Shown: positions 1 through 64,000 of the stretch, piece by piece
How the letters are laid out: each line of letters opens with the position of its first letter
How positions within the stretch are numbered: position 1 is the stretch's first letter
Assembly: GCA_030407005.1 (NCBI GenBank)
Contig: JAUDYN010000011.1
Coordinates: 1,602,501-1,666,500, forward strand
Length of the DNA stretch: 64,000 nt
Reading direction: 5' to 3'
DNA from: Desarmillaria ectypa
Lineage: Eukaryota; Basidiomycota; Agaricomycetes; Agaricales; Physalacriaceae
Notes under the pieces: generated by a model
Told to the model about the DNA's origin: nothing
The model's input: the letters and a program-made list of their open reading frames with translations, nothing else
Database searches by the model: none
Position numbers and translations under genes: made by a program

Positions 1-832
1 GAGGGAAGACGTACATGGCAGCATGTTCACCTTGGTTCTTCACTGTAAGTGGCCATTTGGATAGCCAGCGTATGTTGTTGGATGTTTCTTCCAGCACTAT
101 GGGCGTGACACGTACAACAAGAACTGGATCTACCCCTCTGACGACTGGCTATTCGCTGCACGCTGGGAAATCCTCATTAACAACAGAGAAGAAGTCGATC
201 TGGTGCAGCTACTGACTTGGAATGACTATGGAGAATCGCACTACCTAGGACCTATCGAGGGATCTCAGTCTGGTTCGGATGCATGGACTACCAGATTTGA
301 TCATCAAGGTGATCCATCAGTCGCGAATTTCGGATGCCATTGTGCTGACAAGATCTTTGAGGTTGGCTGAAACTCGGGTCTTGGTACGCCAGCGCTTTCA
401 AAGACGGACACTTTTCGAACTTCAATTACAACGGCATCTACCTGTGGAGTCGTCTCTACCCTGCGGCAGCAAATGCCCCCAACGACAGCGTAGGGAAACC
501 TGATCGGTGGAACCTCGTAAGCTTTTAAACTTACAAATAGACGATTATGGGACGAATGACTTCTCTAGACAAAAGATGTTCTCTGGGCAGTCGTGTTTCT
601 GGAGCAGCCTTCTACGGTTTCACTGGTCTGCGGTTCTTCAAATCTCTTCTGGAAGCTGTCTAGTGGGACATGGAAGGTCAGTCTGCCGCTCAGCGAGAAT
701 TGCCAGGTCCAGGTCCAGGTGTCAAGGGATGGATACAACGACACGAATCTCAACCCGGATGGCTTCATTTTCAATCTGAATCCCTCTTCGTACAACTTCA
801 ATGCGCTTGTCGGCTATTATGGCTGGAGCTAA
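1..832 (+). CDS. Glycoside hydrolase family 71 (alpha-1,3-glucanase, mutanase), 3' part
   Basis: This is the C-terminal part of a secreted fungal alpha-1,3-glucanase that hydrolyses alpha-1,3-glucan in fungal walls. The gene starts before the window. Four exons can be joined by eye. The first ends in SPWFFT; the second begins HYGRDTYNKNW and carries LLTWNDYGESHYLGPIEG, a hallmark GH71 block; the third has NYNGIYLWSRLYP; the last starts near 577 (TKDVLWAVVFLEQ). The introns start gtaagt (about 44), gtgatc (about 306) and gtaagc (about 518). The tail after the catalytic part is a beta-rich segment of about 85 residues ending GYYGWS and a stop at 830-832. The family call is strong; exact exon edges and the final residues are less sure. 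Confidence 0.85.
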
Positions 833-1633
833 GCTGGAGGACGATGTGTATCGGCAAAACTATACTACCGCTTCTACACTCGGCGTCCCACTGTTTGACT
901 GTGACCTGTAACACTACCTACCTACCTATATGTTTTATTAGGTTTTATGCAAGCACCGGTCCTTCTTGCTTCTAATTTTGAGCTCAGGCTGGTTACAAAG
1001 CGAACTACACGCACCCTCAGCTGTATGAATACAAACGCTCGGAAAGGCGGGTTTGATAATGTACCGGGGTGGTGCAGCTACGCTACCGACTTATGCACCA
1101 CCACATTCTGGCCGACTCTTGTACGACATGTCTGAATGTCAACCTCGAATTCTATCCTGATGTTTGTCTTATTCTATATATAAGATGCGTATACTCGGAG
1201 GTCCCTTTGCGAACTATGTATAGAGTAAAAATGGCGCTATTGTCGTCAATTCCGTAAATCATCGTTGACTGAAGAAATTTACGCTAAAAGAAGAATATCC
1301 AGTGACGGCTATCCTATCGTATTTACGCTTTGCAGCAACGGCCTCCTGTGTGTGTATAATGCCGCACGTCTCTCCCCCGCGACTCGCGAGCTGGTATGTT
1401 CATCTGTTAACAAAAATTTCCCGTTCTTGTGTGCTGCTAGAGCACCATGCTAATACTTTCTTCTGTCGTTGCGCTATTCAATGCGATGGCCAAGAGCAAG
1501 GGACGAATAGGTGTTCAAAACGTTCAATTCTTTAACGCCGTCGGAACCGACAAAATGCATCCATAATCAATGACTGACACAATGAATTGATACATTTTAC
1601 GAGCAGTGAGTCGTCGGTAGTGCAGTTACCACC
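833..1633. other. Intergenic, no gene seen
   Basis: About 800 bases between the GH71 gene and the next start. Only short, unconvincing reading frames occur. It should contain the 3' end of the GH71 transcript and the promoter of the following hydrolase. Confidence 0.5.
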
Positions 1634-3026
1634 ATGTTGTTTCTCTCTTTCTACTTACTAGCGTCTCTCACTTTTGTTCTATCTCAAGGTAATCCCAACC
1701 CGACCGTAGGCGGGGATCCCGACAATGGCTGGCAGACATTGCCACAGGTCATAGATGCTACCGCATACCCTGACTGGGACGTGGGGGGTGGAAGTTTAGT
1801 GGGTTTCATGGCTTCAAGTCTTCGGGGATGTTAACTGATACGCATTTGTAGCCCGTATACCAAACCAACAGCGTTGATAATGGAAATATAACTAGGGCAG
1901 TGATAGTTTTACCTGGACGAGTATGTCTTCCTCCTACCTGACCGTGTTACGAGCTAATGATGAGCTCTTAGAACCGGGATTGTTGGTTCTGTAGGCTCGT
2001 ACTTCACTCCCAAGCGCTGGAATGTTTATCCTTGTGAATTAGATTGGAACGTCATGAACAATGCTCTGTCTAATGCAACAAGGTCTGGGGCCGTTAGTGG
2101 ACGCGACAACATATCTATCATGGGACCATGCTTCTTCACGCAACCCGACATGAAAGCAGGTGCGGCCCACGATGGTCAGATGATTTGGGGCGCAACAACT
2201 TGGGTTAGTGGGCATGAGAGCATCACCCCGCCATATCTCAGTAGTTTTGCCGTCCTCGACGCCTTGGTGGAGTACTACATGGATATTCGCGTATATCCAA
2301 ATCTTAAAGTAAGTAACGAAGCGCTGCAGAATTCCTGTGATACTGACCATTTTCCCAGACCATCGTCATCGCGGGACATTCAGCAGGTGCGCAAATGACC
2401 CAGCGCTACGCTGCTTTACGGAGATCGACTGAAAACGATGATCGGCTTCACTTTTGGATCGGTGAGTTCGTTACCCTCCCCGGAACTACCTCGTTCAAGC
2501 AGAACAGCCAACCCCGGGTCATTATGCTGGTTGACAAAGGATCGGCCATTCCCTAACGCAACGTGTGGAGGTGTGGACGACTACAAGTATGGATTGTCCG
2601 GTCGCTTTCCGGCATACTCTTCCGGGGATATGGCTAGAAATGGTGTGGTATCGAGATATAACAATAGGAACGTACACTATGCGTGGGGTTTAGTAAGCAT
2701 ATCTCTTCGACTGTACTTAATTAGCATTCCAGCTTACCTTGCGTTTAGAGGGATAATGGTCCTGGTGACACACGATGTGAAGCACTAGTCAGGAACCTCT
2801 TTTCTATCTTGTATGAAGTTACTGAGCGAATCTCTCGTTTCAGACGCAAGGGAACACCCATTTAGAGAGAGGCCGGAATTTCGTTGCAATGCTAGAGGGT
2901 TCGGAGGGTTCTCTGCCGCAAAGTGCAACCGTTGACTGGGTCGAGGGAGTGTCACACTCGAACGAGGATATGATGAATAGCGAGGCTGGGATTGACAAGG
3001 TCAGGATGGCCTCTCGCTCCATTTGA
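1634..3026 (+). CDS. Secreted alpha/beta-hydrolase fold protein
   Basis: The start MLFLSFYLLASLTFVLSQG is a signal peptide, so the product should be secreted. The nucleophile elbow GHSAG is visible at the start of the exon after 2360 (TIVIAGHSAGAQMTQRY), with serine as predicted nucleophile. Downstream blocks are DDYKYGLSGRFPAYSSG, GRNFVAMLEG-like text (ERGRNFVAMLEGSEG) and VDWVEGVSHSNEDMMNSEAG, where the His of GVSH is a likely catalytic histidine. I join about six exons with introns near 1795-1851, 1921-1972, 2308-2359, 2460, 2697-2750 and 2789-2845; the last exon ends ASRSI at 3026. The family resembles uncharacterised secreted fungal hydrolases/esterases. The substrate is unknown. Exon borders around 1970-2050 and 2460 are the least certain. 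Confidence 0.7.
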
Positions 3027-3920
3027 ATTTTGAATCCAATGCAAATCGATAGTTGTTCCTGTATGACAATGCTCCGAGTCAGGCTCTTCCTCAGCTTCGG
3101 ACCAGCGGGGCAGCCAGGAGCATGATATCATGGCCGGTTTATCTCATACCCGTGATCCTGCTGCTTAGATCCTAGAGGATTGTATACCGAAACCTGGATA
3201 CAGATTGTTTTTGCTATACACGTAGATGTTCTGTATGTGATACTGGCATAGACGTCACTCATGAAGGCAATACGGTCATCAGATGAATGTACAGAGTACC
3301 AAAACTCGGAGATGATGATCTCGACGAGCTCGACGAGCAGCTGAGTGTTATAGGCACCATCGTTGGTGTCAAGAGAGAGTGGAGAAGAGAATTTCGACGT
3401 TTCGGTATATCTCGGTAGAATCCAAGCAAGTTATTCGGGATAAGCCTTTTTTCGGTGTCTGAAGTATGGATCCAACGAAAAGGACTCGGGCCAAGGGATG
3501 TCAAACATGACCGCATTGTTGAACGGTAAAATGGTACGGTCTTGAAAGAAATACAAGTTAGTCACGACGTGATGTCGGGGTAGTCTTCTAGAGAAATCGC
3601 AAGCTTAGCTCGCCGTTCCTGGGAAAACGACGGACGCACCTCTGTTCTTTCAACTTCTGCAATCCCTGCCATTGAACTTGCTCATGCCTCGCATTACCTG
3701 CACTTCATCTGAGGGCTCCGCACCATACAACATTGTCATTGCCATGTTATTATAGTGTAACAAGAGAATACATTCACATAAACCATCAAAAATATGGTGC
3801 CAGGCCGGAGACGGCCGAGAGGCAGGCACAGAGTCCCACACGGACTTAAATAGTCGTGCGTAAACGCATTTCCTCGGTTTGGTTACTTCGTTTCAACTTT
3901 TCTGTCATCCCCCAGGGGTA

Positions 3921-3932
3921 CCCCCCCCCCCC
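3921..3932. repeat. Poly-C run
   Basis: Twelve consecutive C residues directly after a GGTA. A homopolymer of this length is prone to length error in assemblies. Confidence 0.9.
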
Positions 3933-4002
3933 TCTTCAAGCGAGCGATCTGGATTAACTTAGTTAATTACAGCACTGCTAAGTACAAAAGTACACCGCTC
4001 TA

Positions 4003-4041
4003 CAAAATTAAAATTAAAATAATAAAATAAAATAAAATAAA
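4003..4041. repeat. A/T microsatellite (AAAAT-like)
   Basis: Imperfect tandem repeat of AAAAT/AAATA units, seen as runs of aaaattaaaat and then aataaaataaaat. It lies in the gene-free stretch. Confidence 0.8.
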
Positions 4042-5486
4042 CCATCGAAAATAACTTTTCTTGAGATCCTTGCGGTTGTGGATATAGGACAAAAGTTTTC
4101 GATTTTCATTAAGATATATAGCCTCTGCTACCACCTCAAGAAGGAGTTTTCAATCTAAGGGAAGAAGGGGATGCTTGATAAGACCTACCAGTGTGGTGCA
4201 AAACGATTGTGAATGTCGTGAGACTGAGGTCAAAGGGGAAAGTGTAAATAGAAGACTATCCAACATCAGATTCCACCTTATATGTCCGTCAATATAGCCC
4301 TTTTACTCTGGATCAAATAGCGCGAGTACTAGCCATATGATTTATGTGGAATGGTTGCCCCGAAAATCGCGACCTTCGTATGAAAAGGAACAAAAATCTT
4401 TATATCGTGCGTGTTCTGCCAAGGCTAGACCAGGAGGATAAGCAGAAGAGGTCAAACTCATCAAATGAGCGGATAACACAAGACCCAATCAGGAAAACTT
4501 GTTTTTACAAACTCAGTATACATTTTTCACACTTTCATGACGCCTGTTCTTCTGAAAATCAATCTTGATATCTAGAAATCGAGGATCTGAGAATAATGCT
4601 GGATTCCCTTGACAGAATTCAGATCTATAACCCCGCATGTGTGCCCGACCAGAGTGGCACTGCTGACCGTGACGCTGGTCGTGCCGACCGTCGAAAGTCA
4701 TGTCTGCGTGTTATGCACGAAATCAAATCCACTGAAGTTGACCTGAAGTCAGCTTCACCTCCATCGGTAGTTGGACTAGGTTTGGATTCAATCATTGCCT
4801 TTCCTGTCAAGGACAGGATCGTTGTTGGCGAGGATTAGCGTAAATGATAGCCATCCGGCATCATCCCATAACCGTAATATTAAAGTGTCATAATCATGAA
4901 GTGCACTTCAAAAGGCAAATAAGTAATATGGGTAGTACTGGCTGGGCATTGTTGGTCGCGCGCCATGTTCGAATTGATTTTTCATCACCTCACCCATAAA
5001 AAACCACGATTTTGCTTAAAGGACCTACTGACAGCGGTTTAGTATGCAATAAAGTGGAATCTGACAAAATATCAGCTGGGTACTTTTGAGGATGCCGTTC
5101 CGTCATAGTTAAAGAAACGTCCGATATAGGCTGATGGTTCCATCATCTTAGCCAGCTATGTGCATAGCATTGGAAGAGTAGCTGCCCGTCACCGGTTCAC
5201 CCCTTAGGTCCCTCAAAACGTGACAGATCATAGAAGATAGGATAGAACGAATATTATTTGAGGTATCTTAAATTCTGGTTCTCGCTCTATGGTGATAAAA
5301 CCAGAGAACAAATTCCTATACAGCTCGGATAAGCTACGCCAAACACACTCACAGAGTGATTAGAATAAATCTACATCTGCTCCCTCACATCAGATGGGCG
5401 TGAGCACCGCACCGCACCGCAATTCGCCTTTGCCTATTCTTGAGATTGGAATGAAAGACGACGATCAAGTAGCACAGTTGCTAGTA

Positions 5487-6621
5487 TTAGAGCTTCGAGG
5501 TCGCCTTTGCATGAAGCGGCGCAAACGTAGGCGCGCGTCTTGCCTTCATAGCAGACACGTTTTCGATAATATCCTATATTTGAGAAAGATGCTCAACGGA
5601 TGTGAAAAAAAAGGCACATGAAAACGATACCTACCCTTGTTTGAAGAGCTCCCCCATTCCAAACTGCAGTATATTCAAGATTCGCAGCAATGCTGTTATC
5701 CAAGGCATGACTTATGATATGCTTCGTGCCCGCCACAGCGACGGGACTCTTCGAAGCAATCACCTTGGCCAACTCCAGAGCTGCACCGACAACATCTTCC
5801 CTACCGCCTTCAATAACCGAAGACAGCAGACCCATCTTTTCTGCTACAGCAGCCGAAAAAGTCTGTGACGTATAACAGAACTCTCTGACGAGGGACATGT
5901 TGCCTGCAATCTTGGGCAGATATGCCAGTGTGCCTATGTCAGCTGCAAGTCCCACATCTGCTTCCTGTAAAATATAAATATCAGGAGTCTGGAAAAGAGT
6001 TTGGTTGGGCTGGTGATGCACCTTGACACTAAAGGTAGCATTCGAAGCTGCATAGCGGATATCGCAGGCACAGACAATATCAACGCCCAGACCGAGGACG
6101 GCACCATGTATCGCAACAATAACTGGGAATGGACAGCGGGCTGGTGCGCCGATGGCATACTGGAACGTTTTGATATGCTTCGAGTGCTTGATGGCCAGCC
6201 TAGCGGTGTCTTCGTCGGATTGGGAAGATGACAAGCTTGCCAAATCAGACACTTCAGTACACCATATCACTGTTGGCCAATTGAATACACTAAAGAAGAA
6301 TACTCACAGTCAATTCCGGCCGTAAAAATCTTTGGTAAGGCCGATGACAAGACGACGGCGCGCACATCCTCTTCCGCCAATTTTTCGAACAGTTCCCCAT
6401 ATTGTGTCCAGAATCTTTCATATAATGAGGACTGCGAATATAAGGCTAAACTGTGTGTTTCTCACTCGACGTTAAAGGCGTTCACAGATTTTCTAGAATC
6501 AAAATTAGTGCCGTGACTTGTCGTAGCCAAAAAGCGGCCCTTACCTGGATAATTCGACGTGAAAAACATGAGGTGACGGCTCAGAGACGCGAATAAACTT
6601 CGTAGAGAATTGCGAAGCCAT
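5487..6621 (-). CDS. ECH1: Delta(3,5)-delta(2,4)-dienoyl-CoA isomerase, peroxisomal (enoyl-CoA hydratase/isomerase family)
   Basis: Crotonase-fold enzyme that moves double bonds in dienoyl-CoA during beta-oxidation of unsaturated fatty acids. Exon 1 starts MASQFSTKFIRVSEP at 6621 and ends VFHVELSR. A later exon gives AEEDVRAVVLSSALPKIFTAGID, the oxyanion-hole strand typical of ECH1. The 6270-5593 region supplies PFPVIVAIHGAVLGLGVDIV (second oxyanion segment), CDIRYAASNATFSVK, then after an intron ADVGLAADIGTLAYLPKIAG, with the catalytic acidic residues expected in this block. The last short exon encodes MKARRAPTFAPLHAKATSKL and stop at 5487-5489, so the protein ends in SKL, a canonical peroxisomal targeting signal type 1. 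Family assignment and the SKL end both support peroxisomal beta-oxidation. Downstream of UBP14 on the same strand. Confidence 0.85.
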
Positions 6622-6782
6622 TCGTTAATGGAGTGAATCCGAGTTCAACAGCGGGCATGATGATGACGGTTGACATTAAGTAGGAGCCTCCGGCATTCAA
6701 AATAGCCGAGCTGCCGACAAGCAATACACTTGATAATTTTCTCTTTCATACTAAGGTATCGTACACAAACGCAAAAATGGGA

Positions 6783-9626
6783 TTATACTTTCTCAAAAAT
6801 ATACAGATACGCCAGCCTCTTCAAATCTTTCACGCTTTCATCATCGGCTTTGACGACCTTCTCATCGTTGAACAGCACCCACTGGTCTCCGATCTTGATA
6901 TGCGCCACATAATGACCGGAATGCACGGAAGGTCCCTTGTGAGAGATGAAGGCCTTTAGCTCGTAGATCGCTGGGACCGTCTTTGACCCTCCAATCACTG
7001 GCTCTGAGGGCTGAGCGGTTGCGGGCGCACTGCCGTCTTCGCCAGAGTCGTCAGGATGGTTAAACAGCCATTCTACGGCTCGTTCGGCGTCGCCTGCCTA
7101 TAAGGATATACATTATCTGAGTATTCATCCACCAAACGGAAAAGAGAACGTACGGTTTCCCGAAGAGATTTCCTCGCTTGTGCAGGAGTGAAACCCATAT
7201 CCGAGAGCATGCTAACCTGCTCAGGAGATGGCTCAAAAGTGGCAGCTGAAGATGAGGCAGGCAGGATAGGTTCATCGATATCTGCAGTGGTGTTAGCACT
7301 TGAGATCGTTGCGCCAATGATATACGTACCTGGATCTTCCATGTGGCCGAACAACCATTCCATGGCAACTTCAGGGTTGCTGTTTCCAGTAGCAAGCAAC
7401 GCCTTCTGGCAACGAACAACCGGAAAGCCCATCGCTTCCAGTTGCGCCATCGCATCCTCGTTGAATTGGGGCAATGTTGCAGATGCTATAGTGCCGATTA
7501 AATAGGAAGACAGTTAAAAGAACACGGGGACATTACAGGCTTCGTTCTCCGGTAATGCGATTTCGTCAGCTTGCAGTCCATACCCCAACTGATTGTCCGT
7601 GAACTGGAGCTTGTCTCCGATAGGTAGTAGAACAGGTATGTCAAGTTTTGCTGGAACCCAGTTCACCAGTTGGAACTTTTTGGCATGAACGACAAGTACG
7701 TCGGGGAAAGAGGCAAACTTGTTTTGTCTGCAGACATGACCCTTAGCAAGCAATGCATTTCAAAAACGGAGTAAATGCTACCTGAGAGCATGAACAGATT
7801 TTTGACAGGACGGGCAAGCGTATTCGAGGGCCTCGACACCGAGTAGCGACCCCAAGCATTGCCACAGTTCGACCTCCTCATAGAGCGTCTTTCCATCGGT
7901 GCCCTTGCCCTTCTCTACGGCAGGAACGGATACACTGACGATATCCATGTTATCCACTCTATACCTGACCTTTTTGCAGTCGTTGCACTGCAGTCTTTGC
8001 TCCATACCATAAGCAAACACCGACGTCGCGTCTATAAAGAGGCTAATCATTAGCATCTTCTTTTACCAGAAAAGCTGAACAAACCTGGCTCAGCACGATC
8101 TTTATGTTTGTGCCCGTCCCGTCGTAGGGAAGTAATCAGGTACGTAAAGAACTCCTCCGAATCCTGCTGTTTCATAGTCGAGAACTCTTCATGTCCTTTT
8201 CCAATGAGTGCTTTGAACCCGATTGGTTTGATACCAGCTTGAAACACGGGCACCGTCGTATCTGCCCCAGGAGAGGACAAATATTTTGCCGGACGGGAGT
8301 ATCGTCCACTCAGTAGACCATCTGCCACCTTGTGCATCTGACATTCAATGCAATCAGCGGGTAACGGTTCTGTACATGTTGCAGCATGGTTCTGGGCAAG
8401 CGCGCCGTAACGCTGCTGGAATGCGGGAAGAGAGAAGAGGGCTTGAAGCACTGAAGCCATATAGCAACTAACAAGCGCCGTTAGAAATATCCTACCTTTA
8501 AGTTTAACCGCTATACCTGTTTCCAAGGTTGGATAGACCAGTCAGCCCAGGACCGCAGACTGGCCTAAGGGCTTTTCCGTCGTCGCCAGTAAGGGAAAAG
8601 TCATATTTTAGGTTGTGCTCGATTTGGAGCTCCGTCATGCTTTTCTCGGTCTTCGTCTGGGTCTGAACATTAATTCCGAACGTTGCTAGATGAGAAGCTA
8701 GTTCAGAGTCGAGCTTAGAATCATTGCATTGGTAGCAGTAGATGTCGGCGCCGCCTTCTGGAGTAATTGTTCCGAGTTTGACGCTGACTGGGTGTTGGGT
8801 AGCTTCATAATGGGCCAAACCGTGTCCATTACCGTCCACGCCGCCGATTTGCTGGCGGCCACAGCCAAGTGAGCCACACGTCAGACACAACCATAAATTC
8901 TCCTTTAGATCGCAAGCCGAGCAATGAGCGAGGCCAGAGGCGGGTATGGGACCAGTAGCACATTGTTCCAGGGTAAGGGTATGTTCACAGGGGGGAATCT
9001 CTTCTTCCCAGGCTCTAACTTCGGACTGTCTAGCGGATGACATGGATTGCACCACACCTTGCACCAGTGTTTGAACCTACATACTATTAAAGGATGTTCA
9101 GGATTCGATGGTAATGCAACGTACCTGAGGGATCTTCATCGCTTCACGAATCTCTGCACCGTTAACACTATCGCATTGCCAGCATTTCACGACCGTCTGA
9201 TAATCGTATTTGTCTTCTTCGCGTTCCTCCACAATGGAGAGTTTCGTCATTTTGGCTGGTGGTTCCTCGTCCTCATACTAAAAGTTTGTAAACAAAATAA
9301 CTGTAAAGATGGACTGCGACGTACGCGTTTCGCAGATGGTTTCAACTTGCGTTTCACGTTGAGAGTGAAAGGGTGGCCATGCTTCGAGGCATGCAGAAGG
9401 GCGTGACGTCGCTCGGGATCGAGACAGCCGCCATTGAAGCATGTTAAGCAAACTTCAATTCCTTGAGAATCGTCCTGGGATCACGTCAGATCTACCGCCA
9501 CTCGGTGCCATTGTGCTACTTTACCTGGGAGTCAAAACATTGTGTACACTCTTCTCGGTGGACAGACTGAGATAGTCGCAGAAGCTGAAGGCGTGATAAT
9601 TGATCCAGGTGAGCACAGGAAGACAT
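6783..9626 (-). CDS. UBP14: Ubiquitin carboxyl-terminal hydrolase, UBP14/USP5 type
   Basis: Cysteine deubiquitinase that disassembles free polyubiquitin chains to keep the proteasome running. The start at 9626 gives MSSCAHLDQLSRLQLLRLSQ, then CTQCFDSQ and CLTCFNGGCLDPERRHALLH (N-terminal zinc-finger-like part). A UBP zinc finger follows (HCSACDLKENLWLCLTCGS, GHGLAHYEATQHPVSVKLGT). The catalytic Cys box GLSNLGNSCYMASVLQALF is created by an intron (8521-8473), and QQDSEEFFTYLI follows. Two UBA domains lie near 7450 (AQLEAMGFPVVRCQKALLAT) and 7200 (MLSDMGFTPAQARKSLRET, continued after an intron by DAERAVEWLFNHPDD). The His box HSGHYVAHI and ending YLYIFEKV stop at 6783. The domain order matches the complete USP5/Ubp14 architecture; nothing looks missing. 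Confidence 0.93.
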
Positions 9627-9860
9627 GAAAGTGGTGTCGGTGAAAGTATAAAGGAAAGTGGTGGAGTAAGACCTTATTTCTCGAGCACGTGACATGGTGA
9701 TGCCTTCGGGCTCCCTCCCGGATCAAAGTTTCTCTCATATTCGTTGCCCAAGTTCAGAAGAGAGACGTACAACGAGAAGCACTAATTCTCCAAACTTAAG
9801 AGTCTAAATTCCTAAGCTCACCTCCAGAAATAAATATATTGACAATACCCAAGCTATACG

Positions 9861-12800
9861 TTAGGACACATAATATAATGCTTGTCCAGCATTCACTGAT
9901 TCCCCAGGTTGGACCACAATAGCTGTAACAGTCTTCCCAACCTCTTCCTCACCAAAGTTGATCGCAACCTCGGTCTTCATCGCTTCGAGAATTATCGCGG
10001 TTTCCATGCTCGATTTGATCTGATGCCCAACCTCGACTTCAACCTTCCACACATTCGCAGACAGAGGACTTGATACTGGAACACCCGAGTCATCTGACGT
10101 GCTGTTGTTCCCCCCAGAAGACTGCTCCGCTTCTTTGGCAGCTATCCAATCTTTGAACAGCTCCTCTTCCCTATGAGGGGCGTAGCAAAATCAGCAAGAC
10201 TCAAATGATACAGAAAAGTCACTAGTCACACCTCAAAGCTTCCGCTGCGCTCATTGCCTTCTGCGTCTTGATGATAGCATCCACCTCGGCTTGATGCGCT
10301 TTGTTCTGTTCAACGTACTCCGACAAAGAAAACAATACCTTCCTGACTTCCGGCTTGAACTTGCCTGCTTTGAACGCCCGAGAGAGCTAGTCCTTGTGAA
10401 TAATGGATTACATTCATAAACGAAAATAGCAGACCTTGAGGTACTCTTCCTCTGAAACCCGATACCACTCAATCTGATCGAATCTCTTCATCATGAAATG
10501 AGAGCCGTTCCATGTATCTAAAGCCGGTCAGAAAAACTGGACAGGCCGCAGATGCATGACTTACTCCAAGTGCTTAGAGTCCGACCAAGTAGCTGATACC
10601 CGCCCGCTGATTCCAATGGATATATAGAGCCAACAACTCCTGCCAAACCAACGGCGCCTTCAGGTGTATAAAGTCTTCATCGCGAAACATCAATTCAGGC
10701 TACAAAAGGACTCGATGAATTAACCTAGTTGGGTTGTACTTTTGCCCTAAGAGGCGCTTTCGGGGATCCATCTGGAAGTGGAAATATTGTTTAACTGTTT
10801 GTTGCGAGCAAAAATTTTGCAATGTGCGTACCGGAGAGATAAAGGGCAAGCCGACAACTGACACCAACGAATAATGAGTCGATGGTATTCGAGGTGCGTC
10901 GCGCAGCACTCACAGAACCCAGTCCCAAAAACTAACCATGGAGATGCTAGCATTGAGTCGGTGACCTCGGACTTCGATTTCATCCCGCTGCACCGTGCAA
11001 TGTACTCCTGTAGCCGACAATCAGCAGGTTATAAAATCCCCTATCAAAAACCGACGTACCACATTGTTTGGTAGATACACCGCCTGCGATCGGACTGTTT
11101 TCATGTACCGGTCTACAGCGTCTTGGCACCACGAGTCGTCGGGGACCTTGAAGACAATCAGCGCCTCATACATGAACCGGTCATTAACTCCACTTACCAG
11201 AGGCATCCGGTATACATCTACCTCAAGGGGCGGCATGTGCATCGCGTCGGGAAGATCAGCATCAACCTCGATCATTATCTTCAGTAATGCCTCCGCATCA
11301 GTGACTCGCTCATCAAAGTGTATCATCAAGCTTCGAATTAGCAAAAGCGTCGTCAAGATTCCTGGAATCTGGCGCTTGTTGAGCTCGCGTGAAAACGACT
11401 CCAATCTCGCACAGATAACGACGTCAAGACGCATCGGACCGACTTCCAGGAAGAGGAAGGAATCTCCGACCTGGCGTATCTTACTTTCTGGGCGGAGAGC
11501 CGAGGCCGGTATATGTGCGCGTAAGGACGATTCAGGTATTTGACCGGTGGCAATCCACTCCAGTATGCCTGAAGGTGTCACGGTCGAGGTTTCGAACTTG
11601 ATGCTCGCCTCGACGGCAGCAAGCCAGGTATCGTTACGTTGGTGTAGGCAAGGTGCGTCGCTCTGGCTGATCCCCTTGAACATGATGGTGTCGCCTGGTC
11701 GTATCTGACCCAGCTTCCAAAGGGAAGCAGCGGGTACTATATGGCAGTTGATTGTCAGCGAAGATATGATCTTGAAAGAAAAGCGAACCTTACCATTGAG
11801 GACGTTAGCAAAACCGCCAGCATCAGGAGCATCGACGCCAAATAGAACGGGAGTATCACCGTTCACATTGAGCGCCCCAATCGAATCTAATTAACGTCGT
11901 TGAGCTTTGGTGGGGAAAGCGGTAATTTATACTTACAGCCTACAAATCAAAGATCAGCCTCGATATTTTTATGAGAATATCAATCATGACAGACCTTGGT
12001 CAACCACGTTGGAAGGATGGGAGCCACCTTCTCCACCATGCTTTCTCGCCCACTTGATTCGAGGACCTTCCAACCTAAGCCCACTGCGTCCACTTGAAGG
12101 ACTTACCTTCCACTTTGCTGATGTGAGCATTTCCTGCCCTTCTTGGGACAGATACTCATAATCCCATTGCGCCGCCGGCAGAACCTCAATATTCCATTCA
12201 TTGGGATAACGAGGAATAAGATGCTCCGGAACAGGAGCAGCAACATCGTCAACAGGGTCACACTGCGGGCTAAGGGAGAGAATGTCTCCTTTGACGAGCT
12301 GCCGGCCTTGATATCCTCCAACTCCGACCAACATCAGCGTGCTCTTGGAACCCATAAAACTAGCCGAACCAGGCAAACCACCGAAAACGGCGATATATGC
12401 GCGCAGTCCATGCGTCGACTATGATACACAGCGATTGATAAACCAAAGACACAAGCTAATGCAAATAAGACTTACAGTTCCAATCTTGAGGACACTGCCA
12501 GCCTTGATCGATAGACGCGTCCACATCCTTACAGGCGCGCCATCCAGTGTAACTGGACTTGCGGCACCGGTAACTGCAACTGCTGTTGCTCTGTGAAACT
12601 TGAGGGTGGGACCACTAACATCATGGATAAAATGGTCAGGCAGTTGGAGAGACAAACGCGGATTGCTCACATCATCGTCGCCTCGAGTAGCTCTGTTTCT
12701 AGCTTGTTTCTAACCAACATGTTGGCGACCTTCGCGGCAAGCATGTCCGCTGCACCACCGAGAGGAATGCCATTACCGACTGTCGGTCGTCCTGGAAGAT

Positions 12801-14569
12801 CCTGTATCGTCGTCAAAATACCGGCTTCCAGCACCTCTATAGCGCGAGGGATGAATTCCATCGTCGACAAGTAGGTCGTCGTCACCTTAAGTAAAATATG
12901 AAAACGATGCCACGGAAGACATGAGGATAGAGCTTACCTGACCAAGCTGGAACTGCGCGCTCCGCACGATTTCAGCAAGATATTCGAGGTTATTCGGAGG
13001 ACCAAGGATCGACGTTTCTACGAGTACTTCCTCCATCCGTTTCAGAGCTTCTGTACGATCAGCACCGGAAACGATGAGTTTGGCGACCATTGGGTCGTAA
13101 TTGGGTGTAACGTGCACTCCCGTACCCACCCAAGTGTCGATGCGGAGCCAAGGACGGGGCTCAGCCCACTGAACGAGATGAAGCGTCCCGGGAGAGGGCT
13201 GGAATTGTCCATACATAGGGTTTTCGCAATATACCCGAGCTTCAATCGCATGTCCTGTGGGGCTTGAATGCACCGGTATCTCGTCCGCACTCAACGACAA
13301 ACCGACCTTTTGCTTGAGACCGAGCTTAATCATGAGCTCGACGAGATCCAGTCCGGGATTGATCATTTCGGTGACGGCATGCTCGACCTGGATTCTAGCA
13401 TTGAGCTCGAGGAAGTAGAAGTCGCCGGTTTCATCGTCGACAACGAATTCAACGGTACCGGCCGAACGGTAATTGATGCTGGAGCAGAGACGAACAGCGG
13501 CTTCGCACATCGCCTTCCTCACGTTGGCACGTCCGTCGTTCAAGAATGGACTAGGACCCTCTTCGATAACTTTCTGTGAATAATCAAGATGTTGACTGTA
13601 CGAAGATGGTGATATTCCTACTAACCTGATGCCGTCGCTGTACGCTACATTCTCTCTCAGAAAAATGGGTAACAAAGCCTTCACCATTGCCGAAAACTCT
13701 GGAAGCAGGATGAGAATGCAAATCAAGTCCGAACATAATGAACACCCGCACTGTATCTCTATATGGCGAGCTTGTCTGACATATTTCTCCAAAAATACGG
13801 CAGAGTTCTTGAACAGCGCCTGCCATGTGAAGGAAGACGGTGAACAAGGAAATCAGATTGGACGCCTTATAACCACTTACACCACCCTTGGCCTGTGTAG
13901 CAACGAAATGCTTCTCAAGATCGCTAGACTCTTCACATATTTGCATACCCATACCTCCACCTCCACCGGTCGCTTTGAGCATAACGGGATAGCCTATCCA
14001 TTGTGCTGCGGTCAGCGCTTGTTCAAGCGTGTCGACAATGCCATCGCTCCCAGGGACAACAGGTACACCTGCTTCGATTGCGACTTGTCGCGCTTCGTGC
14101 TTTAGACCCATCTTGGTCATCTGCTCGGGGGTAGGTCCTAGGAAAGTGATGCCTTCGTTCTGACATAATTTAGCAAAGTCCTAACGGTGGCAGTCAGCAA
14201 AAGGATTTCAGCTGAGGTCGGATAACGCGTTGATCACGACACGGAGGCGCATCAAGTACAAGATGCGACGAGATCGGGCGTACTCACTGGATTTTCAGAA
14301 AGGAAGCCATATCCAGGAGCAAGAAGTGTTGCGCCTGACTTCTTAGCAATAGCCACAATTTCGTCCATCTCGAGGTATCCTCTGGGGTTCGACCCTTCGC
14401 CATCAGGACCATGCCCGACAGCGTAAGCCTCGTCTGCAAGGGCAACATGTGGCGCCGACGCGTCGACATGGGTATAAATGGCGACAGTCGGTATTGACAG
14501 CTTTTTGGCGCTGTTGAGGATTCGGACGGCAATTTCACCACGGTTCGCGACGAGCAGTTTACAGTCCAT
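9861..14569 (-). CDS. Urea-carboxylase-type biotin-dependent carboxylase, probable lactam carboxylase (LamA-like)
   Basis: A single-chain biotin enzyme split by many short introns. Order from the start [18 protein letters not shown] (14569): biotin carboxylase N-domain; ATP-grasp with the glycine-rich loop [14 protein letters not shown]; the segment [38 protein letters not shown]. Next is a KipA/PxpC-type domain ([20 protein letters not shown], then [20 protein letters not shown] and [18 protein letters not shown]), then a KipI/PxpB-type domain ([14 protein letters not shown], with [15 protein letters not shown] and QKYNPTR). A C-terminal biotinyl domain with EAMKTEV (Lys biotinylated) ends ALYYVS at 9861. 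This is the domain set of urea carboxylase without the allophanate-hydrolase amidase half of fungal Dur1,2. The nearby LamB/YcsF gene suggests the substrate is a lactam rather than urea. Urea carboxylase remains the main alternative. Confidence 0.85.
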
Positions 14570-15657
14570 GGCGTAGAGTGAAAGAAATCAAAGAGAAACG
14601 CCCAGAAGGAGGTGGCGCTGAACTTTCCCCTAGTAGCATGCTGCTAATGGTCTTGGCCCGGGCGAAAACAAACTGGCCGCGCCTCTGTAATCGGTTTACT
14701 GATAAGCTCTTATCACGGGGCATGGAGTAAGTATGCAAACCTTAGGGAACCACGGCGGAATTAACAGGGGCATCATTGGGCGAAAATGATAACAAAAGAG
14801 TAGCCGGTCCTATTTAGCCGGTGCAAAAAAATGCGGCACTTCCCCAATTTGGACATCACCGCTTTGAATTTGAACCGACACCTACTGGAAACAAGCACTC
14901 CGTCTTGCGTACCTATTTTCCTCCACTCGTATCTTTATGAAATAGCGCCTCCTGATCGATCGTCGGGACGCCTAGAAAATCCCTCAAAATCATGTGAAAT
15001 TCAGGTTCATAACCTAGAGTCTCTGCGCGATACTGACTTGTTTTTCCAAGTTAACATAGAGCATATGTACCATTTACATGCTAAGTCGTCTTATCTTTTG
15101 ATAGTTTTCTCGTTGGGGTAAGTCATATTCCCACAAGTAGTATCAAATGCAAAAGATTGACTGAAAATAGGTTCGATCCATGGATAAATATTCATTCTCT
15201 TCCGTCCAGACAATATTCCCATCCCTGAAAGTCTATTATAATTTCAAAGTGAGGCGCCCCATTAGGCCCTGGAAGTCTCCGGTTCGTTACCCAAATCTTC
15301 GTATCAAACGTTGTTGTTCAATTTGATGATGATAGTGGATAAGAGGTGTTTGCCAAGGAGGATGGCGCGGAAAGCGCAGAATCTTGACCCTGGATTCCAA
15401 TCCTGTCTTGCTCTTCATCCATATACCGAAATTACTCAAGCGTGCCGGTGATAAGTGCCGCTGGGTATTATTAGCCATCGTTTTTTTTTAACCAGGAATT
15501 TTACTAATAACGAATGTGGACATTAGGATACGGATACAGATAACGAAGAAGTACTTCTTGCAAGGGTGGACTCCAGATGAATGCAAGTTCGCCCGCCCTC
15601 AACCTGTGCTTCCGATCTTCTCTGTTCGCCTCTCTTGATCTTGGTCTTCCCTGAGCA
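14570..15657. promoter_or_regulatory. Divergent intergenic region between carboxylase and DUR3-like transporter
   Basis: About 1.1 kb separate two divergent genes. No gene is convincing here. Besides the palindrome at 14700-14715 it has GATAAG at 15338-15343 and TGATAAG at 15449-15455, close to the transporter start. It probably holds the regulatory sites of both genes. Confidence 0.5.
14700..14715. promoter_or_regulatory. Inverted pair of GATA-factor sites (TGATAAG-CT-CTTATCA)
   Basis: Two TGATAAG half-sites face each other with a 2-nt spacer, giving a 16-nt palindrome. It sits 131 bp upstream of the carboxylase ATG and inside the shared region between the carboxylase and the transporter. 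GATA sites of this form bind AreA/Nit2-type nitrogen regulators in fungi. Function here is inferred. Confidence 0.5.
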
Positions 15658-18380
15658 ATGCAGATTCAACCCATATTCTCCCCCGGCTTCGGCTATGGAA
15701 TTGTGAGTCATGCTTTCTATCGTGCCGTGTTCATTCCCTCATGGCTGTGAAATAATCAGGTCATCGGGTTAGGCGCAGCGTTTGCCATCATCATGAGTAT
15801 TGTCGCGTGGGGTCTCAGCAGATATGCCGGCGAAACGCAAGACTCAGAGATGCAAATGACCGCCAAAAAGTCAGTGCGTACCGGTCTTTTGGCTGCGTCA
15901 GTTGTCTCGTCCTGGACTATTGCTGGTCGGTTGTGTTTTTTTCTTCGCACGAGGTTGATTTTCTCACTTCTTGATAGCAACTCTTCTTACATCAACTGCA
16001 TATGGATACTCTTACGGTGTCTCTGGTGGCTGGTGGTACGGTGCTGGGGCTTGCGTGCAAATCTTGTTATTCACAGCTTGTGCAATCGAGCTTAAACGTC
16101 GCGCTCCGGCTGCTCATGTAAGTTTAGATCTCACCATATTCCTGATGCACGCTAATAGGCGTATGCTAAGACTTTTGCCGAAGTTGTCAAAGTTCGCTTT
16201 GGACCAGCGGGGCACTTCACTCTTGCCTTCTACTCGTTCTTGTATCAGTTATTCGCCTCGGTCAATTTGCTAGTCGGCGCTGGCTCTATTTTCTCTACTT
16301 TGACAGGAATGAGGTGGGTTCATATTCTAACGCCGCATTTTATAAGTCTGTTCATCCACGTTATAATCTAGCGCCGATGCAGCTTGTATGCTTCTACCAA
16401 TTGGTGTAATTATCTATTCCGCGCTCGGAGGTAGCATCAATCCCTCTCGTCCTGTGTGCCTGATTAAACCGTATGACAGGGATCAAGTCTACCTTCCTGT
16501 CTGACTATGTCCACACTTTGATCATCTACATCATCTTGCTCATATCTGTTGTCGTCGTTTACGGCACATCGAACTTGATAGGATCTCCAGGAGATATGTA
16601 CGAATTGCTTCGCAAAGCAGCGGCTGCCCATCCCATCGATGGTAACCAAGACGGAGAATATCTGACCATGAAATCTCTTTCCGGTGGTCTCGTTGGTAAA
16701 TTTGCGCTCTAAGTGTACATGTACGGAGTACTTACTCTGAGATCTTTTTAGGCGCCGTGTTTGTAGGAAGCGGCTTCTCGTAAGATTTCTATCCCTTCTA
16801 CAACGTCGTTATATATTCAGATTTTTCATCCAGCGCCGCCGTTGACTCGCAGCTGTTTCAGAAGGTAGTTAATCCCTACTTCTCTTATAACTTTTAGTTG
16901 GCTGACTGAGCAAATTCAGGCTATCGCAGCAAACCCGGAGAGCACCATCGGCGGATACCTTTTGGGAGGAACCGCCTGGTTTGCTATCCCCTTCTGTCTC
17001 GCCAGTACTTGGGGTCTCGCGGCTGCAGCTCTAGAAAGCCACCCCTCATGGCCTACCTATCCTGATCGCTTGACGGCGGCTCAAGTATCTGAGGGATTAC
17101 CAATGCCATTGGCCGCCCTGACAGTTCTTGGTAAGGGTGGTGCCGGCGCCGTCATTGTAAGTATTCCAATCTCGTCGCCAGACGAGAAGTCTCTGAGTCT
17201 TGAATTCAGGTTATGCTGTTCATGGCTGCGACAAGTGCTATGAGCTCTGAGACAATGGCCGTCACCGGACTGGTTACCTATGATATCTACCGAACTTACA
17301 TTAACCCCAAGGTGCGCGCTGCATGATTATTCGAGTTTCCGTGATCTCAGATGATAACATCGTTATTAGGCCTCTGATAGACAGTTGAAAACTATTGCCC
17401 ATCTTACTGTCATCCTTTTCGGTCTTTCTGTTGGCGCCATTGCTTGTGGTTTCCTCCATGCTGGGTTCTCTGTCAACTTCATCGTCACCGCCATTGGTAT
17501 TGTTGTCGACAGGCTAGTTCAACAAAAATGAATCCTTGAACAGTAATCTTACTTGCATATTTGGGCAGTGCCGTCATTCCTATGGTCTGTACGCTCACTT
17601 GGGCACGAATGAACACCCTTGCGTGTGTTGGTGCTCCCATCCTTGGTTCCTCAGTCGCGCTTGTGGCATGGTTTGTCTCCACAAAACACTATTCTGGCGA
17701 GATCACCATCGACACCCTCTCTACTCTCAAACCATTGGCTCTAGGAAATGGTATTTCCATCATTGCACCCATCGTTTTCGTGCCCTTGTTGTAAGTAATC
17801 ATTTGTCCTGCGTATGCTGTGTTCTGACCACCATCTGCTTAGGACTTTCATTGGCGGCAACCAAAACTTTGATTGGAACCGTCTCAAGCACGAGATCACA
17901 GCTGTGAAGGCTCACGGCGACGATCATGAGCATACACGCTCCACTGACGATGACGAAAAAGAGACTGACGACAAGGAGAAGGACGAAACTAACACCACGA
18001 TCATAGAGGGGTCGGATGAGCTAGTCGAGGTTGACTTGTCCGCCCATGCCGAACGTGTCTTGAAAGCGGGACTAGCGAAGGCACTTTGGGCTGCAACCGC
18101 CATGACGCTCATTTTCTGCGTTTTGGTTCCCCTTCCTATGTATTTCACTGGCTACGTCTTTTCCAAGGGTAAGGATGCTATCTTTTGTCGCATGTTTATG
18201 AGCGAGCTGACGCCGTCTCTTTTAGGATTTTTCATCTTCTGGGTTGTGACGATTTTCCTTTGGGCATTCTACGCTGCGCTGACCATCGGTATTCTTCCCT
18301 TATGGGAAGGCCGCTTCGGTATCACCGCCTTCGTCAGAGGATTATGGAAGGATGTAAAGCAGTTTTCTTCTCGCACCTGA
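15658..18380 (+). CDS. DUR3-like sodium:solute symporter (SSS family)
   Basis: Plasma-membrane transporter of the SSS/SLC5 family, closest in feel to the urea/polyamine transporter DUR3. The first exon is [15 protein letters not shown]; after an intron, [20 protein letters not shown] forms the first membrane helix. Later blocks include [70 protein letters not shown] and [20 protein letters not shown] text, all typical of DUR3. An acidic, Lys/Asp/Glu-rich cytoplasmic loop is encoded around 17920-18040. The last helices are [19 protein letters not shown] and the protein ends KQFSSRT at 18380. About ten introns of 50-60 nt. It is divergent from the carboxylase, so the cargo may be a lactam or GABA rather than urea. 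The cargo is inferred from context only. Confidence 0.85.
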
Positions 18381-19320
18381 ACAGAGAGTGAAGGTGTATT
18401 TTTATTGGGTTAACGATATTTGGATGACAGGCTGAAAATGCCCCGATTGACGTATTCTATCTACATACTGGATAACTATATAATGCGAAGGTTATATGAT
18501 ACAAGTGTACTGCTCAGTAGTAAACTGGGTAATAAAACTAGTGCTTTTCAATGACACTACGCCATAGAGGTCGGATTTCTCATAGAAACCACGTCGAAGT
18601 CCTGAACTCTTCTGCCACGGTGCGCAGGATGACAGATTCACCTGCGGGAATGTAGATTGGTTCAGTATCGGTTACGCAGCACGTCTGGCATATTTTTCCA
18701 GGAAATTTTTGCGCTGTGAGTCTGCCACTAATTTTCATCAGCGTGATAGACGAGGGACGCACCGGCAAAGCATTAAGATCACTTGGTAACTAAAGGATGA
18801 GTAGCCAGTATAAATCACCAAAGTAAAGATGCAGCGGTAATGAAAGTGGTAATGACATCTTATTAGTGTACTCAACAGCAGAACCTTGTGCATTCAACGC
18901 TTTTCCAAGTCTAGCATAGAGTATACATACTATAAAAATAAGAATAAGCACATGGTTGCTCTGAGGGACGGAGTGCATGAGATAATCTGTTGAAGGAACG
19001 CCTGGGCTACAGATCGAAGGATTTAGAAACGACGATACGTTTCCTGCGCTGGATGAAGACAGTCAGCACAAACAATAGGCACAGCCTGGATGATTCAATC
19101 TCATATATAGTACTTCCTCAGTGTCACCAATTTTATTTCCTCGGCTCGACTTGCAAAATCGAATGCCCGAGTCTATTTTTGTGAATTCATTAGGATGACA
19201 TGTTTCGTGTCTCTTCAATATTTGGATATACGACGCGTCTAGTTCCGCGCGCCCACTTGGATCGTGTTCTACAATATTAATTACAACTGCAAACACCCTT
19301 CTGTATTCACGTTACTCATT
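18381..19320. other. Intergenic, no gene seen
   Basis: About 940 bases between the convergent transporter and dehydrogenase genes. Only short shadow frames are present. It should hold both 3' ends. Confidence 0.5.
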
Positions 19321-21126
19321 TTAGGCTCCAATGCCTCCAAAGACAATAAGCTTCTCGTTCATATACTCATCAATACCACGAGGCCCTCCCTCACGTCCAA
19401 TCCCACTCTCCTTGATTCCTCCAAACGGTATCGCCGCCTGGGTGATCATGCCCACATTAGTCCCCACCATTCCTACCTCGAGCTTCTCTGCTACGCGCCA
19501 GACACGACCGACATCTCTTGAAAAGAGGTAGCCAGCAAGGCCGACATCGACGTTGTTCGCCAGATGGAGGACCTCCTCTTCTGTCTCAAACTTAGTCAGA
19601 GATGCTAGTGGGCCAAAGGTCTCTTCGGTGTTGACTAGAGCATCGGTGGGGACATCAGTGAGGATGGTGGGGTGGTAGAAGGATGATGAGGGATCATCAG
19701 GAGTTATGGGTTTACCCCCAATAACAACTGAGGCACCTCGAGATACGGCGTCCTCGACATGAGAGTGCACTTTCTCCAAGGCGCGACGGTGAATAAGAGG
19801 ACCATGAGTCCTGCAGACCTTATAAGAATGCGGGGAAGCGAACAACAAGCAGGCTTACACTCCGTCCGCGACACCATTGCCGACCTTGAACGCTGACACC
19901 TGTGCCGCCAGCTTGGACGCAAATTCGTCGTAGACAGAAGCGTGGACATAAAGACGATTAGCGCAGACACAAGTCTGTCCACCACCACGGAACTTGCAAG
20001 CTATAGCAGCAGCGACTGCTTCGTCAATATTCGCATCATCGAACACGATAAAAGGCGCATTTCCGCCAGCTTCGATCGATATCCTGGGTGAGAAATCGAT
20101 ATGAGAACACGAGAGAAATAAGGGTATCACCCACTTTTTTAATGTGCTCGCGGCCATGCTGTACAGCAATTTGGCGACATTGGTCGAACCAGTGAAGGTG
20201 ACCTTTTTGACAATCTTGCTCTCGCACATCTCCTTACCAACTGATACCACATTCTTCTGAGTAGTCACAATGTTGACGACACCTGGAGGGAAGCCTGCCC
20301 GGTTACAAAGCTAGTGATATCTTGAGAATGAGTCGACAGATTTCAGATTAGAAGCCTACTTCTGCCAATGCAAGCGCGCTGAAAGGAGTCTCGGGAGCAG
20401 GTTTAATGACAGCCGTGCATCCAGCAGCCAATGCGGCACCAAGCTTACGGGTGATCATGGCTGACGGGAAGTTCCAGGGAGTAAGAATAGCCACGACACC
20501 GACTGGTTGTTTGATGACAACATTTCGGAGTCCAGGAACGACTGAAGGGATATGGTCTCCGTAGGTGCGAAGCGCCTCTGCCGCGTACCAATCAAGAAAC
20601 GACGCGCTGTATCTATTCTCACCCTATGGTGAATGATCATTGAGATTAGCATCATCGATCAAGATCAAAAACACACCCACAATCGCGTCAGAAAGAGCCT
20701 TTCCGTTCTCAATGGTGATCAATCGAGAGAGATCGTCATGGTGCTCAACCATGAGATTATGTAGCTTATTGAGAAGTTCTTGTTTGTGCTAAACATCAAA
20801 TCAGATCGCTTTTGGAATGCGAAAAACGCATATTCACTTTGGGTGTGGTCGCGCTCCATGAAGGGAAAGCTCTCGCAGCAGCATCGATGGCTTCCTTGGT
20901 CTCCTCGAGACCCATATCTGGCACGGTTGCAAGCTCCTCTAGCGTTGCCGGGTCTAGATGCAAAAATGATAAATTTTTCAGAGTGATACAAAACGCCAGG
21001 GGACTCACTGGTCACCTGGAACGTTGATCCATCCTTCGCATCCACCCATTTCCCATCGATGAGTCCCTGGGTTTTAATGAGCGAAGAATCTTTGAGATCA
21101 AAGACAGAAGGATTGAAGGGAGCCAT
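19321..21126 (-). CDS. Succinate-semialdehyde dehydrogenase-type aldehyde dehydrogenase
   Basis: NAD(P)-dependent aldehyde dehydrogenase that would oxidise succinate semialdehyde to succinate, the last step of GABA catabolism. The start [20 protein letters not shown] at 21126 is followed by [17 protein letters not shown]. The NAD-binding [12 protein letters not shown] block, the general-base segment [20 protein letters not shown] and the catalytic Cys motif [17 protein letters not shown] are all intact. The C-terminal part has [14 protein letters not shown] and [21 protein letters not shown], a strong SSADH (GabD/UGA2) signature, and ends FGGIGA at 19321. An in-frame upstream extension to 21324 exists but lacks family similarity, so I chose 21126. 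No mitochondrial presequence is evident with this start. It is divergent from the LamB gene with a 272-bp shared promoter. Confidence 0.88.
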
Positions 21127-21398
21127 TTCTTGGTGAAAAGTCGAATGCGGAGCAGGAGGATGCGAAAAACAAATCGGCCTTGGTACGCAACATTTGCAAG
21201 GAAATTTGACACCCGGTAAATGCCGATTGGGCTGATCTTTGATACCCGAAATCCTGGCCCCGGCTGCCGTCAATACGGACAGGAACTGTAAGGATATAAA
21301 ACCAAGATAACACGGGTTAATCAATTTGCTTTTACGCCGGCAGCTTAACTTCCTGGGTCAGCGGATAAGTATCACCCTTTTTCGACGTGCTGAACGCC
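21127..21398. promoter_or_regulatory. Divergent promoter of SSADH and LamB-like gene
   Basis: 272 bp between two divergent starts. It contains GATAAG at 21364-21369, only 30 bp before the lamB start, a GATAAC near 21305-21310 and a TATAAAA near 21295. The short shared promoter suggests co-expression of the two genes. Confidence 0.55.
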
Positions 21399-22508
21399 AT
21401 GAAGATATCAATCAATTGTGACATGGGCGAGGCGTTTGGCCGTTGGAAGCTGGGGCCAGACGAGGAGCTCATGCCGTTCATCGACTATGGTGAGCTCGAC
21501 AACATTCAGTTACGAAGTTCTCATGCTTCTGTGTATTTTCAGCGAACGTCGCATGTGGGTTCCATGCCGGTGACCCGTCAATCATGCTGAGGACCATACG
21601 ACTCGCCAAGAAGTATGGAGTCAAGGTCGGGGCGCATCCAGGACTCGACGATATCAAGGGTTTCGGCCGTCGTGAGATTGATGTCAAGCCTGAGGAGCTC
21701 TATGCGCAGACCCTTTACCAGGTTGGAGCGTGTAAGGCGATCCTGGAGGCAGAAGGAATGTCTCTTCACCACGTCAAAGGTGTGTCTGATGGCACGCCGC
21801 TTTGGATGTTAATATATGACCGACCCGTTTCCAGCGCATGGGAAACTATATTTCATGATGGTGTGTCAGCGCATCCCGTCTGATGACGACTTGGAACTTA
21901 CTTGATTACACAGACTAAATCAGAAGCCGTCGCGGATGCAGTTGTTAGAGCTATTGCATCATTCAAGGTCCCCATGTTTGGTCTTTCCGGTACGTTGCAC
22001 GAAACGAGCGCGAACAAGTACGGCGTTCCTTTCCATCCGGTACGCCTCATTGAGACCTGTTAGTCGAGTCTAATTTGGTTGTCTGGCAGGAAACCTTTGT
22101 CGACATTGACTACAGTCCGGGGGGACAACTGCAACCGGTCGACTTTGACAATCTAGTGCGCCCCAAAATGATTAAGAAGAGGATTCAGAGTCTAGTGGAA
22201 ACAGGGTGTGGTTAGTATCTCATTGACATTGTGTAGAACCCCACAATACTGACAAACCTCTTGTGGGCTTTACTAGGAATTGACAACACTGGTGCACCTC
22301 TACCCTTCCTGTTCGCCAAGCAACCGAAGGGAGGACTGCCACAAGTACCGGAGGAAGCGTACACCATCTGCCTACACGGAGACATGCCAAGTGCGATGGA
22401 GAACATCAAAGGGTATGGCAGCGTGCTGAACCGATGACAGCATAACTGATTGGTTTTCTTCTTCGTAGTGCACGCGAGGGCATTAATGCTGCTGGCGTGA
22501 ATCTGTGA
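21399..22508 (+). CDS. lamB: LamB/YcsF family protein (PxpA-type lactam-opening subunit)
   Basis: Member of the LamB/YcsF family, named after the lactam-utilisation gene lamB of Aspergillus nidulans; bacterial PxpA of the 5-oxoprolinase PxpABC belongs here too. The protein starts [20 protein letters not shown]; after an intron comes [20 protein letters not shown], then [20 protein letters not shown], where the conserved His and Asp residues of the fold are visible. Later exons give [54 protein letters not shown] and a block with [10 protein letters not shown]. It ends [11 protein letters not shown]. Length (about 250-280 residues after splicing) fits the family. Its partner carboxylase domains are the single large protein at 9861-14569. 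About six introns. Confidence 0.88.
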
Positions 22509-23295
22509 ATTATGGCTACGAAGGATCGACAACATGAAAAGATTACTTACTACATATGCTTAAGCTGCAGTTCAGCCGAATTCTACCATATGCCCGACGT
22601 TTCGCTTTGCAAGGAAACCTGACCGCGCAAATAAAACATGTCGAATGGGTCACAGTATTCTTGGGTTGAGGAATGATTGGCAAAGTACCGGCGCGACAGT
22701 TCAAATGTTCAGTGCTCATCGGTACGATGCAAATTGTAGTTCTGATATCATTCCGGCACCCTCGGTGAATATAGCGGTTACCGCCTTTTACAGAACCTCT
22801 GGTACTTCGTAAAAAATGACACCTGACAAAATTATGAGAGATAGCCTCAGCTTATTAAATTTCATTGAGACGTACCCAAACCGAATCCAACGACTCGAAC
22901 TGCCATGCGTGGTCATCAGCTGCCATAATTTAATACGAATAGCTACCAATACGTTGCAAATTTTGTGGTTCTCGAGAGCATATGAGAAGATGAAGGAGAG
23001 AAAAAGCAAGGATATGACACTGATGAGGTGGTTCTGAACGGAGTTGAATTGCCGGAACCATGCACGTGACGCAAATAGTCATGGCAATATCTATCGCGAC
23101 GACCTGCTCCAATGCCTTCTACTTTCAGGGCGCCGCCCGTACGTTACAGATGTACGACATAACCCAACGATAACAAGCCAAAGACAAGTATTATACGGTA
23201 CGTCACGAGTCATCTGTATGCGTCATTTTTGTATCGTCCAAACCTACACTCACAAACAAACCTCGAGGCACCCAGTCCAGCGTCCCAAAATATAA
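22509..23295. other. Intergenic, no gene seen
   Basis: About 790 bases between convergent lamB and the aminotransferase. No supported gene. Confidence 0.5.
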
Positions 23296-24934
23296 TTAAG
23301 AGCTCTCCTTAACAACCTCCCTGATCGACTCCGCAATGATATCGCAACCCTTCTTCATGTCCTCCTCGGTAATATTGAGAGGAGGAATGAGACGCAAGAC
23401 CTCGAAGGCACTCGTCGTCAAAATGAGAAGGCCCTTCTTGACGCATCGCTTCATCACCTTTGCTGCGAGGCCAGGGGGGATATCAGAAGCGGCTTGCGAA
23501 ACAAGACCCGACTTGATCTCAGCAGGACCAGCAGGCGCACTGAACTCGAGGCCAATCATGAGGCCACGGCCGCGGACGTCGAGGATGTACTTGCCGACTT
23601 CAGGGTCAGCTGCGAGTGCGTTCAGTGCGTCGAACGCCTGCTTGGAGCTGTAAAGAAAAATGACAATTAGAATGGGAGACACACCGATGCTTTCATAGCC
23701 TACCGGGCGCGAACGTTAGGGAGGATGTCACCGCCCTTCATGATCTTGGCAACTTCGACGGCGGCAGCACAAGAAATGGCACTACCGGCGTAGGTTCCAC
23801 CCATTGATCCAGGTGGTAGCTTGTCAGTGAGCTCCTTTCGGCTAATAACACCACTGAGAGGGAAACCGTTCGCGAGACCCTTGGCAATGACCAGGATATC
23901 CGGCCTGACTCCACTTTGTTCAATAGCAAAGTAGTCACCGCTCCGTGAAAATCCGCTTTGGACTTCGTCGATGATCAGCATAATACCATAGGTGTCACAG
24001 ATCCTGCGAAGTCCCTGGAGGAACTCGACGGGCGTCGAAACGTAGCCACCTTCGCCAAGAATGGGCTCAATGATGATGGCAGCCGTGTCGGTGGGAGCAG
24101 TCTGGCTAGTGAGGACGAGGCCAAGCTGCTTGAGGCAGTGCTCAGACAGTTCGGCGGGAGAGGTTTCCTTGGGGAGACTAAGCGGGTGGAAGTATGGATA
24201 AGGCGTCTGGAAAACACCAGGCATGATGGGGTGGACTCCAGCAGAGTAGATAGTCTTACTGCGCGTGACAGCCATAGCGCCGAATGTGCGACCGTGATAC
24301 CCACTCTGCATACAGATAATGTTTTGCCTGCCTGTCGCGATACGCGCAATCTTGAGAGAGGCCTCAATAGCCTCCGACCCAGAGTTCCAGAAGAAGAAGG
24401 AGTCGAGTGAAGGGTCGGGCATCATGGGAAGGAGCTCCTCAATGAGTCTCACGTACGGAGTGTGGAATGCTATGGAGCACTAGATGGTGACTGAGTCATA
24501 ATAGTGAATTTTATATCCCAAGCGAACACACCTGTCCATGGACTACTGACATACATTGGTCGGCAGCAGCTTTGGAGATTTGGGGATGACAGTGCCCTGA
24601 AAAAAGTGTTGAAATAGAGTACTATTCCATCGATAATCACGACGTACCCAAGGAAGTCACACCGATACCGCAAGTGAAGTCGAGCATCGTACGGCCATCG
24701 TCGAAAGTCATGTACGATCCCGAAGCATTCTTGATGATAGCATCATCAATAACACGCCCAAGACCGTGGGTAGTGTGCTTCTGGCCCAGTGAGAGAAGGG
24801 CTGCGTTCGCGGACGGCATGACGAGGTTGTTATCTGTTGAACGTATTAGCTCCCCAGTTAACATCCGAAATGGAAAAAAAAAAAATACGCACATTGACCA
24901 GAACACGGAAATACGAACGGTTAAGGGCAAACAT
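23296..24934 (-). CDS. Class III PLP-dependent omega-aminotransferase (4-aminobutyrate aminotransferase-like)
   Basis: PLP enzyme that would transfer the amino group of GABA (or a related omega-amino acid) to an oxo-acid, giving succinate semialdehyde. The likely start is MFALNRSYF at 24934, then a short intron and NNLVMPSANAALLSLGQKHT. The large exon 24452-23700 carries FFFWNSGSEAIEASLKIAR, QSGYHGRTFGAMAVTRSK, EPILGEGGYVSTPVEFLQGL, the PLP-contacting IIDEVQSGFSRSG, and the Schiff-base lysine in LVIAKGLANGFPLSG. The final exon ends IAESIREVVKESS at 23296. The text is closer to bacterial GabT-type class III enzymes than to the usual fungal GatA/UGA1. The start exon and its intron are uncertain; MPSANAAL at 24821 is an alternative start. 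Confidence 0.85.
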
Positions 24935-26389
24935 GGATGTGGTCCGTTTTATATTCACAGCGGCGATCCGCGATAAATTTTAGGACATATCGAGTGATAA
25001 GTAACCGAGGTACGGCCTCCTGTCAGCCGAGGCGAACCGTTTCAAGTCTCATCGATTTGCCCACACCCTGCAACGCGTCGTGATTAAGGACACAAGTGAA
25101 ATAGTACGGAAAACCATTCAAGAAAAATGGACAAGGTAGGTTGCTATGGCGGTTCATGCTGAAGTTGCAAAGGGAAATAATAGGGGCTGTGAAAAAAGCC
25201 AGTTCATTGTGCTGGTCGGCGCTTTTCGACTCCGTAAACGCACGTGATGTGCGATCAGACGCGATCGCCGCCGCGTCGTTGATTGGTCGTCGACGTTCAT
25301 TAAGAAACTTGGTCCTCGAGTAAGCTTGGAGTCTCCCAAGCCGGTACCTCTCCAGCACCATAAGGAGCTGAAATTATGGCTACTCATCTTAGAACCCAAG
25401 CAAGACATCCTTGAACTGGCAGTTTCAAGCTCCCTTATGGTTCCGTCAAGTTTATTGATGCTATCACGACTGGCGTCTCACCTGGTCTCACCACGGGATA
25501 TAATACGCAATAACGGAAATGTTGGACAAGGCCATCTATCTTCTCATGTGTCTTAACTCCTTTCGTCGGAGAGAAAATGAGTTCTTCGAGCGTAGACTGC
25601 TTATCTACGCGTAGCTGAGGCGCAGTTTAATACCTTAGTATGCTTTTCTCGCTTACACAGCTTCTGTTGGCATGTTCATCCTTCACGCCCAAGTGACACT
25701 TGTTTTGATAGCCGTCGGATTCGTAAACTTATAGAGCCAAGCACAACTTTCGCTCGTGGCACCCGAATACTGTCACTGCCTTTCAAAAGGATTGGCAATG
25801 GATTTCACTGCAGCGGATGGCATTACCGATTTTAGGAAGCCCATGTTCACATGTACCTCGACTCTTCGGGGTTATTATCATTCATTAGTGCCGCTTATGC
25901 TTTGCAAGAGGTCAGCGGACGTTGCTCACAACTTAGCTTTCGAATCGGGGCGTTATTAAAATAATTCCACTTTCAAATTATTGACCCGAGGATCCGGATG
26001 AAGACTCACCCGGTCGCTCAACTGGTGTTTAATCGTTTTAAGGATCTAACGTTGTCCCTGTATCTGGAACTTCAGATTTGACTTACCATCCAACTCGCTA
26101 CGATCGGCATGTACAAACATGGACAATAGTAGGGAACAACAACATGCAATTACCCTACTTAAACCTGCATCTCCCCCAAGTGTGATAAGAATGCTCACTA
26201 CTCGCTGAAGACCCAATAAAGGGATCATCATATACTGATATTCAATACTGTGCTAGAGCTTCCCGTGCATATCAACATTTGAGGATCGAATATATCCATG
26301 AAGATCTAGGTGATAATTTACCCTTCCTTTCTTATTGAGATGGCAACTGCAGTAGTCTATAATCACAGGATATACAGGGTACGTAAGTA
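24935..26389. other. Intergenic, no gene seen
   Basis: About 1.45 kb with only short frames on both strands. It separates the catabolic block from SSZ1 and includes the aminotransferase promoter. Confidence 0.5.
24995..25001. promoter_or_regulatory. GATA-factor-type site upstream of aminotransferase
   Basis: TGATAAG, 61 bp upstream of the predicted aminotransferase start; a weaker GATAAA lies at about 24972. The same motif occurs upstream of other genes of the block. Confidence 0.35.
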
Positions 26390-28453
26390 TCATGACGGAG
26401 GGACACGAAGGGACAGCAGTGCGCCATTCTCGCCGATCTCGCGCATATAAATCTCCAATTTGCCTTCTTCAGATGCCTGGAAAATGACTTGCAATGTGGT
26501 CGTCCATTTACCAGCGTCAGGCCCGTTGCCCTTCGTTTTGATTCCTAACAGAGCCTCGGCCTCCTTCGCACCAAGGAAGGCCACTCGGTTCATTTGAGGA
26601 TGCTTCTGTTCCTCGTATTCATCTTCATCTTCCTCCTCTTCATCATCAGAAAGCTCGAGCTTCTCGAGCTTCACCTTTTCTATGTGGACTTTCTCCTCAA
26701 TCTCCCATACTTCAAACGCAAACTTCTTCGACTCGTCAGTAAGAGCAGCATCGAAAGTGACAATTCGGCGAGCGGGAAGCGGTGTGTCTTTCCACAAAAC
26801 AGTCATCCATGTTCCGGCCTTGTCTCCCTCACCTTCACCAGGGAAGTACAACCCGATAGAACGCGTCATCACGGGAGCCTCGGTGACGGAACCTCTCTCA
26901 AAGGCTTGTCGAATCTCCGCGTAGTCCTCGTCATGAGGCAGGGAAGCGATTAGGGCAGCCTGTACCGCGCTACCCCTCGCTAGGATCGTCGTAGGATCAC
27001 CGACACCACCACCAACGACAGTTCCAAGCGAAAATGGCGTGTCGACGGCATCACTGAAGCCACAGGAGGTGATAATATGTTCGTTCAAACCTGGTAGACA
27101 CGTCGTCCCACCTACATAAACGATCTCGTTAATGTAGTAGGAATCTATGTCCAGTGACTTCAGAAGCTCCTCAATAGCAGCACCAACTGCAGTGTACACC
27201 GATCGTACCACCATATCGAACCTGATTCGGTTGATGGAGCCAGTATAGTCTAGACCCTCCTTTAATGACTCGACTGAACACGTCGCAGCACCAGACGATG
27301 CACTCAAAGTACGTTTTGTATGCTCGATAGCAAGACGCAACTTGGCCTCAGCACGTTTGTCGGCATTTTCGACAGAAGGAACAACCTTGAGTGGCATTTT
27401 TGTTTTTTTGGTAAAGTCTGCGGCGAAGAAAGACATAAGCTTGTCGTCTATCTGATCACCACCAACGGCAGATGTTGTTGATGAACCAAGGAGATGCGCT
27501 AGCCCTTCACGCATAGAAACAACGAATAGAGAAAGTGAAGACGAGCCGAGGTCGACGATGAGTTGTGTGCGATCTGGATTAAGTGACGAGCTCCACTGTT
27601 CGCTGGAAGTAGTGGCTGCAGCGGCGCCGGCTTCTTCTAAAAATTGCAACACCTTGACTCCAGCATCAGATGCTGCCTTGTCTAAGGCATCAATCTGAGC
27701 ATCGGTGAATGTAGGCGGCACCGTAACGACAACGCCTTGTACTTTTTTCCCCAGGAAATCTTCTGCGGATTGAATGAGTGACTGGAGGAAGATGGTGGTG
27801 ACCTCAGAAACGGTAAGGATACGTTCGGCCGGGGTAGGTTCGGAACGGGGCGTAGGGGCGACGGAGGTTGCTGGAGTATTGGATGCTGTGGAAGGTAGAG
27901 GCGCTGGTGCAGCCTGCAACACCTCAACCTTGTACGCCGGTACATCAGGAAGGTCAGGGTGCTGGATGACTGGCGCCGATGTCGTTGATATTTGGGAAGA
28001 TGGTATCTCGGAAAATCTAAATCTTGTATTCAGCAAGTATGCAAGGAAATAGCGGAGAGGCGTACTTCTTGCCCAGGAGGTTACGGAATCCAGTAATCGT
28101 GTTTTTCGAGTTCTTTACAAGCTGATGTTTGGCTTGGTTGCCAATGTACTGATAGGAATCTTAGTACAAAATACGACGAACGAAAAGACTGCCGCGCACT
28201 GTTTCTTCTCCATGGAATGCAACCGCACAAGCAATCTGGCGTTCCCCATCCTCATTGGCAATACATTCTGCCAATCCTTCCTTCAAAATGCCGTCTGTTA
28301 GATGCAAAAGAGCTAGAAAAATATAACAATAACCTTCGTGAATACCGCAATGGATGCATACGAATTGCCGAAGTTGATTCCAACGACCGGGGGGATGGTG
28401 GTGCCCTCAACAGAAGGGTCGGCATTCCCGTTTGCCAGTGTTTCCGAAGCCAT
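26390..28453 (-). CDS. SSZ1: Ssz1-type Hsp70 of the ribosome-associated complex
   Basis: Atypical Hsp70 that pairs with zuotin in the ribosome-associated complex and stimulates Ssb on nascent chains. The start at 28453 is MASETLANGNADPSVEG followed by PVVGINFGNSYASIAVFTK, the diagnostic Ssz1 nucleotide-binding motif where canonical Hsp70 has GIDLGTTYS. Exon 2 has the NQAKHQLVKNSKNTITGFRN block. The last exon of 548 residues gives VQGVVVTVPPTFTDAQ, QLIVDLGSSSLSLFVVSM, VGGDQIDDKLMSFFAADF and EIVYVGGTTCLPGLNEHI. A Pro/Ala/Ser/Thr-rich linker (PAPLPSTASNTPATSVAPTP) and an acidic stretch (LSDDEEEEDEDEYEEQ) interrupt the fold. The C-terminal substrate domain is short, as usual for Ssz1. An upstream in-frame Met at 28525 (MATFFSSFSL) is less likely as start. 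Confidence 0.92.
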
Positions 28454-29104
28454 TACAGGGTAGGGTTGGCGCTTGCCGTAGTCGCGGTAAGAGTCCAAAG
28501 AGAAAGAAGAAAAAAATGTGGCCACGTGGGGTTGCTGGGGTTAAGGCTTAGAATATTTGCGAAAGTAATTATTGAATTATTCCTGGCTATACTTAAACGA
28601 CCGTAACTTACACTACGCTTAACCAAGGAAACGTTACCGGAAATACGGTTAACAGGAGTTGATACCTCTGAGAATTTAGTAGGTGAAAATTTCCCTACTC
28701 ACTGCTATGACTCGTTTCCAGTGCAGGTTCCTGCATCATGGGGAGACAGATCCAAAGACTTTCAATACTGCCTTCGTCGTTGTGAAACAGCGGAATGTGC
28801 CGCCATGGAATCAACATTAAGCGAAGTTTTCAAAGACAGACATTCTTCGTGCACGTTATGTCGCGACAGTTCTTCAACGCGATCAATATCTGTATACAAA
28901 AGATCTTGCGAAAGCACTGTCGCGACATAACGTGCATGAAGCTTGACTAAACAAAAATGCTATAATTTGTTCGCCGGGAAGGTTGACAAGAAAGTGAACG
29001 ATGCTGATCAAAACCATACAAGCCAAACGTCAGCGGGAGTACCTCGTGCGCCGACATGAATTAACTTATGACTATCAAAAGGAATGCATAAACGGTAGAC
29101 TTGC
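28454..29104. other. Intergenic with a long hairpin
   Basis: About 650 bases between two minus-strand genes. No gene seen, apart from the inverted repeat described separately. Confidence 0.5.
28845..28941. repeat. Inverted repeat, 26-nt arms, 45-nt loop
   Basis: Left arm 28845-28870 and right arm 28916-28941 are reverse complements with one mismatch (a G/A difference near the outer end). Both arms contain ACGTTATGTCGCGACAGT or its complement. The predicted transcript folds into a stable hairpin. It lies between the 5' end of SSZ1 and the 3' end of the DUF4336 gene and is not explained by a coding sequence. Confidence 0.85.
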
Positions 29105-30374
29105 TTATTTAGTACTGTACTTTGCATACGCGTCTTTCCAAGCTTTGGGCGCATCTTCTTCGATGACATCCTAAAAACTTTAAGCATTTGCATCTAATCA
29201 ACAGTGGCAAAGATGTTTACCCCGTGGCACATGATAATCCTGCTGAAATCCCATTCTGAAACGGCTTTGATGTCCCGACGCATAGCACTACAATCATTTT
29301 GGTCAGCATTCAATAAGAAGCCAATCTCTGAAGTATTGACTCCTTATCCTTGCCCAAACTCCATAGGAGGGATTTCAAAACCAATCCCGGAGGACCGATC
29401 TTGCCAACTATAGGGACTTTCGCCGATGACTTAGACTTTGAGTACTGCCCGAGGTCATTAGAATCTAAGAATGACAACGTGATTATGATATTCACTTGCT
29501 CCGTTCCAGGTAGATTGAAAAGGAGATCAGCAACAATCAGGGACTTTGATGCGACGTGATAAAATGCAACATCCTGGTTTTGGAAGCCGGGGAAGTAACT
29601 AGAAAAAAGTAATTAGTCCAAGATTTTAATGGGGAATGGCTGGTAACGTACTGAGCCTTTATCTATAAGGATGCTGTAATCAGTACGATAAGATACGAGA
29701 ACGGTAGTGAGACATACCTCGCTCTCAAAGCCGTACTCTGTCTCCGGTGGATCAACGCCATAAGCTAGCAAAAGCGTTCAGCATTGATATGTAGCACCGG
29801 CCTTATCCCTAACTTACCACCCGCGACGTCGAGACCTTCGTCTTTCTTCTTCTTGAACAGCCGCTCAACGACGACTAATTTGGCATCCGCATAGGCCTTT
29901 TTGTATTCCGCTATATCACTTGTTGACGTCCCGATACTTGGGATAATACCGAAAGATAAGGCGTACCAAGAAACAAATGGTGTTCCACGTCTCCAGCTAC
30001 GATCCATCTGGAATATTGTTAGAGGTTTCTTGAGGTGCCAAAAATCGGGTGCTCACTTCACAGGCCCCAACTTGTCGATGGTCTCTTTTGTATCCAGTGT
30101 CAAAGGCGTTGACGCGAGGACCCATACGTCTCCACTGGTTAACTTGATTGCGGTTGAGCGCCCACCGAACGGAAGAAATCGAGCACGTGTAAAAGGCCTG
30201 CCCATATTGACAGAATATGAGACTCCTTCTATGGTAAGCAGAGAGGCTTATCGCTCTCACTTGGAGAAAATCCAGACATCGGTGGTTACCTAACGAGAGA
30301 ATAAGGGGTGGGGTCAATAAATAATAACGAGTATGTACCTCTCGAATTACAAGTTCGTCCAAGTTCTTTGACAT
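29105..30374 (-). CDS. DUF4336 domain-containing protein
   Basis: Conserved protein of unknown function, widespread in fungi, with a metallo-beta-lactamase-like feel. The start at 30374 gives MSKNLDELVIREV; then TDVWIFSKPFTRARFLPFGG and RSTAIKLTSGDVWVLASTPL, which match the family. Later exons give EYKKAYADAKLVVVERLFKK, YGFESE, DVAFYHVASKSLIVADLLFN, LPGTEQYSKSKSSAKVPIVG and the final EWDFSRIIMCHG, joined over a short intron to DVIEEDAPKAWKDAYAKYST with the stop at 29105. The HG/D end of the penultimate exon resembles the MCHGD metal-binding text of this family. Several introns of 50-60 nt. No enzyme activity can be stated from sequence alone. Confidence 0.75.
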
Positions 30375-30660
30375 GGTGAAAGCTGGTGAAGTGTGGGAAA
30401 GACATGGGAGGACCTTTATATATTGAGGCGATCGATTGGGCATATTTGTGTGAAACAGCCAAGCCACGCGAATATCACGAGGCAAGCATCTAGACTCCTT
30501 GTACGGCTTCGTACGGTGTCCATTTGACCAAGTACATCTATGGGGTGAAGGGAAAGAAGTCGAAGATCATACGAGCTTCACAGATGGTGACCTTGAAAAG
30601 AAAAAAATATCCAGAAAGAGCTAATATTTCGAACAAAATAATGTCGCACGTTCGTCGTGT

Positions 30661-31272
30661 CTAATGTCGCCATCTAACTTCATGGCCGTTTTCTATCATT
30701 GGCTCAACGAACCCTCGGAATGTCCAGGGGCGCGCCTCAAGATCCTTAGTACCATCTGTCAACGAACTTTGATCCTGAGACCATCTCATGCCATACCCTT
30801 CTTCGATCCTCACTTCATAGACCAAAACCTGGTGAGGCAGCCAATGGAGGTTCCTCCACGAGGCTTCATTGACAATCTTCCAGAACAATACTAATGCCCG
30901 TTCATTGATGATTGCCACAGGCCCAGAGGGCTGACCCCACCAGCCTTTACTTGTAAGTTCCTCCGCAGACTGGGATCGATGAAAATGCTTCGACCAAGCA
31001 CGCGCCCCTGCAGTAAGGCCAGCCTTGTTCGGGATGGAGAATGCTTCCAGACATACATCTATGGAAGGGGGCATGGAGCCAACTGCAGATCCAATGGTAT
31101 ACGCTAATCCGAGAGACAAGTGGATAGCAAGTGGTGCAGATGGATCTGTTTCGCCAGCAACGAGTTTCGCTCGCTCTGTAGCTGCGAAGGGAAGCTCCAG
31201 CATTCCAGCACAATGAGGAGTCTTTGGTGCTAGTGATATAGATGAGGAATCTGTTCCAGATGATTTTTCCAT
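30661..31272 (-). CDS. Conserved hypothetical protein, function unknown
   Basis: An open frame of 320 codons runs from 31623 to 30661 without an intron. I place the start at the internal Met at 31272 (MEKSSGTDSSSISLAPKTPH), because the codons before it read like shadow sequence and abut the neighbouring F-box gene; a start at 31623 cannot be excluded. The body has a hydrophobic stretch (LAIHLSLGLAYTIGSAVGSM) and a protein-like C-terminus rich in Trp (SWRNLHWLPHQVLVYEVRIE, EGYGMRWSQD, RPWTFRGFVEPMIENGHEVR). The Trp-rich pattern looks like a real conserved fold, but I do not recognise the family. Confidence 0.6.
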   Translation of the reverse strand: MEKSSGTDSSSISLAPKTPHCAGMLELPFAATERAKLVAGETDPSAPLAIHLSLGLAYTIGSAVGSMPPSIDVCLEAFSIPNKAGLTAGARAWSKHFHRSQSAEELTSKGWWGQPSGPVAIINERALVLFWKIVNEASWRNLHWLPHQVLVYEVRIEEGYGMRWSQDQSSLTDGTKDLEARPWTFRGFVEPMIENGHEVRWRH

Positions 31273-31655
31273 GTTCGTGGGCGAGCGGATATGCTCCAGG
31301 GAGTTCCTGCCAGTGTTTGTCGGAGGAAAGTGTCCAAAATATGCCGGACTGGCTCTCCTGGAGCCAAATGTGGAACACTTTAGGTCGAAATCATCTTTCC
31401 TCCTGAAAAACGGCTCGACAAGTATGCTAAGTTGGGATAAGGATCCTGCCCTTACGTCTGGACAAAAACAACATAACAAATATTCAAGGCGGCCCGACAT
31501 TCCCGGGCCTGAATGTGGCAGTGCTCGGTTAGCGGGCCGCAAGCCAGAACAACAACGCCGCACGAAATCGCCCTTTGCGTCACCTTCGGCGATTTCGTTT
31601 CTTCGACAGTAAGTTGCTCCCACATAACGGAAGATTTGAAAGCTAACTTTATGCA

Positions 31656-33311
31656 GTGCTTTCAGATTCTGAGGCTGAGCACCATTGTCCTCATTGCGGC
31701 CTTACTCCTCGAGGAACATGGGTGAGCCATGTTCCTTACGCTCGGAATGCGCGAGTGGAGGAGCTACTTTCCACTAATCGCCCGCTGCTGGCCGCCGAAG
31801 AGGTTACATATCGCGATTTACTAGCTCGGAGCTCGGAGCGCTTGTCGACAATCGAAAATCAGATGCACCACCTTCGTGTACAGTTGGCCCTTGCGGAGAA
31901 GCAAAGGCAAGAGATACTCGTCATGAATCAGGACCTTAAGTCTGTCACTAGCCCCATCCGCAGACTTACCGATGACTCTTTGCGTGAAATACTGTTGGCA
32001 AGTTGTCGTTCATGGGCCGATGACAATTTTCTCGTTTTCTCCATCAACATGCGAGGCAAACCTTGGGTTTTGTCTCAGGTGTGCAGCCGCTGGAGGAATA
32101 TTGCACTGTTGTTCCAGAAGATTTGGGCTTGCTTTCGCATCGATATGCTGCAGATACCCCCCACGCGACTAGCGCAACAAAGAGCCTCGTTTGCTTTAGG
32201 ACAGCAAATTCGTAGAGCAGGGCGCCATGAACTCACTATTTCGATTTGTGATACAGATGATGGTCGTTTGGGTGCCAGCTACGATCTGATGCTACCACTA
32301 CTCCTTTCCACTTGCTCGCAGTGGCGATACTTAGAACTGAAATGTCACAGTCGCGCACTCATCCATTTCGCCCCCATTAGGAGCTATCTGGAATCCCTCG
32401 AAACAGTTCACCTTTCTATACGAACAAGCACGCGCTTGGAGCAGGAAATTACTCCTTCCAATATATTCGAATTTGCTCCTAAACTGCGTCGAATCTCCCT
32501 CGGCAGTGGGCGAAAGGACATCGTACGGTCTTTTAACATACCTTGGCCTCAGATTATGGAATACAAAGAAGGCGGTAAAAGGAGAGGTAGCCACCATCTG
32601 GAGGTGTTGCGACATGCAACCGCCATTACAGACGTTCGTATTAATTCGACCCTGCTCCCAGAGGCAGAGGGCGGGGTTCCTTACACTGTCGGAGGACAAA
32701 CGATTCGAGTGCCCACTCTTCGTAATTTTCGTGCGCGTTTGAAGCTCAACGACAGCCATTTTCAAGTAATGTTCGATAAGCTCGAGCTACCTGGGCTACG
32801 TGTCCTTTCTACAGCCCTTCCCCCCAAAGCCGATCTTTTCATCTCGCTTATCGACCGTTCGCAGTGCCATCTCACGACACTATTGATCACCGCGAATACG
32901 CCCGATATCTGTATGGAGTTGCTTCGACTGTGTAAAGTCACTCCTCATTTACGCGTACTTTGCATCGCCTCTGACGGCGAGGAGAGTGGTCCTATCCCCA
33001 TTTCGGACTTTCTGATTGAGCTCGTGCATCCCGTTGAAGGGGATTGCTACCTACTTCCCGCATTGACGTGTCTGAATTTAATGCAGTTAAACTGGAATCC
33101 GAGAGACACGGTTGTGTTGCAGCTCATAGAGTCGCGCGCTGGAGGATGGGTCGAAGGAGATAACGAGGAGTTGAGTAATGACGATATAATGACTCGAGAA
33201 GGCGTGGCGCAGCTGAAGAAGACATTACTGCCCCGTTCTTTTGAAATAGCGTATAAAGAGCAGCTGGAGAGGTTCCGGTCAATGGGGCTAAAGATTATTA
33301 CACAACGGTAA
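31656..33311 (+). CDS. F-box-like / leucine-rich-type protein
   Basis: Single-exon protein of 551 residues. A short N-terminal segment with CPHCG precedes a coiled-coil-like stretch (LSTIENQMHHLRVQLALAEK). The F-box-like motif follows at about residue 105 (SPIRRLTDDSLREILLASC) and VLSQVCSRWRNIALLFQKIW, where an F-box would bind Skp1 for SCF ubiquitin ligases. The rest has weak leucine-rich repeats (LPGLRVLSTALPPK, HLTTLLITANTPDICMELLR) and ends RFRSMGLKIITQR. This architecture is a large expanded family in basidiomycetes. The substrate is unknown. Confidence 0.85.
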   Translation: MLSDSEAEHHCPHCGLTPRGTWVSHVPYARNARVEELLSTNRPLLAAEEVTYRDLLARSSERLSTIENQMHHLRVQLALAEKQRQEILVMNQDLKSVTSPIRRLTDDSLREILLASCRSWADDNFLVFSINMRGKPWVLSQVCSRWRNIALLFQKIWACFRIDMLQIPPTRLAQQRASFALGQQIRRAGRHELTISICDTDDGRLGASYDLMLPLLLSTCSQWRYLELKCHSRALIHFAPIRSYLESLETVHLSIRTSTRLEQEITPSNIFEFAPKLRRISLGSGRKDIVRSFNIPWPQIMEYKEGGKRRGSHHLEVLRHATAITDVRINSTLLPEAEGGVPYTVGGQTIRVPTLRNFRARLKLNDSHFQVMFDKLELPGLRVLSTALPPKADLFISLIDRSQCHLTTLLITANTPDICMELLRLCKVTPHLRVLCIASDGEESGPIPISDFLIELVHPVEGDCYLLPALTCLNLMQLNWNPRDTVVLQLIESRAGGWVEGDNEELSNDDIMTREGVAQLKKTLLPRSFEIAYKEQLERFRSMGLKIITQR

Positions 33312-34992
33312 CGATGCCTCGAGATACTCAAGATTCTAAGACCTCATGGAGGACGCTTATTATACCCTGCCGGATGTAGCACTTATATGCCATAACTCGA
33401 TACAATGTTCTATCAACAGTAATGTCAACAGTAATTTTCAATCGTTTCTCCAGTATCAACTCCAACACAAGGCAATCATATTCCAAAGGTACGCAGGAGC
33501 GCTAGGGACAAGGAAAACAGTAGCTCAAACATCGATACTGATAGGGTCGCATGCAAGAACAGCCAGTCAGTTCTATCAGGGCGGTTTTGGTCAACCTTTC
33601 GATTCATAGTATGACGTTCATTCACGTAGTTGTTACCAGTGCAGTAGGCAGCCCTGGTTGGAGCACCGGGTGGTACCAGCACTGGCAATGTCGGTAATGG
33701 GGGTGCAAGTGAACCCCCCTGTGAACAGAAAATCAACAATGGATATAGGCCCGTCAGGTATTGGAACCTACACGTCAGCGGTAGTTTCGCCAAGGTCGAC
33801 AACAAGGAGAGTTATGGCACCCTGAATCGCCTTAAACCAGGGCTATCGATCCGTCGGTGAGTACGGCGTCTTTAGCCCGGAAAGTGTGGTGAACCTCGCC
33901 TCTTGGGCAGAAGGGATTGCGGGAGAGCAGGTCCCAGTGTCACCGCCATTATTGCGAGGGAGCACGGTAGCGGACACAAGGGCTGGGAGAACCGGCGAGG
34001 GCCGAGGCACGGAGATGAGGACCAAGATGGTAATGGTGACCCGTCAAATAGATATCGAGCTCTAAACCAATGTGCTTTTAGGGTACAAGAGAAACACTTA
34101 GTGGAAGCTACCTGCGCTGTTGATACAAGCTTTGATATCACTTGGAGGGGTAAATATGAAAACAGCAGCATGCATCATGAGCGAGTGGTGGCCTTCACTC
34201 CTTTTGACTGTTGAAAGTACCTCGCGCACAGCACATGTCCGTTGCTTATGACCGCCCCTGTCATATCGGCGTTACCATATATAGTATCCCGCCACCAGGA
34301 TGCATCGGCTTTATTTAGTGTGGGGTCAGTGACTCCCTCAAGGCCTCAAGCTTCAACGATCGTGAGTGATGCTTGGAAATTTCCCAACCTATCGGTTCTG
34401 TATATTTCTAGGACCTCGAGGAACGTGACAGCCTGGGAGAACACCGTAGAATTTTTATGTTTTCCGTCCTTCTCGTTCCTTGGCCACAGGAGCCACAGCC
34501 CTGGGTTGCCTTGATGAAGTTATTACGGCTGATCGTCGACTCCAAAATACCGATATCGACCAGGACAGGTCCGAGGTCACTCCGCTCGGTGAATGTAATG
34601 AAAAAAGGATCAAACAGTACGAGTAATCTTTGGACGGTTTCAAGTGCCGACGCTCTGTTATCTTTCACGGGTCTGACACGCACGGACATTCGACAGGCTG
34701 GTTCCTTTGATACGGTGAGGCGGTGAGTATTATGTTTCGTATTGGTACCGAGACGATTAGAACGAGCACATGTGTCTCGTGTAGACGAGAATACAATTCG
34801 TTAGTATTTGGTGATTTTCCTTTAACAAAGGTTCGGAAAACAGCAATTTACAAAGGTTGAAGATGTAATGTATGTAGTATTCGTATGTCATGATTGGCTT
34901 GAGCAGCTAGAACAACAAGAATGGGATGATTGATAACATCTGCCTGACCGATTGAGATTGAGGAGATGTAAAACGCAGAGCAGTGCAAGAAA
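33312..34992. other. Intergenic, no gene seen
   Basis: About 1.7 kb between the F-box gene and NAP1. Reading frames up to about 110 codons are present on both strands but have no domain similarity and no consistent splice chain. Confidence 0.45.
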
Positions 34993-36488
34993 CTACTGCT
35001 GCTTGCACTCCTCGGGGTTGACATTCGCGGCCCCCGCGGCAGCGCCACGGCCTTTGCCGCCCCGACGCTTGACAGTGCTGCTTGGCAAGTCCGCATCTGA
35101 ATCCGAGTCCTATGAAACATACACAGGTCAGATTTCGCACGCAGGAATGACAAAAATGGTTCATACATCGTCATCGAAATGGTCATCTTCGTCGTCCTCC
35201 TCCTCCTCGAATTCATCATCATCTTCCTCCATGAGATCGTACTCGAGAGCCTTGCCGGTGAAGTAGTCAATGGCACGGGGGATAATCTATGGCGAATCAA
35301 TCAATGAATGCGGAACCCGTTAATGATCTGATGCAAACCTTCTCTTTAAGATCCTCGCCGATCTGATAGTCCATTTCGACATTTTCTTCGAGTTCCTCTA
35401 ACTCGTCTTCATCTATATCGCCGCTTGCAATAGCATCCTCACCGGGCGGTGTCGGCGGGGAAAAGAAGTTGAAAAACGACTCCGTAGGCCGTGCCTTGCG
35501 AACTACACGAGTCCGATTTGTATCTGCGAAAGATAAAGGCTGTGAGTAGAGAACAGTCTTGAAGAAACACAGGGATACACACTCTTATTGCGCTGCTTCT
35601 TTATCTCGAACTCCTTCGTGAGATCTTTGTCTTCTTTCCACTTGATCTCGGTGCCGACAGCACGATCGTACGCAAAATCGCCAAAGTAGCCGACTTCTGC
35701 CTGATAGTAATAGGTTTTCTCAAGAGTCTCATTTTCAAAGTACTCGTTAGGAGAGAAGACGAAAGTGATCTTGAAACCGGGTTTGGTATCAAGCTGGGAG
35801 AGATTGTCAAGGTAAGAAAGACGGATATCGATCAAATGCTTTAAGGCGCCGGTATCACGTTCTGTAATGAGATCCTGGAGGCCGATATGATTTTGCAGAG
35901 CGGTCAACCAGAATTCAGGGATGGCACACGGCGCAGGGGCTTCTTTCGGGAGAGGGGTGTACTCTTCGTCGTCTTTAGCAGACTGTTTCTCTCCAGCTTC
36001 TATTTCCTCCTCCGTGGGTGCTGCATCGCCCTTCATAATTGCGATTCTGCGCTCGTACAAAGGCTTAGAAAGCTCAAGGTACTAGCGATAAAAGGTGAGC
36101 AGCAGCCTATCCAAGAAAAAGAGAACGATAATACCTTTTTTTCAAGCTCGAGACATTCGCGCTTGTACTTGTTCTGCAGTTCATTCTGCTTGATCTGCAC
36201 GCCCTTCAAGGCCTCGACGCTGCGTTTGACCTCGACAGGGAGCTGCTCAATGTAACCCGAGCTCCGGCCAACTAGGTCAGCAAGCCTGCCTTGAACCATC
36301 CCGAGCATCGCGTTGCGCAGCGGATTACTATCGACTTCCTCCTCTTCCTCCTCTTCCTTATCCTCTGTAATATCTGGCACGGTTGGCCGTGATAATCCCG
36401 CCGATAATGGGGCGTGCTGCAAAGGGGTGTTCTGCGGCGTTGGCGCGGTTATGTTGGAGCCAGGACCGATGGGCAAACTCGAAGACAT
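34993..36488 (-). CDS. NAP1: Nucleosome assembly protein NAP1
   Basis: Histone H2A-H2B chaperone. The start at 36488 is MSSSLPIGPGSNITAP, followed by an acidic patch and NPLRNAMLGMVQGRLADLVG. The dimerisation helix is EVKRSVEALKGVQIKQNELQ; the NAP fold core is IPEFWLTALQNHIGLQDLIT, PGFKITFVFSPNEYFENETL and GTEIKWKEDKDLTKEFEIKK. Then come PTESFFNFFSPPTPPGED, a strongly acidic Asp/Glu-rich tail and a basic end (VKRRGGKGRGAAAGAANVNP) stopping in CKQQ at 34993. Four or five short introns. Complete and ordinary. Confidence 0.94.
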
Positions 36489-36689
36489 TTTTCCAGAGAC
36501 GCAGGAGGCGCACGGCAGTAAATCGGTAAAATCAATAGGCAAATGAAAGGGAAAAAATGAGGGGAAAGAGAAGATGAAAACCTACCGATGAAATTGGTAA
36601 ACTTTTCCCTGCGTCGGAGTTTCAAAAATAGTTACACGGCATTGTCGGCCGGAGATTGCCGTCATTTCCTGGTGCATGATACCACGACG
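36489..36689. promoter_or_regulatory. Divergent promoter NAP1 / NAT9
   Basis: 201 bp between divergent starts at 36488 (minus) and 36690 (plus). No specific motif can be named with confidence. Confidence 0.4.
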
Positions 36690-37538
36690 ATGAAGGCAAA
36701 CGAAAATACCGTTCTTGTAGGCACAAAAGTGGTTCTTGTTCCTTACGACGAATGCCACGTTGCTGTTGGTGCACCTTTCATACTTTTCGTGCTCAAGACT
36801 GAACTTATACTTCAGAAATATCATGCATGGATGGAGAACGGTGAACTGCGAACCCTCACGGCGAGCGAAAGACTTACACTAGAGGAAGAGTTTGACATGC
36901 AGCGTAATTTCAATCTGTCTGATCATGTCATATGTTTGGATCTCATTTGTTCTTCAGGAAAATGGCGGGAAGACGACGACAAACTGACATTCATCATTCT
37001 GGCTAGACACGAGAGAGGTACCCTCCAGGCCAGTCTGGTGGGTACGTCCGACCTAATGAATTGACAAACCTCTAGACCCCCTTCTCGATGACGAGAAGAA
37101 TTTAACACCCTCAGATCCTCGGATTCTGTCTCTTGCCATGGCAGGAGACGTTAACATGTTTTTGAATGGAGCACCTGAAAACAGAGATGAATTCATGGCT
37201 GAATTGGAGATCATGATTGCTGGTGATTACATTCCACCGATATCACTTTTCCCCTTTAAGGATATCATCTCGCAGAACCGGAATACCGACGTGGCGGACT
37301 TGCGCTAGAAGCACTCCAATTGATGCTTCAGTACGCGACGGCAAACAATTTTTTACCAGAAAGGTCTCCGGTACCGGCAGCCTTTCCGAAGCCTTCGCTC
37401 CTACCCGTTCCGCCGTCCTCTCTCGTTGCTCGGATTGGTGACACCAATCTACCCAGTATAAGACTGTTCGAAAAGCTGGGATTTAAAATCACGAAACGCA
37501 TAGAGGTATTCAGTGAAGTGGAAATGAAGCTCGGGTAA
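36690..37538 (+). CDS. NAT9: N-acetyltransferase 9-like GNAT protein
   Basis: GNAT-family acetyltransferase of the NAT9 type, which acetylates amino groups using acetyl-CoA. The start at 36690 gives MKANENTVLVGTKVVLVPYD, a highly conserved NAT9 beginning. After an intron comes KYHAWMENGELRTLTASERL and TLEEEFDMQ. Then DDDKLTFIIL, DVNMFLNGAPENRDEFMAEL and after another intron a RRGGLALEALQLMLQYA-type block, which is the acetyl-CoA-binding region. The end reads NLPSIRLFEKLGFKITKRIE and EVEMKLG at 37538. Five exons or so. Confidence 0.88.
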
Positions 37539-38448
37539 AGTTTATGACCTTGAGCGGTTTCAAAAAATCAGCTTACTGTTCATCGAAGATATCTATCTTG
37601 AAACCTCTGGACATAGCAGCTATCCCCGACATGCACCGCACTGAGTCTTTTCCCTAGAGGAACAGACGCCACGGGCCTGCGCAGAAAGAGAGACTATTCG
37701 ACGCAGTAGGATTGAAGTCCCGTGTACTAATGGATTATCATAATTCCCTAGCTTTTTACCCAGAGATGATCCTCAAACCTTGGCCACAACTCGCTCCATC
37801 TCAACTAGACGGCCCCCATAAGCCTCGACCCACAATGGTTGTCGTAGTAACTATTCATATTTCCAGGAACATAGGCACCAGGTAGGATGAGCCATATGGA
37901 TCACGGTGAATACAAGTAAAATCTTTCCAATCGGCACCCCGTTTTGTTCGGTGTCGGACCTCCCCAACTTAACGACACACCTATTCCGCAGTAGTACTGG
38001 CTTGTTATCGCATGACGATGGAACATTCAGATGCATCATTATCCAGGTATAATTGGCTCCTTATATCATAACGAAATATCTGTCTAACGGCAAGTACTTA
38101 GCAACCGCGACGGTAGCGTACTCAGGCACGCCCCATTTTGGCGAAATGGACTCCCATAGCGCATAAATCACTCAGCGATAATGGAACCGCATCAGGCCTT
38201 CGGTACCAATATGACGAAATTTCCGGAGAATCTACGTCCCAACTTCCAATCGATGTCACCTTCGCTCGGCCGTCTGTTGTTGGTGGAAACATAATGGAGG
38301 GGTTGGACTATATAAGCCCTAGAGTTGCATGCCTGGAGAGTCACACAAACCTGTTTCCTTCCCCCATATTTTCTTTCCTTTTTCCTTCCTTCTTTTGACT
38401 GACAGTCGTTCTCGTTACGCTCTCTTTCGTTCAACGCGCCGAACCGAA
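37539..38448. other. Intergenic with AA9 promoter
   Basis: About 900 bases without a supported gene. A good TATA element (TATATAAG, 38309-38316) lies 133 bp before the AA9 start, and a CT-rich tract (about 38355-38400) sits between them, as in highly expressed fungal promoters. Confidence 0.5.
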
Positions 38449-40171
38449 ATGTCTTATCTGAGCTCCCTTCGCTGCAACGCTGCGCTGGTCGTTGCGCTGT
38501 CTCTCCTTACCAGCGTCCGCGCTCACGGATACGTGGAGACATTTGTTTATGGTGGAACAAACTATACTGGTTACCTCCCGTACAACGACCCGTACAGCAA
38601 CCCTGTCCCAGATCGGATTGAACGTGTCATTCCCGGTAATGGTCCTATTCAGGACGTCACCAGCGAGGACATCCGTTGCAACATTGGTGGAACAGCTCCT
38701 GCCGCTCTTTACGCTACAGCTGAAGCTGGTTCCAGCGTCGACATGCACTGGACCACCTGGCCAGCCTCGCATGCGGTAGGCTAATGTTATTTCACTCCAG
38801 TAACTGAGTGTGGTCTAATGAATTATTATAGGGGCCCGTTATAACATACTTGGCTCAAGTTCCCGATGGTAGCAATATTACTTCATGGGAACCAGGTACC
38901 AAGTAAGTTGGCTGCAGTACTATAGAAACTGGAGCAGTCATCTCAATTTGCTATGTTGTAGTGCCGTGTGGTTCAAAGTGGACGAAGCTGGTTACGAGAA
39001 TGGAAAGTGGGCTGCCACTGACATCATGATCAACGAGCAGAACAATGTTTGGCATTGGACCATCCCTTCCGGTCTCAAAGCTGGACAATACCTCGTCCGT
39101 CATGAAATGTTCGTGTTATTGGTTTTGGAATCGAAACTTTCTGTTGATCGTCCTGTTTGCAGTATCGCCCTTCACGCCGCTGGCACCTACCCAGGCGCTC
39201 AATTCTATCCCGGCTGTAGCCAAATCGAAGTCACTGGATCTGGTTCCGACTTCCCCGACTCGTCATACTTGGTGTCCTTCCCTGGAGCGTATGCTGGAAC
39301 TGACCCCGGCATTACCTTCAACATGTACGGTACTTTTGACAGGTTGGCCTTGTGCGTTCTCGTCAATGAAGCGATTCTAATATATCTACACCATATAGCT
39401 ACACAATCCCCGGACCTGCCCTTTGGACTGGTGGATCAGGGACTGCCTCTCGTGCTTCCTCGACAGCTGCTTCCGGTACCTCTTCAACCGCCGCATCCGG
39501 TGCTACCTCCACATCAGCCTCTGGTCCTACTTCCGCTGTTGAGAGCAACCCGGGTCAGTGATATTGAATCAAGCTAATGCTCACAGCGACTAACCTTTTG
39601 TTGGGCAGCGAGTTCGACTAGCGCCTCCGTGTCTTCGTTGGCTAGTACGTCCGTGTCTACGAATGCTGCTATCGCGACATCTGTGTCGGCATCGGCTTCC
39701 GCAACCTCTTTCATATCTTCAACCGTGGCTCAAGTAACTGCCACCAGCACCACCGAAACTTCTTCTGCCGCACAGTCCACCTCCACTGGAACTAATGATG
39801 CAAACCAGTGCATGAACAGTCAGCACAGTCGCCATGACCACTTTGTCATCACTCTGAACCATTTCAACAGCATACAACTCATGCATTGCGGCCTCTCAAC
39901 CTAACCCTGATTGGGCTGGCTGCAGTTCTACTAAGGATTCGTGCCTTGCGAATGCAAGGTACCAACGCCGCAGGTCTTTCTCGAATGCTCGAGTTCTTAA
40001 CAAGCGTGAGTCTTGGAATATCAATCATAGCCGATGCCTTTACGAGCATGCCCGCTAGGTGAAAATTTGAAACGCCACCATTCTGTCTCAAAGCGTGCTC
40101 CGCGGGACAATGCCCGCGCACAGAAGTCGCGTATGTCTCTACTCTTCCTAGTTCTGTTATTTCCTGACTGA
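38449..40171 (+). CDS. AA9 lytic polysaccharide monooxygenase (former GH61)
   Basis: Secreted copper enzyme that oxidatively cleaves cellulose. The signal peptide runs from MSYLSSLRCNAALVV to SVRA, so the mature protein begins with the copper-ligand His of HGYVETFVYGG. The second copper His is in SHAGPVITYLAQ (rebuilt over an intron near 38777-38832), and the axial Tyr is in QFYPGCSQIEVTG. Other AA9 blocks are WFKVDEAGYENGKWA and NNVWHWTIPSGLKAGQYLVR. A Ser/Thr/Ala-rich linker follows, and then a small Cys module. An intron at about 39820-39869 restores CMNTYNSCIAASQPNPDWAG, where the open frame alone reads on to a stop at 39902. A further GTGAGT...CGCTAG intron (about 40009-40058) gives an in-frame basic tail ending LLFPD at 40171; the tail is the least certain part. 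Confidence 0.88.
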
Positions 40172-40936
40172 TCCGCCCCGCGCTTGCAGGCGTGTAAAAG
40201 GGAATTGTACTTCCCGTTCATGACTAGATGATTGTGGACGGGCCTCGACAAAGAAGAATCAAATTGATATTCCAACTTGCTTTGTTAGCTTTCTTTCTTT
40301 GGCTGCCCTCTTCCATGGCATCTTGACGATCTATTACGAGTAGAGGGCGGTTGTTCCTTAAGGCTTCGATAGCTCGTATATTCCCTTCCTCATACAGGTT
40401 TTGTGTATCTACAGTTTCCTCCTTCCTACTTGCAATCTCTTGGTACTTTTCCTATCATCGACAAGGCAAGCGGCAATAGAATCATTCTCATCTTGATCTG
40501 TCGTCCGTACGTTTCGGGCACCGTTAGTTTGACTAAGTTATCACACTTTAGTTGGGTTCGGGCGCAGTCTGGTCAAGTACTTACCATCAGTTATACGGCG
40601 GTAGAGACAACTCGACAGCTGCGGGTTGTATGTCTGAGTTAGACGTGCGACTATAGACCCGTCCCTTGACCTCGGCGTCCCGACCATTAGATGCTATATG
40701 TCGCCCGTAAGTACTTTGCATCACTTAGATCAGTCCGATGCATGCGGGCTTGCGCTTTGTCGTGTGTAGCGCTATGTTTCGCGGTGTGAATCCGATTGAA
40801 GTTCCATAAATACACATGGACAGCAAATATATATCAGCAGAATTTCGAATAATATGACTATTACAATAATGGCACACAAATGATTCAAAGCTTCGTTGAT
40901 TTGGGTTCAAATTCAGGCTAGCGGAGCCATGGTAAG
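40172..40936. other. Intergenic, no gene seen
   Basis: About 765 bases between convergent genes, with only short frames. Confidence 0.45.
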
Positions 40937-42888
40937 TCACACGAAAACCGCAGGATCATACATTACAGCCGCGTGTTGGGTTGTATCGGTGGACCTGGTG
41001 ATATGAAGATCGATGTGCCACTGGCCCAGTAAACAATCAGCCAGTTCAAGGAAAAGGAAAAGGGGGAGTGCCATACCATGTCCACAGCTACGGAGATCCT
41101 CGAGGGATCTTGCAAAGGAAACATATTTGCATCAAAGCTGTTCAGTCTCACAGTATTATCTTCGGAAGAGAAGTTGTCAATATATGTCATCTTCGTAGGT
41201 TTCCGGGAATTCAATCTGGAATGAGTTTAGCCGACCTGATAATTGCATACAACAATAAAAGGCGAACGTGGCAAGGAAGGAATTCGAATATACTTGTCCA
41301 CAGATCAGCGAAAGCTTCAGGGAATAAGTAAAGCTTCAGGGCTCACGATTTGCCACAACTTGGTAGAGAGACAGATATACGAGGTTGTTAGGGTAGGCTA
41401 TATTCTGGATAGTGTCGATGTCAGCATGCGATGGCATACGGATATGATAAGGATATGATAAGGAACACTTATGAAGGCTATAACAAGGAGGTCCGTCACA
41501 CTAAAATTAGAAGTCGTTAATCAAGAGATGTGAAAGAATAGAATGTCTCTACCCAGTGAGGAGACCATTATTAATGGCGTGAATCATGAGTCTATTGATG
41601 ATAGTGTCGGTACTAGAGTGGATTGGCTCGTGAGTTTCATTTGAAAGGTAGAACAGATCGTACCATTTAAGTCCTGTGCGGTTGGTGTGGAGATAATAGC
41701 AGAGTGATGCAGCGACCAGGAAGTCCGTTGATAGATAAAGACTCATAGCAGCCTTCAGGAGGCTCTATGTATGCAATGTTGATGTATTGAGGTAGGGCTC
41801 TTCGCACTGACGGTGCTTACGGTCATAACATGCGTCTCAAACAGAGCGTAAGACTTCAGCTTCATGCTGAAAACGTTGGTGAGGTAAATAATTTTGAGGT
41901 GTGAGTCCAGCACTAACCTATATCCCGCAACCGCTGTGGGTACAACGATCAGGAGTCGGTTAGTGTGGCTTATCCTTATCTCGCTTTCTGCAATACGCAC
42001 CTGCACTGCTTGCTAGATGTCGACCAAGCTATCAATGATAGAATTGGTGTATAAGACGAGGTACCCACCTACTCAACATACTGCGAGGAAGAGCTGGCTC
42101 AGAAGTAAGTTCAGTTAATGAAGGCAAAAGTACATAAACCTCACAAGAGCTGACACCAGGAGAACGTTGCGGTTCGATACTGAGCGAGAATACGTGTCAA
42201 TCTCTTTGAATTTGAGTTACAGAACTTGCACTGACTAAGATATAGTTGCCGAGCATAAAATAAGTGCACCATGAAAGTGATGATGCCCTACTCCCGTTCC
42301 GGTTAGTGTTGGGAGGTGCCAAGCAGTGCGCTAAATCGCGTACCGTTACACATAAGGTTAGCTGATCGGAAAATGATCGGTAACGCTCGTATTGATGAAG
42401 GGAGAAACTCACAGACGCTGACCTGGAAAGCAATTGGGTCTCAGTTCTTCGAATACATGGAACATCTCTTACCAAGTCGCGTCAGACAGACCCGCTACAT
42501 TCCCGTATTGCGTTACGACGTAGAAGTAGGCAGCATGACAGACAAAAGCTGCGTGTACAGCTTCCAAAGTCCTAATGAACGTGTCAGACGACAGGCTGAA
42601 GTGCTTGATTAATTATTTGGTACGCGTATCAGACAATACCAACCTGTAAGCTTATCAGCCAATCTCAGAGAAGACAGTTAAGAATGCTCACCAAGGCCTT
42701 GAGGAAGATAATATCGGAGTAATGGCCGTAATAGTACCATGTCTGCGTGCATGTAATGCCAAATAAGCTACATAAACGATGTGATCAGAACCAGACCAGT
42801 AGTACAGCGAATGCACGACGGACCATGCAGAGACTATAGCGCCAATAAGGAATGCACCAAAAGTACTGTCGAGTGAGCCTTCCAACAT
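40937..42888 (-). CDS. DUF6534 multi-pass membrane protein, copy 1
   Basis: Basidiomycete-specific membrane protein family with about seven helices and unknown function. The start MLEGSLDSTFGAFLIGAIVS at 42888 is diagnostic, followed after an intron by SLFGITCTQTWYYYGHYSD and IIFLKAL. Further exons give DTFIRTLEAVHAAFVCHAAY and FYVVTQYGNVAGLSDATW. The segment SSTDTIINRLMIHAINNGLL leads to the last helix, followed by VYSNSFLATFAFY. The tail has LNSFDANMFPLQDPSRIS and, after a last intron, WHIDLHITRSTD, stopping at 40937; an unspliced alternative would stop at 40963. Many very short introns make borders approximate. A paralogue with the same exon pattern lies at 52367-54339. Confidence 0.7.
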
Positions 42889-44507
42889 TTAGAAGTACAT
42901 GGGAAGAAAGTCACAATCTAGGTGCCTTATATATCCCAGCGCTTGTTATGGATCTCGCGTATCCGTAAACTTGGTGCATGAGTCAACGCATGCCTACACT
43001 CGGCCTTCTCGGTCCTAGCAGTGACTCACACATAATTTTCTCTTACTTTCTCTATTCTTCTTGCTCATACTAGAATATAATAGAACATTGTAGAATATTC
43101 ATGACTCGAGCCTTTTAGTATATAAATACCGTCTGTAACATTGTAAAAAGAGATTCAATCTACTCATCTTCAAGTCCACTTCATTGTGTGAACTAAGCAT
43201 CTGATCGCTTGCTGAACAACTCGTTGGATACGCCAAGCGCTTTCCGACACCAATCCGAAGACTACGCCTAGCGCTTGTCTTCACCTACAGCCCGTAATAG
43301 CTCCGTGCTCACCGGCTGCTTCCTACAGTAATTGCTTCGCACTTACTGACCCCCTTACCTCGCAAACCGGACCTCTCAGGTCTCCTCACGAACCCTTGCC
43401 GGAATCCATTCTATTCTCTAACGACATACATTTTTATAACATATCCTACCTCGCTTCGATCATCACTTGTCGCCCCTCACTCTCATATCCTGATTTCGGC
43501 AGATTCCTAACAGCGCTCCTTGTTGATGCTTTGGTGGGGAAGATGCACGATTTGAATCAATGATTACATGAGCGCTCAAGCTCGCAGACTGTGTGATACC
43601 ATCATGTTGTTCTATCCATATAGGTTTCAGTTTACTGTATATGGAGAATGTGGGTCAAATTTAGGCCCCAGGTAGGTTCATGACATCGCCGGCCTAAGGA
43701 CCGGAATACAATATGTAGAGCTATGCTTGTGATCTAGGATAGAAGAATAGCCGCATTTGAGAAGCGAGAGGCGGTTTAAATTTGGTCGTGTACTTGTAGG
43801 GAGCGGGAGTAGAGCCTATCCGTGGAGCTTTGGGACATCCACATTAAATCGAAGATGATTTTAAGTTTTAGGAGCCAGTTGGATTCCAGGAGAGCCAAAT
43901 GAAAAGGATATTGATGTTCCGTTCCTATCAAAGTGAATTCGGGCAAGAGAACGAGCTTGTCCGAGACAAGAGGCACCCTAGAAACTTGTCCAATAGTACA
44001 GCGCCATTCTTTAATACGATAGTATATTTTGACTACCCTGTACCCACCTGATCTCGGGACAGATTCAATATAATCAGATGATCAATGCAGATGGTGGAAT
44101 AGCAAATGCAGTACGGGATCCATTCTCCACAAAATCACTATGAGAAAACTAGTTGTCTAATCGTGCAGTTTGCAGAGTAAGCCAGGACTCTGAGGAGCTT
44201 TTGAGAGATGCAAACATAAGCTTGAGGTATCCCTTTATCAAGCCAACAAACAGAGATAGTACTGGATTCCGACGTCAAGACTGGACGGCTAGAGGTTGCA
44301 GATTGCGTTACTGAGGGAAATAACACGACTGCTAGTTCCCCGTGATCTTCGGAACTTGAAGCGGCTGTCGGCATTGAGGTTATAATTAGCCGAACCGAAC
44401 CAGCCAACCAAACTGTGCGGCATTTTTTATCGCTCTCACGATGTAACAGTACATGCAAAGAATTCCATCGTCACGTCCGAATAATGGACTGATTATAGGA
44501 GCATGGC
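42889..44507. other. Intergenic, possible decayed LTR
   Basis: About 1.6 kb without a convincing gene. Around 43060-43200 there is a TATA-like element (TATAAATA at about 43121), then text typical of retroelement leaders; see findings. Frames of 60-106 codons near 43776-44458 have no recognisable domain. Confidence 0.35.
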
Positions 44508-46770
44508 ATGTTTATACTAACATTGCGTAACTTGCTTCTTGCCTCTCACCTCCGAGTCCCTCAGCCATTACCTCGTTCTTCAAGCTTAGAGAACTGTCGA
44601 ATGGCTCGCTCAACCTCATTCTGGCTCGTGATATTGGCAATAAACCTCTCTAGTTTTCTTGCTCTGATGGAAGGGGTACCGTTGTTTTCAGTTTGTTGGG
44701 TTCCAACACAATGACATTGTATTATATTCAGACGATCATATCGAACGCTCTCCCCACAATTGTTGACGCGCTGCACGGCGGTAACACCTATGTTTGGGTA
44801 GGATCCGCTTACAATATTGCATGCGCTGCTTTGATGCCCGCCACAGGCGCGCTTGCCCAGGTATATTTCATTCTCGCCTTTTTTGACGGTTCTGCTAATG
44901 AAACTGGCATATACAGGCTTTGGGACGTAAATCAGTAACACTTGTTTCCATTACTATGTTTTCTTTGGGTTGTGTGTTGTGTGGCGCAGCTACGAGCATG
45001 ACTATGCTTATCGCTGGCCGAAGTGAGTTTCAATCCTCGACCCTATAAGTTCTCTGTTACTGATTTCTTTCATTCTAGCTATACAAGGCCTTGGGGGAGC
45101 TGGAATATTTACTACCTCTGCTATTATTCTTTCGGACCTTGTCCCGTTGAGCGAGCGTGGACTTTTCAATGGATTATATCAGATGTACACTTCTCATTCT
45201 CATTTACGCTCTGTCCTCTTTTCTGACTCTGAAGCATTTTAGTACGTGGTGCCTTGCTTCTGCTATTGGACCTATTGTCGGAGGCGCGCTTTCTCAGGCG
45301 GGCCAGTGGAGATGGGTCTTTTGTGAGTTTCAGGACGTTATCCTCCGTCATTCATCCGATAACATGCTCTAGATCTCAACCTTCCTCTTGCTCTCGTTAC
45401 TGCTGCTCTTGTTGTGACGTGCCTACACCTCAAAACTCCAGAAAGGACATGGGCAGAAATTATGCATTTCATGGACTGGACGTTCGTGTCGATTGTCTTC
45501 CAGTTTCGAGACTGATGACTCATCCCTTTTCTAGCGGTAACTTCCTGATCATATCTTGCTCGACATCCATTGCCATTGCACTGACATGGGCGGGCTTGAC
45601 CTATAACTGGTCTTCTTGGCATGTTCTCGTGCCTCTTTGCATTGGTAGTGTAGGTTTGGCAGCTTTCTTTCTCTACGAATTCTGGTGGGCCAAAAAACCT
45701 TTGGTAAGTTTCCAGGATCCTCATTTTTCTCTCCTAATAGCCGCTTTTTAGGTACCTGTAGCGCTTATGGGTAATCGCACAACTCTGAGCGGGTATGCCC
45801 CCTTTTTCTTCCATACCACGATGGCCGCGCTTACGCTGTTTAATCCTTATTCAGGTATCTACAGACATTCATTCTGCCGATACCATTTCTCGCACTTGTT
45901 TGTAAGGAATTTATTGACCCCGTTACTCGCGTACTCATTCGGTCCAAGATTACCTGCCCCTCTACTTCCAGGTCTGCAAAGGATTTTCTCCCATCAAATC
46001 AGGCGTTCAGTTGTTTGGACTCTCCTTTTCTGCACCACCATTTGCTGTCATCGCTGGTATCTCAGTCAAAGTAACACAACGGTATCGTCCACAAATTTGG
46101 TTTGGCTGGATTACAGGAATTGTCGGAATGGGTCTTCTTGGTTCTACTAGCAGTACAACTGCTGTTGCAACTGTTATTGGCTTTGAAATCATCGCTGGGG
46201 CAGGTTTTGGCGCCATTTTTTCGAGCCTCTACTTCCCAGTCCTTGCGCCGTTGCCCATATCTTCTAATGCATTGGCTCTGGCCTTCTTTTCATTCGTGAG
46301 GGTATTCGCGCAAGTAAGTAGATCATATTTATTTGTACAGTACATGACTGACGCGTATGTAGATATGGGGCATAACAATTGGAGGTGCTATCCTCCAGAA
46401 TCAACTCGCCAAGAAACTCCCTCAGCAACTGCTGACTCAATTCTCGCTGCAGACCGACGTTGTCTTCGACGTCATTCCCCTTTTGCAAGAACTTGAAGAG
46501 CCGCTTCTAGGAGAGGTCCGAGCCGCATTCGCTTCTGGCCTTCAGCTCATATGGAGAGTTATGGCTGGTATCAGTGGCTTAGGACTCTTGATTTCGCTCT
46601 TCATGCGACATATGCGTCTTCATACATCCGTCGATTCCGATTGGGGCGCTATTGAGAAACAGGGTCAAGTGGACAAGGAAAATGAGCCAAAACCTGTTGA
46701 TGCTTGCTCCCATAGGCTAGGCCGCGAGATCAGTGCTGGACCTGATCATCTTACACCATCCTGTGGATAA
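44508..46770 (+). CDS. MFS transporter, DHA14-type drug exporter
   Basis: Proton antiporter of the major facilitator superfamily, a type that exports toxic or secondary compounds. The start at 44508 (MFILTLRNLLLAS) or at MARSTSFWLVI (44600) leads into helix 1 SFWLVILAINLSSFLALMEG. After an intron come SNALPTIVDALHGG and YVWVGSAYNIACAALMPATG. Then come FGRKSVTLVSITMFSLGCVL and the DHA family motif GLGGAGIFTTSAIILSDLVP. Later helices are LASAIGPIVGGALSQAGQWR (motif C), FLNLPLALVTAALVV, ISCSTSIAIALTWAGLTYNW and GIVGMGLLGSTSSTTAVATV. The protein ends ISAGPDHLTPSCG at 46770. About eight introns. It sits next to a P450 and a hydrolase. Confidence 0.85.
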
Positions 46771-48235
46771 TGCTAGTCTCTCCTTCGCATTTTTTTATAT
46801 CCATCCCCTCGCTATCATCTCCAGACACTCGTTCGTGTGCATATTGAACCTCTAGATCGTGTTCAGTAGCCGTGATTTGAATTATTGGTCTCCAGCATCC
46901 AGAGTCGTGTCATATCATGGTTTTCCCAGAGACAACATAGTTTAGATACCTCGGCGGCCTCGCTTCACGACCGCCACAGAGGTCGCCGTAAAAATACACC
47001 CGCAGGTCACAAAATTGTTAAGTCGTACTTCAAGATGAACGGAAGGATTCTTCCTAATTATCAACCTCTTCGGAAATTCAGATTTTCTTGTTTTTACTTT
47101 GAGCGCTCCTCAGCCAATACTCAAGGTATATGTACTCTGCGCTCGGTTCAACGGCCCTTGCTTGGGGGTATAGTAGTGAAAGATCCGGATGAACTCGCCG
47201 ACAGTCGTGACGAGAATCCAGAAATGCACCTCATGTCAAGGACAACTTGCTTGCGGTGTGCAAATTGTCTTAAAGAGATGTTTGGCTTTCAACCTGGCTA
47301 ACGCTTAGTAGAAGACGCGGGAGACTACCTTCAGCAATCCCCGGCTGCGTAGAACCGGTCGCCCGATGCTGGGGCTGATTGATCTCTGTACAGAATCCTT
47401 CTATTGATCAAGGACAGCTCCGCAAAATGATATTGAATAATTCGCCTATTAGCCAGTGGAACTAGAAATGGGCGTCAAAACGGTGTATTTACAAGTATTC
47501 GGTGGCGAGCTCAGCCGCAGTCTTCCTTGCACCGGTGTGGGAACCTAATAATAGTCACAATAGATACCATCTTTCGTAAGTGCCATCCTCTTTAAACGCC
47601 CTCTCGCCGGGAGGCTCCATTGCGGTGTAATGTCATTGATCATTAGGTTCAAATTTAGCTCCTTAACTCAACCTACTGTATACTGTATAGCGGGAACGAC
47701 CTCCTACCTCTTGATGATAGCTCTATATTAAGGATTCTCAAGGCATGCGGTTCGCAGCTAGTACTGTCCAACAGTACCACTGCAAGTCCTCGTGTAGTTA
47801 TCCTGTCAGGGATTCCCGATCCCTGCCCGATGCCGTAGGGGGGCCACGAAGCCAAGACCCCAGGATCAAGATGTAGCGAATACGATGGCATTTTATTCGA
47901 CGTTCTCCCTTTCATAAAGATCTAGTAGAACAGTATTGACAAACAGTGACATCATCTCCTCCCAAAATATCGTAAAGACACAGCAAGTAGACTTGCTGTT
48001 TCATGACACGCGCAGATTATCCGGGCAGCGATTGTATCTCAACGGTAACACTCGTTTCGTGATCTTGATCCTTGTTCGAATTTGGTCCATGCGGGTTAAC
48101 CATCATTTTAGTTGTACCGTCTCACGTTTGATACTCCTGAGGACAACGTCTCGTAGCGAATCCATGGCACTTAGAATCGGCGGTTGTCCTATTTGGTATT
48201 TACAAATGTGACGCCCGTGCCACTAAAAGCGGTAT
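46771..48235. other. Intergenic, no supported gene
   Basis: About 1.46 kb. One plus-strand frame of 138 codons (46885-47301) has no recognisable domain; I do not annotate it. Confidence 0.4.
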
Positions 48236-50281
48236 TCATTGGGGATCTAGTAGTTCAGAGACTCCTTCAGAACGGCGGTGAATTCGGCAGCTGAATGGAC
48301 ACGGATGACTGCAAGCTATCTCAATGGACGTCCTATAAGTGACAATAAAGAACGCTAACCTGAAGGCCCCACTCGTGTATCTGACTTCGGGAAGGATGGC
48401 CTTTCCTTCAGCATCAAGCTCGGGGGAAATGGTGCATGTGGCCAAAGTCATTGCAATAGTTGTCCACACGGTGTCGACTGCAAGGTAAGATCCAGGGCAA
48501 GACCTACGGCCAAAACCAAAAGCCAGACTGGTCGGTTCGGGAATTTCAGACTCCTTATCCCGATTTAAATGCCGCTCCGGATTGAACGTTTCGGGATCAG
48601 GGAACCAGCTTTCGTTTCGCATGATAGCCCTGTGTGAATCGGTAACACGGCGTTAAGGATGGGAAACACGATGAACATAATAAACTAACCAGATATTCGC
48701 AGCGACCACTGTGCCAGCAGGAATATCGAAACCGCGGTAGATGTCAGGCACCAAAACGGCGCGAGACACTGGATCAAGAGACATTGTGAAAATGAGTCAT
48801 GAAAAGAAGTTACAAAGCATACCGGAAGGAATGGATGGGTTCCATCGAAACGCTTCTTGAACAAGAGCATAAACGTAGGGTAAAGATTCGCGATCTGATA
48901 GTTTAGGCAGCCGCTCGGCTCCGATAACTGCGGATATCTCCTCTTGTGCCCGTCGTTGAACGTCTGGATAAAGGACCATTGCTAAGTAAAAAGAGGTGAT
49001 GATGCTGACGTTCTACACAGATTTTTCTCTTTATGATGGAAATTGATATGAATAAAAAGGTTACATACCGTGTCAGTTCCCGCTTAGAAATGCAGATGCT
49101 CAATATATGATCTACGGAGTAGCGACAAGGCTACGTACCACCGTAGACTTCCGCTCCAGCATCTTTCAAACGATTTAGATATGCAGCGTCGGAAATACTC
49201 TTCTCGAGACCGTTTTCCTCAAGGGCATTGGATAAAAGTGAAGGCAGAGCAGTTCCAGAATTCTACGACGGCTTATCGGCAAGTGTAGATCGTAGAGGCT
49301 AAAGACGTACCATTTGGTTCAATACGACCTCAAAAGGTTTCCTCAAGAAAAGATCGAAGGTTTCTCGAGATCTGGCAGCTGTCTTTTGGAAAGAGGCGCC
49401 CGGCACGAAGGCCGGTATATACCTCACTGTAGGAGGAATGAATTGGAATGATCGAGAAATGGCTAATACTTGATCATGCTCACGGAATGGAAGCGCATTA
49501 ACGAAATACTTGTTGGGGGCCAGTGCTGCGCTGACGTCGCGCATTACCTGAGTGGCCAGAATGACCAACTCGTCCGCTTCCACGTCCTCAGCGACAACAT
49601 AGCCATACGCTATGCGCATGATGTTCGCTACAGCCATTCTGGATGCACGTGAGTTGTCAGGTTAGAGTGTCGCGGTAAAAGGAGCACCTTCGTATATTAT
49701 TCCGAAACGCTTCTGGGTGCTCGATATTCGATTTGCAAAGGCGGCGGGCATTCTCTTCCAGTATATGACTGTGCCTTTTGACTGCACGAGGCCCGAACTC
49801 GCCGTTGAGAAGCTTCCTGGTCTCCCTGACATCGTCGCCGTTCACCCTCGTCGCTAAAATACGTCCAAAGCCACTCCTATTGGAGGATTAGCGAACGGCC
49901 GTCGGCACATCGCTCTAAAGCTCAACATACAATTCCCCCATAACCCTCGGACTTTTGTCTGAGTAGATACTTGACTTCTGTTCATACAAGTCTGTGATCG
50001 CCTCCAAAGAGTTCAGTACCAGGATAGAGCGACCAAAAACACGAAGATAGACGACGTCGCCTACGGCTGAGTGAGTACCTCGTCTCGAAAAAAGAATAGC
50101 ACGGACCGTATTGTTTCCCCCATTCCGCAAACTGACGCCAGGGTGTTTCTGTGGGAATCTGAAATGCATTGCCAACTATTGGCCAGCGAAAAGGACCGGG
50201 GGGATGACGAGTTGGTTTAGTGTAGCGCCACAAGACATAGAGTGCAGCGAAGGCAGCAACGTAGAGTGTAGCTTCGTACAT
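48236..50281 (-). CDS. Cytochrome P450 monooxygenase (fungal E-class group I type)
   Basis: Microsomal heme-thiolate monooxygenase. The start MYEATLYVAAFAALYVLWRY is a membrane anchor, followed by the Pro-rich hinge HPPGPFRWPIVGNAFQIP. Further blocks are VVYLRVFGRSILVLNSLEAI, VMRDVSAALAPNKYFVNALP and PPTVRYIPAFVPGASFQKTA. The I-helix threonine region (AGTDT) lies near 49080. The K-helix is YVYALVQEAFRWNPSIPSG with the ExxR motif read as EAFR. The PERF-type motif is PETFNPERHL and the heme-binding loop is FGFGRRSCPGSYLA, with the cysteine ligand present. It ends SEGVSELLDPQ at 48236. About ten short introns. Substrate unknown. Divergent from the neighbouring hydrolase with a 477-bp shared promoter. 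Confidence 0.88.
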
Positions 50282-50758
50282 GCTAGGAAAAATGGGAGCA
50301 CAGCGAGTAGACTAAAGGTGAGAAACTGGGGTACAAAGGACATCAATCGTGATCCATGTATTGTACGGCGCTAAACGAGTTCCCGGGAGATATTAGACGA
50401 TATGGTGTCCTTTGAAGGCATCATGATAGGCACGTGCAGATACTTGTTATGGCATTGAGAGTAGTCTGGTTCGCAGGCCGGCTTGCTGATCACCGAGCCA
50501 ACTTCAAGTTGTTTGCTCTACTGACCCGAACGTAAATAATATATTCGGTTTTTCTAGTTTGAATCATCCTATTGACCCGGCTCCAGGTGGCCGATCACCG
50601 GCAAATACCGATGGCACCTTCTTTCCTTCTACCCAACTTCAGCTCGCTTGTTGAAGGTTTGATTCACAGGCGTGTGATAATGGCTCTCAGAAGTTTACCA
50701 TATATAAGCACTTCCAAAAAGAACCGGCACACTCCATCAGCATATCTGCTCTTCGGAC
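50282..50758. promoter_or_regulatory. Divergent promoter P450 / alpha-beta hydrolase
   Basis: 477 bp between divergent starts, with no gene of its own. The head-to-head layout suggests co-regulation of the P450 and hydrolase. Confidence 0.4.
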
Positions 50759-52118
50759 ATGGCTTCAAGCGACCTTTTTGTAACTAGTTTTACTCTTCAA
50801 ACAAACACGGCTGGTGTTCCGCTCTGGGTAACCCTAAAGCGCTACACCAAGGCAAATACATCCGTGCAGAAGACTCAATCAGGATGTGTGCTCATTTTTG
50901 CGCACGGAGTAGGATTTCGTGAGTAGTGCATAGTTCAGCTTGCCACGATCACAATATGATGAACACGAATATTATTCAGACAAAGAGCAGTGGGAACCCA
51001 CTATAAGCCATCTGTTCAAGCTCGATACACAAAATACTATTCGCGAAGCTTGGACAGTGGATTGCCAAAACCATGGCGAAGCGGCCATCCTCAACGAGAA
51101 AGTTCTCGTCGAACGCCCCGGGGTGTTGTGTGAGCCCCTTCGTGAACATCCTCATATTGCTACTAAATCCTCGTCGAAGCTATTTACGACTATGCTGACG
51201 CCTTGGTCACTCTTCGCCGTGATCTCTTAGGAGATGCCAATCCGGACTACAGTCAAAAGGACAGATTCATCCTTATCGGACATTCCGCAGGCACTGTAGC
51301 TTGGTAAAGACCATCGCCTTGAGCCATGACTGTTATCTTAATGGTGGCCTATTGACAGCGTGATGGCGTTGGCGTTTTTCAACCCCCCCAGCAACATCAT
51401 GTTTGATGCTCTTGTCCTCGTTGAGACACCGATTCATCATCCGTCTGCTGAGGCCCATCATACCGAGATGTTCAAGGCGTTTGCTGCCGTCAATAACCGC
51501 CACGATATTTGGCCTAGCCGAGAGGCTGCTAAAGCTTGGCTCGGCAAGCGTTTTCCCTGGAAAGCTTGGGACCCAGAGGTCTTGGATATCTATGTGGTGA
51601 GTATCTGTCTGTCAGTCAGTTGACTTCTCTTCACTCATCGTTTTGCAGAACCATGGTCTGCGTCCGCTGCCGACAGCCTTCTATCCTGACAAGGCTGACG
51701 GGGTTACCCTGAGCGCCACATGGGTGGACGAAAATGCGGCGTACTCAAAAGATGCCAAAACCTCGTTCACAGCACTCTGGAACTTGAACACGCTCTGCGG
51801 CATTGTACCAATTCATCTGGTCTACGGTGCCAGGAACGATCTTATGTGTGTAGAGATTTTGCTCGTTAACAATGTCACTTATCCCTTCTGTAGGTCGCGC
51901 AAAATTCAAGACTCGATTGTCGATGCCAGTCAAGGAAGGACTTTCGCTTCTATAACTCGAGTCCCCGGAACGGGACACTGGGTAAGTTCCCTGGAAACTG
52001 TCATTGACGTGGCGAGCAGGCTGCTAATCGTATACAGGTATTACAAGAAGCACCGAAAAAAATGGCGGACGCATTGTGGGCTATTCTAGCTGCTCCAATT
52101 CCACTTCACAGGCTGTAG
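50759..52118 (+). CDS. Alpha/beta-hydrolase, AB-hydrolase-1 type
   Basis: Predicted intracellular hydrolase; no signal peptide is seen. The start MASSDLFVTSFTLQTNTAG (50759) is followed by PLWVTLKRYTKANTSVQ and CVLIFAHGVGF, with the HG oxyanion loop. After an intron: KEQWEPTISHLFKLDTQNTI, REAWTVDCQNHGEAA, then RFILIGHSAGTVAW, where the GHSAG Ser is the likely nucleophile. The C-terminal exons give WNLNTLCGIVPIHLVYGARN, with Asp at the strand-7 position, and ITRVPGTGHW, whose His is the likely catalytic residue. The stop is at 52118. Family members occur near fungal toxin and secondary-metabolite genes, but the function here is unknown. Confidence 0.82.
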
Positions 52119-52366
52119 CTGAATGTTACCTTGCTCGAAATTGTGTTCTGCCATGTCTGTTTAGACTATCATTCTTGTATTGTCCAGTGAGAAATCTTTC
52201 GTTATAAGTACATTTGACATTAAACATCTAAATCATCTGTCACCTTGATTAACTGTCGCGAATCCGATATATGTAAACTCCAAGTGAAGACGATAGTACA
52301 GAGCACAGCAATGGACGAGAATGTAAACACATAAATAATCCTTCCGTTTCCTCTTTCTTCAGAAGC

Positions 52367-54339
52367 TTATGACTTTGGAACTGGGGTGAGTCTGTGTTTC
52401 GAATGAGCAAAGTCAATGCGCCAAGTCACTATGGAAGTACTCACAGGAGAGTTTCTGTCCATATCTCCGGAGGAGTTGACAGTGGATGTGATATTAATAT
52501 CAACATGCCGCTGGAATAGTCCGATCATAGATCAGCGTGAGGATGAAAAACAAGCAGGAGCGTATTACCGTGTTCGTGTTGGAGGTCACAATAGTCTGAC
52601 CATAGGTGCCAAAGGTGGAGAGGCTCAACATGTCGACTTCGGTTGTAAAGTTATCATTGACTGGCTTAGAAGGTCTACGGGCGTTCAACCTGAAGGGAGA
52701 TTGTAAAGACGGATGATTGCACGAAAAAGAATCACGAAACGAACGTAGCAAGCAAGGAGTTTGAATATACTTGGGATGGCGTGAGTGTTAGCTCAAGCAC
52801 ACGGAATAGATACTTTTCACACACAGTTTGCGACGACCTGATAGACAGCCAGATATATAAGATTGCTAGGGTAAGCTGTATTCTGAGAAGCTGCAAGATC
52901 AGTGTATGACGATATGCGAGGATGATAGAGTAACCCACGAAGGCAATGACGAGAATATCCGCAACCCTGGAGATGAATTTGTTATTCAAACGATGACAGG
53001 AATATGGTATGTCTCTACGCAGTTAGAAGACCGTTATGAACCGCGTAGACCATGAGTCTATTGATAATCGTGTCGGTACTATAATGGTGTTTCTCTTTCA
53101 ATCGGTTCAGACGAGCCGCAGTGTAGAATGTCGTACCGTTTGATTCCCGTGCGACTGCTGTGGAGATAGTAGCACAGTGACGCAGCGACCAGGATATCCG
53201 TCACCACGTGGATGGCCAAGGAAGCCCTGACGAGACTCTGCATAACGGAGGGAAATATAAATCAAAATCAAGTTCGGAGGATGCTTACAGTCATACTATT
53301 TCTTTCAAACCGAACAAAGTACTTGAGATGTATGCTGAAAATGACAATAAGACAGAGACATCTAAGAAGCACTGCCGGTCCTAACCTATAGGCGGTGATA
53401 CCTAAAGGGCAAAAGTAACAAGCTCCGGTTAAAATCCTTCATATGTGTAGCTTAAATACGCACCTATGCTAGTTCCTAGAGGAGGCTACGTTATGGAAGG
53501 ATAGAAAAGAGTATGAAACTCCTCACCCAAGCGACAGATAGAGAGAATGATCTGGTTCCAAGATGAGTGTCGCCAAACAACGAGGAAGTCTAGGAATCTT
53601 ACGATCGCAGCCACCAGGGGCACGTTGTGGTTCGACACTGTACAAAATGTATAAGAAGGCGGTAATCGGAACAAAATAGTTGCGACAACAATAGTATATC
53701 CGTCGGGCATAAAATAAGTAGACAAGCACACCGATGAGGCCCTGCAATCATTTTCGTTAGAGACAGCTTGAAGAAGGTACAGACAGCGCTAAATTACGTA
53801 CCGTTACACCAAGGTTGAGCTATTTGGTGTATAGGTAAGAGCTTATGCAGACAGATATGGATACTCACAGATGCCGTCCTAGCATGTATTGGAGTCTCGA
53901 TATCCCATGAAAAATATGCAACTTACCAAGTTGCTTCAGTTAGAGCGGCTGGATCCCCGTAATGTAGTATGACATAATAGTAAATGGCATGGCCAGGGAA
54001 GGCTACATGTAAAACTTCCAAAATCCTATGCAAACTCGTGTGAGTCGAGTAGTTGGTTGGTAGCGATGAATACCGACCATATAGCGCCCACCTGCGAGTT
54101 TGTTAGTAACCGGTGGCTTAGAGGAATGATTTTTATGCTTACCCATACTTTGAGGGTAATCCTGTCAGAGTAGCGAGTGAAATAATACCAGGTTTGAGTG
54201 CAGGTGACGCCAAACAAGCTAGGTATACAAGCAGATCAGAATATAATAATGAATACATCTGGGCGTAAATGTACCATGCAGACGCAATAACACCAATGAG
54301 GTATGCGCCAAAAGTACTATTGAGTGAAGATTCGGCCAT
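52367..54339 (-). CDS. DUF6534 multi-pass membrane protein, copy 2
   Basis: Second member of the same family, same strand as copy 1 and about 11 kb away. The start MAESSLNSTFGAYLIGVIAS at 54339 is nearly identical in layout to copy 1. After an intron, GVTCTQTWYYFTRYSDRITL follows, equivalent to GITCTQTWYYYGHYSDIIF in copy 1. The late exon ends VYSNSLLATF (VYSNSFLATF in copy 1), and then LNARRPSKPVNDNFTTEVDM. The tail exon begins RHVDINITSTVNSSGD (WHIDLHITRSTD in copy 1), stopping at 52367. Membrane helices and many short introns. It converges on the hydrolase with 248 bp between the two stops. Function unknown. Confidence 0.7.
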
Positions 54340-56740
54340 TTGAAAGTAGCTGAGAAAGGAGGGCGAAGTTAATGTCCTTATATTATCATGAAGGTCGAGC
54401 CCCCGCTGATGATGGGAATCTCGTATTGGATGCACGACATCAATCAGGGACACAACGCTCCAATACATCATCTCGCCCCATCAGTCACGGAGAAGTGATC
54501 TTTTCTATGGGCACAGATAGGTTCGCAGGATAACACGCGGACGCGATTACAACATTAGACCGCCGCTATTCATGGGTAGAATCAGTCAAACCGTCCAAAT
54601 AGGTGAATCCGCTGCGCATGGGCTAAGAAGGAGCCTTCGGGCATACGGAGAGCCTATGTTATCAGATAGACTTAAGCGCCTGTTGGACTCCATGAGGAAG
54701 GGTAAGCATCGAGTCCAAACACCGTAGTACTACCATATTTGAATGTCCGAAATTCTGCAAATGCCTTATTATGGTAACTTTCTCATTATTGAACATAACG
54801 AGCATTATAAAGTATTTGTCGTTGATGAACTACAAGATTTTATCAGGAGTAATGTATGAGGACGTGTTTTCTTTCCATGTATTTTTTATTCTCTTAACCT
54901 TTACTTTTCACATTCGCTAACCAGGATTATTAGGTCGATAAAAATGTCACCTGCCGCCTAATCGCCATTTTAGGTCTAATCGTGCGAAAGTCCGAAATAT
55001 ATGCCCTAATAAGGCTTTTGCACTTTTTCCGGCAATTAATCTGCCTAGACTCTTAGGTTGTGAATTGAGTTGATGAAGTGGTTCGGCTCCGGTTCACAGC
55101 CAACTTAATAAGATGCCACCAGCACTCAAATCCAAATCGAGTGCATTTCGGGGTTCCCTTCTTCGCCACTTCATCGTCGAACATCTCTTACGGAAATGCA
55201 CCCGAAAATAGGAGTTCATTAATGGGACCTGATGCCCTGTACCTCCATATCTCCCTCGCTGAGTGCTGAGCGCTGATGTTGCAAGGATACCGGAGATTAT
55301 TGATTGCAAGCTCCCCGTATATAGGTCTCTAAGTTCTAAAACGGCTGAGGTTGCTTGGTCGTGAGTTCGGCCTGGGGGTTGACCGGAGGGTAGTGAGGAC
55401 AGGGTTTCATAGTGCAGTTACCTGTCTCTTGCGTCCGACGTGGCTGATGGCGTCGTGTCGCGTAATGATGAGATTACCCATACCAATTGCTGACAGCTGT
55501 ACCCAGTGCGGTGACCACAAACATAGATGTAGTAAGAGTCTGTTATTATCGCTGCCAATTGTGTCCATCGTCCCGTCCCACAGAGTGCTAATCTGCATCT
55601 CACCACCTCGGCCCCGCCTCACGTCGGATGTTCCCCACATCTTCGCCGTCATTGTCAAGTCCTCTAGTGTGAGCTCAACCGATAGGGATCCTTGTGGAAC
55701 GCGTCGTGCTGCTCGCAAGCAATTGAAAAGCCGCGTGGTGAGATACGGCAAATCGTTTTCAGAAGTGACTGTAACTGATGCAGGGTTGTGATAGATTGGT
55801 GACCGTCTGTCTGACCACCCTAGTCACTCTCTCGCTCGCTTGCGACGTCAAGCTTTCAAGTGGAGAGAGAGAGACGGTTACCAGTCTAGGGTTGTGATGA
55901 AGCAAGGTGACAGTTGCAAAAAGCATATGCAACCATTTCTCGGAGAATCGGCCTGAGTCAATTACATAAAACGTAAAGTCAGTTGAGGTGAGGGATATTT
56001 ATTCTAGTTTTCACGTCCCTGAGAAGGAAGCCAACCAGAGTCCGTACTACACATGAGCGTGCTACGGTACTGTTGAGACTCGAGTTGCAGATCATGCATG
56101 GCACCACTTAGGCACGCCAGACCCAAGTATACAAGATGTGACATTACGACATCCCTCCACTCGCTAAATCACTCACTACGATGATCATGGTATTAAGGTA
56201 TTAATGGTACCGGCCCATACTAAGGAACAGCCGAGTCTGGGGTTCCTACTCGGGCCCATATCTCTGGGAAGCCGCAACGTCTGCAAAAGGAAATATTATT
56301 TGGTAATATTTGTCAAGGCCTTTGAGCCTCTAAAACTGAGATCTGTAGGCTGAGGTTTCGGTAGACTATAAATAGTATATATTTAGGTCCAAAATAATGT
56401 TTTATATATTCTGTAGGGTTTCCAAGCCGGAATTCGCGGAAATTTTTTGGTGGTAAGCTAGTATATTCATAGCCACAAATTATTATACAAAGATCTGTCT
56501 CTACAATGCGAGGCAAAATATTCTCTCTGTAAGAAGGTGCAAGGTGCGGGCGAGATGTGTGATGATGATGCGTGACAAACGTGATAAACACGGTCAATAT
56601 TAGCCAAGACGGCAGTTGATACATACAAAATAGAATAGATATCATTTATTTGATCTTAAAGTGCAGAATGTTGATAGTTATCTAAGTAGAGATCAAAGCA
56701 GAAGCACGCGAAGGAAACAGCGTGGTGTTTCAATTTCTCG
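54340..56740. other. Gene-free stretch
   Basis: About 2.4 kb with no supported gene. Frames of up to 146 codons overlap on opposite strands around 55351-55791 with no recognisable domain. The region near 56290-56660 is A/T-rich. Confidence 0.4.
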
Positions 56741-56775
56741 GTGGCTGTGCACTTAGTCAGCCGCCGCGAGCCTAA

Positions 56776-57630
56776 TTGGCGTTGCGGCTCCCCAATATCT
56801 CACTGGCCACCTTCAATGAGTCACAGGTCACACTGTTCATCACGGCGAAACATCATCTTTGGAAACGAATTACCCTGCCCGAGGTATCCAACTTACGACT
56901 TCTTCTCGACGAATGTTTCAAACGTTATACAACTGGCTCAAAGCTTGTCGACCTGAGCCACCTGTCCAAAGCCAAACCGATGCTCGTTTAAAATTTGGTC
57001 AGAAGTTTGCTAAGATTGTGCAAAGGGAACAGAATTTATTCATGCGTTTAGTGTACTCTGCCTTGTGTCCCATTATCTGTCAACATCTGATCGAGTGCAT
57101 AGAACTATAAGCCATCTGTATAGCTTAAATACCGAAGCGAAATCCGAAGCTCGAGCTGTAGTGGGTCGCCTAAATCGTTGTGAAGCGACAAATCCGGACG
57201 AATGGATTCCTATTAAACAAAACTATTTAGAGCTGTCGTGTCGGCGCATCTACTTGTAGTGCTCTCACGATGCTGCCACATCCATGAGGGCAATAAGCCT
57301 CGTTGATCATGAATGCTCTGGCTCATTCATTTCCGTCGCACAAGCTGTTCAGACCCAAGATCTCCCTGCGATGTGCCGTTACAGTCTCTTTACAGGCTGT
57401 AATCCTGTGCCTCGTAGGAATAGTCACAAGTTCAAGTTCCTTGATACTAATGGTTACCAAAAAGTTCCTACTCAATGCTCCATGCATGATATGGTGGCTC
57501 GTGCCGTCTGACCCTCGTGGATTCAAAATTTGGACATCCTCAATTCATAGTCACAAATACGGACACGACAAGTGCTGGCTTTGGACCCATCAGCGACGTT
57601 CAGACACGGCGAGAACTCTATGAATGAGAA
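56776..57630 (+). pseudogene. Decayed relative of the 50759 alpha/beta-hydrolase (tentative)
   Basis: A stretch from 57108 (a 16-base identity, ACTATAAGCCATCTGT) onward aligns by eye with the intact hydrolase at 51000. Translated similarity is TISHLYSLNTEAKSEA against TISHLFKLDTQNTIRE, and CEATNPDE against GEAAILNE. An upstream segment (VTLFITAKHHLWKRITLPE, from about 56830) resembles the first exon of the family. No continuous frame with nucleophile elbow GHSAG is seen; the region after 57240 is full of frame changes. I infer an old duplicate. The 5' limit and 3' limit are rough. Confidence 0.4.
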
Positions 57631-58685
57631 TGATGTATCAGCAGTGCCAAGGCTAGATACATTGCATGATTCAACCTCACCTTCATCGAGGGTCCGATAA
57701 TGATTCTGCGGATTGGCTCGGAGTAAAGGACTTACTGAGGAGGTCCCTTGATCAAATATGACCAGTCAGACCACTGACATTACGGCCTGTAGGTATCGCC
57801 TTGATCACGAATAGAGTTTGCGAACATGAGGGCCAGCGGCAATGGGCTCCAGTTGTTAGCCGTGGCAGATGGTGGTCTTCGGGTAACATTACATCCTCCT
57901 AGCCGCTGACATCCGCGACTATGATCAGCTGAATGAACACTTAATCCGTGCAACAGACGACGTACCTTGTGCCAATGAGCTCTGCTGTTCAACTTACACG
58001 ACCCGGAAAATCGTGTTTCATTTGAGGAGGCGAAAGATAAAACAGCATTTTTCAAAGGAAAGAAAACCTACATTGTCAAGCGTTAGTGTAAGGACATCGG
58101 GCACGCCGCAAATGGAAGAATTTAAGGTGTACTAGAAAGTCACGAAACTTCGCCGGGAACTCGCCCTGAAAATGACTTCGCCCGCCATTTTTCCAATTTC
58201 GGGACTAGTTTGTAGTTTCTTTTAGTCACGTATGAAAAATTTCCGTTTGCGGTGTCTACCCTGGGCGCGCCAGCACCGAGTACTGTTGCAAGTGTGCCAG
58301 TGATACGTGGAGGTCCATCATCAATGCAAAGGGTTTCTACCGTCTTTGCAAAGCGTTCCGACATTTCAAATCAGGTTTCTGATCATCTTGTCTAAGATCA
58401 GCCAGACTGTTGTCCGTGAGTGTCCCCATTTGGCCCGCCAGTTATCCTGCAAAAATAGACTTAAGAACTCTGCCGATACTGTATTAAAGTTCATCAGGCT
58501 CAACGTTTACTTAAGTGTCACTCGGGCATGTCGTCATCAAATTTCATCTTCGTCCAATATATCATGATGCCGTCTTGACGGTTGGCTCGGAGACCTTGAA
58601 AGATTCATGCGAACTAGCTCGTTTTTATAGGAGTGGCGTGGTCTGTCTGTTCAATATCCAGAGGCTATCGTTTGATGTACTCAGT

Positions 58686-60335
58686 ATGGGTCAACAAGCA
58701 ATTCCAAGTCCACCAACGAAGTACGCCGCTGATCCTAGAATTCGGAATATTGAACTCATGCATGGCAGGAATCTTCACGAGCTCAAGTCAGCAATACCTG
58801 CCCATCTTTTCAAGTGTAGCAATGTGATATCGCTGCAGCTGCTAGTACGGGATATTGCTATGTCCCTGATTCTTGCCTACAGTGTTTTGCGACTTGACGC
58901 GGTTTTATCTTGCATGATTTGGGAGATGGGCTTGCTAAAACACGTTTGTCTTTCTGTCCCTTGGATGGTATAGTAAGTTCGGTTTCATTGTCGAACTTTG
59001 AAAGTGAGCCTAATGTCATTCCGAAGCTGGTGGTTCCAAGGACTTGTCCTAACCGGCATCTGGGTCGTCGGGCATGAAGTTGGAGCTCTTCATATTTGCA
59101 TGGATCGTGAGCTGATGGTAGATATAGTGCGGTCATGGCTCGTTCTTCACGTCCCAGCTTTTTTGTGATATCGTCGGTTTTGTAAGCGGCCACTTCAGCA
59201 TTTTCATGTTATGCAGCCTCATACCCTTATAGGTTTGCCATAGCGCTCTCTGGACACCGTACTTCAGCTGGAAAATTACACATCACTCTCACCATCGCCA
59301 CCACGCTTCGATGGAGAAAGATGAACAGTACGCTTCACTTAGAGCGCAGTGACTGTTCTCATTCTGATTTATCATGCTGCGCAGCTGGGTCCCACAAACA
59401 CGCTCCGAAGCATTAATTGAGGACAGTGTTTTTGATGATACTCCCATCGTAACAGTGATGCTCCTGGTAGTACAACAGGTGGCAGGCTTTCCGTTTTATT
59501 TACTCTTCAACGTATCTGGTCAGCGAACGTATCCCAAGGCTACGGGTCATTTTAATCGTAAGTCGGTGCTTGTATAGTATCTTGAACTCATAGGCAGTTT
59601 ACAGCATTTTCAACTGCCCTCTTCCACCGTCGCCAACGTTGGGCCGTGATCATGTCCGACCTTGGTATCCTTCTCATGGTTTTTGTGGTTCGCTATGCTT
59701 CTATTAGATTTGGAGGATGGCGGGTATTCAGACTTTATGGGATACCTTGCTTAACGGTCTCCCATTGGGTAACGATGATCGTCTTCTTGCAACACACGGA
59801 TCCGGAGCTCCCTCATTACCGACGAAGCGCCTGGAGCTTTACCCGAGGCGCGCTCTCAACCATGGACCGTGATTTCCTTGGTTGGCAAGGCCGCTTTTTC
59901 TTGCACAATGTACGCCTTTCACGTATTCTTATACCGCAGCCACAATCGTAGCTCTCATTCAGATCGCCCATTTTCACGTGGCGCATCATCTCTTTCCAAA
60001 AATGCCTCTGTGTTGAGTGTCACGTCACATCCTTTCGTCAATGTCTCGCTTTCTTATGGTTTACCATAGATCATGCTCCCGAAGCCACGCTAATATTAAA
60101 AGGAATACTGGGTGATCAATACCATGCCTCCTCAGAACCAGTATTTCCTGTTCTATGGCGAAATTACCACCTCTGTCAGTTTGTGGAAGACCATGGTAAA
60201 GTGACAATAACTTCATGATTCTACGTCGCTCATCCAGCTGTAGATGAGGTCGCTTATTACAAAGATAGACGGGGCCAGAATCGGTTCTTGGATGACTTTG
60301 TAGCGCAATCCGGAGGGTTAAACACGTGCGGGTAA
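58686..60335 (+). CDS. Delta-12-type fatty acid desaturase (FAD2-like)
   Basis: Membrane di-iron desaturase of the FAD2/oleate-desaturase class. At first sight the locus looks broken, but introns restore a complete frame. Exon 1 (MGQQAIPSPPTKY, LHELKSAIPAHLFKC, LLVRDIAMSLILAY) ends PWMVY and splices to WWFQGLVLTGIWVVGHE. A 49-nt intron then yields CGHGSFFTSQLFCDIVGF, so the first histidine box is HECGH. The next exon has ALWTPYFSWKITHHSHHRHH with the second box HHSHH. Then WVPQTRSEALIEDSVFDDTP, PFYLLFNVSGQ and LQHTDPELPHY follow. The third box is HVAHH in IAHFHVAHHLFPKMPL, joined to YHAPEATLILKGILGD. The last exon is DEVAYYKDRRGQNRFLDDFV, ending at 60335. About eight introns. Possible paralogue with special substrates. 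Confidence 0.82.
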
Positions 60336-61117
60336 GGGCGCTAAACTTGAGCCTTCGGACACAAGAGCTTTGCTAGTTGAGCAGCTCATGCGGGTCTCTA
60401 TCTTAGCTAAGACTCGGACGTCTTTCTCTTTCTCATGTCTATGCATAAATCCTGAAGTATCTATGACTCATCTTCCTGTGCCATTTTTTTAGCGCATTCT
60501 CCGCGAAGCAGCCGCAGAATAACACCAAGTCGGTGATGCACAATCTCCGATATGAGATTGATGGGCCTAGACAACAACCGTTTATATAAGTCCAATTCAA
60601 AGGAACAAATTTACAGCTTCAATTTCAGATTTCTCTTTCAGGTATCGTAAATTCATACAGACTGGGTAGGTGTCCTTTATCGGATCATGATGGATCAATA
60701 TCAGTACTATATTCCTTCAACAGCGCGCACACAACGTCCGTACAATCGCGCGCGCAATCCATTACACACCATCAGACTATCAGATGCAACATGATGCAAG
60801 ACTTTCGCTAGCAATCTACTGATGACCAAGATCCCGCAATCGAACGAGATGATTCAAAGATCGCCGGATTCCTTTGGCTCATCCGCAAGCCGGTTCATGG
60901 GACTACTATTTAAAGATGATCATTACGTAGGCATTTAGCATTTTACTGCTGTTAGAATTAATGTGTAGACCTTCCCAGGTATAAATATTCTAGGCACTTA
61001 TGACCTTGAAACGTATCACCAATCATCTGTCTTTCAGAGATATCATGACAGAAACCAAAAGGACGACGACGTACAACGAGAAGGATTTACCTTCACATAC
61101 TCCCATGAATTGGTATC
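60336..61117. other. Intergenic, no gene seen
   Basis: About 780 bases between the desaturase and the retrotransposon. No supported gene. Confidence 0.5.
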
Positions 61118-61328
61118 TGTTGGGATAGCAATCCCGAGCAAGTACTAGAATGTACTCGAAGGATTGGCTTACTCAGCAGGATCAAGTTTGGACCGTGAAA
61201 GTGGACATACATAGTATTTCGTAGTAAGTTCTAGAAGTAGTACAAAATGTATTTAAGTAGGACACCTCTTGCTCGAGAGGCAAGGATTTTACCATCCTTT
61301 CTACATTCTCCTCGCTCTCGTTACAACA
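61118..61328 (+). repeat. 5' LTR of copia retrotransposon (probable)
   Basis: A 211-bp segment begins TGTTGGGATAG and ends TTACAACA, so the ends form the inverted pair TGTTG/CAACA. It is followed by GGTTATGGGCCC, a plausible primer-binding site, about 85 bp before the gag start. The 3' LTR lies beyond the window, so the match between LTRs cannot be checked. Confidence 0.65.
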
Positions 61329-61412
61329 GGTTATGGGCCCCGGCCCTAACTGAACTACTTACATCATCACCAACTTCGCACTCTCGTACTTTACGTACAC
61401 ACATAGAACCAA

Positions 61413-64000
61413 ATGGATAGCCAGTCCGTGTATAGGATTGAACCCCTTAAGGGCCCAGAAAACTACCTGACATGGAAAGTCAAGATGATCGATATACTAA
61501 CCGATTTAGGTCTAATTGACTATGCCGATGGAAGCTCTGTGGCCCCGGCAGAAGCGGCACTGGTGGCAGATTGGAAGAAGAGCGATAGGAAGGCTCTTTC
61601 GACAATAAGGCTGCGGGTTTCGGATGGCCCGCTGGTGTATATTGCTGGTTCTAAGACTTCGGCAGAAGCCTGGAAAGCTCTGAAGGACATGTATGAGTCA
61701 AGGGGACCTATGGGAATTGTCCTTGTGAGAAGGAAATTCTTTAGAGCTCAGTGTGAAGAAGGAGGAAACATAGAGGAGCATATTAGGACTATGAGGTCCT
61801 ACCAGGAGGAGCTGGCATCCCTTAAGCAGACTGTTGAGGAGGAGGACTTCTCAATCACACTGCTCACATCACTTCCAGAATCATGGAATTCATTCATTTC
61901 ATCAGTGGATACTGCAGACTTGAAGGATTCATACAAATTGATTTCCTGAATTCTCCAAGAAGACATCCAATTGCAGGAAAAGACTTCTGACCCAACGACA
62001 ACACTTGCAGCACATGGCAAGAAGAAGTTTAATCCGAAAATCACATGTTATGGATGTGGAGAAACTGGCCACATTAAGGCCAATTGCCCAAATGGGAAGA
62101 AGAATCCCGGAAAGCAATGGAAGGGGAAAGGGAAGGGCCAGACTCAGGCACATGTTGCCAAGTCAGATTCCGATGAAGAAGATTATGCATTTTGGGCAAA
62201 AGACATCACACCTACTGCACTTGCAGGGTTATCATGGATCGGGGACTCAGGCACCACCAAGCATATAGTCAAGAATAGATTGCATTTTTCTGACTATGTT
62301 GAGACCCCAGGACATGAAGTTATTGGTGTAGGAAGGTCAAAAGGCTTGGGAAGAGGAACAGTTAAGATTAAAATAGTTGAAGGAGGGAAGACCACCGCAG
62401 TCACTCTAAAGGACTGTATTCATTGCCCTGAAGCACCATTCAATCTTATATCATTAGGGCGCATCACGGATGCTGGGTTTGAACTCAAATTCAAGGAATC
62501 CCGGATGGATATTATCTCACCACGTGGCAAAAGGATTGGCCATGGAGATAAAGTATCGAAGCTGTATAGCCTAGATATTATTGCACCAGAAATAACCCAG
62601 GCCCATGTGACAAAACCGGCCCGATCATGGCAGAAGTGGCATTGGGTAATGGGCCACTTAAACATGGGATCGGTAAAGAGACTATTTAGGAAGAAAATGG
62701 TCAAGGGAATGGATGTGGATGAGTCGGCAGTGCCCCAGAAGGATTGCAAAGCCTGCATACAGGCCAAACATCATGCCGAGCCATTTCCACAAGAAGCTGA
62801 AAGGAATTATACCAAAATAGGTGAAATGACATTTTCGGACTTATGGGGGCCAGCCCAAACTCAGGGTATCCATGGAGAAAGATATTACATAAGCTTCACA
62901 GATGGGAAATCCCAGAGGACAATGTTGTATTTTCTGAAGTCAAAACAGGGTACAGAAATCCGAAAGAAGATTCAGCAGTACTAAAAATACATCAAAGTCC
63001 ACACTGGAAGGGATCTGAAGTTTATGAGGATTGATAATGGGAAGGAATATATCAATGAGAAGGTGAAGGAATACCTCCAGAGCAATGGCATCCAGTTGGA
63101 ACTGACTGCCACATATTCACCATCCCAAAATGGAGTTGCCGAGAGAGTCAATCGGACTCTTGTGGAGTATGCTCGTGCCATGCTAGAAGAACATCACCTG
63201 CCGAAATTTTTATGGCCCGAAGCAGTGGCATATGCCACATATTTGAAGAACTGATCACCAACCAGGGCCATCAAAAATGATCTAACCCCAGAAGAAGTGT
63301 TTTGTGGAACAAAACCGGACATTTCAACACTCCAGGAATTCGGAACAAAGTGCTGGGTGTTGCAACAGGATAACAAAAGGTCAAAACTCGACCCAAAATC
63401 AAGGGAATTTATCTTTACAGGTCTTACAGATGAATCAAGAGCCTGGAGATACTATAACTCACAGACTAGGCAGATTCAGACCTCAAGAAATGTTATATTC
63501 CCTGAAGAGAGCATTCTAAATGCTAACAATGATGAATACATTGTGTCCCATCCTCCACTGCTCGAGGGGGAGTCAGGGAGCAAAGTCGAGCAGATTCTGG
63601 ATGGAAATGATGATATTTCGGACAAATCCACAGGTGCCGGGAATGCCGAAACAAAAGGGGAAATGCCCCTTGATGACCTGGCAACCAAATCAAAGTTACC
63701 TGTATGGCGTGGGAAGGTGATTCAGCCACGCGACAAATCGGTCCAGATTGCATCAGTAGCCCCACCAAGTTACCGGTTCCTTAATAATCCAGCCTCATGA
63801 GGCACGAAATTGCCAGAGAAGCAGCAGGAAGTAACAAAGGAACCACTGGAGACTGCAGATAACCTCAGTGATGAGCCATTAAGCCTTGAAGAAGCCAAAA
63901 CAAGGCCAGATTGGCATCATTGGAAGAAAGCAATGGATGAAGAATATAATCTATTGACTTCTCTAGGCACATGGCAGCTGGAAGAATTACCTCAGGATAG
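61413..64000 (+). pseudogene. Copia gag-pol polyprotein, degenerate (truncated by window)
   Basis: One frame (starting MDSQSVYRIEPLKG) is open except for four in-frame stops at 61947-61949 (TGA), 62982-62984 (TAA), 63252-63254 (TGA) and 63798-63800 (TGA). Gag (UBN2-type, with WKVKMIDILTDL) comes first. A CCHC knuckle CYGCGETGHIKANC follows, then the protease motif SWIGDSGTTKHI, and the pre-integrase zinc region (HWVMGHLN and CKACIQAK). The integrase core shows the acidic residues in TFSDLWGP, RIDNGKEY and NGVAERVNRTL. The RVT_2 start (WHHWKKAMDEEYNLLTSLGT) lies at 63910-63970. The frame is otherwise uninterrupted, so decay is by point mutation. Confidence 0.88.

What the first reader, a model, noticed from the sequence alone, without database searches (positions are those of the whole stretch)
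9861..24934. Candidate lactam (2-pyrrolidinone) to GABA to succinate catabolic gene cluster
Five adjacent genes form one plausible pathway: DUR3-like importer, biotin-dependent urea-carboxylase-type enzyme without amidase domain, LamB/YcsF protein, class III omega-aminotransferase and SSADH-type dehydrogenase. Established: in A. nidulans the lam locus is needed to use 2-pyrrolidinone as nitrogen source, and its product GABA is degraded by GABA transaminase and SSADH. In bacteria, PxpA with carboxylase-like PxpB and PxpC hydrolyses 5-oxoproline. Inferred: here the carboxylase activates the lactam with biotin and ATP, LamB opens the ring to GABA, and the other two enzymes finish the route. Having the whole route plus a transporter in about 15 kb of a basidiomycete is noteworthy. 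No pathway-specific transcription factor is in the window.
Basis: partly seen in the sequence, partly recalled or inferred. Interest (0 to 1): 0.9.

Follow-up and report, generated by a model that had tools for sequence, protein, structure and literature searches.

The report
Fungal lactam-to-succinate gene cluster (predicted)
A honey-mushroom relative carries five neighbouring intact genes that probably let it take up a ring-shaped nitrogen compound (such as 2-pyrrolidinone), open the ring to GABA and feed it into central metabolism; the chemistry is predicted, not yet shown.

Summary
In detail: five intact, intron-rich genes lie at 9861-24934: LamA-type biotin carboxylase, DUR3-like symporter, SSADH, LamB, class III aminotransferase. 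Nearest relatives of the three genes searched are Armillaria/Desarmillaria. The lactam reading is the best supported.

(1) The carboxylase is not a typical urea carboxylase: it scores below the family cut-off and lacks the Asp (K. lactis 1584) that K. lactis urea carboxylase has; so do all 120 listed homologues. No allophanate hydrolase was detected in the genome, which has urease.

(2) LamA and LamB domains were found nowhere else in the genome; SSADH and aminotransferase have diverged paralogues.

(3) Related ascomycete symporter genes sit next to lamB in three of eight comparable isolates, though this symporter lies outside their clade.

(4) In bacteria, lamB relatives often sit beside biotin carboxylase and PxpB/PxpC genes, a split LamA.

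The carboxylase is not the usual mushroom one: it groups with Tremellomycetes, and joining it to the other Agaricomycetes is strongly rejected.

Open: the true substrate (2-pyrrolidinone or another lactam), whether LamA carboxylates it, what the symporter carries, and co-regulation (only a weak GATA-site excess). A new variant of the A. nidulans lamA/lamB system, not a new kind.

The parts
9861..14569 (-). LamA-type biotin carboxylase (biotin carboxylase, CT_A_B/PxpC-like, CT_C_D/PxpB-like and biotinyl domains; no amidase), 19 exons, 1227 aa
   Evidence: Spliced alignment to A. borealis P0001; 94.0% identity; Pfam; only CT_A_B and CT_C_D locus found in the genome
14570..15657 (.). 1088-bp divergent promoter region between LamA and the symporter; 8 HGATAR sites against 3.1 expected
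   Evidence: Poisson p about 0.014, not corrected for eight patterns tried
15658..18380 (+). DUR3-like sodium/solute symporter, 14 exons, 674 aa; candidate lactam importer
   Evidence: Model; homologues; tree; solved DUR3 relatives
19321..21126 (-). Succinate-semialdehyde dehydrogenase, 7 exons, 498 aa
   Evidence: Model; TIGR01780 665.8 bits against cut-off 646.35
21127..21398 (.). 272-bp divergent promoter region between SSADH and LamB
   Evidence: Gene models
21399..22508 (+). LamB (LamB/YcsF, PxpA family), 7 exons, 258 aa; presumed ring-opening subunit
   Evidence: Model; PF03746 263.8 bits; PxpA subfamily model 240.4 against cut-off 226; only copy found in the genome
23296..24934 (-). Class III omega-aminotransferase, GabT-like, 5 exons, 468 aa; presumed GABA transaminase
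   Evidence: Model; PF00202; best solved relatives are named 4-aminobutyrate aminotransferase

Best explanation
The five genes form a dedicated catabolic cluster for a cyclic amide, most likely 2-pyrrolidinone. The DUR3-like symporter imports it. LamA loads CO2 on biotin with ATP and transfers it to the ring nitrogen; LamB hydrolyses the activated ring (the carbamate then loses CO2), giving GABA. The class III aminotransferase makes succinate semialdehyde and SSADH makes succinate. Shown here: the gene content, intactness, lone-copy status of LamA and LamB, family assignments, and genomic linkage of the same families in other fungi and bacteria. Inferred: substrate, N-carboxylation, transport, and joint control.
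For: Five intact genes of one plausible route in 15 kb. LamA and LamB domains found only here in the genome. In A. nidulans lamA and lamB serve lactam and gatA/gabA omega-amino-acid catabolism under one regulator, AmdR (PMC8016842, passages), and that fungus is grown on 2-pyrrolidinone as sole nitrogen source (PMC8683493, passage). Carboxylase below the urea-carboxylase cut-off, 1209.9 against 1303.85, and without the Asp at K. lactis 1584. No allophanate hydrolase detected, urease present. Both isolates that I found in the LamA and the LamB list (2 of 2) are linked: adjacent locus tags in Cryptotrichosporon argae, one contig length in Cryptococcus sp. DSM 104549; UC and LamB also share a segment in Trichoderma (PMC8675399, passage). 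A related symporter and LamB have adjacent locus tags in 3 of 8 isolates in both top-120 lists and share a contig length in 2 more. In bacteria, biotin carboxylase stands near lamB in 40 of 80 loci and PxpC-like and PxpB-like genes in 65 each. PDB entry 9yx5 holds a biotin-dependent carboxylase alpha3 subunit and both allophanate-hydrolase subunits, the parts of a split LamA. SSADH passes its family cut-off.
Against: No assay, expression or growth data. The aminotransferase reaches the cut-off of none of the 25 families shown, GABA transaminases included. LamA keeps the Asn (K. lactis 1330) typical of urea carboxylase and its best full-length model is still urea carboxylase. The symporter's strong solved relatives are urea transporters; all five lamB-linked symporters sit in a 23-row ascomycete clade (SH-aLRT 98) that leaves the armillarioid ones out. 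Three of 8 isolates have lamB and the symporter relative unlinked. No 8-mer is shared by all three promoter regions. In bacteria a class III aminotransferase stands near lamB in 13 of 80 loci, an aldehyde dehydrogenase in 4, both in 1, an SSF symporter in 1.
Confidence: 0.66

Rival explanations
1. Same cluster logic, different ring: the enzymes open another lactam or cyclic amide (delta-valerolactam, epsilon-caprolactam, or a substituted pyrrolidinone), and the aminotransferase and dehydrogenase handle the corresponding omega-amino acid.
For: The aminotransferase meets no GABA-specific cut-off among those shown; GabT/GabD-type enzymes accept longer omega-amino acids (recalled). LamB differs from its relatives at three conserved columns (C94, A110, G235) and has an 11-residue insertion at 214-224.
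Against: SSADH passes the SSADH model. For A. nidulans the passages speak of lactam and of growth on 2-pyrrolidinone; that lamA/lamB mutants fail on 2-pyrrolidinone is recalled (Katz and Hynes 1989).
Confidence: 0.17
2. Urea use: the carboxylase is a urea carboxylase fed by a DUR3 urea importer, and the other genes are unrelated neighbours.
For: TIGR02712 is the best full-length model and the transporter's strong solved relatives are DUR3. Database names call many homologues urea carboxylase. Asn1330 is kept.
Against: Below the curated cut-off; Asp1584 missing in 121 of 121; no allophanate hydrolase match extends past profile position 409 of 563; urease present; two further DUR3-like loci elsewhere (31-54% identity on aligned pieces).
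Confidence: 0.06
3. 5-oxoproline use: LamA plus LamB form a biotin-dependent 5-oxoprolinase giving glutamate.
For: LamB passes a PxpA subfamily model, and bacterial PxpABC is a 5-oxoprolinase (PMC13274462, passages).
Against: PxpB and PxpC equivalog cut-offs not met (37.7 against 145.55; 150.7 against 500). The genome has two Hydantoinase_B loci, the family of the other kind of 5-oxoprolinase (their function is recalled, not tested). A glutamate product would not need a GABA transaminase and SSADH next door.
Confidence: 0.08
4. Chance neighbours: genes of separate roles that happen to be adjacent.
For: No shared promoter 8-mer; SSADH and aminotransferase have paralogues elsewhere.
Against: LamA-LamB and LamB-symporter neighbourhoods recur in distant fungi.
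Confidence: 0.03

Closest known systems
Aspergillus nidulans lamA/lamB with gatA and gabA under AmdR/IntA
   Same: Same two ring-opening proteins by family and the same downstream GABA logic (PMC8016842, passages).
   Different: By recall, in A. nidulans the GABA genes are not beside lamA/lamB. Here a GabT-like aminotransferase, an SSADH and a DUR3-like symporter sit in the same 15 kb; no regulator was found in the window.
Bacterial lamB(pxpA)-accC-pxpB-pxpC neighbourhoods (biotin-carboxylase type)
   Same: Same parts list as LamB plus LamA: biotin carboxylase at 38-47%, PxpC-like at 26-40%, PxpB-like at 23-36% identity to LamA's domains.
   Different: Biotin carboxylase is fused to the PxpC-like part in 0 of 80 loci (it shares a frame with a PxpB-like part in 2); both GABA-type enzymes are near in 1 of 80.
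PxpABC 5-oxoprolinase (e.g. pxpTABC of Corynebacterium glutamicum)
   Same: PxpA is LamB's family; LamA's CT domains match PxpB and PxpC models below cut-off.
   Different: The text of PMC13274462 holds the word carboxylase 0 times and gives PxpT to another transporter family (passages); the product is glutamate.
Urea amidolyase / urea carboxylase (K. lactis, PDB 3va7 and 5i8i)
   Same: LamA aligns over its length with the urea carboxylase part.
   Different: No amidase part, Asp1584 missing; non-amidolyase fungal urea carboxylases are a separate lineage (PMC3073912, abstract).
UC- and LamB-containing 5-6-gene segment in Trichoderma tri5 region GR1
   Same: UC and LamB in one segment; its authors write that whether it is a urea utilization cluster is not known (PMC8675399, passage).
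   Different: Partners named there are an NADPH dehydrogenase, an MFS transporter and a zinc-finger factor, not a DUR3-like symporter and GABA enzymes.

Membership tests
Urea carboxylase (TIGR02712) | Curated score cut-off 1303.85 bits | tested here: not met
   1209.9 bits
Urea carboxylase (TIGR02712) | Asp at K. lactis position 1584 | tested here: not met
   A gap in the window and in all 120 homologues, all with residues on both sides; 1 of 121 has an acidic residue within 3 columns. PMC11410670 states the rule for guanidine carboxylases; K. lactis urea carboxylase, my only reference, has the Asp
Urea carboxylase (TIGR02712) | Asn, not Asp, at K. lactis position 1330 | tested here: met
   N720, and Asn in 121 of 121; rule from PMC11410670 and PMC12186494 (passages)
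Urea carboxylase (TIGR02712) | Allophanate hydrolase partner | tested here: inconclusive
   9 weak TIGR02713 matches, best 90.7 bits, none past profile position 409 of 563; the search goes exon by exon
Fungal lamA/lamB lactam system | LamA-type carboxylase without amidase | tested here: met
   Domains; Aspergillus relatives at 38-39%. The A. nidulans protein itself was not compared
Fungal lamA/lamB lactam system | LamB protein close to LamA | tested here: met
   PF03746
Fungal lamA/lamB lactam system | Need for growth on 2-pyrrolidinone | not testable with these tools
   needs knockouts
Fungal lamA/lamB lactam system | Control by an AmdR-type regulator | tested here: inconclusive
   No uninterrupted Zn2Cys6 motif in the window; the rest of the genome was not searched for it
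PxpABC 5-oxoprolinase | PxpA | tested here: met
   NF003814 240.4 against 226; the four other PxpA models are under their cut-offs
PxpABC 5-oxoprolinase | PxpB and PxpC equivalog cut-offs | tested here: not met
   37.7 against 145.55 and 150.7 against 500
GABA transaminase (TIGR00700 and other equivalogs) | Curated cut-off | tested here: not met
   TIGR00700 300.7 against 506.65; none of the 25 families shown (of 69 matched) reaches its cut-off
SSADH (TIGR01780) | Curated cut-off | tested here: met
   665.8 against 646.35
DUR3 urea transporter | Sequence family | tested here: met
   Solved DUR3 chains, best E 2.6e-109; PF00474 63.1 against 22.8; the superfamily model TIGR00813 is just missed, 183.7 against 184
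DUR3 urea transporter | Transports urea | not testable with these tools
   In the tree it joins Jaapia (SH-aLRT 89) in a 35-row group (91) with the ascomycete clade that holds the five lamB-linked proteins, but outside that clade (98); four other agaricomycete rows fall outside the 35

The most novel reading that the evidence does not exclude
Fungal amidase-less 'urea carboxylases' as a class, including this one, are not urea enzymes but biotin-dependent N-carboxylating lactam/amide activators that hand the activated ring to LamB where LamB is present, and this symporter with its lamB-linked ascomycete relatives carries lactams, not urea; the armillarioid fungi obtained or kept a tremellomycete-like LamA and built a full lactam-to-succinate cluster around it.
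Probability: 0.27. Interest if true: 0.72.

Novelty: new variant of a known kind. Interest (0 to 1): 0.52.

Why it matters
If right, it gives one locus holding every step from lactam import to succinate in a mushroom, names a candidate lactam transporter for test, and argues that a large set of proteins named 'urea carboxylase' in fungal databases is misnamed. It would also make the proposed chemistry of LamA/LamB (carboxylation before ring opening) directly testable with two proteins.

Tried and rejected
Urea, 5-oxoproline and chance readings: see rivals. A shared promoter motif: no 8-, 9- or 10-mer common to all three upstream regions; only a modest HGATAR excess (16 against 6.7 expected over the three, p about 0.0016 uncorrected), too weak to claim nitrogen control. 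Descent of LamB from ascomycetes: not rejected (AU p 0.101); the best tree instead joins it with Tremellomycetes at 89/87, and from that tree I had left out the long-branched Cryptococcus sp. DSM 104549 LamB, which in the larger quick tree did not join the other Tremellomycetes. Bacterial full-pathway operon: not found. First ab initio gene models for LamA, LamB, symporter and aminotransferase were replaced by a spliced alignment or hand models. The first extraction of the Asp1584 column hit a wrong stretch for most rows and was replaced, rechecked.

Rows used: 53, then 24, of 120 listed LamB hits; 37, then 22, of 120 LamA hits; 44 of 120 symporter hits. The AU groups were taxonomic but were tested after I had seen the quick tree. 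In the count of eight isolates I left out rows without a name and pairs from different strains (e.g. Exophiala xenobiotica, Fusarium falciforme); one unnamed pair (P0235, P0308) shares a contig length and was not counted. A paper search for a DUR3 cryo-EM substrate site found nothing.

On checking I found that the symporter lies outside the lamB-linked clade (my note, says inside and is wrong), and that the window's LamB is only modestly nearer to the biotin-carboxylase-linked bacterial loci. I therefore lowered the best explanation from 0.68 to 0.66 and the novel case from 0.30 to 0.27, and raised the other-ring rival from 0.15 to 0.17.
Full report
WHAT IS THERE. The stretch 9861-24934 holds five genes, all intact in my models: LamA-type carboxylase (minus, 19 exons, 1227 aa), DUR3-like symporter (plus, 14 exons, 674 aa), SSADH (minus, 7 exons, 498 aa), LamB (plus, 7 exons, 258 aa) and class III aminotransferase (minus, 5 exons, 468 aa). 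Two pairs are divergent: LamA/symporter share 1088 bp, SSADH/LamB share 272 bp. Pfam confirms every family. The LamA model was guided by its A. borealis relative, so its 94.0% identity leans that way. The window lies in a 40.6 Mb, 32-contig assembly. Best hits of the three genes searched are Armillaria or Desarmillaria, so this is an armillarioid basidiomycete or close kin; the species is not known. Flanking genes are of other kinds: an enoyl-CoA hydratase and a zf-UBP gene on one side, an HSP70-family gene on the other.

GENOME CONTEXT. LamB, CT_C_D and CT_A_B were found only here. Urease is present and two Hydantoinase_B loci are present, so urea and perhaps 5-oxoproline have other enzymes. 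Nine weak matches to the allophanate hydrolase model were found, the best 90.7 bits against a cut-off of 511.05, none past profile position 409 of 563; general amidases are present. Because the search goes exon by exon, this is not final. SSADH has a relative on C23 (59% over tblastn pieces) and the aminotransferase one on C17 (53%, on a 28-kb contig); the symporter has two, on C3 and C32, at 31-54% on aligned pieces. The cluster thus holds its own copies of the downstream enzymes. The best match to the eukaryotic GABA-transaminase model in the genome is the cluster gene itself, far under cut-off (73.9 against 567.15 bits).

IS IT A UREA CARBOXYLASE? TIGR02712 gives 1209.9 bits against a cut-off of 1303.85. 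PMC11410670 (passages) requires Asp at K. lactis 1584 of guanidine carboxylases and tells them from urea carboxylases by Asp at 1330; PMC12186494 (passages) gives Asn to urea carboxylases. K. lactis urea carboxylase has Asp1584. In the window protein and in all 120 listed homologues that column is a gap, with residues on both sides in 121 of 121; one of 121 has an acidic residue within three columns; Asn1330 is kept in all 121. At this place the window reads GTGFFVGLPF, near the stretch seen in solved PxpB-type chains (2zp2, 9yx5_W). My reference for true urea carboxylase is one protein. That fungal urea carboxylases without amidase are a lineage apart from urea amidolyases is published (PMC3073912: abstract, passages and one section).

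LINKAGE ELSEWHERE. By my reading of the two top-120 lists, eight named isolates appear in both the LamB and the symporter list. Locus tags are adjacent in three (Scytalidium lignicola, Ascochyta lentis, Claussenomyces sp. TS43310); two more share a contig length (Pestalotiopsis sp. NC0098, Phlyctema vagabunda); three are unlinked (Cylindrodendrum hubeiense, Capronia coronata, Biscogniauxia sp. FL1348). The lists give one contig length per protein cluster, so the last two groups are less sure. Two isolates appear in both the LamA and LamB lists: adjacent tags in Cryptotrichosporon argae, one contig length in Cryptococcus sp. DSM 104549. A Trichoderma segment with UC and LamB is in print, its role called not known (PMC8675399, passage).

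BACTERIA. A biotin carboxylase stands nearby in 37 of the 48 nearest to P0225 (52-73%) and in 3 of the other 32; some loci are short. The window's own LamB is only modestly nearer to the first group (median identity 41.5% against 37.8%); ranked by its score, biotin carboxylase is near in 27 of the top 40 and 13 of the other 40. PxpC-like and PxpB-like genes are each near in 65 of 80, an aminotransferase in 13, an aldehyde dehydrogenase in 4, both in 1, an SSF symporter in 1. PDB entry 9yx5 lists a biotin-dependent carboxylase alpha3 subunit with allophanate hydrolase subunits 1 and 2, the parts of LamA as separate chains in one entry; I saw no paper on it.

DESCENT (taxon labels from the organism names, recalled). 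In the careful tree of 23 rows the armillarioid LamA is sister to Tremellomycetes (100/99), while the other Agaricomycetes join Dacrymycetes (97/98). Holding armillarioids with the other Agaricomycetes costs 149 log units (AU p 8.6e-71); holding them with Agaricomycetes plus Dacrymycetes costs 57 (p 1.65e-4). A transfer from a tremellomycete-like source, or an old second copy lost in other mushrooms, would explain this; the data do not choose. LamB leans the same way weakly (89/87 with three Tremellomycetes, one long-branched one left out; ascomycete descent not rejected, p 0.10). Among the 120 listed LamB relatives no other Agaricomycete is named, but 7956 passed the threshold and only 120 are shown. 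The symporter joins Jaapia (89) in a 35-row group (91); the five lamB-linked ascomycete symporters lie in a 23-row clade of that group (98) that leaves it out.

CONTROL OF EXPRESSION. HGATAR sites are 8, 1 and 7 in the three upstream regions against 3.1, 0.8 and 2.8 expected. This fits nitrogen control but is weak and one of eight patterns tried; no 8-mer is shared by all three.

MECHANISM. Best reading: import by the symporter; LamA charges biotin with CO2 using ATP and carboxylates the ring nitrogen; LamB opens the ring; aminotransferase and SSADH carry GABA to succinate. In A. nidulans lamA/lamB serve lactam and gatA/gabA omega-amino-acid catabolism under AmdR (PMC8016842, passages), and 2-pyrrolidinone is among its sole nitrogen sources (PMC8683493, passage); the original genetics (Katz and Hynes 1989) are recalled. 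Shown: genes, intactness, copy number, families, linkage. Inferred: substrate, chemistry, transport, co-regulation. Against it: the aminotransferase meets no GABA-specific cut-off shown, Asn1330 is urea-like, three of eight isolates are unlinked, the symporter is outside the linked clade, and the promoters share no word.

NOVELTY. A new variant of the lamA/lamB system. My ten paper searches listed no paper that by title or abstract start describes this five-gene cluster or lamA/lamB in Armillaria; the library lacks most subscription papers, and the Armillaria gene-transfer paper (Sahu et al. 2023, seen only as a reference) was not read. In the main text of the armillarioid paper PMC10470841 the words lactam, urea, LamB, pyrrolidinone and GABA do not occur.

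Noticed in passing
Homologues (Agaricomycetes, e.g. P0014, P0035, P0043): Many mushrooms carry a different amidase-less 'urea carboxylase' that also lacks Asp1584, yet no LamB of theirs is named among the 120 listed LamB hits; its substrate is unexplained.
   Followed up: partly
window 28838-28948: 37-nt inverted repeat, 86% complementary, with 37 nt between the arms, in DNA next to the HSP70-family gene.
   Followed up: partly
window 61950-62984: Retroelement frame with Pol_BBD, GAG-pre-integrase and zinc-knuckle domains, Copia-like by recall, near the right end of the window.
   Followed up: no
window 38323-38784: Part of an AA9 (lytic polysaccharide monooxygenase) gene.
   Followed up: no
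window 21399-22508 (LamB residues 94, 110, 214-224, 235): Armillarioid LamB has an 11-residue insertion missing in at least 114 of 120 relatives, and differs at three columns conserved in at least 117 of 120.
   Followed up: partly
G000:C17:1-1400 (L034): A second aminotransferase gene of this kind starts at the edge of a 28-kb contig, so it may be cut off by the assembly.
   Followed up: partly
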